Below, piece by piece: positions 1-64,000 of a DNA stretch of 64,000 bases. Each line of letters starts with the position of its first letter. Positions within the stretch are counted from its first letter, which is position 1. Made by a program: the position numbers and the translations under genes. Source of the DNA: Sulfurospirillum sp. UCH001. GTDB taxonomy: Bacteria; Campylobacterota; Campylobacteria; Campylobacterales; Sulfurospirillaceae. The notes beneath the pieces are model-generated. The model ran no database searches. It had not been told where the DNA came from and worked only from the letters and a program-made list of their open reading frames with translations. The stretch spans positions 806,001-870,000 of the forward strand of contig NZ_AP014723.1 in the NCBI RefSeq assembly GCF_001548035.1, in the 5' to 3' direction.

Positions 1-121
1 TCAAAAAGAGTAAAAGTAAGACCATCCCGATGATAGCGCCAGGGACTTTTAGCTCAAAAAGTTTTGTAATGCACTCTCCCACAAATTGGAAAAGTAAAAG
101 GGTCAATATACCGTGTAACAT
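1..121 (-). CDS. LrgA/CidA-family membrane protein (N-terminal fragment)
   Basis: The first 40 codons of a minus-strand gene that runs off the window edge. The translation begins MLHGILTLLLFQFVGE and continues to a KVPGAIIGMVLLLL segment, which matches the start of the LrgA/CidA holin-like family (hydrophobic helix, then the P-G-x-x-I-G-M motif). The family is linked to murein hydrolase export or organic acid transport. The ATG at 121 is preceded on the minus strand by a GAGG-type ribosome binding site. It lies 42 bp downstream of the transferase fusion and may be cotranscribed with it. Confidence 0.75.
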   Translation of the reverse strand, partial: MLHGILTLLLFQFVGECITKLFELKVPGAIIGMVLLLLFL

Positions 122-163
122 CTAGATTCCTCATAACAAAATTGCAGAATGATTATACAAAAT

Positions 164-1489
164 TTAGTTGCGATGCGTTTTATAGTGATGAATTAATTTT
201 TCTGGTGAAATACCTATGGCGTAGAGTAAGCTTAAAACACGGTTGCGAAGTGTCGTGTAAAAAATGCCTTCTTTATGCCATCTTCGTGCCGAAGTGAGAA
301 CTTTTGGTTTTAATAAAGCAACTTTTTCACGATGATGTTTGATGCGCTTCATCATCTCTACATCTTCCATTAAAGGGATGTTTTTATAGCCACGAAGCGT
401 TTTGAAAAAAGAAGTTTGAAAAAAATGTGCTTGGTCACCATACGGAATATGAGTAATTGATGTGCGAAGATTTGCCATGATCTCAATGCATCGAAGAAAA
501 AGATGCGTGTCATCAATAGCCAGTGAAAAGGCTCCTGCTTTATGTTTTTCTAACGCCTGTATTATCCATCGATCCCAATGATACGGAAGGCGTGTGTCAG
601 CATGCAAAAAAAGCAGTACTTCTCCTGATGCTCTTAGCGCTCCTTCATTCATTTGGTTGGCTCTGCCTTTTTTTGCGTAAGTAAGGTGTACATTTTCAAG
701 TTTCAAACGGTGTACTGTCGTGATCGCATGCGTATCTACTACAATGATTTCATAATTTTGGGCGTATGCCATAGTTCTTAAATGCGCTATAGTATGCAAC
801 AAGGTCTCATCTTCATGGTACACAGGAATCACCACACTAATGTGAGGTTGTTTCTCTAGTGCTTGTTTGGCAAAATCATACAAAGGAGTGTGAGACGCTG
901 TGCTTAAGTACGCACGAAGATCTTCTAGCGTATCGATATCACGAAGTAGAGCGCCTTGCGCTACATGGAGATGTGAAAGTTTGAAAAGAGTGTTGGCATA
1001 CACATCTTTTTGGCTATACATGATCCCCTCAAATGCAGCTTTGCAAAAAGTCTCCTTTTTGAAGCCGATAAGATAGTATCCGCCATCGTGTGTTGGACTT
1101 AGGATGGCATCGTTTTGAAGAAGCAAACTAAAGGCTTCTGTAATAATACCTTCATCGATTTCTGGAATATCAGAGCCTATAAGGATAGCGTTTGTATACC
1201 CTTGTTCAAATACTGTTTTGAAGGCATTTTGCATACGCTTACCCAATCCATCACCTGTTTGATAAAAAAGCGTTTTTCCTTCCACGTAAGAGGGCAAAGC
1301 AGTCTTTTCTTCATCATCATAAGCAATGATGACATCACAGTTTTGGGGCATTGTAAGATTTAAAAGCTGTTCGCACATCAAACGGTAGAATGTGGTCGCC
1401 GCTTGAACACCAATGCTGTTTGCAAGGCGTGTTTTGACACGACCAGGCAAGGGTGCTTTCATAAAAACAATCAGTGCATTTTGTCGCAT
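164..1489 (-). CDS. Fused TIGR04282-TIGR04283 transferase (arsenosugar-type)
   Basis: A 441-residue protein that joins two families usually encoded separately. Residues 1-205 resemble rSAM/selenodomain-associated transferase 1 (TIGR04282, DUF2064, GT-A nucleotidyl/glycosyltransferase fold), with KAPLPGRVKTRLA near 11-23 and GSDIPE at 105-110. Residues from about 217 resemble transferase 2 (TIGR04283, GT2 family), with ISVVIPVYHEDE and a HADTRLP metal/nucleotide motif. Both families are commonly annotated as arsenosugar biosynthesis glycosyltransferases. The start overlaps the end of the upstream kinase gene by 19 bp, so the two are translated from one message. Inferred role: activating a modified ribose and moving it to an acceptor. 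Substrate unknown. Confidence 0.72.
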   Translation of the reverse strand: MRQNALIVFMKAPLPGRVKTRLANSIGVQAATTFYRLMCEQLLNLTMPQNCDVIIAYDDEEKTALPSYVEGKTLFYQTGDGLGKRMQNAFKTVFEQGYTNAILIGSDIPEIDEGIITEAFSLLLQNDAILSPTHDGGYYLIGFKKETFCKAAFEGIMYSQKDVYANTLFKLSHLHVAQGALLRDIDTLEDLRAYLSTASHTPLYDFAKQALEKQPHISVVIPVYHEDETLLHTIAHLRTMAYAQNYEIIVVDTHAITTVHRLKLENVHLTYAKKGRANQMNEGALRASGEVLLFLHADTRLPYHWDRWIIQALEKHKAGAFSLAIDDTHLFLRCIEIMANLRTSITHIPYGDQAHFFQTSFFKTLRGYKNIPLMEDVEMMKRIKHHREKVALLKPKVLTSARRWHKEGIFYTTLRNRVLSLLYAIGISPEKLIHHYKTHRN

Positions 1490-2565
1490 AAATGCTTCTC
1501 AACAAGGCTTATAAAATCTTCTAAACTTTTCATCTCGAAAAAGCGTTCAATCATCTCAATGCTTAGTTGTTCACAGACTTTGTAGGCTTTTTCTTTTGCT
1601 TCCAATGTGGCTATGGCTTCAAGTGGTTTAGCCTTTGCGGGTACAACCAAGCGGCGCGAAAGCTCTGCACCGCAAAAACCAACACTTTGTTGCAAAATGT
1701 GCTCAGGTACAATCGCGATACCTTTTTCAAAAGCTTTCCAGAGTGAGCGGACAATAGGCTGAAACTGAATGGGCTTGCTCTCAAAACAGTTATAAATTTC
1801 ACCAAAAAGAATGTGTGCCAGCAGAGTTCCTATGTCAAATCCTAAAGGGGCGAAAAGGGAAAATTCTGCATCAATAATAGCGAGGCTTTCATTCTTAATC
1901 ATCACGGAGCCTGTGTGCAAATCACCATGAATTAAACACTCTTTCTCTTCTTGGAAGAGCTTAAGAAGGTGTGCGATATTTTGCATAAAGTGTGTACTTT
2001 TAGCTTTAGGTGTAAAGTACGAAGGACACAGCAGGGCAGGGTGATTTTCAATATAAGGAAAAATGAAAATATACTCTTCACTAATACGTTTCAATGTAGC
2101 ATTTTCATAGTAGTGTATCTCGTGTTTTGGCGGTGGTGTTTTGGTGTAGAGTGTCGCTAGAAATGTACCAAGTTTGGCGTAAAGTGAAAGCGAAATAAAC
2201 TGCGACAACTGTGCACTTTGCAAAAGTTTATAGCTGCTAAGATCTTCCATCGCAAAACAAAATGCCTCTTCATCACAATGATAAATCTCAGGAATCAATG
2301 AAGGTGCGATATTTTTAAAATAAGAGAGTGTATGCATTTCCACACAAATACGCTCTTGTGGTAGAGGAAAATCTTCACCAAGTAGCCTAAGATAGGGCGC
2401 AGCGTATTTGAGAATCAATGAAGTTCCGCTGTCATCACTAATACGAAAGATAAAGTTTAAGTTACCATCTCCTATCTCTTCTACATGGAGGGTTTCGTTT
2501 TTAAAAAAAGCTTTTAAATGAGTTGTCTTGTCGATATAGCGAATAATGTCGTTTTTCGTTTTCAC
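1471..2565 (-). CDS. Methylthioribose kinase-like phosphotransferase
   Basis: A protein kinase-like/APH-fold enzyme of about 364 residues. The N-terminal EIGDGNLNFIFR nucleotide loop, an EDLS motif, the catalytic segment LIHGDLHTGSVMI and IIDAEFSLFAPLGFDIG strongly recall S-methyl-5-thioribose kinase (MtnK), which phosphorylates the C1 hydroxyl of 5-deoxy-5-methylthioribose. I chose the GTG at 2565 because an AAAGGA site lies just upstream; the longer frame to 2613 has no supporting site. No other methionine salvage gene is visible. Its partner is the overlapping glycosyltransferase fusion, so a related 5-deoxy-5-substituted ribose (for example a dimethylarsinoyl ribose) is a reasonable alternative substrate. 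That substrate is inference only. Confidence 0.62.
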   Translation of the reverse strand: MKTKNDIIRYIDKTTHLKAFFKNETLHVEEIGDGNLNFIFRISDDSGTSLILKYAAPYLRLLGEDFPLPQERICVEMHTLSYFKNIAPSLIPEIYHCDEEAFCFAMEDLSSYKLLQSAQLSQFISLSLYAKLGTFLATLYTKTPPPKHEIHYYENATLKRISEEYIFIFPYIENHPALLCPSYFTPKAKSTHFMQNIAHLLKLFQEEKECLIHGDLHTGSVMIKNESLAIIDAEFSLFAPLGFDIGTLLAHILFGEIYNCFESKPIQFQPIVRSLWKAFEKGIAIVPEHILQQSVGFCGAELSRRLVVPAKAKPLEAIATLEAKEKAYKVCEQLSIEMIERFFEMKSLEDFISLVEKHLCDKMH

Positions 2566-2613
2566 GCGCAAAATCCTTTTTTGAAAAAGCACTATTATAG
2601 CAGAACAAGTCAA

Positions 2614-2774
2614 GAAACATTGACCACAATTAACCTTTTTCTAAGTCTCAAAAGCTTATCATACATTTAACTCATGTAATGGCTTAAGGATTAAGCATAC
2701 ATCAAAACGACATGACACTGCTCTTTTGATACCCCTTTATACTCTTACATGTAGAATTTCCCTTAGGAGACTCG
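2614..2774. promoter_or_regulatory. Divergent promoter region of the arsenosugar-like cluster
   Basis: 161 bp between the minus-strand kinase/transferase operon and the plus-strand rhodanese operon. A plausible plus-strand -10 hexamer TATACT lies at 2738-2743, with no convincing -35. An AGGAG-type site precedes the first rhodanese. No clear operator palindrome was found. Confidence 0.35.
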
Positions 2775-3215
2775 ATGAAACTTTTTTCATTGTTAACAGT
2801 ACCCATTGTGGCATTATTGCTCATTGGATGTGGTGGGAGTGTAAAACCAAATCCCAAATACAACTACATTACAGCAGATGAAACAGCGAAGTTGATACGC
2901 GAAAATGCAACGTCTATTGTGCTTGTAGATATCCAAGAAAAAGGTGATTTTGAAGAAGAACACTTAAAAGGTGCTCAGCCAACCTATGCATACCCTGTCA
3001 AAACCGATGCTGAAAAAGCACGTTTAGCAGAGCTTATTCCAAATATCAAACCGGATCAAAAAGTCATTATTATCTGTCCAAAAGGCGGTGGAGGGGCTGA
3101 TAGAGCGTATGATTTTTACCTTGAAAAAGGGCTCAAAAAAGAGCAACTTTTTACGCTTAAAGGTGGTCAGTATGAGTGGCCAAGAGACCGCATCAAAGAT
3201 GTCTTAGCAAAATAA
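2775..3215 (+). CDS. Rhodanese-domain lipoprotein
   Basis: 146 residues. An N-terminal hydrophobic stretch ends in LLIGCGGS, a lipobox with the lipidated Cys near residue 19, so the protein is probably anchored in the cell envelope. The rest is one rhodanese domain: VLVDIQEKGDFEEEHLKGA at the start of the fold and the active-site loop CPKGGGGAD with Cys101. The loop is longer and more glycine-rich than the common CxxGxRS form. The next gene is a close paralogue, 22 bp away. Rhodaneses transfer sulfane sulfur or handle oxyanions such as arsenate and selenite; which applies here cannot be read from sequence. Confidence 0.78.
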   Translation: MKLFSLLTVPIVALLLIGCGGSVKPNPKYNYITADETAKLIRENATSIVLVDIQEKGDFEEEHLKGAQPTYAYPVKTDAEKARLAELIPNIKPDQKVIIICPKGGGGADRAYDFYLEKGLKKEQLFTLKGGQYEWPRDRIKDVLAK

Positions 3216-3237
3216 AATCACATTAAAAAGGAAACAG

Positions 3238-3675
3238 ATGAAACTCTCTAAAGTATTGGGCGCGTTAGCAGTTGCTACGCTTTTTAAAGGTGCGCTTGTC
3301 GCTGGAATTTTTAGCAATTACAATTACATTTCTCCAGAAGAAACGGCAGAACTTGTACGCAATAACCCTTCTAAAGTGGTAATTGTGGACATTCAAGAAA
3401 AACCAGGTTTTGAGAAAGAACATCTTAAAGGTGCACAGGCAACGTATGCGTATCCTGTGAAAACGGAAGATGAAAAAGGGCGTTTAGAAGCACTTTTACC
3501 AACATTTAAACCTGATCAGAAAATTGTTATTGTTTGCCCAAGAGGCGGTGGAGGAGCGGATCGTGCGTATGATTTTTACCTCTCTAAAGGTGTGAAAAAA
3601 GAGCAACTCTTTACATTGACAAAAGGTCAAGAAGGTTGGCCACGTGAGAAAATCACAGACGTGCTTGAAAAATAA
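3238..3675 (+). CDS. Exported rhodanese-domain protein, paralogue of the preceding gene
   Basis: 145 residues with a probable cleavable signal peptide (ALAVATLFKGALVAG) instead of the lipobox of its neighbour. The rhodanese domain is nearly the same, with IVDIQEKPGFEKEHLKGA and the loop CPRGGGGADRAYDF around Cys100. The pair likely arose by tandem duplication, giving one anchored and one soluble periplasmic version. An AAGGAAAC ribosome binding site supports the start. The last codon and stop overlap the start of the membrane protein gene at 3675, indicating an operon. Confidence 0.76.
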   Translation: MKLSKVLGALAVATLFKGALVAGIFSNYNYISPEETAELVRNNPSKVVIVDIQEKPGFEKEHLKGAQATYAYPVKTEDEKGRLEALLPTFKPDQKIVIVCPRGGGGADRAYDFYLSKGVKKEQLFTLTKGQEGWPREKITDVLEK

Positions 3676-4346
3676 TGTTCAAACCTTCTAAAATCGCGAT
3701 ACTGCTCTTTAGCGGTGTCGCCCTTACCCTTATCTTCATCTGTCCACAAAGCAGGAACTACTTTTTTGAGTTAGTGGGACTGTTTCAAAGTCTAGATATC
3801 GATAAAATCAAAGAGTATATTCTCTCTTTTGGTATATTAGCGCCACTCATTTCATTTTTATTGATGGTCTTTCAAGCTATTTTAGCGCCATTGCCTGCAT
3901 TTCTCATTACATTTGCCAATGCCACGCTCTTTGGATGGGTCTATGGAGCAGCTCTTTCATGGGCAAGTGCTATGGTTGGAGCACTCCTGTGTTTTTATAT
4001 CGCTCAGTTTTTAGGACGCGATGTGGTGGAGAAGCTCACGAGTAAAATGGCACTAGAGAGTGTGGATGCTTTTTTTGAAAGACATGGTGTGTATGCGATT
4101 TTAATCGCACGATTGCTTCCATTTATCTCTTTTGATGTGGTGAGTTATGCTGCTGGACTTACCTCGATGAAACTTCGTTCATTTTTGGTGGCTACTGGCA
4201 TTGGACAACTACCTGCAACGCTGGTGTACTCCTATGTGGGAGGGATGCTCACAGGCGATGCAAAAACGGCAGTGTATGGACTTTTAATTCTCTTTTCTGT
4301 CACTATTTTGATTTATCTCATCAAGCGGGTCTATCGTGGACGCTAA
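3675..4346 (+). CDS. TVP38/TMEM64 (DedA-like) membrane protein
   Basis: 223 residues with about five to six hydrophobic helices and the SNARE-associated/VTT core: a segment like FANATLFGWVYGAALSW, then FYIAQFLGRDVVEKL, and RLLPFISFDVVSYAAGL. The family comprises polytopic inner-membrane proteins linked to lipid scrambling or envelope homeostasis. In several genomes it sits beside arsenosugar biosynthesis genes. The start overlaps the stop of the preceding rhodanese, and the stop overlaps the Fe-S protein by 11 bp. A second family member occurs two genes downstream (5436-6080), so this cluster carries two. Confidence 0.8.
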   Translation: MFKPSKIAILLFSGVALTLIFICPQSRNYFFELVGLFQSLDIDKIKEYILSFGILAPLISFLLMVFQAILAPLPAFLITFANATLFGWVYGAALSWASAMVGALLCFYIAQFLGRDVVEKLTSKMALESVDAFFERHGVYAILIARLLPFISFDVVSYAAGLTSMKLRSFLVATGIGQLPATLVYSYVGGMLTGDAKTAVYGLLILFSVTILIYLIKRVYRGR

Positions 4347-5439
4347 CATCAAAATGTATGAAAGCGAGTGTGTGGACTGCAGGAGTTGTATGAAGGGCTG
4401 TCCGATGCTCTATAACTTTACGATTTCGCCTAAAACTTTATTGACAAAATTTACGACAGAACACCCCTCTGCCCACATGGCGTTTGCGTGTACAAACTGT
4501 GGGTTATGTGCGCATCTGTGCCCTAAAGATATTGATTTTGGAGGGATGTTTACTGCTTCAAAACAAAATTATGCCGAAGATAAAAATGTGTTGAAAAAGT
4601 ATGGCTATGGTGGAGTGATCTTTCACCAAAAAAGTAGTTTTTCAAAACTTTTTTCTACTACAAAAAAGTTTACCAAAGGAGAGTACACCCATATGGCATT
4701 TATGCCAGGATGTGCACTTAGCTCGTACTCTCCGAGCCTTGTTCATACAGTATTTAATTATTTACAGTCCAAATGCTCAGGCATTGGCATTATTCAGCAG
4801 TGCTGTGGCACACCTACGCGTATGATGGGCGATATGAAGCAATTTCATGCGTACCACTCGCAGCTTGAAGAAGACCTCGCAAATATGGGTGCAACGACGG
4901 TTGTCACTGCATGTGAGAACTGTTTTATGAGTCTTAAAACCTATGCCCCACACATCAAGATTATTTCACTCTATTCACTCTTAAGGGAAATTGGATTACC
5001 AGAAGGTGCAAAAGAGCGTTATAAAAATGCCCCTATGATGGCGCTGCATGACCCTTGCCCTACACGCTATGAGACAAAAATACACGATGATGTAAGAGCG
5101 CTTTTAGATGTTGTACAACTGCCCTATGAAGAGTTTAAACACAACCGTGAAAAAACCTTGTGTTGTGGTAGTGGTGGTATGTTAGAGCTAACGCATGCGG
5201 CTTTAGCCAAAGAGCAAATGCGTACACGTGCCAATCAGACAGAGTGTGAAAGCATCGTCAGTTATTGCCAAAGCTGTGCTGAGTCTATGAGTAAGGGCGG
5301 GAAAAATGGCGTACATTTGCTTGATCTTATCTTTACTCCTGAGTTTTCGATGAAACAAGAAGCGCAAGGGAGTCTTAAAAAATGGTACAACCGTTTTAAT
5401 TCACGTCAAATGATCAGCGCTTTAAAGGATAACGCATAA
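4336..5439 (+). CDS. Fe-S oxidoreductase with two CCG domains (HdrD/GlpC/LutA-like)
   Basis: 367 residues. Two ferredoxin-type [4Fe-4S] motifs lie at the N-terminus (CVDCRSCMKGCP from residue 12 and CTNCGLCAHLCP from about 52). Two cysteine-rich CCG domains follow (PGCALSSYSP...CCGTPTRMMG and HDPCPTRYE...CCGSGGMLEL). This is the layout of heterodisulfide reductase subunit D, GlpC and related electron-transfer subunits. There is no membrane segment, so it is probably cytoplasmic and may supply electrons to the radical SAM enzyme or to a membrane partner; that is inference. It overlaps the membrane protein genes on both sides if the ATA start downstream is real. Confidence 0.78.
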   Translation: MDANIKMYESECVDCRSCMKGCPMLYNFTISPKTLLTKFTTEHPSAHMAFACTNCGLCAHLCPKDIDFGGMFTASKQNYAEDKNVLKKYGYGGVIFHQKSSFSKLFSTTKKFTKGEYTHMAFMPGCALSSYSPSLVHTVFNYLQSKCSGIGIIQQCCGTPTRMMGDMKQFHAYHSQLEEDLANMGATTVVTACENCFMSLKTYAPHIKIISLYSLLREIGLPEGAKERYKNAPMMALHDPCPTRYETKIHDDVRALLDVVQLPYEEFKHNREKTLCCGSGGMLELTHAALAKEQMRTRANQTECESIVSYCQSCAESMSKGGKNGVHLLDLIFTPEFSMKQEAQGSLKKWYNRFNSRQMISALKDNA

Positions 5440-6080
5440 AAAAGGCGCTTCTTTTTTTAGCCTTTGGGCTTTTAATGTTTATTTTTTATCAAAATGGCGT
5501 ACTCTCTTACGCACAAGTTGAAGCGATTAAAACCTTTGTGCTTGGCTTTGGCATCTATGCACCGCTTATTTTCATTCTGCTTTTTACATTAGCACCCCTT
5601 ATCTTTTTTCCTGATGGCATTTTAGCCCTTGCAGGTGGGCTGATCTTCGGTTTTGCATGGGGGAGCCTTTACATCGTTTTGGGAGCTCTTTGTGGAGGGA
5701 CACTCTCATTTTTTCTTGCACGACTTTATGGCAAAGCTATGCGTGAAAAATTAGCGCATGAGAAGCTGATGAACTTCCAAAAAAGCGTTAAAAAGCATGG
5801 GTTTATGATGATCTTACTGTTGCGTTTAGTGCCGCTTGTTCCCTTTAATATCATCAGTTATAGCGCTGGGTTTTCCACGATTCGCTACGTGGATTTTTTC
5901 TTCGCAACACTTTTGGGAATGTTGCCAGGTGTTTTGGTGTATGCGAACATTGGGGCTCAATCGTTGGCATTTGGAAGTCATGAGTTTTACATCTCCATTA
6001 GTTTATTGGTCGCATTAGTTGTTGTTTCAATGATTTTAAAACATCGTGTTAAAAAGAGGTTAGAGGCATATGAAAAATAA
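5436..6080 (+). CDS. TVP38/TMEM64 (DedA-like) membrane protein, second copy
   Basis: The core matches its neighbour at 3675: LAGGLIFGFAWGSLY, FFLARLYGKAMREKL and RLVPLVPFNIISYSAGF. The first ATG is at 5475 but has no ribosome binding site and cuts into a hydrophobic helix. Reading upstream in frame gives a better signal-anchor (KKALLFLAFGLL) that begins at an ATA codon at 5436. That codon overlaps the TAA of the Fe-S gene and sits 6 nt after an AAAGGA site at 5424-5429. I therefore propose ATA initiation (214 residues); with ATG 5475 the protein has 201. The 3' end overlaps the rSAM fusion gene by 11 bp. Confidence 0.68.
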   Translation: MKKALLFLAFGLLMFIFYQNGVLSYAQVEAIKTFVLGFGIYAPLIFILLFTLAPLIFFPDGILALAGGLIFGFAWGSLYIVLGALCGGTLSFFLARLYGKAMREKLAHEKLMNFQKSVKKHGFMMILLLRLVPLVPFNIISYSAGFSTIRYVDFFFATLLGMLPGVLVYANIGAQSLAFGSHEFYISISLLVALVVVSMILKHRVKKRLEAYEK

Positions 6081-9054
6081 TTGGCAGAGAATAGTGTTTG
6101 AGGGATCACCTATTTACGTGCATCGTCACAGTGCAGACTGGTTTGTTCCTAACGAGAGCGCAGATAGAGTGTTGCAAAATGAAGAAAATAGCTTTTCGTA
6201 TCAACAGTTGCAACACCGTATCTCTGCTCCCAACCCTTTGGTATATATGCCAAAACAAACCTCAAAAACAACGCTTCAAGAGTTTTGGATACACCTGACC
6301 AATCGTTGTAATCTTTCGTGTTCTCACTGTCTGTTTAGCTCTGCCCCTAGTGAAAAAGATACACTCAGTCTTGAGAACATAACATGTCATGTCAAAGAGG
6401 CGTATGCCCTTAGCTGTAGATTGTTTGTCATTAGTGGTGGAGAACCGTTAGTCCATCCTGAACTGCTTTCTTTGGTCGAAATGATTTTAGCATTGAATGA
6501 TACGGAAGTAGTCATCTTAACCAATGGCATGTTGCTTGAAAACGTTTTTACAGACAAAGCATTTCCAAAATCGAGACTGCATTTTCAAATTAGCCTTGAT
6601 GGGCTTCCACAAGAACATGATGCCATTCGTGGGCGCGGAAGTTTTGCAAAGTTAGATAAAAACATCGTTTGGCTTCAAAAAATGGGTTATTCGTTTTCAC
6701 TTTCACTCTGTCTTCATCCGCTTAATATTCAAAGCTTAGAAGAGATGGTAACACTGGCACATACGCTCAAAGCGGGACATCTGCACTTCCTATGGTATTT
6801 TTCACGAGGACGAGGCGTTAATGAGGGATTAATTGCAGAAAATACGCTTTTTAATACACTTATCAACGCCTATGAGAAAGCCCAAAACTTAGGGCTTGTC
6901 ATCGACAATTTTGAAGCACTCAAAACTCAAATCTTTGCACCCAAAGGCACGGTACACGATGGCTCAAGCTCTGGGCGTAGTTCTATCGCTTTGGGATATG
7001 ATGGGCATTTTTATCCGAGTGCGGCTATGGTAGGGGAGAGCGCACTTTTGATGGAAGGAGAGAGCATCGCTCAAGCACTACAGAGTAAGGTAGCTAAAGC
7101 CATTGCTTCACAGTCCATTACAACGCTTACGTCACCGCTTCGTTTTTTACTCGGAGGTGGCGACTTAGACCACAGTTTTGCTCATGCTAAAACGTTTATG
7201 GGCGATGATCCGTATGAACCACTTTTAGAAAAACTTGCTTTATGGCTGATAACGAGAGAAGCAAAGCGTTATGATAGACTTAAAAAGCCAGCTTTATGCC
7301 TAGAGATGGGCGATATACTTTATAGTTGTGGGGCAAACGAAGGTGTAGCACATACACATGCCAACTGTCTGTTTGCCACAGGTGAGAGTGAGTCATTGCG
7401 ACTGGTCAAGTCCTTTTACCACGATGCGGCGCTAGAAGATAAAGAAGACATTTTAAATCCCGCGTGTTATGAAGAATCATACCTCTCTCACATTCCTTCC
7501 CATTTGCGTTTTCGGGGTTATGGGTGTGGAAGTCCGATTTTAGACGCTAACCTCAAAGAGGGTGAGAGCATGTTAGACCTTGGTTCTGGCAGAGGCATTG
7601 AGTGTTTTATCGCCTCTAAGCTCGTGGGTAAAAATGGGCGTGTTATGGGTGTGGATATGCTGGACTCCATGCTGAAAATCGCTCGTAGTGGCGCAGAAGA
7701 AGTGGCAAAAAGTCTTGGCTATAACAATCTCGCCTTTGCCAAAGGCTACCTTGAGGCATTGCCAGAAGAAAATGAGAGTTTTGATGTCATTACTTCCAAC
7801 TGCGTGCTCAATCTCTCCAGTCACAAACGTAAACTTTTTGCGGAAATTTTTCGCGTGCTTAAAAAGGGCGGAAGGCTCGTGGTCTCCGATGTTATCTGTG
7901 ATGAAGAAGCGAGTGCCCTCATTCGCAATGACGCAAAGCTTAGCGGAGAGTGCATCGGTGGGGCATTGACACAAGCCCATCTTTTAGGGCTTCTTCGTGA
8001 GAGTGGTTTTGAGAACATTCAGCTTCTCAAACGCTTTTTTTACCGCAAAGTGAAAGGGCATACCTTTTATTCACTGACCTTTCAAACACATAAAACAGAG
8101 GTGCAAAAGAGGGTTGAAGTTATCTATAAAGGTGTGGGAGAAAGCCTTACTTTGGAAAATGGCGTAGTGCTGTTTAAAGGAGTTAAAACGCGCATTGATG
8201 AGGTTTTGGCTAAACAGTTAGAGAGTGAAGTGTTTATTCTCGATGAACAGGGCAATGTCAGTAATCAAGAAGGGCAAAGTTGTTGTTGCGCGACACCACC
8301 TGAGAAAAAACAAAGTCTGTTATTGACTCCAAAACCAATGGCACATCTTTCTTTTAGCGTATCCCCCAAACAAACGCACAACTGTATGGTCTGTGCATCC
8401 GAGCTGGTGTATAAAACCACACTGGAAGAGTCAACCTGTTATTACTGTGGAAGTGTTACGCATCAGAGCGTGATGTGCCAAGAAGGACACTATGTGTGCG
8501 ATGCTTGCCATGCCAAAGAAGCGTTAGAAGTGATAGAACACATCTGTAAAACATCGAAAGAGCGCGATATGCTCAAACTTTTTCGCCAGATACGTGAACA
8601 TCCAAGCATTCCCAAACACGGACCAGAACACCATGCAATGGTTCCTGCCATTATCGTAACCGCTTATAAAAACAGTGGTGGAAAAGTGAACGAAAATGCC
8701 CTAAAAACGGCTCTTTCAAGAGGATCGAGTGTAATGGGTGGAGCGTGTGGGTTTTTGGGCATTTGTGGTGCAGCAAGTGGTGTTGGCATCGGTTTTGCCA
8801 TTGTTTTAGAGTCTTCGCCTATGGCAAAAGTTGCACGTTCAATGGCTCAAAAAGTGACGCATGCTGTACTTGGCAAAATAGCCGAGTACGAAGCCGCACG
8901 CTGTTGTCATAGAGAAGTGTGGACAGCGCTCAACATCGCTTCAAGCCTCTCGGAGAGATTTTTACCAGTTAAATTGTTAGCCGAGATAGAGATTAAATGT
9001 GATCAAAAGCGTTTCAATCAGTATTGCTATGGAAAAGAGTGCCCAATATTTTAA
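6070..9054 (+). CDS. Radical SAM + ArsM-like methyltransferase + DUF5714 fusion
   Basis: 994 residues in three parts. Part 1 (about 60-330): radical SAM domain with Cys80, Cys84 and Cys87 (CNLSCSHC) and the ISGGEP motif. Part 2 (about 470-690): class I methyltransferase close to arsenite methyltransferase ArsM, with LDLGSGRGIE from about 503, ITSNCVLNL and GECIGGAL. Cys486, Cys578 and Cys628 correspond to the three arsenite-binding cysteines known in ArsM. Part 3 (about 735-994): a Cys-rich region with a CCC triplet at 738-740 and several C-x2-C pairs, as in DUF5714. Arsenosugar synthesis needs arsenic methylation plus a radical SAM step, so one polypeptide could do both. The metalloid is inferred from the cysteines. 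It is the last gene of the plus-strand operon. Confidence 0.72.
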   Translation: MKNNWQRIVFEGSPIYVHRHSADWFVPNESADRVLQNEENSFSYQQLQHRISAPNPLVYMPKQTSKTTLQEFWIHLTNRCNLSCSHCLFSSAPSEKDTLSLENITCHVKEAYALSCRLFVISGGEPLVHPELLSLVEMILALNDTEVVILTNGMLLENVFTDKAFPKSRLHFQISLDGLPQEHDAIRGRGSFAKLDKNIVWLQKMGYSFSLSLCLHPLNIQSLEEMVTLAHTLKAGHLHFLWYFSRGRGVNEGLIAENTLFNTLINAYEKAQNLGLVIDNFEALKTQIFAPKGTVHDGSSSGRSSIALGYDGHFYPSAAMVGESALLMEGESIAQALQSKVAKAIASQSITTLTSPLRFLLGGGDLDHSFAHAKTFMGDDPYEPLLEKLALWLITREAKRYDRLKKPALCLEMGDILYSCGANEGVAHTHANCLFATGESESLRLVKSFYHDAALEDKEDILNPACYEESYLSHIPSHLRFRGYGCGSPILDANLKEGESMLDLGSGRGIECFIASKLVGKNGRVMGVDMLDSMLKIARSGAEEVAKSLGYNNLAFAKGYLEALPEENESFDVITSNCVLNLSSHKRKLFAEIFRVLKKGGRLVVSDVICDEEASALIRNDAKLSGECIGGALTQAHLLGLLRESGFENIQLLKRFFYRKVKGHTFYSLTFQTHKTEVQKRVEVIYKGVGESLTLENGVVLFKGVKTRIDEVLAKQLESEVFILDEQGNVSNQEGQSCCCATPPEKKQSLLLTPKPMAHLSFSVSPKQTHNCMVCASELVYKTTLEESTCYYCGSVTHQSVMCQEGHYVCDACHAKEALEVIEHICKTSKERDMLKLFRQIREHPSIPKHGPEHHAMVPAIIVTAYKNSGGKVNENALKTALSRGSSVMGGACGFLGICGAASGVGIGFAIVLESSPMAKVARSMAQKVTHAVLGKIAEYEAARCCHREVWTALNIASSLSERFLPVKLLAEIEIKCDQKRFNQYCYGKECPIF

Positions 9055-9068
9055 AGGATGATAGAGAG

Positions 9069-9110
9069 TGGTGTTGAAAAAAAAGATGGTAATTTCAACA
9101 CCATTTTTAA
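9069..9110. terminator. Bidirectional terminator
   Basis: An 11-bp perfect stem (TGGTGTTGAAA at 9069-9079 with its complement at 9093-9103) is followed by TTTTT on the plus strand. It separates the rSAM operon from the convergent ferredoxin gene. Confidence 0.8.
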
Positions 9111-9130
9111 ACTACGTGCGAAATGATGTA

Positions 9131-9343
9131 TTACGCGCCTAGAACAATACAGCCTTCTGTTGGACAAACTTCCATACATGCAGGTGATGAGTGATGCCCT
9201 ACACACTCTACACATTTATCAGCATACACATAATACGCATCTGCACCTGTTGGATTGTCGCTATCATCTACGATAGCTCCTACAGGACATTCATCGATAC
9301 AGGCTCCACATGAGATACAGATATCTGTAATTTTAACAGCCAT
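9131..9343 (-). CDS. 2[4Fe-4S] ferredoxin
   Basis: 70 residues with CISCGACIDECP near the N-terminus and C-x2-C-x8-C-x3-CP in the second half (CVECVGHHSSPACMEVCP). The eight-residue insertion in the second motif is typical of the YfhL/Allochromatium-type low-potential ferredoxins found across Campylobacterota. It is probably a general cytoplasmic electron carrier, for example for pyruvate:ferredoxin oxidoreductase. An AAGGAG site precedes the ATG on the minus strand. It is a single gene with its own promoter region shared with the divergent pncB-like gene. Confidence 0.9.
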   Translation of the reverse strand: MAVKITDICISCGACIDECPVGAIVDDSDNPTGADAYYVYADKCVECVGHHSSPACMEVCPTEGCIVLGA

Positions 9344-9523
9344 AACTTCTCCTTATTTTGGGTTTTGCGAAAAAATCTTACAATAAGTGTATAGCATGAA
9401 AATAGCTTATAAAATTCGTTATAAAAAGTACAAACGTTACATAATTCTGTTCACATTCTCTTTTCTAAGCAATTGTATAGCAAAAGGAGACTATAAAAGC
9501 AGAATGAAAATAGAAGGAGTTGT
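9344..9523. other. Intergenic region between ferredoxin and nicotinate phosphoribosyltransferase
   Basis: 180 bp that must hold the divergent promoters. A pair of short repeats (CGTTATA near 9418 and CGTTACA near 9435) is visible but too weak to call an operator. A short frame starting at 9504 runs into the next gene and is not supported. Confidence 0.3.
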
Positions 9524-10660
9524 ATGCACAATCATAATGAAATTGATGACATTAATGTATCTGCATGGACCGATAAATACTTTTCCAACACAAAAGCTAT
9601 CATTGAACATTTTGGCGATACTGAAGTGACGTATGCTTTCTTTCTACGTCGTCCCGTTCTTTCGGCCACACACTTAGCTACACGGTGGGCACAAGCTCAA
9701 GCCAAACAGAATAATCAGCACATTACTGTAGAAGTGATGCATCAAGAGGGAGAGTGGGTAGGTGCGGGTGAACCATTGTTTTATCTGAGTGGTTCGTTTG
9801 CTTTTTTAGCAGAGCTTGAAACACTGATATTACAAAAGCTTGGCTCTGCTTGTGTTGCTGCTTACAATGCTTATGAAATGTGCCAGATTCTGCCGCAAGT
9901 ATCATTTTTAGCAATGGATGCAAGACACTGCGCAGGAACTGAAATGGCTGAAATCATGGCATATGGCGCATCGGTGGGGTCAAATGCCGCCAAGCGAAAG
10001 TTTGGAGCTATAGGGTTTATCGGTAATGCAACGGATGCAACTGCACATTTTTTTGGTCGTGAAAAAGGGCTTGGTACGCTACCTCATGCGCTCATCGGCT
10101 ACGCTGGCTCAACACTGAGGGCTGTTCAGATGTTCCATGAATGTTTCCCAGACGAAAACATCCCTATATTGGCAGATTATTTTGGTCGAGAGATTACGGA
10201 TACACTAGAAGTCTGCAATGCTTTTGCAGATTTAGCACATACTGGAAAGGTTGCTGTCCGTCTTGACACACATGGTGGACGTTTTTTAGAGGGGCTTGAT
10301 ACGCAAAAAAGTTATGATGCTCTTGGTCGCCATGCACCTGATGCGGTGCGTGACTATCGTACGGAAGCGGAACTTCATGATCTTATCGGCACGGGTGTTT
10401 CGGCTGCTGCTATTTGGAGTATGCGAGAAACTCTTGATAACGCGGGCTTTAACCAAGTACGCATTATCGCTTCTTCGGGTTTTACACCGCAAAAATGCCG
10501 TTCGATGGCATGGGCAAAAGCGCCTATTGACATCATTGGCACAGGCTCATTTTTGCCAGATAAGTGGAGTGAGACATGTGCCACAGCAGATATTATCGCT
10601 TATGATGGCGTACCAAAAGTGAAAGTGGGACGAGAATTCTTGCTTAAAAAAGCGCAATAG
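9524..10660 (+). CDS. pncB: Nicotinate phosphoribosyltransferase
   Basis: 378 residues of the nicotinate/quinolinate phosphoribosyltransferase superfamily. Recognisable parts are TDKYFSNTKAIIE at the N-terminus, an FLRRP substrate-binding segment, the central MDARHCAG and GFIGNATDATAHFFG motifs, VRLDTHGGR, and the C-terminal IIGTGSFLP phosphate loop. It makes nicotinate mononucleotide from nicotinate and PRPP for NAD salvage. The ATG at 9524 has an AAGGAG site 5 nt upstream. It appears to be monocistronic, with a terminator-like hairpin after it. The symbol is by family; the archaeal-type short form could also be named as a paralogue. Confidence 0.82.
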   Translation: MHNHNEIDDINVSAWTDKYFSNTKAIIEHFGDTEVTYAFFLRRPVLSATHLATRWAQAQAKQNNQHITVEVMHQEGEWVGAGEPLFYLSGSFAFLAELETLILQKLGSACVAAYNAYEMCQILPQVSFLAMDARHCAGTEMAEIMAYGASVGSNAAKRKFGAIGFIGNATDATAHFFGREKGLGTLPHALIGYAGSTLRAVQMFHECFPDENIPILADYFGREITDTLEVCNAFADLAHTGKVAVRLDTHGGRFLEGLDTQKSYDALGRHAPDAVRDYRTEAELHDLIGTGVSAAAIWSMRETLDNAGFNQVRIIASSGFTPQKCRSMAWAKAPIDIIGTGSFLPDKWSETCATADIIAYDGVPKVKVGREFLLKKAQ

Positions 10661-10713
10661 AAAGATACAAAATAACGGTAATTTGCTTCACATTCTTTTC
10701 ATTCTTCTTTACG

Positions 10714-10742
10714 CTGCCTCTTTTTAGGGGCAGAATGTTTTT
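10714..10742 (+). terminator. Probable terminator after the pncB-like gene
   Basis: A short GC-rich stem (CTGCC at 10714-10718 with GGCAG at 10729-10733) is followed by a T-rich tail. It is shorter than the other terminators in this window. Confidence 0.5.
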
Positions 10743-10803
10743 CAAACTACTATTCATTTACAGAACAAAAAACTCTCTATACTTCTTAAGAAAATATTAA
10801 ATT

Positions 10804-10840
10804 ATCATGCTATTTTCATGCTACGCATTTCATGTAAGAT
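10804..10840 (+). promoter_or_regulatory. Porin promoter with 11-bp direct repeats
   Basis: TCATGCTA occurs at 10805-10812 and again at 10816-10823, an 11-bp period. A -10-like TAAGAT lies at 10835-10840, nine to ten bases after the second repeat. The architecture resembles OmpR-family sites, although the repeat sequence differs from the T-rich set found at 24-46 kb. Confidence 0.45.
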
Positions 10841-10921
10841 TTGAGCAGACGTTTTACATAATCCTAGTTTTTAGTGCAATGAGATGATGTAAGCAGTTTC
10901 AAACTTTTATAAGGAGGATTT

Positions 10922-12292
10922 ATGAAGTTAGCTAAACTTAGCTTGGTGGCTATGGTTGTTGCTGGACTCGCGTCTAGCTCATTTGCAGCAGATACACTTG
11001 CTGATGCCTTTAAAAATGGAAAGGTAACGGGTGAATTAAGAGCGTGGTATTTTGATAGAGATACAGGTAACGCTAACCCAGCTACATCTATACCAGGAGG
11101 AGCACCAGCAGGAACATTAGGAAAAGGTAACGCGGATCTTTTTTCTACAGGTGTTATACTTGGTTATATCACAGATTCATTGTATGGATTGAGTTTTGGT
11201 GCAACATTCCAAGGAAACTATGCTCCTTTTGCTGATAAAGACGCAAAAAATCTTTATGCTCCAGATATGTACGGTTCGGGCGCAGTACTTTCAGAAGCGT
11301 ATGTGACCTATACCCTTGGTAAAACAACGGCAAAAGTGGGTCGCCAATTTATTGCTAGCCCATTGGTTAACAGTTCTGGCTCACGTATGATTAAAGAAGC
11401 GTTCCAAGCAGCAGTTCTTATCAATACAGACCTTCCAAACACAACATTGGTTGCTGGTTACTCAGACAAATTCCAAGGTAGAACCTCTGATTATGATAAA
11501 AGCGTAGCGGGTGGTGATTCTGAAATGCCTAGCTTTAAAAAAGAGGCAGTATTCTACGGAACAGGCTCAGCTAATGGCGGATCAAACGTTTTTGGATTTG
11601 ATGGAGCGTACACCGCTGCCGCGATTAATAAGTCTATTCCAAACTTGACATTAACAGGTCAATACCTTTTTGTTAATGCTGTCGAATTAACCAATGGTGG
11701 TGATGCAAATGTCTTCTATGCTGAAGGTAATTATGTAGTGCCTTTAAGCAATATGAAATTACTTATTGATGCAACATACCGAGGGTCTAGAACATCCAAT
11801 GCTACATTTGATAGTTTCCATGTTGAAGGCGATATGTATCAAGGACGTATTGGCATTAGTGAGTTAGCAGGCTTTAATGCATCTTTTGCATATAGTACCG
11901 TATCAAGTGATCAGTCTGTTCTTTTAGGTGCTGGTAATGGTCCTACAACGTATACTGCTCCACTCATCAAAGGTGCTGAAGTTACTTCTGGTGCAAATAC
12001 TGATGCCTATAAAGTTGAAGTGGGTTATGATTTTACAAAAGTGGGTGTTACAGGTCTTAAAGTTTTAGGTCAATATACTAAAATTAATCAAGACAAACCA
12101 ACTATTACAGGAACAGTCTTGAACAGCGTATCTGCTGATACAGAATCTACGTATTGGAGTGGACAAATCGCATATGACATCCCTTCTCTCAAAGGCTTAA
12201 CACTCTCTTTAGAGTATGAAGATGCAAAAAAAGAAGATACAGCTACTGTAAATTCTAATGAACTAAGATTTAGAGCGAACTACAAATTTTAA
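10922..12292 (+). CDS. Outer-membrane porin (Sulfurospirillum/Campylobacter type), copy 1
   Basis: 456 residues with a signal peptide ending FAAD near residue 24, then DALADAF-like and ELRAWYFDRD segments and the C-terminal ELRFRANYKF. The terminal aromatic residue is typical of beta-barrel outer-membrane proteins. The family corresponds to the major porins/OprD-like proteins of epsilonproteobacteria. Two longer paralogues (32836, 46523) share the N-terminus MKLA and the GxMI/VKE-type barrel motif, and a shorter relative lies at 62658. A strong AAGGAGG site precedes the ATG. A perfect terminator hairpin follows. Its position just before the nap operon may be chance. Confidence 0.86.
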   Translation: MKLAKLSLVAMVVAGLASSSFAADTLADAFKNGKVTGELRAWYFDRDTGNANPATSIPGGAPAGTLGKGNADLFSTGVILGYITDSLYGLSFGATFQGNYAPFADKDAKNLYAPDMYGSGAVLSEAYVTYTLGKTTAKVGRQFIASPLVNSSGSRMIKEAFQAAVLINTDLPNTTLVAGYSDKFQGRTSDYDKSVAGGDSEMPSFKKEAVFYGTGSANGGSNVFGFDGAYTAAAINKSIPNLTLTGQYLFVNAVELTNGGDANVFYAEGNYVVPLSNMKLLIDATYRGSRTSNATFDSFHVEGDMYQGRIGISELAGFNASFAYSTVSSDQSVLLGAGNGPTTYTAPLIKGAEVTSGANTDAYKVEVGYDFTKVGVTGLKVLGQYTKINQDKPTITGTVLNSVSADTESTYWSGQIAYDIPSLKGLTLSLEYEDAKKEDTATVNSNELRFRANYKF

Positions 12293-12317
12293 TGTGTCTA
12301 CGCTTTAATCTTTTCTA

Positions 12318-12350
12318 AAACAGTGGCAGTTATGCCACTGTTTCTTCTTT
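12318..12350 (+). terminator. Terminator after porin 1
   Basis: A perfect 10-bp stem (AAACAGTGGC at 12318-12327, complement at 12334-12343) with a six-base loop and a T-rich tail. Confidence 0.85.
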
Positions 12351-12506
12351 CATTTTTTCACATCAGACATTCTTTTTAAATAATTATTTTATTGATTATT
12401 TTTCCTTTGTTCTCATCTTATATAACTTCTTCAAAAAATTTCACTAATTCTTTTTGCAATTAAATCCCAAAACTAAGGGAATCATTAAAATTTTTAAACT
12501 AAATTA

Positions 12507-12548
12507 TTGACTTAAGTCATAGATTGGTTTTTTGCTTAGTGATAGAAT
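12507..12548 (+). promoter_or_regulatory. CRP/FNR-type box and -10 of the nap operon
   Basis: TTGACTTAAGTCAT at 12507-12520 contains a perfect 12-bp palindrome and fits the TTGAy-N4-rTCAw shape of CRP/FNR sites. A -10-like TAGAAT at 12543-12548 would put the start near 12555 and the box centre at about -41.5, the classic class II activator position. Binding by an FNR/NssR-like regulator is inference. Confidence 0.6.
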
Positions 12549-12579
12549 GACCGCGTAACTCAAATCAGGAGGTATCAAT

Positions 12580-15369
12580 ATGTCGCTTTCAAGAAGAGAC
12601 TTTCTAAAAACAACTGCCGCTGCAAGTGCTGCTGCTGCCGTAGGCATCAGTGTACCAGCCGAGCTTAAGGCCGCTGGCGAACAAGCAGAAGCAGGTTGGC
12701 GTTGGGACAAATCCGTTTGCCGTTTCTGTGGTACCGGTTGTGGTATTATGGTTGCGACCAAAGAGGGTAAAATTGTCGCAGTAAAAGGTGATCCAGCAGC
12801 TCCAGTAAACCGTGGACTTAACTGTATCAAGGGCTATTTTAATGCCAAAATCATGTACGGTGCAGATCGTCTAAAAGAACCACTTTTACGTATGAATGAT
12901 AAAGGTGAATTTGACAAAAAAGGTCAATTCAAACCTGTTTCATGGAAACGTGCGTTTGACGAGATGGAAAAACACATGAAAGCTGCGATGAAAGCAGGCG
13001 GTCCAGAAGCGATTGGTGTATTTGGTTCAGGTCAATATACCATCATGGAAGGTTATGTTGCTGCGAAGCTTATGAAAGCAGGTTTCCGTTCTAACGGTAT
13101 TGATCCAAATGCACGTCACTGTATGGCTTCAGCGGTTGCTGGTTTTATGCAAACATTTGGTATTGATGAGCCATCAGGCTGTTATGATGACATCGAGCTT
13201 ACTGACACCATCGTTACATGGGGTGCCAATATGGCTGAGATGCACCCAATTTTGTGGTCACGTGTGAGTGATAGAAAATTGACGAATCCAGATCGTGTTA
13301 AAGTTATCAACCTTTCAACGTATACTCATCGTTGTTCTGACCTTGCAGATATGGAAATCATCTTCTCTCCAAGTACAGACCTTGCGATTTGGAACTACAT
13401 CGCTCGTGAGATTGTTTACAATCACCCAGAAGCGATTGATTGGGATTTCGTTAAGAAAAATACCATTTTTGCAACAGGTTTTGCAAACATCGGTTACGGT
13501 ATGCACACTGAAGCAGCCGCTAAAAAATTAGGTTATTCTGACAAAGAACTTGAAATCATCAAAAAAGAAGATGCAAAAGTTATTTCTGAGAAAGAAGCTC
13601 CAGGCCTTGCACACTTAGGCATAAAAGCAGGCGATACCATGAAAATGGATAAAGCTGCAACTGCGGGCGTTCACTGGGAAATTACCTTTGAAGATTTCAA
13701 AAAAGCTTTAAATCCTTATACACTTGATTACGTTGCGAAAATTTCAAAAGGTAATCCAGATGAAAAACTTGAAGACTTTAAAGTAAAACTTCAAACACTT
13801 GCAAACCTTTATATCGAAAAAAATAGAAAAGTTGTCAGCTTCTGGACAATGGGTATGAACCAACACCAACGTGGTACGTGGGTTAATGAGCAATCATACA
13901 TGGTTCACTTCCTTCTTGGTAAACAAGCTAAACCAGGTGACGGTGCGTTCTCTCTAACAGGACAACCAAGCGCATGTGGAACAGCTCGTGAAGTTGGTAC
14001 CTTTACACACAGACTTCCAGCAGATATGGACGTTTCAATTCCAAAACACAGAGAAATTACAGAAAAAGTATGGAACTTACCAGCGGGAACATTAAACCCA
14101 ATGGGTTACCAACACATTATGAACATCCATAGACAAATTGAGAGTGGAAAAATCAAATTTGCATGGGTTAACGTTTGTAATCCATACCAAGATACAGCAA
14201 ATGCTGAGCACTGGATCAAAGCGGCTCGTAAAGAGGGCAACTTCATCGTTTGTTCAGATGCATACCCTGGTATTTCAGCAAAAGTATCTGACCTTATCTT
14301 ACCTTCAGCGATGATCTACGAGAAATGGGGCGCTTACGGTAATGCTGAAAGACGTACTCAACAATGGAAACAACAAGTACTTCCAGTTGGCGACGCGATG
14401 AGCGATACATGGCAGTGGGTTGAGCTTTCAAAACGCTTTACAATTGCTGACGTATGGGGCGAGCAACCAATTAAAGATGGAAAACTTCCAAACGTTATCG
14501 AAGCAGCAAAAGCAATGGGTTATAAAGAGACAGATACCCTCTTTGATGTTCTTTTTGCGAATGACTTCTTCAAATCATTTAAAGCAAAAGATCCTATTGG
14601 TGAGGGCTTTGATAACACTGAAGTGTTTGGTGACAAACGTGGTGTTATGGGTAGTGATGGAAAAGAGTGGAAAGGATATGGCTTCTTCTTACAAAAAGCA
14701 ATTTGGGAAGAGTACCGTAAGTTTGGTTTAGGTCATGGACATGACTTAGCAGACTTTGATACGTATCACAAAGTAAGAGGACTTAAATGGCCAGTTGTTG
14801 ATGGTAAAGAGACACAATGGAGATTTAACGCGAAATACGATCCATATGCTGCAAAAGCAAATAATGGTGACTTCGCATTCTATGGTGATGCAATGAAAGC
14901 TCTTAAACGTGGTGACCTTGTAAAACCAACCACAGAAGAGACATTCCCACTTAAAAATAAAGCAAAAATCTTCTTTAGACCTTACATGGATCCATGTGAA
15001 ATGCCAGATAAAGAGTATGACATGTGGTTATGTACTGGACGTGTTCTTGAGCACTGGCATAGTGGTACGATGACCATGCGTGTACCTGAGCTTTATCGTG
15101 CGGTTCCTGAAGCACTTTGTTATATGCACCCAGAAGATGCAAAAGCAAAAGGCTTTAAACAAGGCGATATGATTTGGCTAGAAAGCCGTAGAGGTTCATG
15201 TAAAGCACGTGTAGAAACTCGTGGACGTAATAGAACTCCAAGAGGTTTAGTTTATGTTCCGTGGTTTGATGAGAAAGTATTTATCAACAAAGTGTGCCTC
15301 GATGCAACATGTCCGATCTCTAAACAGACAGACTATAAAAAATGTTCGGTTAAGCTCTATAAAGCGTAA
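12580..15369 (+). CDS. napA: Periplasmic nitrate reductase catalytic subunit
   Basis: 929 residues. A twin-arginine signal ([13 protein letters not shown]) exports the folded enzyme. The [4Fe-4S] motif [10 protein letters not shown] plus the later NCIKG, and the molybdenum ligand Cys181 in ARHCMASAV, identify NapA. The C-terminal region has the MGD-binding [14 protein letters not shown] motif. It reduces nitrate to nitrite in the periplasm, with electrons coming from NapB and NapGH. The roughly 929-residue length is the epsilonproteobacterial form, longer than the 828-residue enteric one. A GGAGG site precedes the ATG. It is the first gene of napAGHBFLD. Confidence 0.97.
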
Positions 15370-15377
15370 CTAAAATA

Positions 15378-16193
15378 ATGGAAACAACAAATAAAATCGC
15401 AATTACTGAGCGCAGAAGATTTTTAACCTTGATGGCTCAAGGTGGTGGACTTGTGGCGCTTAGTGGTATGGTTTGGACTGGGTACTTGGAAGAGGCAAAA
15501 TCAGCTCCGCTGATTTTAAGACCTCCTGGGGCTGTTGCTGAGAGGGACTTTATGCGCTTGTGTATCAAGTGTGGGCAGTGTGTTGAAGCCTGTCCGTACC
15601 ATACATTGCATTTAGCAAAACCTGGTGACACTAAGCCTATGGGAACGCCTTTTTTCATCCCAAGAGAGGTACCGTGTTATATGTGCACCGACATTCCGTG
15701 TGTGCCTGTATGTCCTACAGGAGCATTGGATGCAAAGAGTGTTTCAAAAATCACTGAAGGTGTCAAAGAACTTGACATCACCAAGGCGCGTATGGGACTT
15801 GCAGTCGTTGACGTTGAGTCATGCATCGCTTTTTGGGGTATTCAGTGTGACGCGTGTTACCGAGCGTGTCCAATCATGGATAGTGCGATAAAGTTAGAGT
15901 ATAGACGAAATGAGCGAACAGGCAAACATGCCTATTTGACCCCTATTGTGAATAGCCTTACCTGTACGGGATGTGGTTTGTGCGAAAGAGCGTGTGTTAC
16001 TGAGAAAGCGGCAATTCATGTGCTTCCTTTGGATATTGCTAAAGGTGCTATTGGCGCACACTACATCAAAGGCTGGGAACAAGGGGATGAGAAGCGTTTA
16101 GAAAAAGCGGGCAGTGATGTCACCACCCACACCAAACGTAGTGAGAAATCGGCACAAGATTATCTCAATACGAATGAGGAGTTGTTCAAATGA
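15378..16193 (+). CDS. napG: NapG ferredoxin-type quinol dehydrogenase subunit
   Basis: 271 residues with a twin-arginine-like N-terminus (ERRRFLTLMAQGGG) and four [4Fe-4S] motifs, including CIKCGQCVEACP, CYMCTDIPCVPVCP, CDACYRACP and CTGCGLCERAC. With NapH it forms the menaquinol dehydrogenase that replaces NapC in Campylobacterota. It is probably attached to the periplasmic face of the membrane. Its 3' end overlaps napH by 4 bp. Confidence 0.95.
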   Translation: METTNKIAITERRRFLTLMAQGGGLVALSGMVWTGYLEEAKSAPLILRPPGAVAERDFMRLCIKCGQCVEACPYHTLHLAKPGDTKPMGTPFFIPREVPCYMCTDIPCVPVCPTGALDAKSVSKITEGVKELDITKARMGLAVVDVESCIAFWGIQCDACYRACPIMDSAIKLEYRRNERTGKHAYLTPIVNSLTCTGCGLCERACVTEKAAIHVLPLDIAKGAIGAHYIKGWEQGDEKRLEKAGSDVTTHTKRSEKSAQDYLNTNEELFK

Positions 16194-17023
16194 GAGAATG
16201 GATCAGAAGCCACCGTTTTATGATGGCGCGACGCTTCACTCAAGTGGGCATCTTTGTGTTGTATGTGGCAGCTAATGTCTATGGCTTTATGCTTTTAAGT
16301 GGCAATCTAAGCTCTTCTTTAGTCATGAAAAAGCTGCCTTTAGCCGATCCATTTGCGCTGTTGCAGATGTTTTCAGCAGGCGCACTTTTGGGGCTAGATG
16401 TACTTGTTGGCGGCGCTTTAATTTTGCTTTTTTACACTGTTGTTGGTGGACGGGCGTTTTGTTCATGGGTATGCCCACTCAATATGGTTACCGATGCAGC
16501 AAACTGGACACGAAGAGTTATTCTTTTGGACAATGCGACCCAAAAGAAGCTTTGGCTCAGTCGTAATGTGAGGTATTGGGTTCTAGCCCTAAGCCTTATT
16601 TTATCGTTCATCACGGGTGTTGCAGCATTCGAGATGATAAGCCCTATCGGTATTTTGAGTAGAGGCATCATCTTTGGAATGGGTATGAGCGTTGCACCTA
16701 TACTCTGTATTTATTTGTTTGATCTTTTTGCTGTGAAAAATGGCTGGTGCGGGCACATCTGTCCTTTAGGAGGATTTTACTCCATCGTAGGACGTCTAAG
16801 TCTTATTCGTGTTAAACACGATCACACGAAATGTACGCTGTGCATGAAGTGTAAAGAGATTTGTCCTGAAAAACAGGTTCTTGGCATTATCTCCAAACAA
16901 AGCGGTGCGATTGTTTCTGGAGAGTGTACGAACTGTGGCAGATGTGTAGAGGTGTGTGAGAGTGATGCACTCTCTTTTGGTGTGAGAAATTACATTAACA
17001 CAAATGTAGGAGAAAAAGAATGA
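16190..17023 (+). CDS. napH: NapH membrane quinol dehydrogenase subunit
   Basis: 277 residues with four membrane helices and cytoplasmic Cys motifs CSWVCP and CGHICP between helices. The C-terminus carries two ferredoxin motifs (CTLCMKCKEICP and CTNCGRCVEVCE). It oxidises menaquinol and passes electrons to NapG/NapB. Overlaps of 4 bp with napG and napB show tight translational coupling. Confidence 0.95.
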   Translation: MREWIRSHRFMMARRFTQVGIFVLYVAANVYGFMLLSGNLSSSLVMKKLPLADPFALLQMFSAGALLGLDVLVGGALILLFYTVVGGRAFCSWVCPLNMVTDAANWTRRVILLDNATQKKLWLSRNVRYWVLALSLILSFITGVAAFEMISPIGILSRGIIFGMGMSVAPILCIYLFDLFAVKNGWCGHICPLGGFYSIVGRLSLIRVKHDHTKCTLCMKCKEICPEKQVLGIISKQSGAIVSGECTNCGRCVEVCESDALSFGVRNYINTNVGEKE

Positions 17024-17544
17024 TTAGTACAAAAACATTGATAATGGTTTCTTTGTTAGGCGTTATGGTAGCCAGCGGATGCGCGGTATCTCAGTCATAC
17101 AAAGAAGAGGAACTAGGACTTAGAAAGGTTGATCTCTACAGTGAAAAAACAGTTGTTGCTGAGCCAACATCATACTCTACTGTAGCTGCAGGTGAATCTA
17201 AAGTGATTCAAAGATCGTTTGAAAATGCACCTCCGATGATCCCTCATGATGTCGAAGGTATGTTGGACATGACAAAAGAGAATAACGCGTGTACAGGTTG
17301 TCACTTGCCTGAAGTTGCTGAGGCAGTGAAAGCGACTCCAATCCCAAAATCGCACTTTTTTGATATGAGAACACAAAAAGTGTTGACTGAAATGAGTCAA
17401 GCGCGTTACAACTGTTCAGCATGTCATGCGCCACAATCTGCAAATGAGCCTTTGGTTAAAAATGAATTCCAACCAGAGTATCGTAAACAAAATGGTGCAC
17501 AACGTTCAAACCTTCTTGATACACTCAATGAAGGCGTGAAGTAA
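17020..17544 (+). CDS. napB: NapB di-haem cytochrome c subunit
   Basis: 174 residues with two CxxCH haem sites, CTGCH at Cys91/Cys94/His95 and CSACH at Cys132/Cys135/His136. It is the small electron-transfer subunit of NapA. The N-terminal segment ends MVASGCAVSQ, which looks like a weak lipobox, so the protein could be a lipoprotein rather than a soluble periplasmic cytochrome; this is uncertain because position -3 is Ala. It overlaps napH by 4 bp and is followed after 2 bp by napF. Confidence 0.93.
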   Translation: MISTKTLIMVSLLGVMVASGCAVSQSYKEEELGLRKVDLYSEKTVVAEPTSYSTVAAGESKVIQRSFENAPPMIPHDVEGMLDMTKENNACTGCHLPEVAEAVKATPIPKSHFFDMRTQKVLTEMSQARYNCSACHAPQSANEPLVKNEFQPEYRKQNGAQRSNLLDTLNEGVK

Positions 17545-17546
17545 CC

Positions 17547-18062
17547 ATGACAAATGGCAGCAGAAGAGGGGTTCTTACCTCTCTTTTTGGTATGAAGAAG
17601 GCGCAAAAAATTCAAAATGAGTTGTGTGTGCGCCCTCCATATCATCAAGAGGGATATGCTTTTTCTGAGATTTGCGTTACATGTCAAGATACGCCTTGCG
17701 TGAACGCATGCGAAGAAAATATTATCTTCCTCGATGCTGCACATACTCCTTGCTTAGACTTTACCAAACGCGGTTGTACGTTTTGTGAAGCGTGTGCAAG
17801 TGCATGTCCTAATGGAGTACTTGATCTTAGTCGTAAAGATGAAAAAGATCTACAGGTAAAAGCTGAAATTGATATCATGGCATGTATGGCATGGCACCAA
17901 AGCTTATGCAATAGCTGTTTGGATGCATGTGAACCTAAAGCCATTCTCTTTTTAGGACTGTTTAGACCTCATATTGAGATGGATGTATGCAATGGATGCG
18001 GTATGTGTATAGGCATCTGTCCTAGCAGTGCAATTAGCATAAAATACGAGGAGAAAGCATGA
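17547..18062 (+). CDS. napF: NapF ferredoxin-type protein
   Basis: 171 residues with several [4Fe-4S] motifs: CVTCQDTPCVNACE, CTFCEACASACP, CNSCLDACEP and CNGCGMCIGICP. There is no signal peptide, so it is cytoplasmic, as known for NapF, which helps assemble or reduce NapA before export. The stop overlaps the napL start. Confidence 0.9.
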   Translation: MTNGSRRGVLTSLFGMKKAQKIQNELCVRPPYHQEGYAFSEICVTCQDTPCVNACEENIIFLDAAHTPCLDFTKRGCTFCEACASACPNGVLDLSRKDEKDLQVKAEIDIMACMAWHQSLCNSCLDACEPKAILFLGLFRPHIEMDVCNGCGMCIGICPSSAISIKYEEKA

Positions 18063-19006
18063 AATATTTTCTACTCTTAGGTGTTATTAGCAGTTTACTT
18101 TTTAGTGCAGAGCTTCAGCCACGAAGTGTGATTGAAGCCAGTGGAAATGTACAGCAGGTTGCATTTGTTGATGGCAACATCATCGCTGGAACCAGTGCTG
18201 GAACGCTAGAAGTGTATAAACTCAGTGATGCAACAAAACTTTCAAAAATAGAATTTCCTAAAATCAAAGATTTTACAGGAGATGAAGTTTCTCCAAAAAT
18301 TTTCTCAGTCGATATGCTAGAAAAGACCCTTTTAGCGGTAGTTCAAGCAACCAATGGTTCACGTGAGCTCTATCTTGTTGAAGATGGAAAACCAAAGGTA
18401 CTGATAGATTCAAAAGCCAATTTGTTTATCTCAAAAGCGAAATTTGTCGATAAAAACCGTATTTTAGTGGCGCTTTTGAGTAATGAGATGCTTTTATGGG
18501 ATGTCAAAAACAAAAAAGAGATTTATCGTATACAGCCCAATCCATCGCATTTTAGTGACTTTGCTTTGAATGAAAGCAAAACGATGGCTGCTAGTTCATG
18601 TGAATCAGGAGAGATTACCCTTTTTGATGCTCTTAGTGGCAAAATCATAAAAGTGCTCAAAGGTGCTAATGTCGATAATGTCTATAAAGTAGATTTTAAA
18701 AAAGAGAAAGTATTGTGTGCAGGGCAAGATAGACGAGGCATCGTTTATGATGTGAGCAGTAGCGCATATGATCGCTTTGATGGTTCATTCCTACTTTATG
18801 CAGGTGCCCTTAGCCCGAGCCTAAAATTTGCAGCTTTTGCTTTTAATGAACAAAATGATATTGTCTTGTTTGATCTTGCATCCAAAAGCAAAGCTCATAC
18901 ACTAAAAGGACAAAAAAGTACCCTCAATACCATCGTCTTTGCGAACGACAAAGAACTTGTAAGTAGCAGTGACGATCAATTTATTATGATTTGGAGACTC
19001 CCATGA
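18059..19006 (+). CDS. napL: NapL periplasmic beta-propeller protein
   Basis: 315 residues with a signal peptide (MKYFLLLGVISSLLFSAE) followed by WD40-like repeats, such as TMAASSCESGEITLFD and a final SSSDDQFIMIWRLP. NapL is specific to epsilonproteobacterial nap operons; its role is not well defined, with a modest contribution to Nap activity reported for Campylobacter. It overlaps napF and napD by 4 bp. Confidence 0.88.
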   Translation: MKYFLLLGVISSLLFSAELQPRSVIEASGNVQQVAFVDGNIIAGTSAGTLEVYKLSDATKLSKIEFPKIKDFTGDEVSPKIFSVDMLEKTLLAVVQATNGSRELYLVEDGKPKVLIDSKANLFISKAKFVDKNRILVALLSNEMLLWDVKNKKEIYRIQPNPSHFSDFALNESKTMAASSCESGEITLFDALSGKIIKVLKGANVDNVYKVDFKKEKVLCAGQDRRGIVYDVSSSAYDRFDGSFLLYAGALSPSLKFAAFAFNEQNDIVLFDLASKSKAHTLKGQKSTLNTIVFANDKELVSSSDDQFIMIWRLP

Positions 19007-19356
19007 ATATTTCTAGTATAGTGATACAAACAAAGCCTAAGTATGTTGAAGAGATTATCGCTGTGTGTGAAGCGAATGATTTTTGCGACTACCATTTTCA
19101 CGATGTAGAAAAAGGTAAGATCATTGTCACCATCGAAGGTGAAAATATCGATGAAGAGATGGCTAAGATGAAAAAAATCGAACAAATTCCTCATGTGATT
19201 TGTGCCGATATGATGATGGCATACAGTGAAGATGAACTCGATGCCGAGAGAGCAAAACTTGAACAAGCAGACGTTGTTCCTCCTATCTTAAACGATGAAA
19301 CAATTGCGCTTAAGGACATCGTCTATAAGGGTGATTTGAAAAAGAAAATACACTAA
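19003..19356 (+). CDS. napD: NapD-like chaperone for NapA
   Basis: 117 residues from the ATG at 19003, which overlaps the napL stop (ATGA) and has GGAG seven bases upstream. A TTG twelve bases earlier is in frame but has no site. The ferredoxin-like NapD fold is suggested by ISSIVIQTKPKYVEEI and IEQIPHVICADMMMAY. NapD binds the twin-arginine signal of NapA before export. The C-terminal 40 residues are charged and longer than in enteric NapD. Confidence 0.85.
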   Translation: MNISSIVIQTKPKYVEEIIAVCEANDFCDYHFHDVEKGKIIVTIEGENIDEEMAKMKKIEQIPHVICADMMMAYSEDELDAERAKLEQADVVPPILNDETIALKDIVYKGDLKKKIH

Positions 19357-19365
19357 GGTCATACC

Positions 19366-19902
19366 ATGCAAACGACGTATCAGATGTTTACGGAAACCAT
19401 TGTTCCAAATGATGAACTTATCGTCTCTCGTACAGACTTAAATGGCAAAATAACCTATGCCAACGAAACGTTTGCTCAGATTTCTGGTTATGAGATCGAT
19501 GAGCTTATCGGTAAACCTCATAATATCGTTCGTCATCCCGACATGCCTCACTCTGTCTTTAAAACACTGTGGGAGACCATCAAACGAGGCGAGATGTGGA
19601 AAGGGTATGTTAAAAACTTGCGTAAAGACGGTGGGTATTACTGGGTTTATGCTGAAGTCTCAGGTGTTTATAAAGATGGTGTCTTAATAGAATACAAATC
19701 GCTTCGTGCCCCAATGGATGAGGAGATGAAAGCAAAAATGCAGAGCCTTTACGATGAAAAATGCGAACGTGAAGAGCAAAAAAGTCGTGTGGTTGTCTAT
19801 CTTCAAAGCGACCTTGTTCATAAAGTCGAAACACTTGCACGTGAACAAGCATGCTCAGGCGATAAAATTATCAATGATATCCTAAGCGATACACTCTTCT
19901 AA
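19366..19902 (+). CDS. PAS-domain sensor protein (Aer/CetB-like)
   Basis: 178 residues. One PAS domain covers about 20-125: DLNGKITYANETFAQISGY, the KPHNIVRHPDMP motif typical of Aer-type FAD PAS domains, and WKGYVKNLRKDGGYYWV. The remaining 50 residues are charged and have no transmitter domain. Aer-type PAS proteins such as CetB work with a separate chemoreceptor partner in energy taxis. It starts 10 bp after napD and could be the last gene of the nap operon, linking nitrate respiration to motility; that link is inference. Confidence 0.75.
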   Translation: MQTTYQMFTETIVPNDELIVSRTDLNGKITYANETFAQISGYEIDELIGKPHNIVRHPDMPHSVFKTLWETIKRGEMWKGYVKNLRKDGGYYWVYAEVSGVYKDGVLIEYKSLRAPMDEEMKAKMQSLYDEKCEREEQKSRVVVYLQSDLVHKVETLAREQACSGDKIINDILSDTLF

Positions 19903-20012
19903 TTTCTTTATGATGGATTGAAATGCAAACGCATTTTGGTCCATTCCTCTATTTTTACCCAATATAGCCATTTCTAAATATATTTAATGCAAAAAGCTAG
20001 CTATGTACATTT

Positions 20013-20037
20013 ATACTTTTCTAATTAATAAAAGTAT
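20013..20037. repeat. Inverted repeat before the TDT transporter gene
   Basis: ATACTTTT (20013-20020) and AAAAGTAT (20030-20037) form an 8-bp inverted repeat with a 9-bp spacer in a 178-bp AT-rich gap. It could be a weak terminator for the nap/PAS message or an operator. Confidence 0.35.
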
Positions 20038-20080
20038 ATTCTTATAATTATATTTACTAAAAATTATATTAGGAGTAAGA

Positions 20081-21049
20081 ATGGATGAAGTTCTTGCCTG
20101 TGAAAACAGCAGAGTAAAATTTTTCCCCATTATGATGTACGCGATGGTTATGGGTATGAGTGGATTGACGATTATGTACCAAAAAGCGACTCTTTTTTTA
20201 TCGTTTAACGAGATGATAGGAACACTTTTGATGGCATTTTCAACCACGTTGTTTGTGGTCATCTCTCTTATCTACCTTGCGAAATTCATCAAATACACTT
20301 CTAGCGTTCAAAAAGAGTTTTCACATCCGATCAGACTCAATTTTTTTGCGGCAATTTCGATTTCAATGTTGATGTTAGCGATTATTTACAAAGAGGTTAA
20401 TGTAAACGTTTCGGCTCTTTTTTGGTACGCGGGAGCTACGCTTCATTTTTACCTTACTATGCACACTATCTCTTTTTGGATAAATAACAATCAAGAGTTA
20501 GACCATTCTAATCCCGCTTGGTTTATCCCTGTGGTGGGCAATGTCCTTGTTCCCATAGGTGGCGTTGGATTTGCAAGCCAAGGAGTGCTCATGTACTTTT
20601 TTAGCTGTGGCATTTTCTTTTGGGTAATCCTTTTTGCCATTTTGCTCAATCGTATCATTTTTCATCATCAGTTAGCGGTGAAGTTTATGCCAACCATGTT
20701 TATTCTCATTGCTCCTCCGGCAGTTGGTTTTATAGCTTACTATAAAATGTTTGGAGTGGTTGACTTCTTCGCGACAATGCTGTTTAATCTAGCACTTTTC
20801 TTTACACTTTTAGTGGCGTTTATGTATAAAAATTTCGTTAAAATCAAATTTTTCATCTCATGGTGGGCATTTGTTTTCCCTCTTGCAGCTATGGCTATAT
20901 GTTCGATGTTGATGTACCATGAAACTAAAGATGTAATGCTATTGGCTCTTTCTTATGTGATGGTAGCTGTCACAACGGTGGTTATTTCGATTGTTATTTA
21001 CCAAACGATAGCACATATATGCAAAGGCGAAATCTGTGTGCAAGAGTAA
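20081..21049 (+). CDS. TDT/SLAC1-family membrane transporter
   Basis: 322 residues with about ten hydrophobic helices. PAWFIPVVGNVLVPIGGVGF and FISWWAFVFPLAAMAI are characteristic of the tellurite-resistance/dicarboxylate transporter family (TehA, plant SLAC1 anion channels). Members move anions such as sulfite, malate, chloride or nitrate, so the substrate cannot be given. A GGAG site lies upstream of the ATG. It stands alone between the nap region and a small conserved gene. Confidence 0.78.
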   Translation: MDEVLACENSRVKFFPIMMYAMVMGMSGLTIMYQKATLFLSFNEMIGTLLMAFSTTLFVVISLIYLAKFIKYTSSVQKEFSHPIRLNFFAAISISMLMLAIIYKEVNVNVSALFWYAGATLHFYLTMHTISFWINNNQELDHSNPAWFIPVVGNVLVPIGGVGFASQGVLMYFFSCGIFFWVILFAILLNRIIFHHQLAVKFMPTMFILIAPPAVGFIAYYKMFGVVDFFATMLFNLALFFTLLVAFMYKNFVKIKFFISWWAFVFPLAAMAICSMLMYHETKDVMLLALSYVMVAVTTVVISIVIYQTIAHICKGEICVQE

Positions 21050-21088
21050 AAACGCTCATTATTGTTATTACATTTAAGGAAAACCTAT

Positions 21089-21475
21089 ATGAAAAAAACA
21101 CTTTTTATGGATAAGTATCCTATTCATTCGTTGACGCTCTACAAAGAGAAGCTTCAGTATAAGAGCATGACGCAGTTAGTTGAGTATTTTAAAGAGAAGA
21201 TTACTACCCATCCAGTAGCTCATTTTATCGCTATTTTCGATCATTATGCTCATACAAAGGCACTTGGTGGAGAGATCATGGAAGGATTAAAAGATGTTCA
21301 AAATGTTGTCTTCTGTTTTGGAAGTGCTATTCCTAGTACCAGCATGGTTGCGGTTCGTCCACGAAGTATTGGTATTTGCGAATTTGAAGATCGCTTTGTC
21401 ATCGAATTTATGGAAGCACCCAAAGAAGAGCTTCACGCGGTAATGCAAGCATGGGTCAAAGCTTTGGTAGAGTAA
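21089..21475 (+). CDS. Small conserved cytoplasmic protein of unknown function
   Basis: 128 residues from the ATG at 21089, which has an AAGGAA site; an in-frame TTG at 21062 lacks one. The sequence is soluble and mixed alpha/beta, with FIAIFDHYAHTK and a VVFCFGSAIPSTSMVAVRPRSIGI segment. I recognise it only as a type of protein common in Campylobacterota (possibly the DUF6858 group). It converges on the DUF134 gene with only 1 bp between stops. Confidence 0.6.
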   Translation: MKKTLFMDKYPIHSLTLYKEKLQYKSMTQLVEYFKEKITTHPVAHFIAIFDHYAHTKALGGEIMEGLKDVQNVVFCFGSAIPSTSMVAVRPRSIGICEFEDRFVIEFMEAPKEELHAVMQAWVKALVE

Positions 21476-21476
21476 T

Positions 21477-22067
21477 CTACCAAAGTGCTGTAATCTCATT
21501 TTCTGTAATCGTTTCTTTCAATAGCACAAAGACACCTTTGGTCGAGAGGGTACTTTTAAATCCCTGCCCAATAGCGCTTGTAACAAAGACATTGACACGC
21601 TGGTTGACAAAAAGTTCACTGAGTGTCAATGAAGGTTTTGCATTATGCAGTAAAAGCAGAGGATTTTCGATCATATGATGTTCACTGATCTGATGTTGTT
21701 CAAGTGTAAAAAAATGAATATATTTACTTTTTGGGCTTAGTCCACTATACGGCGAAGTGCTATTTTCACTACACAAGGCAATCACATAACGCTCTTTGCT
21801 ATTTTCAAGATGCAGTGCCTTTCCTCCAAGAAGTGCTAAGGCGACTTTATTTCGTGCTGATTTGATAATACGTGCAAAGGTAGGGCGAGATACTTCCATC
21901 TTGAGAGCGGCTTCTTCTTGATAGAGCTCCAATAAATCCATCAAATAGAGTGCTTCCACTTCTTCTGCTAAAAGGGTTATGGTTTCGCTTGAAGTATGCT
22001 CTTTAGGAGAAAAATCATTACAAAGAGGGCGAAATGAGATGGAGCGTTTACTTTTATGTCGTGCCAT
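21477..22067 (-). CDS. DUF134-like regulator fused to a NifX-like domain
   Basis: 196 residues. Residues 1-100 resemble the DUF134 DNA-binding family (EVEALYLMDLLELYQEEAALKMEVSRPTFARIIKSARNKVALALLGGKAL), a helix-turn-helix. Residues from about 104 resemble the dinitrogenase Fe-Mo cofactor (NifX/NifY) fold: YVIALCSENSTSPYSGLSPKSKYI and a late NVFVTSAIGQGFKSTL. DUF134 proteins commonly sit beside NifX-like proteins, and here the gene is divergent from one. It probably represses or activates that neighbour in response to a metal or cluster ligand bound by the NifX part. Confidence 0.7.
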   Translation of the reverse strand: MARHKSKRSISFRPLCNDFSPKEHTSSETITLLAEEVEALYLMDLLELYQEEAALKMEVSRPTFARIIKSARNKVALALLGGKALHLENSKERYVIALCSENSTSPYSGLSPKSKYIHFFTLEQHQISEHHMIENPLLLLHNAKPSLTLSELFVNQRVNVFVTSAIGQGFKSTLSTKGVFVLLKETITENEITALW

Positions 22068-22116
22068 ACAACCTCTTTATATCTTGATAGCACATTATAA
22101 CATGATTTAAAAATAC

Positions 22117-22161
22117 TTGACATATGTTCATTATAGTAGTATTATTTTGGTCATATGCTCA
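22117..22161 (+). promoter_or_regulatory. Promoter with direct-repeat operator, NifX-like gene
   Basis: A consensus -35 TTGACA (22117-22122), a 17-bp spacer and -10 TATTAT (22140-22145) face the NifX-like gene. CATATGTTCA (22121-22130) and CATATGCTCA (22152-22161) are direct repeats 31 bp apart, three helical turns, flanking the promoter core. They are good candidates for the site of the divergent DUF134 regulator. Confidence 0.6.
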
Positions 22162-22182
22162 AAATAATTAAAAGGATAAAAA

Positions 22183-22548
22183 ATGGTCATTATTTTCCCA
22201 ACGATGAAAGAGGAAGGTCTGAGCGCAAAAAGAGGTGCACACTTTGGTAAGGCGGCATTTTATACAGCTGTCAGTGTTGAAAATGGTGCGGTGAAAGAGG
22301 TCAATGTGCATAAAAACCCTGGTCATGTTACAGGAGGATGTGCCAATGCCGTAGCAAATATACAAGCTCTTGGTGCAGATACTTTGGTTGTTTCAGGCAT
22401 CGGTGGTGAGCCATTGAAAAAGTTTTTAGCAGTGAATGTCGCCGTTTACTTTGATGATAAAAATGCAACTGTAGAAGAAGCCCTTAAGGACTTTTTAGCG
22501 GGAAATACCCCAAAAATAGACCCAAATCATACCTGTTCTCACCACTAA
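22183..22548 (+). CDS. NifX/MTH1175-like dinitrogenase cofactor-fold protein
   Basis: 121 residues matching the single-domain NifB/NifX-like family: AHFGKAAFYTAVSVENG near 20-36, a GCANAVANIQALGADTLVVSGIGGEPL stretch, and a His-rich tail (HTCSHH). These small proteins bind Fe-S or Fe-Mo type cofactors; outside nitrogen fixation the cellular role is usually unknown. No nif genes are seen in the window. It is transcribed alone from the promoter shared with the divergent DUF134 regulator. Confidence 0.75.
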   Translation: MVIIFPTMKEEGLSAKRGAHFGKAAFYTAVSVENGAVKEVNVHKNPGHVTGGCANAVANIQALGADTLVVSGIGGEPLKKFLAVNVAVYFDDKNATVEEALKDFLAGNTPKIDPNHTCSHH

Positions 22549-22648
22549 GCATTTTCTCTCTATAAGGACGAAGCAGATACAAATTCCCATATTTAAGATG
22601 ATTTAAGGTACACTTGAACATTCAAAGTTAACTATAAAGGTCATAAAT

Positions 22649-23749
22649 ATGGGTTTAGGTGTCGGTATCGTTGGACTCCCAAATGTCGGAAAATCAACTA
22701 CATTTAATGCATTAACCAAAGCGCAAAACGCAGAATCAGCAAACTATCCATTTTGTACAATCGAGCCAAATAAAGCGGTCGTTCCCGTACCAGATCCTCG
22801 TTTAGAAGAGCTTGCAAAGATCGTCAATCCTGAACGTATTCAACACTCAACGGTTGATTTCGTCGATATCGCAGGCTTGGTTAAAGGGGCAAGTGCGGGT
22901 GAGGGACTTGGTAACCAATTTCTTTCAAACATCCGTGAAGTAGAAGTCATCTTACACATGGTTCGTTGTTTTGAAGATGAGAACATCACCCACGTTGAAA
23001 ACAGCATCAACCCGCTTCGTGATATCGAAATCATCGAAAGTGAGCTTATTTTTGCGGACGTACAACAACTCGATAAAAAACTAGACCGTTTAAAACGTCA
23101 AGCCAAACTCGAAAAGGGTGCACAAGCACTTGCTGAGATCGCAACGGAGCTAAGAGCGCACCTTGATGAGATCAAGCCTGTAAGCACCTTTGCACGCAAA
23201 GACGATGAAAACTTCCAAGCACTCGATAAAGAGCTACGTTTTCTCTCTAACAAAACCATCATTTACGGTGCGAATGTTGATGAAGCAGGACTTTTAGAAG
23301 AAAACGAGCATGTTAAAGCGGTTAAAGCACACGCAAAAGAGGTCGGTGCAGATGTTGTCGTACTCTGTGCGAAAGTCGAAGAAGAGATGATCGCTCTTGA
23401 AGAAGAAGAGGCAGAAGAGTTCTTAAAAGAGCTTGGCATTGAAGAGTCAGGTCTTAAAAAAATTATCCGTCTAGCATTTGATAAACTAGGTCTTGCATCG
23501 TATTTTACAGCAGGTGTTAAAGAGGTTCGTGCATGGACGATAGAGAAGGGTTGGAAAGCTCCAAAAGCAGCAGCGGTTATTCACAATGACTTTGAAAAAG
23601 GCTTCATTCGTGCGGAAGTCATAAGTTACAATGATTTCATCGCTTATAAAGGTGAGGCTGGCTCAAAAGAGGCTGGTAAAATGCGCCTTGAGGGAAAAGA
23701 GTACGTCGTTCAAGATGGCGATGTCATGCACTTTAGATTTAACGTATAA
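22649..23749 (+). CDS. ychF: Ribosome-associated GTPase/ATPase YchF
   Basis: 366 residues, the normal length of this Obg-family P-loop NTPase. G1 motif GLPNVGKST near residue 9, G3 DIAGLVKGA, the NxxE-type G4 (NVDE) that gives YchF its ATP preference, and the C-terminal TGS domain with [10 protein letters not shown] and [15 protein letters not shown]. YchF binds ribosomes and affects the oxidative stress response. It is preceded by AAAGG and followed by a long terminator hairpin. Confidence 0.95.
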
Positions 23750-23760
23750 AAAACAATACT

Positions 23761-23798
23761 CTCTTTTACAGGCAAACGCCTGTAAAAGAGTTCTTTCT
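23761..23798. terminator. Bidirectional terminator, ychF / FTR-rhodanese
   Basis: A perfect 13-bp stem (23761-23773 with 23778-23790) and AAAC loop, followed by a T-rich tail on both strands. It serves two convergent genes. Confidence 0.88.
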
Positions 23799-24541
23799 TA
23801 CTCTCCGCTTTCACATTCTCCATCATACGCCATAATGCCATATTCAAGATTGATTACGGTTTTATAACCCATATGTTTTAAAATACGTTGACAATACGCA
23901 CTTCTACTTCCGCTGTAACAGTAAACAATGACCGGTGTGTTTTCTTTTCCGTTTAGCTGAGAGAGCGCATTGTGAAAGCTGGTGGTGGGGATGAGGTAGT
24001 CTGTACCTTTAATGCGGTTTCCTATCCACTCCATCCATTCGCGTGTATCGACAAGGTTGAACGCTACTTTGCCATCTTCTCTCGCTTCTAACAACGCTTC
24101 AAGTTCACTACCATCTAATTGTTCTTTTTTAAGCAACACCTCACACTCTTCTTTACTTAAACCTCTGGCATGTGTATGTACAGCTTCTTCTGCGCTCTCT
24201 TCTTGGGCGAGTTCACGTGCATGTTCTGGGGTACAAAAGATCGTACAGTGGCATTTCCCATGTTGTGGAATTTCAACCGTGAGTGCATGGGTACAAGGAC
24301 AGAGGCGATTATTCTCTTTGGCTTGCTCTTCAGGAGTGTTTCCAATCACCATAAAACAGGGGCAATAGCGCTTGCCATAGATGAGTTTATTGCGAGTTAA
24401 GCCTTGTTGTATCGACTCTTTGACTTCATCAAGGGGAGTGTAAACAAAACCAAATTGTGCGCAGACTTTATCGGTAAATGCTTCTGTTTTTTCAAATTCT
24501 GCTAAAAATTCTGCTGAGTTCATATCTATTTTAGTTATCAA
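23798..24541 (-). CDS. Ferredoxin:thioredoxin reductase catalytic-chain + rhodanese fusion
   Basis: 247 residues. The N-terminal 110 carry the catalytic-chain signature of ferredoxin:thioredoxin reductase: KRYCPCFMV, then CPC, then HGKCHCTIFC. These ligate a [4Fe-4S] cluster beside a redox disulfide. A rhodanese domain follows, with LVDTREWMEWIG and active loop CYSGSRS. The start appears to be TTG at 24541, since AAGGA lies six bases upstream; the ATG at 24523 has no site. The fusion suggests ferredoxin-driven reduction of a persulfide on the rhodanese, which is inference. Confidence 0.8.
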   Translation of the reverse strand: MITKIDMNSAEFLAEFEKTEAFTDKVCAQFGFVYTPLDEVKESIQQGLTRNKLIYGKRYCPCFMVIGNTPEEQAKENNRLCPCTHALTVEIPQHGKCHCTIFCTPEHARELAQEESAEEAVHTHARGLSKEECEVLLKKEQLDGSELEALLEAREDGKVAFNLVDTREWMEWIGNRIKGTDYLIPTTSFHNALSQLNGKENTPVIVYCYSGSRSAYCQRILKHMGYKTVINLEYGIMAYDGECESGE

Positions 24542-24689
24542 AGATATTCCTTTTTTTTATTTTCACCATTATAGAGAGTTTGTATTGGAAGAAGATTAAA
24601 AGAGGGGGTTAGATGAAAAGTATCAAAAAATGTAAGGTTCGTCGCATGATGACTCGCTTCAAATGTCAAAAAATTACATATTAAAACGC

Positions 24690-24726
24690 TTTTTGCGATT
24701 TTTTTGCTCTTTTTTTTCTTTACCAT
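24690..24726 (+). promoter_or_regulatory. 11-bp direct repeats and -10, torD-like operon
   Basis: TTTTTGCGATT (24690-24700) and TTTTTGCTCTT (24701-24711) repeat with an 11-bp period, and TTTTTTC at 24712 continues the phase. A -10-like TACCAT lies at 24721-24726, nine bases after the second unit. The same layout occurs at several other promoters between 32 and 46 kb. Confidence 0.55.
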
Positions 24727-24769
24727 TTCTCCAGTTTGTTAAAAAAATAAATTAAAAAAAGAGTTTAAG

Positions 24770-25330
24770 ATGCAAACGATTCAACCACAAATGATTTCAA
24801 GATTGGATGCGTGTAAATACCTTCGAGACATTTTCAATGCTCAAAACTCTAAAGCACTCAAAAAAGCTTTTGATGCACTTGGCTCTTCTATAACTATTTC
24901 AGAAGAAGAGCTAGAAGTAACATTCAATCGTTACTTTGTAGGACCGATGGAACCTGTTGCAGACCCTTTTGCTTCAGTTTATTTGGACAATCCAGATGTT
25001 GTGATGTCTCAAAGTACCTTACAGGTAAGAGAACTCTACGAAACCATGGGCTTTACATATCCCCTTAAAAATGTCATTCCCGAAGATCATCTAGGCGTTG
25101 AACTCGATGCGTATTACCAATTGCTTTATCTTGAAGAGAAAAAAGAGATCACCTACTTAAGTGAACTTCGTCACTATTTTTTACATGAACACATGAACCT
25201 TTGGGTGCCCCGTTTTATCGAGAAAGCCTTAAGGGAGAGTGAACATGACTCTAAAGCCATTACCTTTATTTTATTACAGCTCAAATCGTTATTGATAAGA
25301 GAAACAACTACACAAGGAGTTACCGCATGA
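24770..25330 (+). CDS. TorD/DmsD-family molybdoenzyme chaperone
   Basis: 186 residues, all helical in character, with YFVGPMEPVADPFASVYLD and YLSELRHYFLHEHMNLWVPRF. The latter corresponds to the E-x-x-D/H-H-x-x-x-W region of TorD-like chaperones. These bind the twin-arginine signal of a molybdoenzyme during cofactor insertion. The gene overlaps the following molybdopterin oxidoreductase by 4 bp, which identifies its client. Confidence 0.8.
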   Translation: MQTIQPQMISRLDACKYLRDIFNAQNSKALKKAFDALGSSITISEEELEVTFNRYFVGPMEPVADPFASVYLDNPDVVMSQSTLQVRELYETMGFTYPLKNVIPEDHLGVELDAYYQLLYLEEKKEITYLSELRHYFLHEHMNLWVPRFIEKALRESEHDSKAITFILLQLKSLLIRETTTQGVTA

Positions 25331-27603
25331 GTTACTCAAAGGAAAACGTTGAATCCATTGTGAACAATGGGCTCAGCCGAAGAAGTTTTTTAAAAGGGCT
25401 TGCAGCCAGTGGTGTGTTGTCATCATTTCCAGGAGGTATCCTCCAAGCAAATGAAGACCTCAATACAAAAATACCTTATTTAGGGCAAAAGAGCTATCAA
25501 ACATTCCGTAATGCCTGTCCTAGAAACTGTTATGACACCTGTAGTATTAAAACCTACGTTAAAGATGGTGTTATGCAGTTTATCGAAGGTGCACAAGAAT
25601 CAACCTATACCAGAGGAGGGTGTTGTGTAAAGGGTAATTCGTATGTGAAGAGAGTTTACTCTGCACGTCGTTTAAAATACCCAATGATGCAAGTAGGTGG
25701 CAAAGGCTCAGGTAACTGGAAGCGTATCTCTTGGGATAATGCAATCGATATTATCGCTAAAAAGCTACTCGAGATAAAAAAAGAAGATGGCACACTTTTA
25801 GGTGCAGCCCTTACAAAATACTCTGGTAACTTCGGTATTACGCATTATGGTATTGAGGGTATGTTTAATTCTATCGGCTATACTACAAGACTTGCGGGAA
25901 CACCGTGTTGGCCAGCGGGCATTGATGCGCAAAACCTTGATATGGGCGATATGTGGTGTAACGATCCTGAAGAGATGAAAGACAGTAAATTTATCATTCT
26001 TTGGGGTGTGAATCCTGCTGCAAACTCTATTCACTCGATGAAATACATCTATGAGGCGAAGAAAAAGGGCGCTAAAGTTGTCGTGATCGACCCTATTTTT
26101 ACAGAAACAGCTTCAAAAGCGAGCCAATACATTCAAATCAAAACAGGAACTGACGGTCTTCTTGCTCTTGGTATGGCAAAAATCATCATTGAAGCGGGAT
26201 TGCATGACCAAAAATGGTTGGATGCAAACTCTAAGGGGTATAAAGAATACAAAGCATACCTCGATAAAGAGATCAAACTGGATGATGTAGCAAAAACTAC
26301 AGGTATCCCTTTAGCGATGATTAAAGAGTTGGCTTTATCATTTGCCAAAGCGAAACCTGCAACCATCTGGATGGGCTATGGTATGCAACGCCACACCAAT
26401 GGTGGCTCAATGATAAGAGCGATTGATGCGTTTGTTGCAGTCTCTGGAAACATTGGCAAATATGCTGGTGGAGCGCGCTATGGACACCTAAGTACATGGG
26501 GCTTTAACTATGCAGCGCTTTCTCAGCCAAAACCTGAAGGCAGTGTAGGCTACAGTGGACCAGAGGGTGCTAAAGGTGAGTTTGCTCAAGTGGGTGGCGC
26601 AAAAGCAGCCTATACAGATCGTTTCTTAAACATCAACAAAACAGCACGTGAACTTTTAAATGCAAAAGAGCCAAAAGTAAGACTCCTTTGGGTTGCATGT
26701 AAGAACGTCTTTGCTCAAGACTTTGACCGCAATCAACTCATCCGTGCATTCCAACAACTTGACCTTGTTGTCGTAGCAGATCAATTCTTCAATGAAACAG
26801 CGAAATGGGCAGACATCGTTCTTCCTGTAGCAACACAGTTTGAAGAGTACGATGTGAACGTCTCTTACTGGCATTATTGGTTAAGCCTTAATGAGCAAGC
26901 GATCAAACCTCTGTTTGAAGTCAAATCCGACCTTGAAATCGCAGCAATGCTCTCAAAACGTATGAATCAACTCTCTGCAGGCTCATGTACGTTCCCACAA
27001 AGTGCCGATACCAAAGCGATGATGGTTAAAGAGTTTAACCCTGGTATTTATGAGCAGTTTGGCATCAAGTCATGGGAAGAGCTCAAAAATGGACCAGTGA
27101 AAGCAAAAGCGGTCATTCCGTATGCGGATGGCAAATTTAAAACACCAAGCGGTAAGTTTGAGTTTTACTCCGATAAAGCGTTAGAGCTTTTTGGTAGTGC
27201 CTTACCAGCGTATCTTGAAGTGCGCAAACCATACGATAAATTCCGTATGACATCTCCTCACAGCAGATGGAGCCTCCACTCTCAGTTCCAAAACTTAGAA
27301 TGGATGGAAGATGTGCATCCTGAGCCATACGTTTACATCAACCCAGATGATGCTGAGGCGAAGATGGTCAAAGAGGGTGACACCGTAGCAGTCTTTAACA
27401 AACAAGGACTTCTAAGACTCAAAGCAAAGCTTACGGACAATGTACAAGCAGGTACACTCTTGATGTACGAGCAATGGTATAACAACAACATTTACAATGT
27501 CAATGAACTGGTCGATGACACGAGCTCAGATATGGGTGCATTTAAAACAGGTGCTCCTGGTGTTGCCCTGCACGATACCTTTGTCAATTTTAGAAAACTA
27601 TAA
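25327..27603 (+). CDS. Molybdopterin oxidoreductase (DMSO reductase family, DmsA-like)
   Basis: 758 residues. The twin-arginine signal SRRSFLKGL sits near residue 17. A [4Fe-4S] motif (CPRNCYDTC and GGCCVKG) and a molybdopterin domain (LWGVNPAANSIHSMKY, WMGYGMQRHTNGG) place it in the DMSO reductase family. At the usual metal-ligand position the sequence reads GTPCWPAG, so Cys194 is the best candidate ligand, unlike the serine of DmsA or TorA. It is followed by a four-cluster Fe-S subunit, but no NrfD/DmsC membrane anchor is nearby. Electron acceptor unknown; S-oxide, N-oxide or a sulfur compound are all possible. Confidence 0.82.
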   Translation: MSYSKENVESIVNNGLSRRSFLKGLAASGVLSSFPGGILQANEDLNTKIPYLGQKSYQTFRNACPRNCYDTCSIKTYVKDGVMQFIEGAQESTYTRGGCCVKGNSYVKRVYSARRLKYPMMQVGGKGSGNWKRISWDNAIDIIAKKLLEIKKEDGTLLGAALTKYSGNFGITHYGIEGMFNSIGYTTRLAGTPCWPAGIDAQNLDMGDMWCNDPEEMKDSKFIILWGVNPAANSIHSMKYIYEAKKKGAKVVVIDPIFTETASKASQYIQIKTGTDGLLALGMAKIIIEAGLHDQKWLDANSKGYKEYKAYLDKEIKLDDVAKTTGIPLAMIKELALSFAKAKPATIWMGYGMQRHTNGGSMIRAIDAFVAVSGNIGKYAGGARYGHLSTWGFNYAALSQPKPEGSVGYSGPEGAKGEFAQVGGAKAAYTDRFLNINKTARELLNAKEPKVRLLWVACKNVFAQDFDRNQLIRAFQQLDLVVVADQFFNETAKWADIVLPVATQFEEYDVNVSYWHYWLSLNEQAIKPLFEVKSDLEIAAMLSKRMNQLSAGSCTFPQSADTKAMMVKEFNPGIYEQFGIKSWEELKNGPVKAKAVIPYADGKFKTPSGKFEFYSDKALELFGSALPAYLEVRKPYDKFRMTSPHSRWSLHSQFQNLEWMEDVHPEPYVYINPDDAEAKMVKEGDTVAVFNKQGLLRLKAKLTDNVQAGTLLMYEQWYNNNIYNVNELVDDTSSDMGAFKTGAPGVALHDTFVNFRKL

Positions 27604-27615
27604 CAGGAGATTGTG

Positions 27616-28254
27616 ATGCAAAAAGCTTTTTTAGTCGATGGCAGTCTTTGCCTAGGATGTAATACATGTGCAATGGCCTGTAAAAATCAGTACCATCAAG
27701 ATAAAGGAATTTTGTGGCGTAAAGTGCGTGAAATAGGTGCGGAAGAGTATCATCACGATAACAATAATATTCTGCCAACCTTAGTCTCGTACCAAAAAGC
27801 GCCCAAAGCGCAAATGCCTATGGAGCGTTTTTATTTTTCATTGGCATGTAACCACTGCGAAAATCCAGCGTGTGTGGCAGTATGTCCTGTTGGAGCGCAT
27901 ACGAAAGACCCTGAAACGGGCATTTGTAAACATGACCAAACGATTTGTATCGGGTGTGGTGGTTGTGTAAAAGCGTGTCCATTTGGTGCTTCAAAGTTTA
28001 ATGAGAAGATGAATCAAGCCGAGAAGTGTAGTATGTGTTGGGAGAGACAAGCCGATGGTAAAACAACAGCGTGTGTGCAGTCTTGCCCAGTTGGCGCCAT
28101 TGCCATTATAGACTTGCATGATCCAAAATACAAAGAGTACGCCAATGCTGCGCCTATTGGTATAGACTACGCGATTAATGCGGAGACAAAGCCTAGTACG
28201 CGCTTTATTCATCCAACGATGCCAAAAGAGGTCTATAGACTTCCAAAAGGATAA
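27616..28254 (+). CDS. DmsB/PsrB-like four-cluster Fe-S subunit
   Basis: 212 residues from the ATG at 27616 (AGGAGA five bases upstream; a GTG three bases earlier is less well spaced). Four [4Fe-4S] motifs are visible: CLGCNTCAMACK, CNHCENPACVAVCP, CIGCGGCVKACP and CSMCWERQ...CVQSCP. It wires the molybdoenzyme to an electron donor. There is no signal peptide, so it is presumably co-exported with the twin-arginine partner. Confidence 0.88.
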   Translation: MQKAFLVDGSLCLGCNTCAMACKNQYHQDKGILWRKVREIGAEEYHHDNNNILPTLVSYQKAPKAQMPMERFYFSLACNHCENPACVAVCPVGAHTKDPETGICKHDQTICIGCGGCVKACPFGASKFNEKMNQAEKCSMCWERQADGKTTACVQSCPVGAIAIIDLHDPKYKEYANAAPIGIDYAINAETKPSTRFIHPTMPKEVYRLPKG

Positions 28255-28258
28255 CGCC

Positions 28259-28687
28259 ATGAGAGCAACACTTCTTACGTTAGTGTTGGCTTACAGTGTT
28301 GTGTTTTCTTACGCTTGGGGGAATCCTCCCCCGAATACCTGTAGTTTTGGAGACCCACATTTTGAGGCATTGTCGCATCAAAATGTTACGCTCATAGAGC
28401 CTAAAAACTACGTGGTTGGCGAAGAAAACTTCGTTATAATACAGCTCGAAAAGCCTGAACTTCCCTCTGGGTATATGGTAAGCGTTTTTGTGGATACCCT
28501 CAAATCACCTAAAGGTGAGCCAGAAGTGCAGGGTTGGTACCCGAAAACAAGCATAAAGCCTTTGGATGAGGGAGTTTATGAGATGTCAGTTCGCGTGAAT
28601 CTGATGTATAAAGGGAGCTGAGGCGGTATTTTGGTTGCAAGTCTTGCAAATACAAAGATTCGTTTTACCGCAAGAAAGTTGAAATGA
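28259..28687 (+). CDS. Predicted exported selenoprotein (in-frame UGA, Sec121)
   Basis: A 142-residue protein if UGA at 28619-28621 is read as selenocysteine; 120 residues if it is a stop. Signal peptide at 1-19, then a beta-rich domain with Cys28. Past the UGA the frame stays open for 21 codons, with a plausible beta strand (GGILVASLANTKIRF) up to a TGA at 28685. UGA is followed by a hairpin very like the E. coli fdhF SECIS. Readthrough cuts the gap to the next gene from 81 to 15 bp, as expected in this tight operon. It lies 4 bp after the Fe-S subunit gene. I do not recognise the family; a redox partner of the reductase is inferred. Confidence 0.7.
28619..28656 (+). promoter_or_regulatory. 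SECIS-like element
   Basis: After the UGA come 11 nt, then GGTTGCA, loop AGTCT and TGCAA. The 5-bp upper stem pairs 28635-28639 with 28645-28649; a lower 4-bp stem pairs 28630-28633 with 28653-28656. From memory, the E. coli fdhF SECIS has the same 11-nt distance, GGTTGCA and a GU-containing loop. The key loop GU is at 28641-28642. Confidence 0.7.
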
Positions 28688-28702
28688 TAAGGAGCATCAA
28701 AC

Positions 28703-29395
28703 GTGGATAAACTGTTTTTAGAACGATTGAAAACGCTCAAAATTCTCTATGCTGAAGATGAAGAGGGTATAAGAGATAACATAGCAGCATCGCTTCGTTA
28801 CTATGCTAAAGAGGTCATCGAAGCAGAGAATGGAAAAATTGCACTAGAGCTCTACAAAAGTGAACATCCTGACATTGTAATTACCGATATTTTAATGCCT
28901 GTTATGAACGGTGTGGATCTTGTAAGAGAGATTCGTAAGACCGATGAAATGACACCGCTGGTTATCATTTCCGCACATACCGATAGAGAGTATCTGCTTA
29001 AAGTCGTTGACTTGCATTTAGAACAGTACATCATCAAGCCAGTAACACTCAATGGCTTGCTCGAAGCACTCTCTCGCTGTTTAAAGCGCATTTCTCAAAC
29101 GCATACCATTGTCTATGAACTTCCCTGTGGTTATATGTACGATGTTGACTATAAACATTTAACCTATGAGGGTGAGACCATTCATCTCAACAAAAAAGAG
29201 TCGGGATTTTTAGAGTTACTGCTTCATAATAAACAACGCATTGTTACCTATGATGAACTCCAAGCCAACGTATGGCAAGATGACGTGATGACAGACAGCG
29301 CACTGCGCTCATTGGTCCGCAACTTGCGCAAGAAGTTGCCGAAAGATTTTATTACCAATTTATCGGGAGTGGGGTATCGATTTGAGATGTGCTAG
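28703..29395 (+). CDS. OmpR-family response regulator 1
   Basis: 230 residues from a GTG with AAGGAG eight bases upstream. Receiver domain 1-125 with the acidic pair EDE and phospho-acceptor Asp62 (IVITDILMP) and the KPV motif. Winged-helix output domain 140-230, with recognition-helix region MTDSALRSLVRNLRKKLP and the GVGYRF end. The output domain is nearly identical to that of the second regulator at 34336 in the helix that reads DNA. It is followed by an overlapping solute-binding protein and histidine kinase, together forming one signalling set. Confidence 0.88.
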   Translation: MDKLFLERLKTLKILYAEDEEGIRDNIAASLRYYAKEVIEAENGKIALELYKSEHPDIVITDILMPVMNGVDLVREIRKTDEMTPLVIISAHTDREYLLKVVDLHLEQYIIKPVTLNGLLEALSRCLKRISQTHTIVYELPCGYMYDVDYKHLTYEGETIHLNKKESGFLELLLHNKQRIVTYDELQANVWQDDVMTDSALRSLVRNLRKKLPKDFITNLSGVGYRFEMC

Positions 29396-31052
29396 AGTGT
29401 TTTGGTTACTGCTGGTTTTGATGAACTTTGGGTATGCAGGGGAGTGGAAGAATCCCTTTTATTACCGCAGTGACGACACCGCATCTATGCTCATTAACGA
29501 ACGTGTTTCTGGCTCTCACATCAAAGTTTTTTTACCCACTATGCCCTATTTGTATGTCTCTAAACTGGTGAATGGTACACTGGTGCGCTCAAGTGGAAAC
29601 CGTCAAGGTTGGGAGTATATGATGGCAACATCCTATACAAAAATAGATGATCTCACCTATGAGTTCTCCTTGCGTAAAGGAGTCCTATTCCAAGATGGAA
29701 CACCCTTTAATGCGGATTCGGTGGTAGAGAATTTTGACTATTTTATGAAAGATCCTGTGGTGTATTCGGACATTCATAAACGACTCAAAAGCGTCACCAA
29801 AGTCGATGAACATACCATTCGTATTCATCTGCATAAGCCGTATGGGCTTCTTTTTAGTGACCTTACCTCTATCAATCTTTATACATCTGCTTACCTCAAA
29901 CGTTATGGTTGGAGTACGAAAGAGGGCTCTACATGTAACAGTATGCAAGCCCCAGGTCCTTATGGGCTAGGACCTTATATCCTTAAACAAGGCTATGCGA
30001 CAGGGCGGTTTCAAACGCCTATTTTAGAGCTTATAGCCAATCCTAACTACTATGAGGTAGGCTTGCCGTACATTGAAAACATTACCATCTATACAGAGTT
30101 AACGTCAAAACAATCGGTGAGTATGGCTTTAGAAGAGGAGAGCTTAGATATAACGCCCATCCCTTTCAATAAAAAAGTTGAAACCGTACTCTCAACGTAT
30201 GCAAGACTCTATACCAAGCCTTCAACACACAGTATCTCGATTTACTTTAATCTTTTAAAGCCTAACAGTAAACTCAAAGACCAAAACATTCGCATAGCGC
30301 TCAATAAAGCACTCAACCAAGCCAATCTCCTCAACTTTGTGTATAAAAAAGAGGGTGAACTCGCACCCACAGAAGCTTCTGTGAACTATCGCTCTGTTAA
30401 ACGGGCAACCGAGCATCTTCAAACATGGGGTGAGCGTGCTCGTCAAAATCCTGAAGAAGAAAAAGAGCTTAAAAAGATTTTGAATGGCTTGGAACTGGAT
30501 GTCATTACGATGGACCGCTTTATGTTTTTATGGCGAGGCATTGAGCATCAGTTGAAAAAATACGGCGTAACCCTTCGCTATACGACCACACCCAATGAAA
30601 AAGAGATTTACGAGCAACTATTAACCAACAGAGCATCGCCTAAAACATGGGACATCTTAACATGGGGCAATGATGACTGGAGTAGTAACAACCCTTGGAC
30701 AGCGTTTTTTGCGTATCGCATCTCCGATAAATGGTCGGCAATCGATAAAGACGATGTGATGCAAGAGTACATTGAGCGTTTCTTTGATGTTGAATTTCAA
30801 AGTGAAGCATTTGATGAGGTGGTTTCAAAAATCGTTAAAAGAGCCTATGAAAAGGCATATATGCTGTTTGTGCCTTCTCCTAACATTGTTCTAGCGGTCA
30901 ATAAAGAGGTGCGTTATGAGCCTTCATCGGTTTTGATGATGCCCTTATGGAAGGCAAAGCTGACCAAATACCATTGGTCGATTAGGAACAATGCAAGTTA
31001 TCCCAAAGAGCGTGAAGCACCGATGCTTCCATTAAGGTTTGATTATGATTAA
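29382..31052 (+). CDS. Orphan SBP_bac_5-family solute-binding protein 1
   Basis: About 556 residues with an N-terminal signal peptide (VFWLLLVLMNFGYAG) and the peptide/nickel-binding fold: LRKGVLFQDGTPFNADSVVENF near 95-115 and GPYGLGPYIL in the middle. No ABC permease or ATPase gene is nearby. Instead it lies between a response regulator and a histidine kinase, overlapping both, so I infer a periplasmic sensor role comparable to TorT in the Tor system, though from a different family. The start is TTG 29382 or GTG 29397; the site is unclear. Confidence 0.8.
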   Translation: MRCARVFWLLLVLMNFGYAGEWKNPFYYRSDDTASMLINERVSGSHIKVFLPTMPYLYVSKLVNGTLVRSSGNRQGWEYMMATSYTKIDDLTYEFSLRKGVLFQDGTPFNADSVVENFDYFMKDPVVYSDIHKRLKSVTKVDEHTIRIHLHKPYGLLFSDLTSINLYTSAYLKRYGWSTKEGSTCNSMQAPGPYGLGPYILKQGYATGRFQTPILELIANPNYYEVGLPYIENITIYTELTSKQSVSMALEEESLDITPIPFNKKVETVLSTYARLYTKPSTHSISIYFNLLKPNSKLKDQNIRIALNKALNQANLLNFVYKKEGELAPTEASVNYRSVKRATEHLQTWGERARQNPEEEKELKKILNGLELDVITMDRFMFLWRGIEHQLKKYGVTLRYTTTPNEKEIYEQLLTNRASPKTWDILTWGNDDWSSNNPWTAFFAYRISDKWSAIDKDDVMQEYIERFFDVEFQSEAFDEVVSKIVKRAYEKAYMLFVPSPNIVLAVNKEVRYEPSSVLMMPLWKAKLTKYHWSIRNNASYPKEREAPMLPLRFDYD

Positions 31053-32709
31053 GTATCTTTCCATGCGGTATAAATTTTTTTTGATGGCGTCTTTGGGCAT
31101 TTGTGCGATTGTCACGCTCTCTTTTTTAGCGTTTGACATTACCAACAAAGGTGTGGTTAATGTCAACAACGTTTTTGAAGGCTCAAAGCGGGTACAAACC
31201 ATTCAACAAACTTACATTTTGCCACTCTTTAAGCTTCGAGAACAATCACTTTCGCTTATTATGGCGCCCAATGAAGACCTACGTAAGGACATCCTCAAAA
31301 AAATAAATGAGATGCATGCTCAAATGGAAGGACCTTTTAGCAAGCTTCCTGCGACCGTGTATTACCAATGGAAAAATTATGTAGCGCTTATCTTAGCCAA
31401 TCAAGCCTACCTCAAAGATGACTTTGAAGAGGGGGCTTTTATCAATGCCAATACGGTTGAACGCGACCAGTTTTACGCACTCATGGACTCACTTGAAGTG
31501 TTACAGCAAAACGAACTCACGCATTCATCTGAAACGTATGCTAAAGCCAATAAAGAAGCGGTCAATTCGCGTTATTTTATTGCGACGTGGCTCATCATCA
31601 TCGTTCTGTTAACCTTCTTGGTCGGCTTTTTTATCGCAAAAAATATCGTAGATTCTATTTTACTTGTAAGACGTGGACTTAGAGAATTTTTCGACTACTT
31701 AAAATCGCCTTCAACAGAAGAAGCGACACGCATTCACATCCCCCTTGCCAATAAAGACGAACTGGGCGATATGGCAAAGCAGATCAATAAAAACATTGAG
31801 ATCATTCAAGCCAATTTAGAGCAAGACAGCAAACTCATCGAAGATGCGACCAATGTTGTGGAAGACCTAAAATTAGGCAACCTTGATCGAAGGCTTGTCG
31901 CATCTGGAAACTCTGACCAGCTCAATCTTCTTAAAGCAGTGATGAATGAAATGCTCGATAACTTAGAACTTCGCATTCAGCAAGAGATCGATGAGCGGAC
32001 ACGACAAGAACAGCTTCTCATTCAACAAAGTAAGCTTGCTGCTATGGGCAATATGATCGGCAATATCGCCCATCAATGGAGACAACCGTTAGGTGAAATC
32101 AATGCACTTTTAATGATCATTCAAGTCAGACAGCATTTTGATGACTTTAATGAAGCATTTTTAACGGAGAAGATCGAGGAGTGTAACCGCATCACTGCCT
32201 ATATGTCCAACACCATCAGCGACTTTCAAAACTTTTTCAAACCTTCCAAAGATAAAGAGATTTTTGAGATCAACAATGCGTGTGAGCGAGCAAGTTCCAT
32301 CATTCAAGCCTCACTTCGTTACCACTCTATTGAGTTTTCATTTAATCCAGCAGATGAGATCAAAGTGCTAGGCTACCCTAATGAGTTCGCTCAAGCGCTT
32401 CTTAACATTCTCTCCAATGCCAAAGATGTCTTAACAGATCGCAATATCGAAAATCCTTTTATTCGCATGAGTGTCAAAAAAGGTGAAAAATACACGCTCA
32501 TTAAGATTGAGGACAATGGCGGGGGAATCGCAGAAGAATATATCGAGCGTATATTTGAGCCTTACTTCACAACCAAACACGCTAAACAAGGCACAGGCAT
32601 TGGACTTTATATGACGAAGATGATTATAGAAAATAACATGAATGGTATCGTTACGGTTAAAAATACCGAAGAAGGAGCGCTCTTTACAATTAAAATCAAA
32701 CATCATTAG
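31045..32709 (+). CDS. Membrane histidine kinase 1
   Basis: About 554 residues. A membrane helix near 12-32, a periplasmic sensing region, a second helix near 175-195, a HAMP-like/coiled region, then a HisKA domain with phospho-acceptor His343 (NIAHQWRQP) and an HATPase domain with NILSNAKDVL, DNGGGI and TGIGLYMTK. The start at ATG 31045 follows AAGG; it overlaps the binding-protein gene by 8 bp. Its cognate regulator is presumably at 28703. Confidence 0.87.
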   Translation: MIKYLSMRYKFFLMASLGICAIVTLSFLAFDITNKGVVNVNNVFEGSKRVQTIQQTYILPLFKLREQSLSLIMAPNEDLRKDILKKINEMHAQMEGPFSKLPATVYYQWKNYVALILANQAYLKDDFEEGAFINANTVERDQFYALMDSLEVLQQNELTHSSETYAKANKEAVNSRYFIATWLIIIVLLTFLVGFFIAKNIVDSILLVRRGLREFFDYLKSPSTEEATRIHIPLANKDELGDMAKQINKNIEIIQANLEQDSKLIEDATNVVEDLKLGNLDRRLVASGNSDQLNLLKAVMNEMLDNLELRIQQEIDERTRQEQLLIQQSKLAAMGNMIGNIAHQWRQPLGEINALLMIIQVRQHFDDFNEAFLTEKIEECNRITAYMSNTISDFQNFFKPSKDKEIFEINNACERASSIIQASLRYHSIEFSFNPADEIKVLGYPNEFAQALLNILSNAKDVLTDRNIENPFIRMSVKKGEKYTLIKIEDNGGGIAEEYIERIFEPYFTTKHAKQGTGIGLYMTKMIIENNMNGIVTVKNTEEGALFTIKIKHH

Positions 32710-32747
32710 CTTATCACTGATGAGTTTATTGTATTTTATATACCTTT

Positions 32748-32795
32748 TTTACACCACTATTTACTCATTTTTTCTACATTTAAACTTTTTATACT
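32748..32795 (+). promoter_or_regulatory. 11-bp direct repeats and -10, porin 2
   Basis: Three consecutive 11-mers, TTTACACCACT (32748), ATTTACTCATT (32759) and TTTTCTACATT (32770-32780), are followed after nine bases by -10 TATACT at 32790-32795. The spacing matches the cytochrome/torA-like and bc1 promoters. Confidence 0.6.
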
Positions 32796-32835
32796 AGCTT
32801 GCATTTTTAAAATTACTTAAAGATAAGGAGTAAAT

Positions 32836-34136
32836 ATGAAGTTAGCTAAACTTAGCTTGGTGGCAATTGTTGTTGCAGGATTGGCATCAAATGCCTTTGC
32901 TGCAGACAACTTGGCAGATGCTTTTAAAAAAGGCACAGTTACAAGTGAATTAAGAGCATGGTATTTCGATCGCGATAACGGTACAACCGCGAATGAAAGT
33001 ATTTTAATACAGGTGTTATGCTAAACTATATCACGGATCCTTTGTATGGATTTAGATTAGGCGTCACGGCTCAATCCAATTATTCTCCATTTGCGAGTGC
33101 AAATGAAAAAGCGCTATATCAAAATGATATGTATGGTTCAGGAGCTATTCTCTCAGAAGCATACTTAGGCTATGCAATTGGTAAAACAGATATTAAAATA
33201 GGACGCCAATTTATCACAACTCCTTTGCTTGCTGGTAGTGGTTCACGTATGATTAAAGAGTCATTCGAAGGTGCAACTATTATCAATACAGATATTCCTG
33301 CTACAACTTTGGTTGCTGGTTATGTCAATAAATTTGAAGCAAGAACAAGTACGTTTGCAGCTGCAACAGATGTTGGCTCTGTAGGTGATTTTACAAAAAC
33401 ATTTGCACTCTCAGTTGGCAAAGGTGGAGCTATTACAAAAGCATATATTGATGATGCTTATACAATGATGGTTACCAATAAATCTATTAATAACCTGACT
33501 CTTACCGCTCAATATGCAGGAGCAGAGGATGTTGCACATCTTGGCAATGTTAATCTCTATCATGCAGAAGCAAATTATGTACTCCCAATGAATGGTTTTA
33601 AATTGGGCTTTGATGCAATGTATCGCGCATCTAGTACGGATTCAGCCTTAGATGATAAACTTCTAGAAGGTAGCTATCTTGGTGGACGTATTGGTATTTA
33701 TGAACTTGCTGGTTTTGGAATTAGTTTTGCAGCAAGTAAATCAGATAAAAGTGATGATTTAATTGCTGGTATTGGTAATGGTCCAGATTCAACCTATACT
33801 GGAACAATCTTAACAGCTGTACAATCTTATGCACGAAATACTACTTCATATGAAGGTAAAGTCTCTTATGACTTTGCGAAACTTGGGTTAGTTGGTTTAA
33901 CATCATATGTATTGTATGCACACGACGATCAAGGTTATACATCAGGTGTTGCACAAACCAGTGGTGACTGGGATAATATTGCATTTGATATCACCTATGC
34001 TCTTTCTGGCCCACTTAAAGGTCTTACTCTTTCACTACAGTATGAAAAAGATGATAATGACAAACTTAATGCAGCTGGCGTTAATACAAATGTAAAATCA
34101 GATGAATACCGCTTTAGAGCAAATTATAAATTCTAG
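32836..34136 (+). pseudogene. Outer-membrane porin copy 2, split by a frameshift
   Basis: The first frame gives MKLAKLSLVAIVVAGLASNAF through a signal peptide and the ELRAWYFDRDN motif, then ends at 33024. A second frame from 33018 continues with MLNYITDPLYGFRL to the end EYRFRANYKF. Against the homologous stretch in porin 3 (SIFNTGVTLNY) one T is missing from the T4 run at 33002-33005. Restoring it would give a continuous porin of about 433 residues. It is either a real broken gene or a sequencing indel in a homopolymer. Both flanking modules are signalling sets; the promoter has the shared 11-bp repeats. Confidence 0.75.
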
Positions 34137-34145
34137 AGTTTTCGT

Positions 34146-34180
34146 GGGTAGTAGCAAAGGCTGCTACCCCATTCTTTTTG
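34146..34180 (+). terminator. Terminator after porin 2
   Basis: GGGTAGTAGC (34146-34155) pairs with GCTGCTACCC (34160-34169), one G-U pair, then a T-rich tail. The tail merges into the T-rich repeats upstream of response regulator 2. Confidence 0.8.
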
Positions 34181-34221
34181 CCATTTTTTCTCCATTATTT
34201 TGTGTCATATTTTCATAAAAT
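34175..34221 (+). promoter_or_regulatory. 11-bp repeats upstream of response regulator 2
   Basis: TTTTTGCCATT (34175-34185) and TTTTCTCCATT (34186-34196), with a weaker third unit, precede a -10-like TAAAAT at 34216-34221 (gap about 8 bases). The first unit is identical to one upstream of the cytochrome/torA-like genes. A second TATAAT near 34294 could be a separate promoter. Confidence 0.45.
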
Positions 34222-34335
34222 AAATGATTTATACACAAAAATGACATTTTTTAGATAATGTAACATTGTTGTTTAATTTTTATAGTGCAATGATTATAAT
34301 CCATTTAATCAAAGATCAAAAAGAGGTTTCTCATT

Positions 34336-35010
34336 ATGTCCCATAATCCATTAAAACACCTGAGCATCCTTTTTGTTGAAGATGAAGATCGTATACGTAA
34401 GCACATAACAAACTCTTTACGTTATATTGTTCAAGATGTTCAAGAAGCAAGCAATGGCAAAGAAGCGCTTGAAATTCTTAAGCATTTCTCTCCTGATATC
34501 ATTATCACAGACCTTGAAATGCCTGTCATGAACGGAGTAGATTTTATTAAGACCATACGCAACAATGGTCTTGATACATGTGTTGTTGTGTTAACTGCGC
34601 ATACGAATAATGAATATCTTTTACCTTTGATTAATGCTCATATTGAGCATTATATTGTTAAGCCTATTCGTTTTGAAAAAATGTTGCATATTCTTCAACT
34701 ATGTAATGCCAAATTAACAAAACTAAAAGATAGTCAAGATCTTCCAAAAGGTTATAGTTACGATTGGAATCAAAAGATGCTGAGTTATGAAAATCAACAG
34801 ATTGTATTGACAAGAAAAGAGATTGCTTTTTTAGAGCTTCTCTTTCAAAATATGCACCGTATTGTTACCTATGATGAGTTTCAGCAGCATGTTTGGGTAA
34901 ATGCAGTCATGACAGATGATGCAATTCGCTCTCTAGTCCGTAACCTTCGGGCTAAACTACCAATAGATATTATTAGCAATTTATCGGGGATTGGATATAA
35001 AATTGAATAG
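34336..35010 (+). CDS. OmpR-family response regulator 2
   Basis: 224 residues, paralogue of the regulator at 28703. Receiver with EDED acidic cluster and Asp59 (IIITDLEMP), VKPI motif, then a winged-helix domain with MTDDAIRSLVRNLRAKLP and GIGYKIE. The close match of the recognition region to regulator 1 suggests that both read the same or overlapping DNA sites. The gene overlaps the following binding-protein gene. Confidence 0.88.
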   Translation: MSHNPLKHLSILFVEDEDRIRKHITNSLRYIVQDVQEASNGKEALEILKHFSPDIIITDLEMPVMNGVDFIKTIRNNGLDTCVVVLTAHTNNEYLLPLINAHIEHYIVKPIRFEKMLHILQLCNAKLTKLKDSQDLPKGYSYDWNQKMLSYENQQIVLTRKEIAFLELLFQNMHRIVTYDEFQQHVWVNAVMTDDAIRSLVRNLRAKLPIDIISNLSGIGYKIE

Positions 35011-36640
35011 AATTTTAACTCTATTTTTACTTTGTATTAGTATTCAGCTTTTTGCTGTATCTGAGTATGCCGTAGATAAAGCTTCTGAAATAAGCCTTAC
35101 AGAAAAAAATAATTCATCACATCTTAATGTTTACATTCCATCTTTACCCTATGCGTATATTATGAGATTAATTAATGGCACTTTAGTGAGACTAAGTGAT
35201 TCCCCTCAAGGATGGGAGTATTACATAGCATATAGACACAAAAAAATAGATGATATCACCTATGATTTTTGGTTACGTCATGATGTAAAATTTCAAGATG
35301 GTACACCTCTTGATGCAGACGCTGTTGTGAATAATTTTAATCACTTTTTACAAGGTGCCTTTACCTACACCGATATTCATCACAAATTAAAATCTGTTAA
35401 AAAAATTGATAATTATCATATACGTATTCAACTTAATGAGCCTTACGGAATGCTTTTTCATGATTTAGCAAGGATCAATCTTTATACGACAGAGTATTAT
35501 AAGCATCATAAATGGTCCAAAAGCATTACTGCGGAAAATACAGCGATTACAGGGCCTTATGGTGCTGGACCTTATATACTCGTATCTGGTTATGCTACTG
35601 GGCTTACGCAGAGTGATACAGTTGAATTAAAAGCTAATCCATATTATTATGAAGAAGAAAAACCCTACATCCAAAACCTTACAATTTACACACGAAAACC
35701 TGTTGAACACGTTATTGAAGAACTGGCCAATGAAGAAGGGAAGATGGATATTGCCTTTATCCCATTGAATAAAAAAACGGAAATTGTAAATTCTAAATAT
35801 GCAAAATTAGTTACAATTCCTTCGACGACGACGCTTAGTTTTCATATGAATTTGATGAACCCACATACCCCTTTGCATGATATCCGTATTCGTCAAGCCC
35901 TTAATCAAGCTCTAGATCAAGAAAAACTTGTCAAATTTGCGTATAAAGGTGAAGGTGTTATCTCTCCTTTCCCTATTTCTTCAAATATGCCTTCTGCTTA
36001 TGCACTTTCCAAAGAGTATACACTTCATCCTCCTCATTCATTTAGCCAGGAAGAATTGAAAGCTATTTTAAATGGGCTAACATTGAAAATTATTACGCAG
36101 GATAGATTTTTACCCATTTGCAAAGGTATCGAATATCAGTTGAAAGCATATGGGGTTACACTCCTTTATGATATTACCAGTGATGAAAAATATGTTTTCA
36201 AAAAATTATTGACTAATCGAGAAAATCATTTTGATTGGGATTTTTTAATATGGGGTAATGAGGATTGGTATGGACACCCTTGGGCAACAATGTTTACATT
36301 TTATACGCAGAATCAATGGTCCTCTATTGATGAAGATAATACCTTAGATGAGTATATTAGAACATTATTTACACTGGATAAAACAGATAATAAATTTATT
36401 CCATTAGTTGAAGCTATTTTAAAGCATCTTTATAATCAATCTTACATGTTGAGCATTCCTTCTCCAAATACTGTCATTGGGATGAATAAGGAAGTAGATT
36501 TTATTCCTTCATCTGTAGCAATTATGCGCCTATGGGAAGCGAAAATTACCCCTTATCACTGGTCTATACGAGGTAACAAATCTCTTCCCAAAGAGCGTTT
36601 AGATTATCAACTACCTAAAAGGCTACACCCAAATGAATAA
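34991..36640 (+). CDS. Orphan SBP_bac_5-family solute-binding protein 2
   Basis: About 549 residues, paralogous to the protein at 29382 along its length: signal peptide (ILTLFLLCISIQLFA), LRHDVKFQDGTPLDADAVVNNF and GPYGAGPYILVSGYATG. Again no ABC transporter subunits are present, and the gene is sandwiched between and overlaps regulator and kinase genes. The start is a TTG (34991, or 35003). The gene is more AT-rich than its paralogue. A periplasmic ligand-sensing role is inferred; the ligand may be the oxidant of the neighbouring TorA-like reductase. Confidence 0.8.
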   Translation: MDIKLNRILTLFLLCISIQLFAVSEYAVDKASEISLTEKNNSSHLNVYIPSLPYAYIMRLINGTLVRLSDSPQGWEYYIAYRHKKIDDITYDFWLRHDVKFQDGTPLDADAVVNNFNHFLQGAFTYTDIHHKLKSVKKIDNYHIRIQLNEPYGMLFHDLARINLYTTEYYKHHKWSKSITAENTAITGPYGAGPYILVSGYATGLTQSDTVELKANPYYYEEEKPYIQNLTIYTRKPVEHVIEELANEEGKMDIAFIPLNKKTEIVNSKYAKLVTIPSTTTLSFHMNLMNPHTPLHDIRIRQALNQALDQEKLVKFAYKGEGVISPFPISSNMPSAYALSKEYTLHPPHSFSQEELKAILNGLTLKIITQDRFLPICKGIEYQLKAYGVTLLYDITSDEKYVFKKLLTNRENHFDWDFLIWGNEDWYGHPWATMFTFYTQNQWSSIDEDNTLDEYIRTLFTLDKTDNKFIPLVEAILKHLYNQSYMLSIPSPNTVIGMNKEVDFIPSSVAIMRLWEAKITPYHWSIRGNKSLPKERLDYQLPKRLHPNE

Positions 36641-38288
36641 CTTTAGTATCCGTGCAAAATTTCTTATTTTAGGTATCATTGGACTTATCTCATTCCTCTC
36701 GTTGGCTCTTTTGTCTCTCAACATCAACCAAAAAGGGTTTGATAATCTTCAAAATGTTTTTACTGACTTTAAAAAAGTTCAAAATATTCAAAGTGACTAT
36801 ATTGAGCCTCTTTTTGTGATTCGAGAAACTATTTTAACTTTAGTAATGTCACCCAACGATGAATATAAAAAAGGCGCGGATGAGCGTCTTTTTCCCCTCA
36901 TTGAAGAGATAAAGAGTCGTTTTCAAAATGTCCCTGAAGTCCTTCAAAAAAAGTGGCTAGCGTATGAGCGTTCTCTGCAAACTACCCGTCAATACGCACT
37001 AGAAGGATTCGATGAAGGCTCATTTATGAATGCCGTTTCAGATGAGAGAGAAGCATTTTATCAGCTTATATTTCAACTTAAAAACTTACAAGAAGAACGT
37101 CTTGAATTGTCCCAAAAAACATTTAATAATGCTGAAAATACTGTTTTACAAAGTCATTACTATTTAATTGCTGGATTTGTACTTATAGGATTAATCAGTT
37201 TTCTTTTCGACTCAATTATTGTGAAACAAATTGTAAGCTCCATCGAAAAAGTCCAACAAGGACTTAAATCGTTTTTTATCTACTTGCGCCATCAAAAACC
37301 CTACGATGAAGAGCTGTTTATTCACATTGAACACAACGATGAGCTTGGTAAAATGGCGGAAGCGATCAATCAGCGTGTTGCTGAGATTCAAGAAGCACTC
37401 CACCAAGACAGACTACTTATCCAAGAAGCCACAGAGACCGTGAACAATCTCAAAGAAGGAAAATTTGGACAACGCTTGCACAGTAGTGCTGATTATCCAG
37501 AGCTCAATGCCCTAAAAGACGTGATGAACGCCATGATCGATAATCTGGAGCGAAAAATTCAAGAGGAGATAACTAGACGTAGTGATCAAGAAAAGCTACT
37601 CGTCCAACAATCAAAACTAGCAGCCATTGGTAATATGCTCGGCAATATCGCACACCAATGGCGACAACCCATCAGTGAAATCAATGCTATTTTGATGGAG
37701 ATTGAGGCTATTAGCCGTTATCATACCCTTACCCAAGAGGTACTCATCTCAAATCTTAAACTCTGTTACGATGTGACAGACCATATGTCCAACACCATAT
37801 GCGACTTTCAAAATTTCTTTAAACCCTCCAAAGAGCAAGAGCATTTTAGTGTCATTGAGGCGTGTAACAATGCTGTTTCTATTATCAGTTCTTCATTAAA
37901 ATTTCATAATATTACACTTGTCTATACAACTACCAGTAAAGATAGTTTTGTTTTAGGCTACCCTAATGAATTTTCTCATGCTATTTTAAATATTCTCTCT
38001 AATGCAAAAGACATTTTAGTGGAACGAAAATGTGAAAATCCGTGCATTACATTGAACATAAAAATGGGAAAAAAATTTACCATCATTCGTATTGAGGATA
38101 ACGGTGGTGGAATTATTTCAGAGAATATAGAGCGTATTTTTGAGCCTTACTTTACGACCAAACACGCTAAACAGGGCACAGGTATTGGCCTGTATATGAC
38201 AAAATCTATTATAGAAAACAATATGCAAGGTTATGTCAGCGTTGAAAACACATCAAAAGGAGCCTTGTTTACTATCAAAATTCGTTAA
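36633..38288 (+). CDS. Membrane histidine kinase 2
   Basis: 551 residues, paralogous to the kinase at 31045. Helices near 8-30 and 175-195 frame a periplasmic region, followed by HisKA with His341 (NIAHQWRQP) and HATPase motifs NILSNAKDIL, DNGGGI and TGIGLYMTK. The start ATG overlaps the binding-protein gene by 8 bp. The periplasmic part differs more from kinase 1 than the catalytic part does, which fits sensing through different binding proteins. Confidence 0.87.
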   Translation: MNNFSIRAKFLILGIIGLISFLSLALLSLNINQKGFDNLQNVFTDFKKVQNIQSDYIEPLFVIRETILTLVMSPNDEYKKGADERLFPLIEEIKSRFQNVPEVLQKKWLAYERSLQTTRQYALEGFDEGSFMNAVSDEREAFYQLIFQLKNLQEERLELSQKTFNNAENTVLQSHYYLIAGFVLIGLISFLFDSIIVKQIVSSIEKVQQGLKSFFIYLRHQKPYDEELFIHIEHNDELGKMAEAINQRVAEIQEALHQDRLLIQEATETVNNLKEGKFGQRLHSSADYPELNALKDVMNAMIDNLERKIQEEITRRSDQEKLLVQQSKLAAIGNMLGNIAHQWRQPISEINAILMEIEAISRYHTLTQEVLISNLKLCYDVTDHMSNTICDFQNFFKPSKEQEHFSVIEACNNAVSIISSSLKFHNITLVYTTTSKDSFVLGYPNEFSHAILNILSNAKDILVERKCENPCITLNIKMGKKFTIIRIEDNGGGIISENIERIFEPYFTTKHAKQGTGIGLYMTKSIIENNMQGYVSVENTSKGALFTIKIR

Positions 38289-38356
38289 TTTTTCTTTATT
38301 TTTACATTTTTTTGCCATTTTTACCCCATCAATTCACCGTTTTTCTTCTTTATACT
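38287..38356 (+). promoter_or_regulatory. 11-bp direct repeats and -10, cytochrome/torA-like operon
   Basis: Five in-phase 11-mers are visible from 38287 to 38341, the clearest being ATTTTTACATT (38298), TTTTTGCCATT (38309) and TTTACCCCATC (38320). Nine bases later comes -10 TATACT (38351-38356), the same gap as for porin 2 and the bc1 promoter. Confidence 0.62.
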
Positions 38357-38401
38357 TCTTACTAGTTCCTTGGAATAATCTTATATTACGGAGGTAGTTT
38401 T

Positions 38402-38974
38402 ATGCTAAAGAAAACCATCAGTGTCTTACTTGCATCAAGCGCATTGTTTGCTGGCGATGTATTGTATTCGGTGAAAGACAAACCTGTCTATTCAGATGCA
38501 ACTTCAACAAAAGTGATTGGAAAGTTGCTTCCAACCAATGCGATTGAAGTTCTTGTAGAAGAAGGCGAGAGAGTTAAATTTAAACTTAAAGGGTATCAAA
38601 ATCCAACAGCGCCAAATGTTATCTATTTTACAGATAAAGCGCGTATCTTTTCCTTAGCGTTTGCTAAAACAGCAACACCTGATATTAAAGTGGATGTTAA
38701 GGGCGAAAATGGAAAATGGAACAGCGTTAGTGTAGAAGCGTACACGACAAAAGGTGATTTTGAAAATAAAATGGAACCAATGATGGAAAGAGCAAGTAAG
38801 CTCTATTCAGACAATTGCTCTATTTGCCATACCCTTAATACTGTAGATCACTTTACTGCCAACCAATGGCCTTCAACATTTCGTGCAATGCTTGATAGAA
38901 CGCCAATCCAAAAAGAGGATGTTTGGTTAGTCATTGAGTATCTACAAAAAAATGCTAGCGATATGAAAAAATAA
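38402..38974 (+). CDS. Periplasmic monohaem cytochrome c, partner of TorA-like reductase
   Basis: 190 residues with signal peptide (MLKKTISVLLASSALFAG), a beta-rich N-terminal half and a single CSICH haem site (Cys139, Cys142, His143) in a C-terminal cytochrome domain. The layout and position match Cj0265c of Campylobacter jejuni, the cytochrome that sits with the TMAO/DMSO reductase Cj0264c. It probably passes electrons to the next gene's product. A GGAGG site precedes the ATG. It lies 10 bp upstream of the reductase gene. Confidence 0.82.
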   Translation: MLKKTISVLLASSALFAGDVLYSVKDKPVYSDATSTKVIGKLLPTNAIEVLVEEGERVKFKLKGYQNPTAPNVIYFTDKARIFSLAFAKTATPDIKVDVKGENGKWNSVSVEAYTTKGDFENKMEPMMERASKLYSDNCSICHTLNTVDHFTANQWPSTFRAMLDRTPIQKEDVWLVIEYLQKNASDMKK

Positions 38975-38984
38975 GGAGCTTCGT

Positions 38985-41531
38985 ATGGAACAAATAATCA
39001 GTAGAAGAAATTTTTTAAAGATCGGCGCTTCACTAGCGGCAGTTCCTGTTCTTTCGCATTTAACAGGAACTTATACACTTTTTGCACAAGAGATGTCTTC
39101 AGACTTAATCAAAAATGGTGAAGTGATGACAGGTGCTCACTGGGGTGTACTTAAAATTACTCTAAAAGATGGCAAAATTGTTGATTCAAAACCTGCGTAT
39201 ACTACGAGTACCATTCCAAACTCACTGCAAGTTAATACTGCTGATATGGTTTATAAATCACGTGTTAAATACCCAATGGTAAGAAAAAGCTATCTTGAAA
39301 ACCCAGACAATCCAAAATCAGCCCTTAGAGGTAGTGAAGAGTTTGTGCGTGTGAGTTACGAAGATGCCATTAAACTGGTTGCGAGAGAGCTTAAAAAAAC
39401 ACGTCAGCAAAAAGGATCTGAAAGTATTTTTGCAGGTGCTTATGGATGGAAAAGTGTTGGTAATGTTCATAACTCAAGAATTTTACTGCATCGTTTTATG
39501 AATCTTAGTGGTGGATTTACAGGAACATTAGGGGATTATTCAACAGGTGCAAGTCAAGTAATTATGCCACATGTGCTTGGAAGCATTGGAGTTTATGAGC
39601 AGCAAACCAGCTGGCCAGTTGTTTTACAACACTCTGATGTCGTTGTTATTTGGGGTGCAAATCCTATTTCTACGCTTAAAATTTCATGGCAGATTGATGA
39701 TGGACAAGCGTTTGCATACCTAGAAAAACTCAAACAAAGCGGTAAAAAAATTATCATTATTGATCCAAGACGTTCTGAAACTGCACGTTATTTTGATCAA
39801 GCGACATGGATATCTCCACTTCCAAATACGGACGTTGCGATGATGCTTGGTATGGCGCATCACCTCTATAGCAACAACAAAGTCAACAAAGAGTTCCTTG
39901 ACACGTACACCTTTGGCTTTGATAAGTTTAAAAGCTATCTTTTGGGCAAAGAAGACGGCATTGAAAAAAATGTTGCATGGGCAAGCAAAATTTGTAAAAT
40001 TAGTGAAAAAATCATTAAAGAGCTCGCTGAACTCTTCTTCGATAAACGTACGTTCATCATGAGTGGATGGGGTATGCAAAGAGCGCATCACGGCGAACAA
40101 CCACACTGGGCACTTGTTACTTTGGCATCGATGATTGGACAAATCGGCCAACCTGGTGGCGGTTTTTCACTAGGTCATCATTATAGTGGAGCAGGTGTTC
40201 CAACACGTAAAGGTGCTGCAATTGGTGGTATGAATGCTGCAAGTTTGGGTTTTTTCGATAAAGATGGAAAATTTGTTGGTACAAAAGCAGCAGACGCAGG
40301 TGAAAACAATACTGGTGAAAGTTGGAAACAAAAAGTTTCAGCATCTTCATTCCCTGTTGCAAGAATTTCAGATGCACTTTTAAATCCAGGAAAAACTATA
40401 CAACACAATGGTAAAAACATTACTTACCCAGATATTGACTTTATTTATTGGGTCGGTGGTAATCCATTTTCACATCACCAAGACACCAATACTCTTGTAA
40501 AAGCATGGAAAAAGCCACGTACGGTTGTTGTGAACTCCATCTACTGGACTCCAACAGCAAAAATGGCTGATATCGTTTTTCCTACGACCTCACAATACGA
40601 GAGAAATGATATCGCTATGATTGGTGATTACTCTAAACATGGAATTGCCCCTATGAAACAAGTGGTTGCAAAACAGAATGAAGCGCGTGATGATTATCAA
40701 ATTTTTTGTGACTTATGCCTTGCATATGCTGGTAAAGAGCTCTTCAATGCTTATACAGATAATGGTAAAAAAGAGATGGATTGGATCGAAGAGTACTACA
40801 ATACTGCTTACAATACAATTCTAAAAACACCACAACTCATTACCGACATGAAACCATTTAAAGAATTTTGGGCTACGAATAAGCCAGTTACATTTAGTTC
40901 AACTATGGAAAGTGAAGAATTTATTAAATTCAAAGATTTTATAGAAGATCCAATTTTACAACCACTAGGTACCCCTTCTGGTTTGATTGAAATTTATTCT
41001 GAAACGATTGCCAAGATGAACTACGATGATTGTAGAGCATATCCAAGTTGGTTTGAACCAGCTGAGTGGCTTGGAATGAAAAATAAACCGGCAGAGTTTC
41101 ATATGATCAGTGCCCATCCTCATGATCGTTTGCATTCTCAACAAAATCAAACAAGCCTACGTGATTCATACGCAGTAGCTGGACATGAGCCAATTTATAT
41201 CAATACCAAAGATGCGGCAAAAAAGGGTATTAAATCGGGTGATGTAGTACGTGTCTTTAACAAACGTGGTGAGATTCTTGCAGGTGCCGTGGTCACTAAT
41301 GACATTATGGAAGGTGTTGTCAATATCTATGAAGGTGTTTGGTATGATCCTGAAAAACCAGGCGTTTCAGGAAGTATTTGTAAAAATGGTAGTCCAAACC
41401 TTTTAACACTCGATATCCCAACTTCAAAATTGGCAAACGGCAATATTTCACATACAGCACTTGTTAATATCGAAAAATTCAAAGGTTCTAAAAAACCACT
41501 CACCGCATTTACGGCTCCAAAAGGCGCTTAA
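38985..41531 (+). CDS. TorA/BisC-like molybdoenzyme (TMAO/DMSO-type reductase)
   Basis: 848 residues. The twin-arginine signal SRRNFLKIG is at the N-terminus, with no N-terminal [4Fe-4S] cysteine motif, as in TorA, DorA and BisC. The molybdenum ligand is Ser186 in GDYSTGA, and typical segments FYWVGG-like and SGWGMQRAHHGEQPHW are present. It reduces N- or S-oxides in the periplasm. It is the counterpart of C. jejuni Cj0264c. Its own chaperone is not adjacent; the TorD-like gene at 24770 belongs to the other operon. A terminator follows. Confidence 0.87.
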   Translation: MEQIISRRNFLKIGASLAAVPVLSHLTGTYTLFAQEMSSDLIKNGEVMTGAHWGVLKITLKDGKIVDSKPAYTTSTIPNSLQVNTADMVYKSRVKYPMVRKSYLENPDNPKSALRGSEEFVRVSYEDAIKLVARELKKTRQQKGSESIFAGAYGWKSVGNVHNSRILLHRFMNLSGGFTGTLGDYSTGASQVIMPHVLGSIGVYEQQTSWPVVLQHSDVVVIWGANPISTLKISWQIDDGQAFAYLEKLKQSGKKIIIIDPRRSETARYFDQATWISPLPNTDVAMMLGMAHHLYSNNKVNKEFLDTYTFGFDKFKSYLLGKEDGIEKNVAWASKICKISEKIIKELAELFFDKRTFIMSGWGMQRAHHGEQPHWALVTLASMIGQIGQPGGGFSLGHHYSGAGVPTRKGAAIGGMNAASLGFFDKDGKFVGTKAADAGENNTGESWKQKVSASSFPVARISDALLNPGKTIQHNGKNITYPDIDFIYWVGGNPFSHHQDTNTLVKAWKKPRTVVVNSIYWTPTAKMADIVFPTTSQYERNDIAMIGDYSKHGIAPMKQVVAKQNEARDDYQIFCDLCLAYAGKELFNAYTDNGKKEMDWIEEYYNTAYNTILKTPQLITDMKPFKEFWATNKPVTFSSTMESEEFIKFKDFIEDPILQPLGTPSGLIEIYSETIAKMNYDDCRAYPSWFEPAEWLGMKNKPAEFHMISAHPHDRLHSQQNQTSLRDSYAVAGHEPIYINTKDAAKKGIKSGDVVRVFNKRGEILAGAVVTNDIMEGVVNIYEGVWYDPEKPGVSGSICKNGSPNLLTLDIPTSKLANGNISHTALVNIEKFKGSKKPLTAFTAPKGA

Positions 41532-41537
41532 GTCTCT

Positions 41538-41570
41538 AGCTCTTTCCTGATATTTGGGAAAGAGCTTCTT
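41538..41570 (+). terminator. Terminator after the TorA-like gene
   Basis: AGCTCTTTCC (41538-41547) pairs perfectly with 41557-41566, followed by a T/C-rich tail. Confidence 0.82.
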
Positions 41571-41607
41571 CTCCCTTCCATAATACCTTTTCATATACAA
41601 TAATTTT

Positions 41608-41656
41608 TAAATGTCATTTGTTTTAACATTTTTTTCCTATTTTTTTTTAATATGAT
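41608..41656 (+). promoter_or_regulatory. Repeats and -10, cytochrome c/bc1 operon
   Basis: TAAATGTCATT (41608), GTTTTAACATT (41620) and TTTTTCCTATT (41631-41641) are T-rich 11-mers, the first two separated by one extra base. Nine bases later comes -10 TATGAT (41651-41656). Confidence 0.52.
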
Positions 41657-41685
41657 TAACACATATTTTTTTAAGGAGAGTAAAA

Positions 41686-41979
41686 ATGAAACCAATCGTA
41701 AGAACAATAGCAATGGCTATTATCGTAGGCGCAGTAAGTGCACAAGCAACACCACTTTATACCAAGTGTGTAGCGTGTCATGGTGCAGAAGGGGAAAAAG
41801 CGGCATTAGGTAAAAGTATGATTATCAAAGATATGAGCAAAGCAGATTTTATCACTGCAATGAAAGGCTATAAAGATGGCTCATACGGTAAAGACCAAAA
41901 AGCACTTATGAAAGCTCAAGTAACTGCTCTTAGCGATGCGCAAATTGAAGAGATTGCCTCTTTTATCGTAAAAAAATAA
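41686..41979 (+). CDS. Small cytochrome c (c553-like)
   Basis: 97 residues with signal peptide ([14 protein letters not shown]), CVACH haem site near residue 29 and the class I fold with a C-terminal [16 protein letters not shown] helix. A Met ligand is present downstream. Likely a soluble periplasmic carrier between the bc1 complex and terminal reductases or oxidase. It is the first gene of the operon and ends 14 bp before the Rieske gene. Confidence 0.88.
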
Positions 41980-41993
41980 GTGAGCTAAAAACA

Positions 41994-42491
41994 ATGGCTC
42001 AAACTAGACGAGATTTTATAGGAATGGCACTAGGAGGCATCACTGCAGTGGGTGGTGTCTATGCTCTTGGTGCTATGAAAAAGAGTTGGGATCCACTTCC
42101 AAGTGTTCAATCTGCTGGATTTGTTACTGTAGATGTCTCTTCGATGAATGAAGCAGAAGTACGTACCATCCAATGGCGAGGTAAACCTGTATTTATTCTT
42201 CGTAAAAGTGTAGATATGCCAAAGAATCCAGCACGTGATATCACCATTGGTGAAAAAAGCTTTGTTGTGGTTATTGGTCTTTGTACACACCTTGGGTGCA
42301 TCCCTTCATGGGCTCCTGCAACCAAACAATTCAAATGTGCGTGTCATGGTGGAGAATTCGATGCCAGTGGTATCAATACCTTTGGACCACCACCTAGGCC
42401 TCTTGATATTCCTCCCTTTAAAGTTTCAGGCGAGTCTTTAGTGCTTGGTGAAGAAGGCGAAGAGTATAAAAAAATGATGAAAAAAGCGTAG
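41994..42491 (+). CDS. petA: Ubiquinol/menaquinol-cytochrome c reductase Rieske subunit
   Basis: 165 residues. The N-terminal twin-arginine-like [11 protein letters not shown] anchor is followed by the Rieske [2Fe-2S] motifs CTHLGC and CACHGG. It is the iron-sulfur subunit of the bc1 complex and the first of petABC. An AAAA-rich site precedes the start, and 9 bp separates it from petB. Confidence 0.95.
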
Positions 42492-42500
42492 GAGTAGGGC

Positions 42501-43751
42501 ATGGCAGAAATTAGAAAAAGCGAAGGCTTTATAGATTGGCTTGACCAACGCTTAGCCGTCAAAGCATTTATGCGTGTGATGATGACTGAATACTGGATTC
42601 CTAAAAACATCAATTTTCTTTGGGCAATGGGTGTTGTTTTAGTAGTGCTCTTTGGTGTGTTATTGGTCACGGGACTTTTGTTATTGATGTACTATAAACC
42701 CGACATTAATTTAGCGTTTGATAGTGTCAACTACACCATTATGCAAGAAGTCGAGTATGGCTGGTTGTGGCGTCATATGCACGGAGTTGCAGCATCTGCT
42801 ACGTTTTTGATTATCTATATTCATCTTTTTACAGGCATTTACTATGGTTCCTATAAAAAAGGCAGAGAGATGATCTGGATAACGGGTATGGTGCTTTTTA
42901 TTGCCTTTTCTGCAGAAGCGTTTAGTGGCTATATGCTCCCTTGGGGACAGATGAGTTACTGGGCAGCACAGGTCATTACCAATCTTTTTAGTGGTATACC
43001 TGTCATTGGTGATGCTGTGGTGATTTGGATCCGTGGTGATTATGTCGTAGCCGATGCTACCCTCACTCGTTTCTTCATGCTTCACGTGGTGCTTTTACCA
43101 TTGGTGATTATTTTGGTGATTGCCGTGCATTTCTACTCGCTTCGTTTTCCGCATGTGAACAACGAATACTCTGAAGAGCTCGACTTTGAAAAAGAAGCAG
43201 AAAAATACCTAGATGGACGTAAAAAAGAGTCTAAAGTAGTGCCTTTTTGGCCAGTGTTCCTCTCCAAAGATTTCTTTGTGGTAGGGTTCTTTATGACATT
43301 TTTCTTCTTCCTTTGCTGTTATCATTTTGACTTTGCGATGGATCCGATCAACTTTGAACCCGCAAACTCGATGAAAACGCCAGCACATATCTATCCTGAG
43401 TGGTATTTCTTGTGGAACTATGAAGTCCTTCGAGGCTTTTTCTTTGATATCGCAGGTATCGCAGCGATGGATATTGGCTTAATTGCATTTGTTATCGCTA
43501 ACATGGTCTTTTTCGTCTTGCCATTTTTAGATCGCAATCCGATGAATACAGCACCTGCACATAAACGTCCTTTATTTAAGTACTGGTTCTGGATCTTGGT
43601 AGCGGATATGATCGTTCTAACCGTCTATGGCAAACTGCCTCCAACAGGTGTCAATGCATGGGTAGGCTTCTTTGCAGCTATCCTCTTTTTAGGGCTCTTT
43701 ATCGCCTTACCATTTATCACTAAAAAAGAAGCGAAAGGAGATGCACAATGA
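42501..43751 (+). CDS. petB: Cytochrome b subunit of the bc1 complex
   Basis: 416 residues with about eight membrane helices, the paired haem-b histidines in the LWRHMHGVAASATFLIIYIHLFTG and HVVLLPLVIILVIAVHFYSL helices, and the quinol-site PEWYF. It oxidises menaquinol in Campylobacterota. It overlaps petC by 4 bp. Confidence 0.96.
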   Translation: MAEIRKSEGFIDWLDQRLAVKAFMRVMMTEYWIPKNINFLWAMGVVLVVLFGVLLVTGLLLLMYYKPDINLAFDSVNYTIMQEVEYGWLWRHMHGVAASATFLIIYIHLFTGIYYGSYKKGREMIWITGMVLFIAFSAEAFSGYMLPWGQMSYWAAQVITNLFSGIPVIGDAVVIWIRGDYVVADATLTRFFMLHVVLLPLVIILVIAVHFYSLRFPHVNNEYSEELDFEKEAEKYLDGRKKESKVVPFWPVFLSKDFFVVGFFMTFFFFLCCYHFDFAMDPINFEPANSMKTPAHIYPEWYFLWNYEVLRGFFFDIAGIAAMDIGLIAFVIANMVFFVLPFLDRNPMNTAPAHKRPLFKYWFWILVADMIVLTVYGKLPPTGVNAWVGFFAAILFLGLFIALPFITKKEAKGDAQ

Positions 43752-44602
43752 GAGAGATTAAGATTTTAGCCATTGTGATTTTCTTTACCGCAGTTACCTA
43801 TTGGGGTGTTGAGCCTTATGCACATTCACAAATGCACCCGCATGTTGCGCCTGCTGATTTTAGCTTTAAAGAGATGCCTTCCATCGCACTCAATGGCAAT
43901 ATCGATAATGGCAAAACGCTCGTTGAAGCTAACTGTATAGCATGCCATAGCATTAAAAGTTTAGGCTTTGAGGCACCAATGAGTAATGATGATGCGGCTG
44001 GTGCGTACGGCGTTGTCCCACCTGATCTTAGCCATGCAGGAGCCATTTACGATAAAAACTACCTTGCAGGCTTTTTAAAAGATCCTGTCAGTGCGACTAA
44101 ACTTTCACATAAATTTGGTGATGCAAAACCTTATGCGATGCCAAGTTACAGTTATTTAAGTGAGCAAGAGATTGCGGATATTGTGGCGTATCTTAAAAAT
44201 GTTGTCGCAACAAAACCTACCGATAAAATGGTCTTTGAAGAGGCGTGTGGAAGATGTCATAGTATGAAATACGATAGTTTTAAAGCACAGACATCAAGCA
44301 CATTTATGAAAAACTATCTGGGCGCTGAAGCACCTGATCTATCGATGATGATTCGCTCCAAAAAAGCGGAATATCTCACAACATTCATCAATGAACCGCT
44401 AAAGATGGTTGAAGGCATTGCAATGCCTCGCGTAGGGCTAACTGCGGCATCTCAAGAGCAAGTGATTGCGTACATGGAACATGTGGGTGATCGCAAAAAA
44501 GCAGAGCGAGAAGATCTCGGTCTGAAGCTCATTGGATTTATGGCTATTTTTACCCTAATAGCGTATGCATGGAAAGTTCGAATTTGGAAAGAGGTGGCGT
44601 AA
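43748..44602 (+). CDS. petC: Di-haem cytochrome c1 subunit of the bc1 complex
   Basis: 284 residues with an N-terminal membrane helix, two cytochrome c domains with haem sites CIACH and CGRCH, and a C-terminal anchor helix (LIGFMAIFTLIAYAWK). The tandem di-haem form is characteristic of epsilonproteobacterial bc1 complexes. Confidence 0.94.
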   Translation: MREIKILAIVIFFTAVTYWGVEPYAHSQMHPHVAPADFSFKEMPSIALNGNIDNGKTLVEANCIACHSIKSLGFEAPMSNDDAAGAYGVVPPDLSHAGAIYDKNYLAGFLKDPVSATKLSHKFGDAKPYAMPSYSYLSEQEIADIVAYLKNVVATKPTDKMVFEEACGRCHSMKYDSFKAQTSSTFMKNYLGAEAPDLSMMIRSKKAEYLTTFINEPLKMVEGIAMPRVGLTAASQEQVIAYMEHVGDRKKAEREDLGLKLIGFMAIFTLIAYAWKVRIWKEVA

Positions 44603-44647
44603 GCCTCCTCTTTTATGTTGAGAATATTTATAAGCTAAAGGACATTG

Positions 44648-46234
44648 ATGTTAAAAACAATCAAAGCAAAAGCAATTTTCACTCTTTTTGTTGCAACTTT
44701 TGGAGCTTTTAGCCTTTTATTTTTTTTGATATCAAATGATTATGAAAAATTGGTCAAAAACCAATTTCAACACTCTCTTACAATGTTGTCGTCTTCTATT
44801 TTTCAGACTATTAAAGAAAGTATGAATTCGGGTGATCCTCAAACGATTAACACAGCTATACAAAACGCTTCAACCATTCAAGGCGTAGAACAATTACATG
44901 TTTATCCGAGCGATTCTGTCAAAGCACTGTTTTCTAAACAAAATGACTCAACCCCTTCTGATTTAGCACCTTTGTTTCAGGCGCAAAAAGAATTTTTTGA
45001 AGAGAGAGGAAAAAGCGTTCGTATAGCATTTTCTCTCAAAGCAGAAGAGAGCTGTCTTGCGTGTCATACCAATGTACAAAAAGGAGATGTCTTAGGGGTA
45101 AGTGAGCTCATCATCTCCGCACAAGAATCGTATGATAACATCGCATCTGCAAAGCGTAGAGTCGTCTTTTTTATGGTGGGTGTTTTAGTCTTAGTTTTAG
45201 TCAGTTTTTCGCTTTTTTTTAAAAAAGAAATTTTTGATGTGATTGAAAAATTACGATTTATGGTTTTTAATGTTGCCAAAGGTGATTGTGACTTAACGAA
45301 ACGCCTTGAAATCAAACATTATGATGAATTAGGCGTTGTTTCTTCACTCATTAATGAATTTTTATCAAAGATACAGACAACACTGAATGTTGTGAAGCAA
45401 AGCTCATCTTCTAATTTAACATCATCAGAAGAACTTACCTGTATCGCAGCATTGTTAGTTGAAAAGCTTTCATCGCAGATAGAAGCGATCGCACAAGTGC
45501 ATCATTCCATTATAGCAATCCGCACTGAAACCAATGAGTCTTATACTCTCTCTCAAATGAGTTCTAAAAATTTAAAAGAAGCACGAGACTTTTTAGGGAA
45601 ACTTTTTTTAGAGCTTGAGAGTTCTGTGAAAAGTATACAAAATGACAGCCAGCATGAAAAAGAGCTTGCCATGAAAACATCACAACTCACTGCTCATGCA
45701 GAGCAGATTAAAAGCGTGCTCGAAGCGATTGAAGAGATTGCATCTCAAACAAATCTTCTCTCCCTCAATGCTGCCATCGAAGCAGCACGTGCAGGTGAAC
45801 ATGGACGAGGTTTTGCTGTGGTTGCTGATGAAGTACGAAAATTGGCTGAGAAAACTCAAAAAAGCCTTGAAGAGATTAGTGTTGTGGTTCATGCGATTAG
45901 CTCTGGAATATCAGAAGTGAGTACAGAAATCGCAAAAAGTTCTGAAAATGCAGTCGTCATTTCATCGCATTCGCAAACACTGATCGATGAAGCCCGTAAA
46001 TCCGATGAAAAACTCTCTTTAGCAGCCAATAATGCAGAAGCAACGATGATAAAAAGTAGCCAATCTTTACATCACATTGAAGCATTGGTTGATGTAGCAC
46101 AAACGATGGTCAGTGTGGCAGAAGAGACGAAAGTAACTTCATTAAAATTTCAAACCATTGCTTATGAACAAGCACAAAAAAGCAACGAACTTCAAACAAC
46201 ACTTCAAGCTTTCCATTCACAAAACGACGCGTAA
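44648..46234 (+). CDS. Methyl-accepting chemotaxis protein with a CxxCH haem motif
   Basis: 528 residues from the ATG at 44648 (AAAGGA upstream; a TTG three bases earlier is possible). Two membrane helices (about 10-30 and 172-195) enclose a periplasmic domain with SCLACHTN, a c-type haem-binding motif at Cys136, Cys139 and His140. The signalling domain has the conserved [25 protein letters not shown] hairpin tip. It likely senses redox state or a ligand of haem for energy taxis. It sits 45 bp after petC and ahead of a terminator. Confidence 0.88.
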
Positions 46235-46245
46235 TTGTTCTTTTC

Positions 46246-46275
46246 AAAGAGGTGTTAAACACCTCTTTTTCTTAC
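46246..46275 (+). terminator. Terminator after the chemoreceptor gene
   Basis: AAAGAGGTGT (46246-46255) pairs perfectly with 46259-46268 around a TAA loop, followed by TTTCTTA. Confidence 0.88.
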
Positions 46276-46291
46276 GTATATTTCTTCTTTT

Positions 46292-46350
46292 TTTTTCGTC
46301 ATAAAACTCTTTTATTCTTCGATTATTTTGCTCTTTTTTTTATTTAAAAT
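46292..46350 (+). promoter_or_regulatory. 11-bp repeats and -10, porin 3
   Basis: TTTTTCGTCAT (46292), ATTCTTCGATT (46314) and ATTTTGCTCTT (46325-46335) keep an 11-bp phase, with -10-like TAAAAT at 46345-46350 after nine bases. The last unit closely matches one upstream of the torD-like operon. Confidence 0.5.
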
Positions 46351-46401
46351 TTTCTTGAAGCTTCAAACTAATTGTTTAATTAACGGTACATACAAGAATA
46401 A

Positions 46402-46456
46402 GACAGATGGGTTTATGCATCTGTCGTGATGTGTTTGGTTCTATGACTCGCACATC
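46402..46456 (+). other. Two hairpins in the porin 3 leader
   Basis: GACAGATG (46402-46409) pairs with CATCTGTC (46418-46425), and GATGTG (46427-46432) with CACATC (46451-46456). They lie between the predicted promoter and the ATG at 46523, so the leader would be about 165 bases and structured. A role in mRNA stability is possible. The region otherwise holds no gene. Confidence 0.4.
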
Positions 46457-46522
46457 ATTTATAGGCATAAATTAACGTCAAAACATTTTGATACAAAGTG
46501 TTTTACTACGAAGGAGAAACGT

Positions 46523-47722
46523 ATGAAATTGGCAAATCTTAGTTTAGCAGTGCTTTGTGTCGCAGGGCTAAGTACCTGTTCTTTTGGTGCAGATACACTT
46601 GCGAATGCATTTAAAGAGGGCAAAGTCAGTGGGGAATTAAAGGCATTTTATTGGGATCGTGACAGAAATCCAGCCATTCCAAGTGATTCTATTTTTAATA
46701 CGGGTGTTACACTAAACTATGTAACAGGTTCTTTGTATGGTTTTAGTCTTGGATTAACAGGGCAATCCAACAGTGCACCTTTTGCAAGCGCAAATGCCAA
46801 AACACAATTTGGCTGGGATGAGTACGGTTCAGGAGCACAACTCTCTGAAGCGTATTTGGCGTACAATGCTGGTAAAACGACCGTTCAAGTTGGACGTATG
46901 TTCCTCAACACACCGCTCATTGCATCTTTAGGCAATCGTATCGTCAAAGAATCGTTTGAGGGTGCTAGCATTGTCAATACAGACATTCCAAACACCACAC
47001 TTACCGCAGCATATGTACAAAAATTTCAAGCACAGACGGATGGTGCTGGACACATTGGCGAGTTCACAAGATACAATAATCCCTATGGCACATCACCACT
47101 CTTAGAAGACGGTGCGTATACCTTAGTCGCGGTTAACAAGTCCATTACAGGCTTGACGCTCACAGCAGCGTATGCAGAAGACATCAATACTAAAGGTGCT
47201 ATGGCGTATGCTGAAGCGGCGTATGCCTTTAGTGTCAATGCCCTAAATTATGGTCTTGCTGCACAATACTATTATAACGACAAAGATATCACAGGAAGTA
47301 AAAGCTCTGATCTCTTAGGCTTAAAAGCCAGTGTAGGTTATGGCGCTCTTAGCGGATATGTTGCGTACAGCACTGTCAGTAAGGATGCAACAGTTACTCC
47401 GGGTATTGGTTGGGGTGCAGACCTTGCTTATACAGGAACGATTATTCTCTCTAGCAGTTATCCTGCCAATACAGATGCTTATGCAATAGGTCTTGGTTAC
47501 GCATTTACACCGAGCACAACGCTCAATGTTGCGTATACCGTAACAGATGATGATGACCTCTCTTATGGCAAGGCTTCTTATGTATCTCTTACTGGCAACT
47601 ATGCCTTCTCTGGGGCACTTAAAGGGCTTAATTTCCTAGTGATGTACGATAAAGAAAATCGTGATAAAGCAGGGACTAAAGATAAAGACGAATTTAGATT
47701 TAGCGCAAGTTATAAGTTCTAA
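46523..47722 (+). CDS. Outer-membrane porin, copy 3
   Basis: 399 residues with signal peptide ending FGAD, ELKAFYWDRD, GSGAQLSEAYLAYNAGKTTVQVGR and a C-terminal EFRFSASYKF. It is paralogous to porins 1 and 2. It is the shortest full-length copy. An AAGGAG site precedes the ATG. The perfect terminator after it is shared with the convergent signalling gene. Confidence 0.86.
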   Translation: MKLANLSLAVLCVAGLSTCSFGADTLANAFKEGKVSGELKAFYWDRDRNPAIPSDSIFNTGVTLNYVTGSLYGFSLGLTGQSNSAPFASANAKTQFGWDEYGSGAQLSEAYLAYNAGKTTVQVGRMFLNTPLIASLGNRIVKESFEGASIVNTDIPNTTLTAAYVQKFQAQTDGAGHIGEFTRYNNPYGTSPLLEDGAYTLVAVNKSITGLTLTAAYAEDINTKGAMAYAEAAYAFSVNALNYGLAAQYYYNDKDITGSKSSDLLGLKASVGYGALSGYVAYSTVSKDATVTPGIGWGADLAYTGTIILSSSYPANTDAYAIGLGYAFTPSTTLNVAYTVTDDDDLSYGKASYVSLTGNYAFSGALKGLNFLVMYDKENRDKAGTKDKDEFRFSASYKF

Positions 47723-47732
47723 AAGCGTGAAG

Positions 47733-47763
47733 CTCTTTGACATGGTTTGTTCATGTCAAAGAG
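47733..47763. terminator. Bidirectional terminator
   Basis: A perfect 12-bp stem (47733-47744 with 47752-47763) lies between porin 3 and the convergent REC-PAS-EAL gene. The T tail is weak. Confidence 0.75.
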
Positions 47764-47767
47764 TCTT

Positions 47768-49756
47768 CTAAAACATCTCAGGTTTTCCGAAATAAAACCC
47801 TTGTGAATAATCAATCCCCATATCACGGACAATTTCGTAGATGGTCTCATTTTCCACAAATTCAGCTACAGTACTTAAGTTTTGTTTTTTAGCAAAGAGC
47901 ATGACAGTTTCTACGATGTGTTGATTAATTTGATTGTTGTGAATATTTTTAATTAAACTCCCATCGATTTTAAGGATGTCTGGTTCATAAGAGAGCAATC
48001 GCTCAAAGTTCGAGTAGCCTGTTCCAAAATCATCAATAGCGATTTTTACACCCTTTGCTTTTACTTTTTGAATAAACTGCTTGATGAGTGCAAAGTCTTT
48101 GATATCTTCACTCTCTAAAAGCTCGAAAATGATGCGATGCGCTTCATCTTCATGTTGTACGAGCAGATTTTCAATGTAGTGAGTGATCTCATCACGCTCA
48201 ATGTCATGGACAGAAAGGTTGATGGAGATAGCAGCTTCTGAAATTTTATAGAGTGCCGCAAAAGAGTTTTCCAAAACAATTTTGGTGATTTTTGAGTAGT
48301 AACGCCCTTTTTTGGCGGTATCTAGAAAATACAAAGGGGTAAGAAGCTGTCCATCTTCTGTGACAAGACGAACCAATGACTCGTATTTTTCAATTTTTTG
48401 AGTTTGGTTGTTGACGATAGGCTGAAAATACGAGATGATTTTGCGATTATCGATAGCGGTTTTAATGATATGAATGGTTTCGATATTTTTCAGAGCATTA
48501 TCATACTCAATGCCAGAGAGTCCATCAGCATAGACGATAGGCTGTTTTGTTTGAATGGCATTTTCAATACCAATTTTAGCGTCTTCAAAGATTTTAAAGA
48601 TGCCGTACGTGAAGCTACAAATAGCCGAAATGTCATACTCAATAGAATCGATTTTAACAACATACTCTTTAACATTCATCAAAAATTGCTCTAACACCGC
48701 GTGGATTTCTTCCTTACTGGCTTTGCAGTTTCGTCTATCTATTGCAAAGGCATACAACCCATTTTCCAGATGATAAACTCTCTGAAAACCCCAACGATTT
48801 GGCATAAGATAGAGCATGTTCTTGCCAAAAGCATCTTCGATTTTTTCAACGCTGGCTTTATCGTAAAACTTCTCTAAAATGTTGTAGTCTTCTATTTGCA
48901 CCAAAATGAGTACAGAGAGGCGATTGGCTTCTAGGAAGTCGAAAAGTTGTTTTTTATCGCTCATGATAGCTGTAATATCATGGCGCAATGAGATGTACTC
49001 TTGTACTTCACCCTCAGGATTTAAGATGGGTTGAACAGTCGTCTTGACATAGTAAGTATCGCCATTCTTAGCGCGGTTCTTTACAATGCCTTGCCATGTT
49101 CTTTTCTCATCTTTGATGGTTCTCCAAAGATCTCTAAAAGCAGTTTTTGGCATATCTGGATGACGTATAACGTTGTGAGGTTTACCGATGAGCTCCTCTT
49201 TTGTGAAGCCAGAGATTTGACAAAATTTTTCATTCACAAATGTAATGACACCCTTAGGATCTGTCTTGGAGATGATAGAACTTGTATTTGTAATGTTTTC
49301 GTACTGTTTGAGTAAGAGCGAATTTTTTTTGTTTTCATAACGTAAATGGAGTTTCTCAACCACTTTGCCGATACTTCGAATAAGCTGTGTGACATTGAGC
49401 GGTTTGATCAAATACCCATCTACACCTGCTTCTATGGTTTGAGTAAGAAAGCTAGTCTCATTATGTGCAGATAGGACGATGATGGCAATATCGGGATTGA
49501 TCTGTCTGATGGCGTGAATCATCTCGATACCATTCATGCGTGGCATCGTAATGTCTGTAATGACTAGATCAATTTTATGGTAGTTTGATGCAAATAAACG
49601 AGCACCATCCTCTCCGTCAAAACCTACGATGACGTCATCGAAAAAGTCTGAAAAGAGGCTATTGGCGGCATCTCGTGCTTGAGGATCGTCTTCAATGTAT
49701 AGAAGCGTCATCCCCTTGCTCATTTGTTTGAGTGATGCAATCTGCGTGCGCTCCAT
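47768..49756 (-). CDS. REC-PAS-degenerate GGDEF-EAL protein
   Basis: 662 residues. Receiver domain 10-130 with an EDDP acidic pair and phospho-acceptor Asp in LVITDITMP. PAS domain with KPHNVIRHPDMP, the same Aer-like motif as the PAS protein at 19366. A degenerate diguanylate-cyclase region has no GGDEF. The EAL domain has ESLVRLV in place of EALxR, INLS, FELLES, DDFGTGYSNFERL and KIDGSLI. It is probably a c-di-GMP phosphodiesterase switched by phosphorylation. AGGGGG precedes the start. The gene overlaps psd by 65 bp. Confidence 0.8.
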   Translation of the reverse strand: MERTQIASLKQMSKGMTLLYIEDDPQARDAANSLFSDFFDDVIVGFDGEDGARLFASNYHKIDLVITDITMPRMNGIEMIHAIRQINPDIAIIVLSAHNETSFLTQTIEAGVDGYLIKPLNVTQLIRSIGKVVEKLHLRYENKKNSLLLKQYENITNTSSIISKTDPKGVITFVNEKFCQISGFTKEELIGKPHNVIRHPDMPKTAFRDLWRTIKDEKRTWQGIVKNRAKNGDTYYVKTTVQPILNPEGEVQEYISLRHDITAIMSDKKQLFDFLEANRLSVLILVQIEDYNILEKFYDKASVEKIEDAFGKNMLYLMPNRWGFQRVYHLENGLYAFAIDRRNCKASKEEIHAVLEQFLMNVKEYVVKIDSIEYDISAICSFTYGIFKIFEDAKIGIENAIQTKQPIVYADGLSGIEYDNALKNIETIHIIKTAIDNRKIISYFQPIVNNQTQKIEKYESLVRLVTEDGQLLTPLYFLDTAKKGRYYSKITKIVLENSFAALYKISEAAISINLSVHDIERDEITHYIENLLVQHEDEAHRIIFELLESEDIKDFALIKQFIQKVKAKGVKIAIDDFGTGYSNFERLLSYEPDILKIDGSLIKNIHNNQINQHIVETVMLFAKKQNLSTVAEFVENETIYEIVRDMGIDYSQGFYFGKPEMF

Positions 49757-50582
49757 TCTTTATTCCCCCTATTGGTTGTCCAAACTTAACATGAGTAATT
49801 CCTTCAAGTTCGAGATTGATGGAATCCTTTTCAAAAAGCATAACGATGGTTGAACCCATCTCAAAATGACCTAGTTCATCTCCTTTCGAGATAACAAGAT
49901 TGTCATAAAGGTAACACTGTTGAAGACTCGCTTTTGCGTTTGTCTTGATTGTAGCATCAAATGTGAATGTCATCTTCCCTACATTGAGCGCACCTACAAA
50001 AACCATATAAAAAAGCTTATTTTCTTTGGTATAACACTCAAGAACAACACGTTCATTTTCAACAAAAAGCCCTTCTATCTTTTTAAGCCACGTTAAATTG
50101 ACAGGATAGAGTTTCCCAGGGATGTGGACTGCTTTTACAATGCGCATATCGATAGGTGCATGGTAACGATGATAATCACGTGGTGAGAGATAAAAGTTGA
50201 CAAATGCTCCATCTTCCAAACGATCTTTAGCACTCTTGGCAATATAATCGCCAAGCAAACTTCGTACATCGTAACTAAAACCTTTGATTTGTAACGCAAG
50301 GTTGTTTGTAATACTTCCAAAGGCGCTTACAAAACTGTCACATGGAGAAATGAGCGTTTTCTCACAAATGTTAAAAAGACGACGTGTTTTAAACCGTCGG
50401 GTAAAAAGCGCGTTTAGACTCTTGTATGAGCTCGCTTCTTCAAATTCCATCAAATCAACCTTCATCATTGAGGTGTACGTTTGATTGATGATACGTTGTA
50501 TTGCGCTTGGGAACTCTTTGGATGCAAATGTTCCAAAAAGACGTGACGCAATAGAACTTTTAAAGTTAGGGTAGCGTTGCAT
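49692..50582 (-). CDS. psd: Phosphatidylserine decarboxylase
   Basis: 296 residues with the family segments LNALFTRRFK, SPCDS, KGFSYDVRSLLGDY and YLSPRDYHRYHAP. The self-cleavage/pyruvoyl site is MGSTIVMLF, where Ser becomes the pyruvoyl group. It makes phosphatidylethanolamine in the inner membrane. The last 20 residues after GQPIGG are non-conserved and lie in the overlap with the next gene. Confidence 0.9.
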   Translation of the reverse strand: MQRYPNFKSSIASRLFGTFASKEFPSAIQRIINQTYTSMMKVDLMEFEEASSYKSLNALFTRRFKTRRLFNICEKTLISPCDSFVSAFGSITNNLALQIKGFSYDVRSLLGDYIAKSAKDRLEDGAFVNFYLSPRDYHRYHAPIDMRIVKAVHIPGKLYPVNLTWLKKIEGLFVENERVVLECYTKENKLFYMVFVGALNVGKMTFTFDATIKTNAKASLQQCYLYDNLVISKGDELGHFEMGSTIVMLFEKDSINLELEGITHVKFGQPIGGIKNGAHADCITQTNEQGDDASIH

Positions 50583-50595
50583 AGGACTCTTTTAT

Positions 50596-50679
50596 ATAAC
50601 TTTTTTCATGTTTTTATGCTGATAAAAAAAGTTATGGGATTTTGTAAAGAATAGATTATACCAAATGAAATAACTTTTT
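50596..50679. repeat. ATAACTTTTT repeats in the psd/dbpA divergent region
   Basis: ATAACTTTTTT (50596-50606) and its inverse (50625-50635) form a hairpin-like repeat; a third copy ATAACTTTTT is at 50670-50679. They sit between divergent psd and dbpA promoters. Function unknown; possibly operator or weak hairpin. Confidence 0.35.
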
Positions 50680-50748
50680 GTTGTTCAAAGAGCAACCACA
50701 CTAAAATTATGCTACGATTTTAGATATATCATCACCTCAAAGGTTCCC

Positions 50749-52119
50749 ATGTTCAACACGTTTATCAAAGATCCAAAAATGCTTCAAAACCTCAAAGATT
50801 TAGGCTATGTGACGATGACACCCATTCAAAAAGAGTGTCTTCCTCTAGCACTTGCAGGTCGTGACCTTATCGCAAAAGCTAAAACGGGGAGTGGAAAAAC
50901 GGCTGCATTTGGACTACCGCTTCTTCTAAATCTCAATGTCAGCTCCATGCGCATTCAATCCATCGTGCTGTGTCCGACTCGTGAACTTGCAGAGCAGGTG
51001 AGTGGAGAGCTAAGAAGGCTTGCCAGATTTGCGCATAACATCAAGATCGTTACACTCTGTGGTGGGACGCGCTTTGTACCGCAGTGTATCTCTTTAGAAC
51101 ATGGTGCACACATCATCGTAGGAACACCAGGACGCATTTTGCAACATTTGCAAGAAAAAACTATCAATTTTGAGCATGTTAAAACATTAGTCCTTGATGA
51201 AGCAGACAGAATGCTTGATATGGGTTTTTATGAGGACATAGAAAAGATCATCGCAAAGATGCCACACAAACGCCAAACCTTGCTTTTTTCCGCAACTTTC
51301 CCGAAAGAAATAGAGCAGATGTGCAACGAAGTGCAAACAGACGCCATTCGTGTAAGCATCGAAGAAGAAGCGCATACATCACCCAACATTACCCAAATCT
51401 GTTACAGCGTAGAAGAACATGACAAAGAAGAAGCGCTTAAGGGTGTTTTGTTGGAGCATGACGCAAAGTCGGCCATCATCTTCTGTAAAACAAAAGTAGG
51501 CGTAGCTGAGCTTCAAAGTTATTTGGTTGATGAAGGGTTTGACGCACTCTCTTTGCATGGTGATTTAGAGCAGATAGACCGTGACGAACACTTGCTTCTC
51601 TTTGCCAACGGTAGTGCTCAAATCTTGGTTGCAACGGATTTGGCTTCTCGTGGTCTTGACATCAAAGATGTGGAGATGGTCATTAACTATGAGCTTCCAC
51701 AAACGATGGAGATTTACACCCACCGCATTGGTCGAACAGGACGCATGGGCAAAGAGGGCTTAGCGGTGAGTTTTGTCACACCAAAAGAAGAGGGCTTTTT
51801 TGAAGAGCTTAAAGAGGCAAATTTCAACTTTGTTTGCAAAGCCATAAGTGAGCTCAATCCAAGCCGAACAACGCCTCAAAAAGCGCTTTATATCACACTG
51901 TGTATTGATGGTGGTAAAAAGCAAAAAGTAAGAGCGGGCGACATTTTGGGAACTCTGACCAAAGACCTTGGACTTGAGGGCAGTGTGATAGGTAAAATCG
52001 ACATCTTGGAAAAATACGCTTACGTAGCTATACAACGTGACTACGCCGATAAAGCCTTTGATGGACTATGCTCTACCACCATTAAAAACAGGCGCTTTAA
52101 GATATGGAAATTGGGATAA
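50749..52119 (+). CDS. dbpA: DbpA-like DEAD-box RNA helicase
   Basis: 456 residues. Q motif (MTPIQKECLPLAL), Walker A AKTGSGKTAAFG, PTRELAEQV, DEAD motif LDEADRMLDMG, SAT, and helicase motif VI HRIGRTGRMG. The C-terminal 80 residues (LYITLCIDGGKKQKVRAGDILGTL...) form the DbpA RNA-binding domain that recognises 23S rRNA hairpin 92. It acts in large-subunit ribosome assembly. It is followed after 3 bp by a hydrolase gene. Confidence 0.92.
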   Translation: MFNTFIKDPKMLQNLKDLGYVTMTPIQKECLPLALAGRDLIAKAKTGSGKTAAFGLPLLLNLNVSSMRIQSIVLCPTRELAEQVSGELRRLARFAHNIKIVTLCGGTRFVPQCISLEHGAHIIVGTPGRILQHLQEKTINFEHVKTLVLDEADRMLDMGFYEDIEKIIAKMPHKRQTLLFSATFPKEIEQMCNEVQTDAIRVSIEEEAHTSPNITQICYSVEEHDKEEALKGVLLEHDAKSAIIFCKTKVGVAELQSYLVDEGFDALSLHGDLEQIDRDEHLLLFANGSAQILVATDLASRGLDIKDVEMVINYELPQTMEIYTHRIGRTGRMGKEGLAVSFVTPKEEGFFEELKEANFNFVCKAISELNPSRTTPQKALYITLCIDGGKKQKVRAGDILGTLTKDLGLEGSVIGKIDILEKYAYVAIQRDYADKAFDGLCSTTIKNRRFKIWKLG

Positions 52120-52122
52120 TGC

Positions 52123-52692
52123 GTGATCATTCTTCTTGCTACTGATATTTTTGGCATAACAGACGCTGTGGAAAATTTGTCCAAGCGTTTGAATGTCGTG
52201 TGTGAAAGTGTGAAAATATTAGACCCTTACGGTGCAAAGCATATGGATTTTCAAGATGAAGATAAAGCGTATGAGGCATTTAACCAACTCTGCGGACTTG
52301 AAGCGTATGCTACGTTGTGCACAAAAGCACTTGAGGCACGTTTAGATGAAGATCTTGTTATGATAGGCTTTAGTATGGGCGCGTCAGCCATTTGGAAAGC
52401 CTTAGATGGACGTACAAATGTCAATATAAAAAGCTTTTATGGATTTTATTCCTCGCAAATTCGCTACTTTTTAGATGTCAAGATAGATGTGTCATGCACA
52501 CTTGTTTTTCCAAAATGTGAGAAGCATTTTGATGTGGATGAGGTGATAACACAGCTTGTCAACCATGAAAAAATCACCTGTTTAAAAACAGAGTATTTAC
52601 ATGGGTTTATGAACCCATATTCGATTAACTATGATGCTAAAGGGTATGAAGAGTATAGTCGATGGATAGAAAAAAAACTTGAATTGTTTTAG
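52123..52692 (+). CDS. Small alpha/beta hydrolase (dienelactone hydrolase-like)
   Basis: 189 residues from a GTG start 3 bp after dbpA. The nucleophile elbow GFSMGAS near residue 86 and a late His (LHGFMNP) fit a compact dienelactone hydrolase-like fold, though the middle is divergent. It overlaps the tail of the convergent regulator gene by 4 bp. Substrate unknown. Confidence 0.65.
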   Translation: MIILLATDIFGITDAVENLSKRLNVVCESVKILDPYGAKHMDFQDEDKAYEAFNQLCGLEAYATLCTKALEARLDEDLVMIGFSMGASAIWKALDGRTNVNIKSFYGFYSSQIRYFLDVKIDVSCTLVFPKCEKHFDVDEVITQLVNHEKITCLKTEYLHGFMNPYSINYDAKGYEEYSRWIEKKLELF

Positions 52693-53318
52693 CCTCTCAC
52701 CGCTTTAAGCCAGTTATAAATCGTAGCTTTTGAGACGTTCAATACTGAGCAGATGTAGCCTACAACGTTTCGAATGGCAAAAATGCCTTCGCTTTCTAAG
52801 AAGATGACTAACTCTTTTTTATCGTCGCTTGAAAGTCCTGAGAGGGCAATGTTTTTGCTACTCAAATACTTTTCAATGGTTTCATCCGTATGTTCTCTCC
52901 AACTTTGTGAGAAAAGCACTGATGGTTTAGGCTCTGCTTCACTCATATGTAAAAAGCCTTTGAGTGATTCAAAAAGTGCTTCTATCGGCTCTGTGTTGTA
53001 GTTAATGCAAATCATCCCGATAGGCTTTTCCTCGACATCACGCACGATGATGCTGACGGCTTTGAGGCGTTTACCATCACTGCTGATTTTCTCGTATGGT
53101 CCTACCCAGTTCTCTTTAATGCTGTTTAGATCTTTGAGTTCACTTAGCATCGCATCGCCTACACGACGCTTAGAAAAGGCATTGACGATGTGCACAAGTT
53201 TTTTGGCTTCTAAGTCGTGCATAACAACTTCAACATTAGGGTAAAATAGTTTGCCGATAGCATCGCACAAGGCGAGATAAGGTTTGAGCTCTTTTTTCAT
53301 AAAGAAATCATAACACAT
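52689..53318 (-). CDS. YheO/DauR-type PAS-HTH transcriptional regulator
   Basis: 209 residues. The N-terminal YheO-like PAS domain (FYPNVEVVMHDLEAKKLVHIVNAFSKRRVGD and KAVSIIVRDVEEKPIGMICINYN) is followed by a helix-turn-helix that ends SKATIYNWLKAVRG. It probably represses the divergent dehydrogenase gene through the palindrome at 53344-53360. Members such as DauR sense amino-acid related ligands. Confidence 0.82.
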   Translation of the reverse strand: MCYDFFMKKELKPYLALCDAIGKLFYPNVEVVMHDLEAKKLVHIVNAFSKRRVGDAMLSELKDLNSIKENWVGPYEKISSDGKRLKAVSIIVRDVEEKPIGMICINYNTEPIEALFESLKGFLHMSEAEPKPSVLFSQSWREHTDETIEKYLSSKNIALSGLSSDDKKELVIFLESEGIFAIRNVVGYICSVLNVSKATIYNWLKAVRG

Positions 53319-53335
53319 TTTTTTAGAAAAATATC

Positions 53336-53364
53336 TTGATAAATAGTCTAATTTAGACTATAAT
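53336..53364 (+). promoter_or_regulatory. Promoter overlapped by a perfect palindrome
   Basis: -35 TTGATA (53336-53341), 17-bp spacer, -10 TATAAT (53359-53364). The palindrome TAGTCTAA-T-TTAGACTA (53344-53360) fills the spacer, as expected for a repressor site. The divergent YheO-like gene is the natural candidate. Confidence 0.68.
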
Positions 53365-53391
53365 TCTAAAAAATAACACAAAGGAATAAAG

Positions 53392-54243
53392 ATGGCGATT
53401 GGTTTTATAGGTTTAGGAAACTTGGGCACAGCCGTTGCAAAACGCTTACAAAGCATGAATGAGGACGTTTTAGTTTGGAATAGAACCAAAGCAAAAGCAG
53501 AAGCAAAAGGCTTTGTATGTGAGAATTCGCCAAAAGCACTCATCGAAAAATGCGATACGGTACTTATGTGTTTATTTGACTCAGCAGGTGTACGAGATGT
53601 ACTCAGTATGCAAGAAGGACTTTTAAGCGCAGACCTTAAAGGTAAAACTATCATTGATTTAACGACCAACCATTTTAACGATGTCATAGAGTTTCATGCG
53701 ATGGTAGAAGCCAAAGGTGGCAGTTACTTAGAATGCCCAGTGCTTGGCAGTGTTGTACCTGCAAGTAAGGGAGAACTCACTGCCGTATGTGCTGGAAAAG
53801 AAGCGGTTTATTTGCATGCTAAACCATTGCTTGAGAAATTTGCTTCAACCATTTTCCATCTCAAAGAAGCAGGTTTCGCGGCAAAGATGAAACTTATCAA
53901 CAACCTCTGCCTTGGCTCATTCATGGCAACGATTGCAGAGTGTGCAGCACTTGGTGAGGCATGTGGCATTGAGAAAAAAGAACTTTTAGAGATTTTAGGT
54001 GCAGGTGGTGGAAAATCGCTCGTGCTTGCAGCAAAAACACAAAAACTCATAGATGAAGACTTTAGCCCGCATTTTAGTAATGCTGCTATCAATAAAGACT
54101 TGCATTGTTTACAAGATTTAGCTTATAGCCTCAATCGACCACTTTATACGGCAAGTGTTACGAAAGAGCTTTTTTCTAAGATGAAAATGATGGGCAAAGG
54201 TGATGAGGACTTTAGTTCTATTTATCAACTTTTCAAAGCGTAA
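53392..54243 (+). CDS. Beta-hydroxyacid dehydrogenase family oxidoreductase (GarR/MmsB-like)
   Basis: 283 residues. N-terminal Rossmann motif GFIGLGNLGTAVAKRL, the family signature LECPVLGSVVPASKGELTAVCAG near 119-141 and the catalytic Lys region KMKLINNLCLGSFMA. The family contains 3-hydroxyisobutyrate, tartronate semialdehyde and succinic semialdehyde reductases; the substrate cannot be chosen from sequence. AAAGGAA precedes the ATG. It is probably regulated by the divergent PAS-HTH protein. Confidence 0.84.
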   Translation: MAIGFIGLGNLGTAVAKRLQSMNEDVLVWNRTKAKAEAKGFVCENSPKALIEKCDTVLMCLFDSAGVRDVLSMQEGLLSADLKGKTIIDLTTNHFNDVIEFHAMVEAKGGSYLECPVLGSVVPASKGELTAVCAGKEAVYLHAKPLLEKFASTIFHLKEAGFAAKMKLINNLCLGSFMATIAECAALGEACGIEKKELLEILGAGGGKSLVLAAKTQKLIDEDFSPHFSNAAINKDLHCLQDLAYSLNRPLYTASVTKELFSKMKMMGKGDEDFSSIYQLFKA

Positions 54244-54342
54244 CAGTTTATGGGCGTTTTAGATTTTAAGCGCCCACTCTTTACATTTTAGAAAAACCTG
54301 TGCTATACTTCGCGTTACAAATTTTCTTATAAGGAGCCTCAG

Positions 54343-54444
54343 ATGGAAACATTTATCACCCATCACAATACATACCAACCTCAGAGCATTGCGCAATTTT
54401 CTAACGCATCTCTCGTCGTCGTCCTCCTTCTGAAGCTCCGTTAA
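54343..54444 (+). CDS. leuL: Leucine-rich leader peptide of leuA
   Basis: A 33-codon frame starting at ATG 54343 with AAGGAG seven bases upstream. It ends with a run of branched-chain codons: residues 24-32 are LVVVLLLKL, five leucines (CTC, CTC, CTT, CTG, CTC) and three valines in nine codons, then Arg and stop. The frame is too short for ordinary gene calling. It lies about 190 bp upstream of leuA, in the place expected for a ribosome-stalling attenuator. The name is by analogy with other leucine leader peptides. Confidence 0.82.
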   Translation: METFITHHNTYQPQSIAQFSNASLVVVLLLKLR

Positions 54445-54620
54445 ACCTTCACACTCACCCCTTTTTTTTTCACTGTTGATTTTTAAATTGGCTTTTTAGC
54501 TCTGAGGATACCTCTATCTAATTAGCACAATTTTTATCATTTTCATTGTTGTTTTTCTTGTTCTAATACGAGATTTTTCTGCCTGATTTTAGGCATGTAT
54601 GAGCTTGTAGCTCATTTTAT
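54379..54620 (+). promoter_or_regulatory. leuA leader with attenuator-like pairings
   Basis: CCTCAGAGC inside the leader peptide (54379-54387) is perfectly complementary to GCTCTGAGG at 54499-54507, a long-range pairing that stalling on the leucine codons could affect. Just before leuA, ATGAGC (54599-54604) pairs with GCTCAT (54610-54615) and is followed by TTTTAT, a weak terminator shape. A smaller GCCT/AGGC hairpin precedes it. Otherwise the region holds no gene. Confidence 0.55.
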
Positions 54621-54637
54621 AACATAAGGATATTTCT

Positions 54638-55954
54638 ATGCAAAGTACACAAACATTTAAAAAATACAAACCGTACCCATTGGTGCCTTTATCTCACAGA
54701 GAATGGGCGAGTAACATCATTACCCAAGCTCCTATTTGGGTTAGTACCGATTTAAGAGATGGCAATCAAGCGTTGGTTGAGCCAATGAATGCGAGCAAAA
54801 AATTGGCATATTTTCAAAAATTGGTTGAGATGGGCTTTAAAGAGATCGAGATTGCCTATCCGAGTGCCTCTCAAACAGACTTTGATTTTTGTAGAGCGTT
54901 GATTGAGCAGAAATTGATACCAGATGATGTACGCATTAGCGTTTTAACACCTTCAATTGAGAAACACATCAAAAAAACGTTTCAAGCCATCAAAGGTGCA
55001 AAAAGAGTAACAATCCATCTTTACAATCCAACAGCGGATAACCAGCGCAAAATTGTGTTCAACAAAAGCAAAGAAGAGATCATCACTTTAGCGTTAGAGG
55101 GCACACGTATCATCAAAGAAGAGGCGGAAAAATTCAAAGGTGATGTGATGTTTCAGTACTCTCCTGAGAGTTTTTCTCAAACGGAGTTGGAGTTTGCGAG
55201 TGATGTTGTGAACGCGGTTATCAGCGAGTGGATGCCAACCAAAAATGCACCGATGGTTATCAACTTGCCTAACACTTTGGAAGCGTGTACACCTAACATC
55301 TATGCCGATAGAATCGAGTGGATGAGTAAACAGATGTTGGAACGTGACGCGGTTATTTTAAGTGTTCATCCACACAATGACAGAGGTACAGCGGTTGCGA
55401 GTGCGGAGATGGCGATTTTAGCGGGTGCGCAAAGAGTTGAGGGAACATTGATGGGAAATGGTGAGAGAGCAGGCAATGTTGATTTGGTTACGTTGGCGTT
55501 CAACCTTTACTCACAAGGGATTGATCCGATGTTGGATGTTCATAACATCGATGCCGTGTTGCAAGAGATCATCACATTGACGCACAGTACCATTCATCCC
55601 CGTCACCCCTATGTGGGCTCTATGATTTACACGGCTTTTTCGGGCACGCATCAGGACGCAATAAAGAAAGGTATGGAGCATCAGAAGGACGTGTTAGATG
55701 GTTATTGGCACGTACCGTATCTTATTATTGACCCAAAGGACATTAAGCGGGATTATCGTGATGTGGTGCGCATCAACTCTCAGTCAGGCAAAAGTGGTGT
55801 GGCGTATGTCCTTAAAGAGTTTTATGGCATTGAAACAACCAAAACGATGCAGATAGAAATTGCCACAGAGGTACAAAAATTGTGCGATGAAAAGGGTATA
55901 GAAGTCAATGCAGAAGAGATTTTTAAAGTCTTTAGACAAATGTGCAAATTGTAA
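54638..55954 (+). CDS. leuA: 2-isopropylmalate synthase, type 2, without regulatory domain
   Basis: 438 residues. The TIM-barrel catalytic core of the fungal/actinobacterial-type enzyme is clear: STDLRDGNQAL near 37, KEIEIAYPSASQTDF, HPHNDRGTAVAS and GNGERAGNVDLV. It joins acetyl-CoA and 2-ketoisovalerate in leucine synthesis. Family members are usually about 550-640 residues and end in the LeuA dimer domain that binds leucine; here the protein stops at EEIFKVFRQMCKL, after the linker. No remnant follows, because the next gene starts within 90 bp. Control may rest on the leader peptide. Confidence 0.9.
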   Translation: MQSTQTFKKYKPYPLVPLSHREWASNIITQAPIWVSTDLRDGNQALVEPMNASKKLAYFQKLVEMGFKEIEIAYPSASQTDFDFCRALIEQKLIPDDVRISVLTPSIEKHIKKTFQAIKGAKRVTIHLYNPTADNQRKIVFNKSKEEIITLALEGTRIIKEEAEKFKGDVMFQYSPESFSQTELEFASDVVNAVISEWMPTKNAPMVINLPNTLEACTPNIYADRIEWMSKQMLERDAVILSVHPHNDRGTAVASAEMAILAGAQRVEGTLMGNGERAGNVDLVTLAFNLYSQGIDPMLDVHNIDAVLQEIITLTHSTIHPRHPYVGSMIYTAFSGTHQDAIKKGMEHQKDVLDGYWHVPYLIIDPKDIKRDYRDVVRINSQSGKSGVAYVLKEFYGIETTKTMQIEIATEVQKLCDEKGIEVNAEEIFKVFRQMCKL

Positions 55955-56043
55955 GCATTTTCAGAGAAAAAATTTGATGTGTATCAGTGCAAAATGCAAA
56001 AAGTTGTATTAGAATGAACACAGAAGATAAAGGAGAAAATGCA

Positions 56044-56733
56044 ATGGCAAATGTACTTTCCCTGCAAGTTGGGCGTGCAAAAACGTATGGCAATGCGCAG
56101 TCAAAAGATTTTTTAGATAAAGAGTGGCACAGTGCTTCGTTCAAAGAAGTAAGCAAGACACCACTCTTTGCACGTTTTATAGGCTTAGATGGCGATGAAG
56201 TTGCCGATACGACGCATCATGGTGGAATCCATAAAGCCATCTTTGCCAATAGCTATGAAAATTATGCGTATTGGGCTTCCTTTTTGGGCGTTGAGCATTT
56301 GCCTTTTGGAGCATTGGCTGAGAATTTAACCATCACAGGTTTGCATGAACGAAGTGTAATGCTTGGGGATGTTCATCAAATAGGTACAGCCATACTGCAA
56401 GTTTCACAACCACGAAAACCATGTTGGAAAATTTCACGAAGATGGAACCACACCGCTTTTACCAATGAAATTTTTACCAGCGGGTTGACAGGTTGGTACT
56501 ATAAAGTGCTGCAAGAAGGAGTTATAGGCTTAGGCGATGAGATCAAAGTCGTAACACAAAAAAATGCTCATGTCACCATCTTAGAAGCCAACGAAGCATT
56601 TAGAGAACCTGAAAAATACAGATCAGTACTTGAGACTATTTTAGAGATTCCTTCTCTTGCTACTTCTTATAAAGAGAGCATTATCAAGCGGTTGAAAAAT
56701 GAAAGTGATCTTTCGTATATGAAAACGCAGTAA
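56044..56733 (+). CDS. MOSC-domain protein (YiiM-like)
   Basis: 229 residues from the ATG at 56044, preceded by AAAGGAG; an in-frame ATG at 55987 and one at 56014 lack a site. The MOSC core has the HHGGIHKAIFANSYENYAYW and QPRKPCWKISRRW segments with the conserved Cys. MOSC proteins bind molybdenum cofactor and can reduce hydroxylated purines or transfer sulfur. The link to the molybdoenzymes nearby is only general. Confidence 0.85.
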   Translation: MANVLSLQVGRAKTYGNAQSKDFLDKEWHSASFKEVSKTPLFARFIGLDGDEVADTTHHGGIHKAIFANSYENYAYWASFLGVEHLPFGALAENLTITGLHERSVMLGDVHQIGTAILQVSQPRKPCWKISRRWNHTAFTNEIFTSGLTGWYYKVLQEGVIGLGDEIKVVTQKNAHVTILEANEAFREPEKYRSVLETILEIPSLATSYKESIIKRLKNESDLSYMKTQ

Positions 56734-56739
56734 AAGAGA

Positions 56740-56765
56740 AGGGCTTTTTAGAAAAGCCCTTAAAA
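56740..56765. terminator. Bidirectional terminator, MOSC / YebC
   Basis: AGGGCTTTT (56740-56748) pairs perfectly with 56752-56760, with A/T-rich flanks on both sides. Confidence 0.85.
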
Positions 56766-56768
56766 AGG

Positions 56769-57479
56769 TTAACCGAGGTTGGTGTAAACCGCTTGGACGT
56801 CGTCGTCTTCTTCAATGCGCTCTATGATTTTTTCAATATCTGGCATTTGTTCTTCGGTTGGAGTAATAGGTGTGTTCGCAATACGCTCTAAGGTTGCTTT
56901 GGTTAAAGCGATACCTAAGCGTTCAAACGCTGCACTTAAACTTCCAAAATTGGTGTAATCTGCATATACAAGGACGATGCCATCTTCTTCTTCAATCTCT
57001 TCGAGTCCTGCGTCAATGAGTTCAAGCTCTAATTCTTCCAAGTCCATATCGGCTATTTTAGCAAACTCAAAAACAGCTTTGCGAGAGAACATAAAATCGA
57101 GAGAGCCATTGTTGACCATCTCGCCGCCTGCTTTTTTAAAGGCACTTTTGATGTTAGCAACGGTTCTGGTGTTATTGTCAGTCGCACATTCAACAAAAAA
57201 AAGTGAGCCATGCGGTCCTTTACCTTCATAAGTTGTCTCTGTAAGCGTCTGTGCGTCTTTGCCTAAAGCTCTTTTGATAGCAGCATCAATGTTGTCTTTT
57301 GGCATATTTTCCGCTTTCGCATTGAGGATAGCGGCTCTTAATTTTGGATTCATGTCAGGATCGCCACCGCCTTCTTTTGCGGCGATCATGATCATACGAC
57401 CAAGTCTTGGAAATACACGGGACATATTGCCCCATCGCTTCATTTTTGCGGCTTTTCGGTATTCAAACGCTCTTCCCAT
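56769..57479 (-). CDS. YebC/PmpR-family DNA-binding or translation factor
   Basis: 236 residues with the conserved N-terminus [23 protein letters not shown], then [31 protein letters not shown] and [22 protein letters not shown]. The family is widely conserved as YebC, a regulator in some bacteria and recently linked to ribosome function. It has its own terminator and appears monocistronic. Confidence 0.93.
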
Positions 57480-57576
57480 GGGAATTTGTTCCTTCTTGTG
57501 TGTTATAAAATTTCTCTTATTATACCTTGTTGAAAATAAGAGTATTATTTTGGCAAAAAATTGAAGGAGTTTGTCT

Positions 57577-58173
57577 ATGGAAGTACTGAAAAAAATTTAT
57601 AAAAAACATGGCTTTGAGTTGATCTGTGTTCCTACTCAAGAGGAAGCACTGAGTGTTGCAATGAGTTTCATTAAGCCTCATATGAGTATTGGCATGGGCG
57701 GTTCGACGACAGTAAAACAAATAGGGCTTTATGACTATGTTACTTCTCGTAAAGATATTACCCTTTACAATCAGTACGAACCAGGTATTAGCATGGAAGA
57801 AAATATGCAAAGAAGACGCCAAGGGTTGGTCTCTGATCTTTTCATCTGCGGTACGAATGCATTAACAAAAAATGGTGAATTGGTGAATGCAGATGGTAGT
57901 GGAAATAGAGTTGCTGCACAAATTTTTGGACCTAAAAAAGTGTTGATTATTGCGGGCATTAATAAACTCGTTGAAAACGTGGAAGAGGGCTTTAAACGCA
58001 TTCATGATGTTGCAAGTCCTAAAAACATTGAGCGTATGAATAACGTTGCTATTAGCATGGGAAAAGAGCCACGCTACACTATGAGTAATATTGGTAAAAA
58101 ATTTGCCTATATCAATGGCGATGAAGAAGGTCGCACAACAATTATTTTGGTAGACGAGGAACTTGGCTATTAA
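57577..58173 (+). CDS. LUD-domain protein
   Basis: 198 residues from the ATG at 57577 with AAGGAG seven bases upstream; a TTG two codons earlier is unlikely. [65 protein letters not shown] is the LUD (LutC/YkgG-like) signature. LutB/LutC act in lactate oxidation, but no LutA/LutB partner adjoins. The HdrD-like protein at 4336 is in another cluster. Role unassigned. Confidence 0.82.
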
Positions 58174-58269
58174 AATGCTTCTCATGGAAACACTTTAGGT
58201 GTAAAGATTTAAAGGTGTGACTTTTTTAGATTCTCCAAGGAAATTTGCATTAAAGTTTAATTATAAGAA

Positions 58270-58318
58270 GTTTATTGAGCCCTACACATTACAATAAAGC
58301 AAATGGGGCTTAATAAAC
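58270..58318 (+). repeat. Long inverted repeat before the TAXI binding-protein gene
   Basis: GTTTATTGAGCCC (58270-58282) pairs with 58306-58318 over 13 bp with one G-U pair. It could be a terminator for the LUD gene, an operator, or a leader hairpin. The rest of the 178-bp gap shows no gene. Confidence 0.4.
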
Positions 58319-58351
58319 CAATGTAATATCAAATTTCACAAGGAGTTATCG

Positions 58352-59293
58352 ATGAGAAAAACGTTTTTAGCAGTAAGTGCGGCTATATGTTTAGCGACAG
58401 CAGTTTCTGCAGCAGAGTTTATCAACGTTCTTACGGGCGGAACGAGCGGTATTTATTATCCTTTGGGTGTAGCACTGTCACAGATGTATGCCAAAGCGAT
58501 TCCAGACTCTAAAACAGCCGTTCAAGCGACCAAAGCAAGTGTTGAAAACCTCAATCTTCTTCAAGCAGGACGTGGTGAAGCTGCGATTTCTTTAGGTGAT
58601 TCGCTCTCAGATGCGTATAAAGGAAATACAGAAGCTGGCTTTAAAGCACCACTTTCAAAACTTCGTACGATTTCAGCACTCTATCCAAACTACATTCATT
58701 TTGTTGCAGCGGCAGATTCTGGCATCAAATCATTTGACGACATTAAGGGTAAACGTATCTCTGTAGGTGCGCCAAAATCAGGAACAGAACTTAACTCAAG
58801 AGCTATTCTTGCAGCAGCAGGGATTAGCTATAAAGACTTTGCAAAGGTTGAATACCTCTCTTACGCTGAGTCTGTAGAGCTCATGAAAAACAGACAACTG
58901 GATGTGACCTTGCTTTCTTCAGGAGCTGGTGTAGCAGCACTTCGTGACTTAGCTACTTCACAAAAGGTTGTGTTCTTAACGATTCCAGAAGAAATTGTTA
59001 AAAAAATTGATGATCCTGCATACCAAGTCGGTGTTATTCCTGCCAATACCTATGAGGGGCAAACCAGTGATGTTAAAACAGTTTCTGTTCAAAACTTCCT
59101 TGTCACACACTCTGGTGTATCTGAACAAACCGTTTATACGATGACAAAAACGATGTTTGAAAATTTAGACCAAATGGTTGCGGCTCATGCTGCGGCTAAA
59201 GGCATTAAGCTTGAAAATGCAGCAAAAAATCCTCCTGCACCATTACACCCTGGTGCTGAGCGTTACTATAAAGAAGTAGGTGTTTTAAAATAA
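58352..59293 (+). CDS. TAXI-family TRAP solute-binding protein
   Basis: 313 residues with a signal peptide (LAVSAAICLATAVSA) and the TAXI signature LTGGTSGIYYPLGVALSQ, VQATKASVENLNLLQAGRGE and KRISVGAPKSGTELNSRAIL. Binds an anionic substrate (family members take glutamate, succinate and others) in the periplasm for the fused permease downstream. A terminator-like hairpin separates it from the permease gene, a common way to make more binding protein than permease. Confidence 0.9.
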   Translation: MRKTFLAVSAAICLATAVSAAEFINVLTGGTSGIYYPLGVALSQMYAKAIPDSKTAVQATKASVENLNLLQAGRGEAAISLGDSLSDAYKGNTEAGFKAPLSKLRTISALYPNYIHFVAAADSGIKSFDDIKGKRISVGAPKSGTELNSRAILAAAGISYKDFAKVEYLSYAESVELMKNRQLDVTLLSSGAGVAALRDLATSQKVVFLTIPEEIVKKIDDPAYQVGVIPANTYEGQTSDVKTVSVQNFLVTHSGVSEQTVYTMTKTMFENLDQMVAAHAAAKGIKLENAAKNPPAPLHPGAERYYKEVGVLK

Positions 59294-59294
59294 T

Positions 59295-59319
59295 ATAAAG
59301 CCCTAGAATAGGGCTTTAT
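59295..59319 (+). terminator. Intra-operon hairpin between TAXI binding protein and permease
   Basis: ATAAAGCCCTA (59295-59305) pairs perfectly with 59309-59319 around a GAA loop. It has only a weak T tail, so partial termination or mRNA end protection is likely. Confidence 0.7.
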
Positions 59320-59352
59320 CTCATGAATTAGTTCACTGTTGAAGGAAGGGAT

Positions 59353-61419
59353 ATGTCTGCCTTATTACACGAAGAAGCCCATGAAGAGGCTTCTGATTTT
59401 GAAGAGCACGGGCACCAGCGTCAACTTTTAGGTTGGGCATCACGTTTGGTGATGTTTGGTGCGCTCGCATTTTCTGCTTACCAGATTTCTGTTGCGGCGT
59501 TTCATCCGTTTTCAAGTTTGATTATAAGGTCTTTGCACGTAAGCTTTCTAATCTTTTTGATTTTTATGCTTTATCCTGCAACCCCAAAAGGACGTTCTCA
59601 AACAAGTATTCCTTGGTATGACCTTTTACTCTCGCTCTTTGGTTTTTCACTGGGTTTTTACCATCTTGTTTTTGAAGCAGAGCTCATCGAACGCTCTGGT
59701 GATCCAACGATTATGGACCTTGTTGTAGCAACAGCGGCAAGCATACTGGTCTTTGAAGCAGCGCGTCGTGTTGTAGGCTGGGCGTTGACACTGGTCTGTG
59801 GAGCTTTCTTGGCGTATGGCTTTTTTGGGCAATACTTGCCTCTCTCCATTGCACACCGAAGGTTTGGGTTTGACCAAATCGTAGGGCAACTCTATCTAGG
59901 AAGCGATGGTATATTGGGTACACCAACACTGGTGTCTGCCACTTACATTTTCTTATTCATTCTTTTTGGAACGTTTTTAGAAAATGCAGGTATGATCCGT
60001 CTTTTTAACGCTCTCGCACTTGGTCTAGTGGGACGAGCACAAGGAGGACCTGCAAAGGTTGCGGTTATCTCTTCAGGACTCATGGGCACGATCTCAGGTT
60101 CTGGTGTTGCGAATGTTCTTACCGTAGGACAATTTACCATTCCTTTGATGAAACGTTTTGGTTACACACCTGTGTTTGCGGGTGCTGTGGAAGCAACAGC
60201 TTCTATGGGTGGACAGATTATGCCTCCTGTTATGGGTGCGGTAGCGTTCATTATGGCAGAAACGCTTAATGTGCCATATTCAGACATCGTTATGGCTGCG
60301 ATTATTCCTGCACTTCTTTATTACTTTACCGCATTTTGGATGGTCCATCTTGAAGCAGGTAGGCTGAAACTTTTGGGTATTCCTGAAGATCAATGCCCGA
60401 ACCCGTGGAAAGAGCTCAAAGCCAGTTGGTATCTGGCACTTCCATTAGCTGCACTTGTCTATATGCTCTTTCATGGCTTTACCCCTATGTTTGCAGGTAT
60501 GATGGGTTTAACCCTAACATCTGTCCTTATTTTGGGTGCAGCAATTGCCGCACGCATTTCACAAACAGCTTTACGTTATGTCTTTTGGTTTGCGCTTGGT
60601 TTAAGTGCTGCTTCGTTTATAGAGTGGGGAATAGTGCCTGTACTTGGGGTTATTGCTTTTTTAGTGGTTTTAAACTTTGTCGTACAAGGTGGACGTGACA
60701 CACTTCAAACGATGAAAAATGCGCTGATTGATGGAGCAAAACAAGCCCTTGGTGTAGGAATTGCCTGTGCGATTGTTGGTGTCATCATCGGTGTTTTAAC
60801 GCTGACAGGGGCTGCATCTAATTTTGCAGGGTTCATTCTTGAAGTAGGAGAAAAAAGCCTCTTCTTATCCTTGCTGCTTACGATGGTGGCATGTTTGATT
60901 TTGGGTATGGGAATTCCAACCATTCCAAATTATATCATCACAAGTTCTATCGCAGCACCAGCTCTTCTTAAGCTTGGTGTGCCTCTTATTGTAAGTCATA
61001 TGTTTGTTTTTTACTTTGGTATTATGGCAGACTTGACGCCTCCAGTAGCGCTCGCAGCGTTTGCAGCAGCATCCATTGCCAAAGCATCAGCAATGCGAAT
61101 AGGTTTTAAGGCCACACAAATCGCCATCGCAGGCTTTGTCGTGCCTTTCATGGCTGTATATGACCCCGCACTAATGCTTCAAGGCGATCCTACATGGATA
61201 GCGGTTGTCTATATTGTGGTTAAAGCATTGTTAGCAATCTTCTTATGGGGCTGTGCTGCCATAGGCTATTTGTGGTCACCATTGCACATGTTTGAACGGG
61301 TTATTGCAGCTTCCATTGCGGCACTCTTAGTCGCGGCAATTCCTTTGACAGATCAAGCTGGTTTTACCCTAGGTGCTTTGTTTATTGTATGGAATTGGTG
61401 GAAAACGCGTAAACGATGA
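59353..61419 (+). CDS. TRAP transporter fused 4TM/12TM permease
   Basis: 688 residues, entirely membrane helices after an acidic N-terminus. The large subunit has AKVAVISSGLMGTISGSGVANVLTVGQFTIPLMKRFGY, MGGQIMPPVMGAVAFIMAE and GMGIPTIPNYI, the TAXI-TRAP fused permease signature. It uses a sodium or proton gradient to import the substrate carried by the binding protein upstream. It overlaps the DUF1850 gene by 4 bp. Confidence 0.92.
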   Translation: MSALLHEEAHEEASDFEEHGHQRQLLGWASRLVMFGALAFSAYQISVAAFHPFSSLIIRSLHVSFLIFLIFMLYPATPKGRSQTSIPWYDLLLSLFGFSLGFYHLVFEAELIERSGDPTIMDLVVATAASILVFEAARRVVGWALTLVCGAFLAYGFFGQYLPLSIAHRRFGFDQIVGQLYLGSDGILGTPTLVSATYIFLFILFGTFLENAGMIRLFNALALGLVGRAQGGPAKVAVISSGLMGTISGSGVANVLTVGQFTIPLMKRFGYTPVFAGAVEATASMGGQIMPPVMGAVAFIMAETLNVPYSDIVMAAIIPALLYYFTAFWMVHLEAGRLKLLGIPEDQCPNPWKELKASWYLALPLAALVYMLFHGFTPMFAGMMGLTLTSVLILGAAIAARISQTALRYVFWFALGLSAASFIEWGIVPVLGVIAFLVVLNFVVQGGRDTLQTMKNALIDGAKQALGVGIACAIVGVIIGVLTLTGAASNFAGFILEVGEKSLFLSLLLTMVACLILGMGIPTIPNYIITSSIAAPALLKLGVPLIVSHMFVFYFGIMADLTPPVALAAFAAASIAKASAMRIGFKATQIAIAGFVVPFMAVYDPALMLQGDPTWIAVVYIVVKALLAIFLWGCAAIGYLWSPLHMFERVIAASIAALLVAAIPLTDQAGFTLGALFIVWNWWKTRKR

Positions 61420-61793
61420 TGGCTTTATGTATGAGTGCAGGAGCAGTGTCTGTAACACTGTTTGTGCACTCGTTTACCCTTGCATGGATGCATTCCGTGG
61501 AAAAAATTCGCTGGGAAGAGCAGTGGAAAATCGAGGGTAATTTTTTACAGGTAACGGAAGCGAGTATTCGTGGAAGCGGAGCAGGGATGGAACCACCCTC
61601 TGATGCCCTCTTTAAAGAGGGAGCATGGCACTATACACCGCATGTGCCTCCTTTGAAAGCAGTGCGACTTTCACATTCTCCTTATACCAAAGAGTATGAA
61701 CTTTGCTTTGATGGCAGATGCACACCACTCAATGATTTCTTTGAGAATCTCCCCGAAACTGATACTATTGTTCTTGAAGCCTGTGAACGCTAA
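61416..61793 (+). CDS. DUF1850-family protein
   Basis: 125 residues with an N-terminal hydrophobic segment and then SVEKIRWEEQWKIEGNFLQVTEASIRGSGAGMEPP, which is the DUF1850 signature. The family nearly always lies next to TAXI-TRAP transporter genes; its job is unknown. It overlaps the permease gene by 4 bp. Confidence 0.8.
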   Translation: MMALCMSAGAVSVTLFVHSFTLAWMHSVEKIRWEEQWKIEGNFLQVTEASIRGSGAGMEPPSDALFKEGAWHYTPHVPPLKAVRLSHSPYTKEYELCFDGRCTPLNDFFENLPETDTIVLEACER

Positions 61794-61827
61794 AATAGCG
61801 CCAATTTTTTACAGGTAAGGTATTTTC

Positions 61828-62661
61828 TTGAAATCAGAACTCAAAAATTACAGTTATATTTTTATAGGCTCACTCTTCTTGTCGTATGGTGTGGTCTCTT
61901 TATTTATCCCCAATGCCCTTGTAACGGGTGGAACATCGGGTATGGCGATCTTGGGACACTATATCTTCAAGCTTCCCGTTGGAATGCTTATGGTGCTCAT
62001 TAATGCGCCACTTTTACTGTTAGGCACAAAATACTTTGGTAAACATTTTACGATTCGCAGCATTATTGCCATTGGTTTTACCTCTTTGTGTATCGATCTC
62101 ATGGTTGAATTTTTACATGTCAATGCACTAAGCCATGACGTTATTTTAGCGGCTATTTTTGGTGGTATCGCCGTTGGTATAGGGTTAGGGTTTATTTTAA
62201 GCGGTCATGCATCTGCGGGTGGCTCTACGATTATTGCAAAAATCATTGCGTCAAAGACAAGCATTAAAGCCTCCTCTGTGATGCTTGTTATTGATATGCT
62301 TATTATTATCTCGATAGCGTTTATCTCTAAAAATATTGATTTGGCATTGTGGAGTTTAGTGAGTATTTATATCAGTGCTAAAAGTATCGATATTTTCCTC
62401 ACCCGTGGACCTTCTAAAAAAGTTGTACATATTGTTTCAACGAAAATTGAAGAGCTTTGTTCTCAAATCGTCCACCATTTGGGCAAGAATGGCACGATAG
62501 TGCAGGGTAATGGTATCTTTGAGCATGAAAATAAACGCATGATTTTTCTCGTGGTTGAAAACGGAAAAGTACCTCGGTTAAAAGAGTTAATTCAAAAAGT
62601 AGATAACGAAGCGTTTATGGTCGTTATGGAAGCATCAGAGCTTTTAGGACGTGGGCATTAA
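61828..62661 (+). CDS. YitT-family membrane protein (DUF161/DUF2179)
   Basis: 277 residues from a TTG with AAGG upstream. Five to six hydrophobic helices with LFIPNALVTGGTSGMAILGHYIF and the GIGLGFILSGHASAGGSTIIAKII stretch, then a cytoplasmic DUF2179 domain (KVVHIVSTKIEELC...MVVMEASELLGRGH). YitT proteins are of unknown transport function. It ends 4 bp into the convergent porin-like gene. Confidence 0.85.
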   Translation: MKSELKNYSYIFIGSLFLSYGVVSLFIPNALVTGGTSGMAILGHYIFKLPVGMLMVLINAPLLLLGTKYFGKHFTIRSIIAIGFTSLCIDLMVEFLHVNALSHDVILAAIFGGIAVGIGLGFILSGHASAGGSTIIAKIIASKTSIKASSVMLVIDMLIIISIAFISKNIDLALWSLVSIYISAKSIDIFLTRGPSKKVVHIVSTKIEELCSQIVHHLGKNGTIVQGNGIFEHENKRMIFLVVENGKVPRLKELIQKVDNEAFMVVMEASELLGRGH

Positions 62662-63443
62662 AATTTACTTTTGAGATTGATATTAAACTGATTGTTTTGT
62701 TTATCAATGCCCGTTTTATCATACGATATGCCAAAATTAAGCCCTTTGGCTATCTCATCAATTTGAAATGTGCTATAAACACCTGTATACGAGAAGGTAT
62801 TTTGCATATCGTTAGCTATGACATAACGAGAGCCTAGCAGTATATCTTTTCGTGGTGCATAGTTAAAATCCAGTGCATAGGCTTGTGTATTTGGAGCATA
62901 GTTGTTGGAGCTAAGAACTGAGGATGTTGGCAAAAGCTGATCTTTTCCCTCCAAATCGCTATAAGCGCTGTGTCTACCATCAAGCACTTTTGAGTACGCA
63001 ACATAACTTCCAAAATTTTCATAATTCATTTGTGCTTTTATTCCTACAGCATTTGTCGTACTGAGCTCACTTTGTGCGATACTTTGACGATAGGTATCCG
63101 CATAATAATTCGCACTCAGTTTATATCCTAACATATCTGTTTTTCCATCATAGAGGGCTTCCGTATAGTACAGAGTATTGTCTGTAGTTCTTTGGCGTGT
63201 CTCTTTGGCAAAAGATTGGGTGGCAACTTCGAGTCTTATACCTTCCATGGGTGCTGTTTTGTAGTAAAGAAGGACTTTTTGAGTTTTTGTACTGGAAAAA
63301 GGTGTCTCTTCTTCATTGCCTTCATTATAGTTTGCATTGATTTTATGAGTAAGATTGCCATCTAGTAGGGCATCAATGAGTGTATCAGCTGCAAAGAGGG
63401 TGTGGTGGAAAAGAATGATGAAGTAAAAAATGAATTTTTTCAT
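62658..63443 (-). CDS. Short porin-like outer-membrane protein
   Basis: About 261 residues from the ATG at 63443 (signal peptide MKKFIFYFIILFHHTLFAAD). Beyond ADTLIDALLDGNL it is clearly related to the start of the larger porins here, but it lacks roughly 120-190 residues of their length, including the GSGxxLSEAYL block. It retains the C-terminal KSKF ending in Phe. It may be a truncated or smaller barrel. Confidence 0.72.
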   Translation of the reverse strand: MKKFIFYFIILFHHTLFAADTLIDALLDGNLTHKINANYNEGNEEETPFSSTKTQKVLLYYKTAPMEGIRLEVATQSFAKETRQRTTDNTLYYTEALYDGKTDMLGYKLSANYYADTYRQSIAQSELSTTNAVGIKAQMNYENFGSYVAYSKVLDGRHSAYSDLEGKDQLLPTSSVLSSNNYAPNTQAYALDFNYAPRKDILLGSRYVIANDMQNTFSYTGVYSTFQIDEIAKGLNFGISYDKTGIDKQNNQFNINLKSKF

Positions 63444-63457
63444 AGTATTTTGAAAGC

Positions 63458-63481
63458 GTAAAGTCACCGAAGTGACTTTAC
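63458..63481 (-). terminator. Terminator after groEL
   Basis: A perfect 10-bp stem (63458-63467 with 63472-63481) closes a TTCG tetraloop on the minus strand. The T tail is weak. Confidence 0.75.
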
Positions 63482-63502
63482 ATATGAAGCAGAGGGAATG
63501 AA

Positions 63503-64000
63503 TTACATCATTCCGCCCATGCCTCCCATTCCACCCATGCCGCTCATATCTGGCATCGCAGGAGCTTTGTCTTCTTTCGCATTTGTAATTGTTGCTTCTG
63601 TTGTTAAGAGTAGGCTTGCTACAGAAACAGCATTTTGAAGCGCGATACGTGAAACTTTAACAGGATCGACGATACCTGCTTCAAACATGTCAACATACTC
63701 ACCCGTTGCTGCATTAAAACCATAGTTTGCTTTATTGCTTGTGAGAACGTTGTTTGCAACAACGCCTGCATCAAAGCCCGCATTTTCAGCAATTTGTTTT
63801 AGTGGAGCTTTAAGCGCACGTGTAACGATCTCAGCACCGATAGCTTCATCGCCAGTTACATTGAGTTTAATTTTTGCATTTGCAAGGAGAAGTGCTGAAC
63901 CACCACCTACTACGATACCTTCTTCAACCGCTGCTTTTGTTGCTGAAAGGGCATCATCCACTCTATCTTTTTTCTCTTTCATTTCAGTTTCAGTTGCTGC
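63503..64000 (-). CDS. groL: Chaperonin GroEL, C-terminal part
   Basis: The last 165 codons of the 60-kDa chaperonin, entering from the right window edge: [59 protein letters not shown] and the [13 protein letters not shown] tail. It folds proteins in the cytoplasm with GroES. The stop is followed by a hairpin. Confidence 0.98.

Follow-up and report, generated by a model that had tools for sequence, protein, structure and literature searches.

What experiments have shown about arsenosugar synthesis comes from ArsM/ArsS systems, for example one in a cyanobacterium. The locus described here raises the question of whether a single polypeptide can both methylate and adenosylate arsenic. The original prediction was that a radical SAM domain, an ArsM-like methyltransferase and a Cys-rich DUF5714 tail are joined in one protein. 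Our analysis of the window, that is, the whole stretch of 64,000 nucleotides, confirmed a single intact ORF of 994 aa without internal stops, in which an RRE, radical SAM and degenerate SPASM half is followed by an ArsM-type methyltransferase and then by DUF5714 (Table 1). Pfam recognizes the three parts as Radical_SAM, Methyltransf_31 (residues 496-645, E 3.8e-29) and DUF5714 (residues 822-993). The identical architecture, at 37-86% identity, recurs in many genomes of two phyla, and an assembly or frame artefact, or chance, is therefore ruled out. An alignment of 35 full-length relatives, on which cysteine conservation is assessed throughout, revealed that all catalytic cysteines are unchanged, and that cysteines 420, 433, 512 and 740, plus 14 inside DUF5714, are also invariant. 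A literature search that mostly covered journals open without subscription returned one paper naming arsenosugar and ArsS together, but no mention of DUF5714 and no description of this fusion.

Table 1. Features of the fusion gene and its surroundings, with positions in the window
Feature	Position	Strand	Basis
Fused TIGR04282-TIGR04283 arsenosugar-associated glycosyltransferases	164..1489	-	173.3 and 227.5 bits, each over its curated cut-off
APH-fold kinase resembling S-methyl-5-thioribose kinase	1471..2613	-	TIGR01767, 247 bits (cut-off 275)
Rhodanese-like protein, first in the operon	2775..3215	+	PF00581
Second rhodanese-like protein	3238..3675	+	PF00581
VTT-domain (TVP38/DedA-type) membrane protein	3675..4346	+	PF09335
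Fer4/CCG iron-sulfur oxidoreductase	4336..5439	+	PF02754; NF045663, 245 bits (below cut-off)
Second VTT-domain protein, 11-base overlap with fusion gene	5475..6080	+	ORF, Pfam
CDS, 994-aa rSAM-ArsM-DUF5714 fusion protein	6070..9054	+	ORF, Pfam, NCBIfam
RRE/PqqD-like N-terminal domain (residues 1-64), presumed origin	6070..6261	+	CteB alignment; PqqD match in L135
Radical SAM core (residues 69-289)	6274..6936	+	PF04055 75-229, E 1.5e-20; VIA-align
CxxxCxxC cluster motif, C80, C84, C87	6307..6330	+	Invariant in 35/35 relatives
Degenerate SPASM region, auxiliary-cluster cysteines absent (residues 290-401)	6937..7272	+	Aligned to SPASM-intact L135
C420...HxNC433 segment between radical SAM and methyltransferase domains	7327..7368	+	Both cysteines 35/35
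ArsM-type methyltransferase domain (residues 440-735)	7387..8274	+	Pfam, NCBIfam, tree, structure
C486, equivalent of CmArsM Cys72	7525..7527	+	Alignment, conservation
C512, extra invariant cysteine right after methyltransferase motif I	7603..7605	+	35/35
C578, equivalent of CmArsM Cys174	7801..7803	+	Alignment, conservation
C628, equivalent of CmArsM Cys224	7951..7953	+	Alignment, conservation
Low-confidence linker (residues 735-769), CxC pair C738/C740	8272..8376	+	pLDDT < 50
DUF5714 domain (residues 770-994), 14 invariant cysteines	8377..9051	+	PF18978, E 1.1e-57

Domains of the fusion protein

By its CxxxCxxC motif, PF04055 match and fold, the N-terminal half belongs to the radical SAM superfamily. 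Residues 3-401 of the predicted model match CteB (5wgg, composed of RRE, radical SAM and SPASM) with a Z of 28.7, and the core matches SPASM-type radical SAM enzymes with Z of 25-28 (VIA-align). The predicted CxxxCxxC proved to be C80, C84 and C87, and the GGEP motif of this half is likewise invariant among the 35 relatives, which argues that the radical SAM half is active. In the model, the N-terminus adopts a peptide-binding RRE/PqqD-like fold, presumably by descent, and a homologue in genome G215 (L135) carries both a PqqD match (PF05402) and a SPASM match (PF13186). The SPASM fold is also kept, but its auxiliary-cluster cysteines are not, as there is no conserved cysteine between residues 214 and 420. 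The C420...HxNC433 segment has counterparts in L135 and at the C-terminus of stand-alone radical SAM homologues. Because of the RRE-like N-terminus and the SPASM fold, this half could modify a peptide, with the ArsM domain methylating the peptide or a metal on it. The top fold matches, CteB and SkfB, are indeed RiPP maturases, and the PqqD match of L135 points the same way; the loss of the SPASM cysteines, the linkage to glycosyltransferases and VTT/CCG redox genes, and the lack of a recurring small precursor gene beside the fusion in a general, not precursor-specific, survey of neighbours nevertheless leave a peptide maturase very improbable.

The radical SAM part had been described as not obviously ArsS, and an identity with ArsS was rejected. 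The ArsS profile TIGR04167 scores 55 bits (E 5e-15) against a curated cut-off of 300 bits, and the C-terminal DUF3641 (PF12345) of ArsS was absent in the Pfam search. The NCBIfam search placed this half nearer to Rv1681/MftC/NirJ-type profiles than to ArsS, and therefore a chemistry identical to that of ArsS cannot be assumed.

The arsenite methyltransferase model NF008823 covers residues 456-665 with 207 bits (E 2.9e-61), below its whole-protein naming cut-off of 263 bits, as is the ArsM adjoining ArsS in genome G577 (238 bits). All of the best PDB matches of the domain are ArsM/AS3MT, and the predicted model aligns with the ArsM structure 4fr0 with a Z of 27.7 and 36% identity. In the ArsM tree, the fusion clade (SH-aLRT 97) adjoins the ArsMs of ArsS genomes; this tree contained no non-ArsM outgroup, and the placement therefore rests on homology searches as well. 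All three cysteines of the predicted arsenite site, C486, C578 and C628, align with those of CmArsM and are unchanged in 35/35 relatives. A phylogeny placing the methyltransferase outside ArsM had been named as an outcome against the prediction; tree, fold and the three cysteines instead locate it within ArsM, near the ArsS-linked members. The fourth cysteine (CmArsM Cys44) is missing, the LCCP of ArsS-linked ArsMs being replaced by ILNP, and C466, near this position, is present in just 15 of the 35 relatives. Given that ArsMs with three of the four conserved cysteines have been accepted as members (PMC5552862), the loss of Cys44 alone does not exclude membership.

A genome-wide search found no separate ArsM or ArsS elsewhere in the complete genome, in which the fusion is both the sole ArsM and the top ArsS-profile match. 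Since the methyltransferase half is also the best conserved recognizable part, the protein might merely methylate arsenite for volatilization and detoxification, the radical SAM half having another or a lost role. The invariance of C80/C84/C87 and GGEP, and the near-perfect tie of the fusion to glycosyltransferases, render this scarcely probable.

The linker that follows is the split point in some relatives, with two ORFs in G020 and a split close by in G355 and G417. The tail is Cys-rich DUF5714, as predicted, scoring 194.7 bits against the PF18978 gathering threshold of 26.2 bits. No fold match for it was found by sequence, Foldseek or VIA-align (best Z 3.8), which is not proof of a new fold. 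Kinship with C_GCAxxG_C_C (PF09719) was unsupported, with an hhalign probability of 0.8% against a two-sequence profile and one weak hmmscan match under the cut-off (E 0.0012).

Gene neighbourhood and relation to ArsS

Alongside the fusion gene are a glycosyltransferase (GT), a gene resembling that of methylthioribose kinase, and the rhodanese-VTT-CCG-VTT operon. In a promoter/terminator scan, promoter-like sites were no more frequent than expected by chance, and terminator-like sites exceeded the chance level by about 1 sd. Relatives of the kinase adjoin the GT in an ArsS genome of a sister genus (G116) and are fused to a TIGR04282-type DUF2064 protein in G176 and G072. In the latter two genomes, a C_GCAxxG_C_C protein is encoded immediately downstream of ArsS. 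The G116 locus, which encodes an ArsS-ArsM fusion, shares the accessory genes (rhodanese 76%, VTT 67%, CCG 52% and VTT 59% identical) but has a different core enzyme. By comparison, the identity of the VTT and CCG proteins to their Desulfobacterota counterparts is about 28-31%.

Of 199 Campylobacterales genomes, 11 carry the fusion, as do 34 of the 395 from Desulfobacterota, and it shows an ArsS-like association with the TIGR04283 GT in both samples. The GT accompanies it in 11/11 Campylobacterales genomes (Fisher p 1e-15, optimistic owing to kinship between genomes) and in 32/34 Desulfobacterota genomes (p 1e-9, optimistic since these genomes are not phylogenetically independent). The 14 Campylobacterales genomes with TIGR04283 comprise 11 with the fusion and 3 with ArsS, with zero overlap; among Desulfobacterota, ArsS is found in one of the 34 fusion genomes, and within the GT genomes the separation of fusion and ArsS has a p of 7e-14, which the same non-independence makes optimistic. 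Of the 25 Desulfobacterota genomes for which positions of both fusion and GT were listed, 9 have the two within 10 kb of each other (p 5e-14, likewise optimistic), and they are also physically linked in Sulfurospirillum. The GT tree requires at least four switches between fusion and ArsS, and the GT of G116 is nested inside those of Sulfurospirillaceae. The fusion therefore stands in for ArsS across genomes, and this complementarity, together with the co-occurrence with arsenosugar GTs, is a strong basis for the idea of arsenic adenosylation.

Another possibility would be a substrate such as selenium, antimony, tellurium or a soft metal, yielding a non-arsenic metallo-sugar. Enzymes with the ArsM fold have a general capacity to bind soft elements, related ArsM-like and DUF5714 NCBIfam models are selenoproteins, and the most frequent families among 84 neighbours of the Desulfobacterota fusions include no arsenic-resistance genes. 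We consider this substrate quite improbable all the same, as none of the three As(III)-site cysteines varies, the domain groups with ArsMs, and the fusion replaces the arsenic-acting ArsS one for one.

Proposed role of the fusion

We put at about two in three the probability that the fusion acts as the central enzyme in a pathway of the arsenosugar type, one chain doing the jobs of separate ArsM and ArsS; the best reading is a separately evolved one-polypeptide replacement for the two. We infer the substrate, both reactions and their order, the role of DUF5714 and all later steps as follows. As(III) or a methylarsenite would bind the C486/C578/C628 thiolate site, where the ArsM domain would transfer a methyl group to it from SAM. 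Another SAM molecule would be cleaved by the [4Fe-4S] cluster on C80/C84/C87, and trivalent arsenic would capture the resulting 5'-deoxyadenosyl radical to give a 5'-deoxy-5'-(methyl)arsinoyl-adenosine. DUF5714 and C420/C433 may hold or pass on the trivalent arsenical, or supply electrons, and the kinase-like protein and TIGR04282/4283 glycosyltransferases would then take over the product.

Several observations count against this arsenosugar reading: the TIGR04282/4283 names rest on ArsS association, Cys44 is lost, no arsenic-resistance family recurs next to the Desulfobacterota fusions, and in 42 Desulfobacterota genomes the GT occurs in the absence of both ArsS and the fusion. The order could also be reversed, the radical SAM half first joining carbon to As(III), perhaps through another SAM-derived group such as the 3-amino-3-carboxypropyl that ArsL transfers, and ArsM methylating afterwards. 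ArsL acts ahead of ArsM in arsinothricin synthesis (PMC8552651), and the Cys44-less methyltransferase and the non-ArsS radical SAM half both favour such a scheme; the linked GTs otherwise accompany ArsS, which speaks for a deoxyadenosyl product and against an aminocarboxypropyl one, and we regard this alternative as unlikely.

We give even odds to a broader proposal, in which radical SAM enzymes with no subfamily-level relation to ArsS arose from peptide maturases of the RRE/SPASM kind, acquired arsenic adenosylation independently and became fused to ArsM and to the Cys-rich DUF5714 module, which may channel trivalent arsenic from one active site to another. The resulting single-protein arsenosugar synthase core of sulfate reducers and Sulfurospirillum would have been repeatedly exchanged with ArsS. 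If so, deoxyadenosyl transfer as a way to form C-As bonds would have more than one evolutionary origin, strict anaerobes having a second radical SAM solution that is not homologous to the first, and sulfate reducers and Sulfurospirillum would join the organisms expected to make complex organoarsenicals. Methylation and adenosylation would be separable in one protein by mutating either cysteine set, and the conserved neighbours (kinase-like, TIGR04282/4283 GTs, VTT and CCG) point to genes for later pathway steps. Our findings suggest a second route to arsenic-containing sugars in anaerobic bacteria.

Comparison with known systems

Arsenic adenosylation by the radical SAM enzyme ArsS is given as established in oxo-arsenosugar biosynthesis in PMC12159101 (citing Cheng 2021). 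Like the Synechocystis-type ArsM and ArsS (TIGR04167), the fusion combines ArsM and a radical SAM enzyme with TIGR04282/4283 GTs and VTT proteins, and the two systems are nearly mutually exclusive across genomes. ArsS belongs to another radical SAM subfamily and ends in DUF3641, whereas the fusion is a single polypeptide with RRE and degenerate SPASM regions, carries DUF5714 in addition and lacks the Cys44 motif.

The expectation that such a single polypeptide would be new has to be qualified: many sequenced genomes already contain the fusion, and the sister genus holds a second, independent solution in one polypeptide. The G116 protein (663 aa, L141:7503-9491, minus strand) also unites radical SAM and ArsM domains in one polypeptide beside the same rhodanese-VTT-CCG-VTT genes. 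Its radical SAM part is, however, a genuine ArsS (360 bits, with DUF3641), its ArsM is CmArsM-like and DUF5714 is lacking; it is an independent fusion with the same domain order. The G215 radical SAM/SPASM-ArsM fusion (L135:4459-6942, minus strand) is homologous along the radical SAM and methyltransferase parts (E 4e-125), but its SPASM cysteines are intact, its LCCP (Cys44) motif is kept, and DUF5714 is absent. Seven genomes carry unfused radical SAM relatives of about 520 aa, and in G221 a stand-alone relative of the radical SAM half lies between the two GTs; in the seven genomes and in G215, the GT is present and ArsS absent. The ArsL and ArsM of arsinothricin biosynthesis, a radical SAM enzyme and an ArsM that jointly form C-As bonds (PMC8552651), differ in being separate proteins, in the 3-amino-3-carboxypropyl group that ArsL transfers, and in having no arsenosugar glycosyltransferases.

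Architecture of the fusion protein

As the original prediction proposed, a radical SAM domain, an ArsM-like methyltransferase and DUF5714 are joined in one polypeptide: Pfam places all three in an uninterrupted reading frame (see table), and the NCBIfam arsenite-methyltransferase profile covers residues 456–665 with 207 bits. The radical SAM half was said not to be obviously ArsS, and it scores 55 bits against the ArsS profile TIGR04167 (cut-off 300); none of the NCBIfam radical SAM names passes its cut-off there, where Rv1681 leads with 81 bits, followed by mycofactocin maturase with 77. AlphaFold2 yielded a good model of the protein (pLDDT 84.6, pTM 0.68). CteB, an RRE, radical SAM and SPASM enzyme, superposes on residues 3–401 (382 residues at rmsd 3.6, Z 28.7), and ArsM (4fr0), 36% identical, on residues 465–731 (262 residues at rmsd 7.2, Z 27.7). 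DUF5714 modelled alone reaches pLDDT 91.5, and neither Foldseek nor VIA-align returned a convincing structural match for this model. In G020, G355 (L095) and G417, the fusion is split near the low-confidence linker into a radical SAM–ArsM frame and a separate DUF5714 frame.

Features of the window and of related loci
Feature	Position	Strand	Remark
Fusion CDS	6070-9054	+	994 residues
Radical_SAM	residues 75-229		Pfam, far over threshold
Methyltransf_31	residues 496-645		Pfam, far over threshold
DUF5714	residues 822-993		Pfam, far over threshold
Two rhodaneses, VTT, Fer4/CCG, VTT	upstream of fusion	+	fusion's direction; several overlap by few bases
Fused TIGR04282-TIGR04283	window	-	both halves over curated cut-off
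Methylthioribose-kinase-like	window	-	
Nicotinate-phosphoribosyltransferase-like	9524-10660	+	
NapA, NapG, NapH, NapF, then TehA-like	12580-21046	+	
Split fusion, G020	L106:8439-11425		
ArsS-ArsM fusion, G116	L141:7503-9491	-	663 residues
DUF2064-APH fusions	L139:4941-6449; L140:4848-6293		two ArsS genomes

Conserved cysteines and relatives

Across 35 full-length relatives, C80/C84/C87, GGEP, C420, C433, C486, C512, C578, C628 and C740 are invariant, as are 14 cysteines of DUF5714, which may bind or relay trivalent arsenic or have a redox role. C486, C578 and C628 align with Cys72, Cys174 and Cys224, the As(III) site of CmArsM (PMC4211708; PMC5552862), and the predicted retention of three arsenite-binding cysteines is thereby borne out. 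The Cys44 motif, LCCP in the ArsMs of ArsS genomes, is ILNP in the fusion, a loss that would fit a methyltransferase taking an organoarsenical instead of arsenite.

Of 199 Campylobacterales genomes, 11 encode the three-domain fusion; ten of them belong to Sulfurospirillum and one to a neighbouring genus. In Desulfobacterota, the phylum of genome G199, it is present in 34 of 395 genomes. An 828-residue radical SAM/SPASM–ArsM protein in G215 (L135) lacks DUF5714, is homologous to the fusion throughout (E 4e-125) and has the SPASM cysteines missing from the latter. Unfused relatives of the radical SAM half (~520 residues) exist in seven genomes; that of G221 (L173) sits between TIGR04283 and TIGR04282 genes. 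In the methyltransferase-domain tree, the fusions form one clade next to the G215 protein and the ArsMs of ArsS genomes and separate from other Desulfobacterota ArsMs.

Gene neighbourhood

The window's gene order recurs across Sulfurospirillum, and Desulfobacterota fusions also lie near VTT, MerA-like or CCG-VTT genes. In two ArsS genomes, a TIGR04282-type DUF2064 protein is fused to a methylthioribose-kinase-like APH protein, which marks the kinase as a candidate for one of the later steps of the arsenosugar pathway; on the model of methionine salvage, it might, for example, phosphorylate an arsinoyl-deoxyribose. The nicotinate-phosphoribosyltransferase-like gene, found near the fusion at varying distance in several Sulfurospirillum genomes, probably has no link to it. 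Farther along lie periplasmic nitrate reductase genes and that of a TehA-like tellurite-resistance/dicarboxylate transporter.

Exchange with ArsS

The glycosyltransferase families owe their arsenosugar names to association with ArsS. Among the 199 Campylobacterales genomes, TIGR04283 exceeds its cut-off in exactly 14, namely the 11 with the fusion and 3 with ArsS. TIGR04283 is present in 32 of the 34 Desulfobacterota fusion genomes and ArsS in only 1, absences being less certain here than in Campylobacterales because many genomes are metagenome-assembled; G427, one of the two lacking a match, has a glycosyltransferase-cluster gene at a contig edge (L081). Within the 184 Desulfobacterota glycosyltransferase genomes, fusion and ArsS shun each other: ArsS occurs in 1 of 32 with the fusion versus 110 of 152 without (p 7e-14), and the glycosyltransferase is near the fusion in 9 of 25 genomes with both places listed (binomial p 5e-14), p-values that are optimistic because the genomes are akin to one another. 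Of 42 glycosyltransferase-only Desulfobacterota genomes, 34 have TIGR04283 without ArsS, fusion or SPASM-type relatives, which may reflect a further core enzyme, incomplete assembly or another glycosyltransferase role. Two ArsS genomes (G072, L140; G176, L139) carry glycosyltransferases and a C_GCAxxG_C_C redox-type gene directly 3' of ArsS; ArsM was not found in them at E 1e-20.

Neither another ArsM nor a better ArsS candidate was found in the window's complete genome, and two fusion-free Sulfurospirillum genomes have neither glycosyltransferase nor ArsM. G116, from the family of Sulfurospirillum, encodes a genuine ArsS fused to ArsM, adjoined by relatives of the window's rhodanese-VTT-CCG-VTT genes (76, 67, 52 and 59% identical). 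Unlike these shared accessory genes, the fusion in the window is most closely related to proteins of Desulfobacterota. The G116 glycosyltransferase nests with those of Sulfurospirillaceae, and on the glycosyltransferase tree fusion and ArsS must have replaced each other four times or more. The pattern repeats in two phyla, with exchange inside a family, and the G116 protein is an independent one-polypeptide solution.

ArsS adenosylates arsenic in oxo-arsenosugar synthesis, according to Cheng 2021 as cited in PMC12159101. Because the fusion replaces ArsS, holds an ArsM domain and accompanies the same glycosyltransferases, its genomic context indicates that it most likely both methylates and adenosylates arsenic.

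Follow-up and report, generated by a model that had tools for sequence, protein, structure and literature searches.

We found that the gene at positions 28259–28687 of the window (the whole 64,000-nt stretch of Sulfurospirillum sp. UCH001 DNA analyzed here) very likely encodes a selenoprotein associated with a molybdenum enzyme. This reading is inferred from sequence alone, and no peptide or 75Se evidence is available. The sequence evidence for selenocysteine consists of a UGA codon flanked on either side by conserved coding sequence, a hairpin that covaries and sits at the position of a SECIS element, the presence of the Sec machinery, the conservation of the operon, and a single Cys and a single Sec in the protein, both invariant.

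The reading frame and its conservation past the UGA codon

The gene lies on the plus strand of a 2.6 Mb genome represented by a single contig. Its frame opens with ATG at 28259, contains an in-frame UGA at 28619–28621, and continues for 21 sense codons to a terminator UGA at 28685, which is followed by UAA; readthrough translation gives 142 amino acids including the signal peptide, with the UGA as predicted selenocysteine 121. The gap to the next gene, starting with GTG at 28703, is 81 nt if the UGA is a stop and 15 nt with readthrough. An earlier note on this DNA had claimed the same start, UGA, 21-codon extension and change of the gap from 81 to 15, along with an 11-nt spacing between the UGA and a hairpin, and all of these held, as did the Fe-S subunit gene directly upstream and the presence of Cys28.

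A total of 23 homologues, including the window protein, were found in four genera and three families, with a lowest identity to the window protein of 31%. Within the genus, 16 of 24 genomes carry a homologue, the genome under study counted, and the nearest named relatives carrying the gene belong to Sulfurospirillum. A profile search of 397 genomes of the phylum, which is a partial sample, added two more distant homologues, and deeper searches of the families of these two brought the total to 23.

The UGA is found at the same site in 23/23 homologues, whereas the true terminators of these same genes vary (TGA in 6, TAG in 1, and TAA in 16). The pattern S-U-[GA]-G-[IVM]-x-[VF]-[AT]-S-[LM] is kept around and after the UGA, and the 16 codons past it showed no in-frame stop in 22 homologues, whereas 16 and 7 stops were counted in the two alternative frames. 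Ten divergent representatives, analyzed with the hairpin left out, gave per-site difference rates at codon positions 1, 2, and 3 of 0.37, 0.36, and 0.58 after the UGA, and of 0.36, 0.26, and 0.62 before it. Because of the conserved pattern, the lack of in-frame stops and the third-position excess, the stretch downstream of the UGA is coding sequence in the same frame, a result that rests on sequence alone. The earlier note had named as a refutation the case of homologues all ending at this UGA with unrelated sequence beyond; this is not so, since conserved in-frame coding was observed in 23/23.

A Cys aligned to the UGA, for which the earlier note had proposed a search, was not found in the 397 phylum genomes, in two families searched deeper, in a scan of genome_contigs restricted to narrow patterns, or in plasmids, where tblastn returned no homologue at all; the family thus looks Sec-only, and the site lacks the support of a Cys form, which is a common filter for selenoproteins but not part of their definition. 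One apparent Cys homologue, L063 (LYQGSCGGIKFAS), was rejected, as it is antisense to a lipoprotein gene, which we take to be BamD/YfiO-like, and has no matching N-terminal part. Weak matches in three other genomes (G349, G443, and G333) were also discarded, since they aligned only to the middle of a protein of 597–605 amino acids.

The probable SECIS hairpin and the selenocysteine machinery

The putative SECIS apical hairpin, UUGCA-AGUCU-UGCAA, occupies 28635–28649 (plus strand), and starts 13 nt past the UGA, or 11 nt if counted from the GG at 28633. The 11 nt between the UGA and GGUUGCAAGUCUUGCAA equal the spacing in E. coli fdhF, where the sequence record reads UGA, CACGGCCCAUC, and GGUUGCAGGUCUGCACC, and has UUGCAGGUCUGCA at the same distance. 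Across 18 distinct sequences, all 90 pair cells were standard pairs (100% paired), and two pairs covaried with no unpaired state: pair 5 was found as A-U, C-G, and U-A, and pair 3 as G-C and A-U. The latter change is illustrated by one carrier (G412) with the hairpin UUACC-AGUAU-GGUAA, in which pairing is kept though the encoded amino acids differ. The covariation score of 0.295 was reached by 0/500 shuffles, and slid controls gave values of 0–0.122. The single-sequence folding energy was unremarkable (z from +0.25 to −0.82); the support for the hairpin is its covariation and position, not its stability.

The fdhA gene of the same genome displays UGA, 13 nt, and UUGCC-GGUGC-GGCAA, and this arrangement of a 5-bp stem 13 nt past the UGA, with a loop starting GGU and compensatory changes of its own, is shared by fdhA of the relatives. 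Moreover, the apical hairpin published for this group of bacteria has 5/6 bp and an invariant loop G (PMC4607533), and the window hairpin agrees with it. The claim of an fdhF-like SECIS therefore finds support in covariation and in the organism's own fdhA, whose hairpin has a matching position and architecture.

When a 5-bp Watson–Crick stem at +13 and a 5-nt loop starting [AG]GU were required, only 3 TGA triplets passed out of the 5166 present in about 124 kb of the genome, both strands counted, i.e., those of the selenoprotein gene, the fdhA Sec codon, and one unexplained site. The last is on the minus strand of L107, at about 9389 in reverse-complement coordinates, and has a 5-bp stem at +13 with a GGUGU loop. 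A covariance model trained on the fdhA SECIS alone recovered the hairpin in the window and in 10 other carriers with weak E values of 0.8–1.8 (11.4–10.1 bits); the hairpin was among the best matches, yet was outscored by one match without a stem, and this result is not significant alone. No Rfam match was obtained in the 24–33 kb portion of the window.

The Sec machinery of the genome was represented by selA (523.9 bits), the adjoining selB (304 bits) and selD (365 bits), each above its family cut-off, and by selC, which scored 56 bits against a gathering score of 47. The selD gene of UCH001 has no in-frame UGA. Near selA lies fdhA, which contains a UGA within an ARIUHSASVAG site, and the genome therefore uses Sec; this gene was located by reading near selA, as the FdhA model TIGR01553 gave no match at 1e-100 in the relatives. 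Among the 23 carriers of the selenoprotein gene, 21 have selA, and the two exceptions are fragmented assemblies. A genome without the machinery, the second refutation named in the earlier note, was thus also found not to be the case, as selA, selB, selC, and selD are all present. The selenoprotein reading itself is strongly supported by the sequence evidence, and direct proof of Sec is lacking. As a separate observation, an in-frame TGA in the context CAGUHSPHFSGP was seen at L107:2410–2463, and this could be either chance or another Sec site.

The molybdoenzyme operon and the predicted protein

All genes of the operon are on the plus strand. The first, at 24770–25330, encodes a TorD-like molybdoenzyme maturation chaperone (PF02613, E = 2e-23) whose position is conserved. 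It is followed by moA (25327–27603), for a TAT-exported catalytic subunit of unassigned specificity with molybdopterin, dinucleotide-binding, and Fe4S4 domains (PF00384, PF01568, and PF04879), which place it in the DMSO reductase superfamily, and by moB (27616–28254), for a DmsB-like Fe-S electron-transfer subunit with several 4Fe-4S motifs (PF13247; TIGR02951 below cut-off). Downstream of the selenoprotein gene is a sensory trio, whose members are all conserved neighbors: an OmpR-type response regulator (28703–29395; PF00072 and PF00486), a family 5 periplasmic solute-binding protein as putative sensor (29382–31052; NikA/GsiB-like NCBIfam matches below cut-off), and a membrane sensor histidine kinase (31039–32709; from the NCBIfam search).

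Among 15 loci taken from divergent carriers, the gene order torD-moA-moB-selenoprotein is the same at every one whose contig reaches far enough. The trio is downstream in Sulfurospirillum and two other genera, and divergent upstream in a third, and with its placement varying, the four-gene unit is the constant part. Orthologues of moA, 63–97% identical, were detected in 14/397 genomes of the phylum sample, and 13 of these 14 carry the selenoprotein gene. The only exception in the sample, G380, also lacks selA; its moA (L103, G380:C6) is 63% identical, and repeat-like sequence follows its moB. This genome keeps moAB without the selenoprotein, which is thus not indispensable to every such enzyme.

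None of the NCBIfam equivalog models was reached by moA, with PhsA, TorA, ArrA, TtrA, and the selenate reductases all far below their cut-offs, and its closest solved relatives by sequence include enzymes of the type II DMSO reductase family along with polysulfide/thiosulfate, TMAO, and formate enzymes. A selenate reductase role for the operon was set aside, since the match was not above the cut-off and since no moA orthologue passed the search threshold in G013 and G015, which we take to be S. barnesii and S. deleyianum. As no membrane subunit is encoded in the operon, a soluble partner is plausible. The association of the selenoprotein with the enzyme rests on genomic linkage, with no biochemical data.

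A second trio of response regulator, family 5 solute-binding protein, and histidine kinase was observed at 34336–38288; it is paralogous to that at 28703–32709 (47–52% identical) and adjoins a cytochrome c (38402–38974) and a TorA-like reductase (38985–41531). This placement suggests the substrate of moAB as the signal sensed by the first trio, and it is possible that each trio senses the substrate of its neighboring reductase.

Residues 1–21 or so of the selenoprotein are inferred to be a signal peptide, and export of the protein is inferred with it. In every homologue, the mature protein has exactly one Cys, Cys28 (codon at 28340–28342), and one Sec, Sec121, both invariant and among 20 fully conserved positions. 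AlphaFold2 predicted an Ig-like beta-sandwich with a mean pLDDT of 86–89, averaging above 90 for residues 41–110, and placed Sec121 in a turn between the last two strands of the model. Cys28 falls in a low-confidence N-terminal segment (pLDDT 54–60), so the distance between Cys28 and Sec121 is not given by the model. Structure searches returned only generic Ig-like or filamin-like domains, the best hits (Z 8.3–8.4, rmsd 2.5–2.9 over 82–88 residues) being tied with many generic Ig domains, and weak Foldseek rows included superoxide reductase and the copper-binding CrdA domain. DsbD-N and SoxY were absent among the listed rows of the fold searches, and this absence does not exclude either.

No Pfam or NCBIfam model matched the selenoprotein at E ≤ 1, and one of 12 members scanned matched YtkA (PF13115) at E = 0.085, below significance. 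DsbD-N, SoxY, and thioredoxin readings, which had been drawn from motif resemblance, are unsupported by Pfam and by the predicted fold. A thioredoxin-like selenoprotein was rejected because the predicted fold is an all-beta sandwich, the motif is S-U-[GA]-G, and no Cys is near the Sec in sequence (no CxxU or UxxC). Identity with SoxY was rejected because 21 residues follow the Sec, with no C-terminal GGCGG arm, and no Pfam or NCBIfam match was found.

Proposed role, rival explanations, and relation to known families

In the mechanism we propose, the hairpin at 28635–28649 would direct SelB, loaded with Sec-tRNA, to decode the UGA of 28619 as selenocysteine, and translation would stop at 28685. 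The 142-aa product would be exported, folded as an Ig-like beta-sandwich, and would act as a dedicated partner to the Mo/Fe-S enzyme whose genes immediately precede its own. We infer that Cys28 and Sec121 may cycle between a selenenylsulfide and a reduced selenol form, and that by this cycle electrons or a chalcogen-bound substrate may be delivered to the Mo enzyme or taken from it. Such a Cys/Sec redox-or-carrier role for a periplasmic Mo/Fe-S enzyme of unknown substrate is an inference that could as well prove wrong as right, and within it, electron or thiol/selenol exchange and covalent carrying of a substrate have roughly equal weight. The periplasmic Cys/Sec redox pair working with the molybdoenzyme that the earlier note had suggested fits the invariant, sole Cys28 and Sec121, but the two have not been shown to form a bond; the genomic link to the enzyme held, and it is not a biochemical one. 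A bolder reading, which we consider clearly less likely than not, is that this Sec-only exported Ig-fold family supplies a periplasmic molybdoenzyme of unknown substrate by means of selenium, as a covalent carrier or a redox shuttle; if true, Sec would be used here in a way that belongs neither with the active-site Mo ligand nor with the thioredoxin-fold types.

Two other assignments of function, with about equal weight, are possible but rather unlikely. In the first, the protein would be a SoxY-like carrier, in which Sec121 in the S-U-G-G turn holds a sulfur or selenium intermediate for the Mo enzyme to oxidize or reduce, and Cys28 resolves the adduct. In its favor are a small exported beta-sandwich, one reactive residue beside small residues, and an obligate Mo-enzyme neighbor. 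The Sox carrier, which works with the Mo enzyme SoxCD, provides a precedent. Against it, no sequence relation to SoxY or SoxZ was found in Pfam or NCBIfam, the Cys of SoxY is in a C-terminal arm whereas 21 residues come after the Sec here, and the substrate is unknown. In the second, Sec121 would ligate a metal or cofactor, or the protein would be a structural third subunit whose Sec protects or tunes the Mo/Fe-S enzyme. The strict synteny with moAB, the operon's lack of a membrane subunit, and the weak Foldseek rows for superoxide reductase and CrdA speak for it, but neither an invariant His nor an additional Cys is present to complete a metal site, the only plausible ligands among the 20 invariant residues are C28, D79, and Sec121, and the fold matches are generic Ig-like.

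Readthrough of the UGA by a route other than SelB (Trp or near-cognate insertion, or programmed readthrough) is very unlikely: the DNA evidence does speak more directly to readthrough than to the inserted residue, but the hairpin is at the exact position of the fdhA SECIS with the same architecture, the Sec machinery co-occurs with the gene, and no homologue has Trp or any other residue at the site. Equally improbable is that the UGA is an ordinary stop giving a 120-aa product, and that the conserved stretch beyond it is either an element of mRNA structure or a small coding unit of its own. An ORF caller that ignores recoding does end the gene at 28621 and the hairpin is strongly conserved at the DNA level, but the UGA shows none of the drift seen at the downstream terminator, amino-acid conservation and third-position excess continue in the same frame, the protein would lose its last predicted strand (124–139), and the genome without selA is also without the gene.

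The preferred reading, a selenoprotein decoded through SelB, shares with FdhA, a known selenoprotein encoded in the same genome, the UGA, the 13 nt, the 5-bp/5-nt hairpin with an [AG]GU loop start, and the Sec machinery. They differ in that FdhA is the Mo enzyme itself, with its Sec bound to Mo, whereas here the Sec is in a separate small exported protein. The DUF466 (KCU-star) selenoprotein of Campylobacterales (PMC4607533) is comparable in being from the same phylum, first seen through SECIS analysis, and missed by homology-based annotation; it has, however, a C-terminal Cys-Sec and Cys homologues, in contrast to the internal Sec, the signal peptide, the Mo-enzyme operon, and the lack of detected Cys homologues in the present family. 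The likeness to SoxY/SoxZ with SoxCD is by analogy only (the idea of a small exported beta-sandwich carrier and a Mo-enzyme partner), and the new protein, for which no sequence relation was found, has Sec instead of Cys, in an internal turn and not in a C-terminal arm. Exported Ig-like domains of the YtkA-like family (PF13115) are similar small beta-sandwiches, and to our knowledge no Sec or Cys site has been described in them. The N-terminal domain of DsbD is an exported Ig-like domain with reactive thiol chemistry; the selenoprotein differs from it in having no Pfam match to it and one Cys plus one Sec with no Cys pair.

The selenoproteins named in the 2015 epsilonproteobacterial survey (PMC4607533) include Fdh, SelD, SelW, thioredoxin, a peroxidase, and DUF466. 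Of the 119 prokaryotic selenoprotein families inventoried in 2026 (Table 1, PMC13188914), none was found to fit, with those defined only by cd or PTHR models left out of the model scans. The statement of the earlier note that this was not known as a described selenoprotein family held to this extent, with no fitting Pfam or NCBIfam model or inventory entry. The 2026 review and NCBIfam were the sole basis for judging the families of Haft and Tolstoy 2025 and of Miller 2017. With that restriction for Haft and Tolstoy 2025, this is likely a new selenoprotein family whose structural setting is also new, with recoding of a known kind. Every new family reported in the 2025 deep-Sep paper has Cys homologues, and the lack of a detected Cys homologue may be why this one was missed.

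If the reading is true, it adds a selenoprotein family that is exported, has an unusual predicted fold, and is tied to a Mo enzyme of the respiratory type; the bacteria concerned are known to respire with sulfur, arsenic, selenium, and organohalide compounds. Since the family has no Cys homologue among the sequences found, it would escape methods that need Sec/Cys pairs; this suggests that Sec-only families are under-counted, and the present one can serve as a test case in searches for others. Attention is also drawn to one particular Mo enzyme operon that has a sensor trio of its own, and its substrate can now be looked for. As a minor observation, a fusion of ferredoxin-thioredoxin-reductase-like and rhodanese domains, encoded on the minus strand at 23798–24541, resembles, below cut-off, the FtrB double-selenoprotein family, and Cys is encoded there, not Sec.
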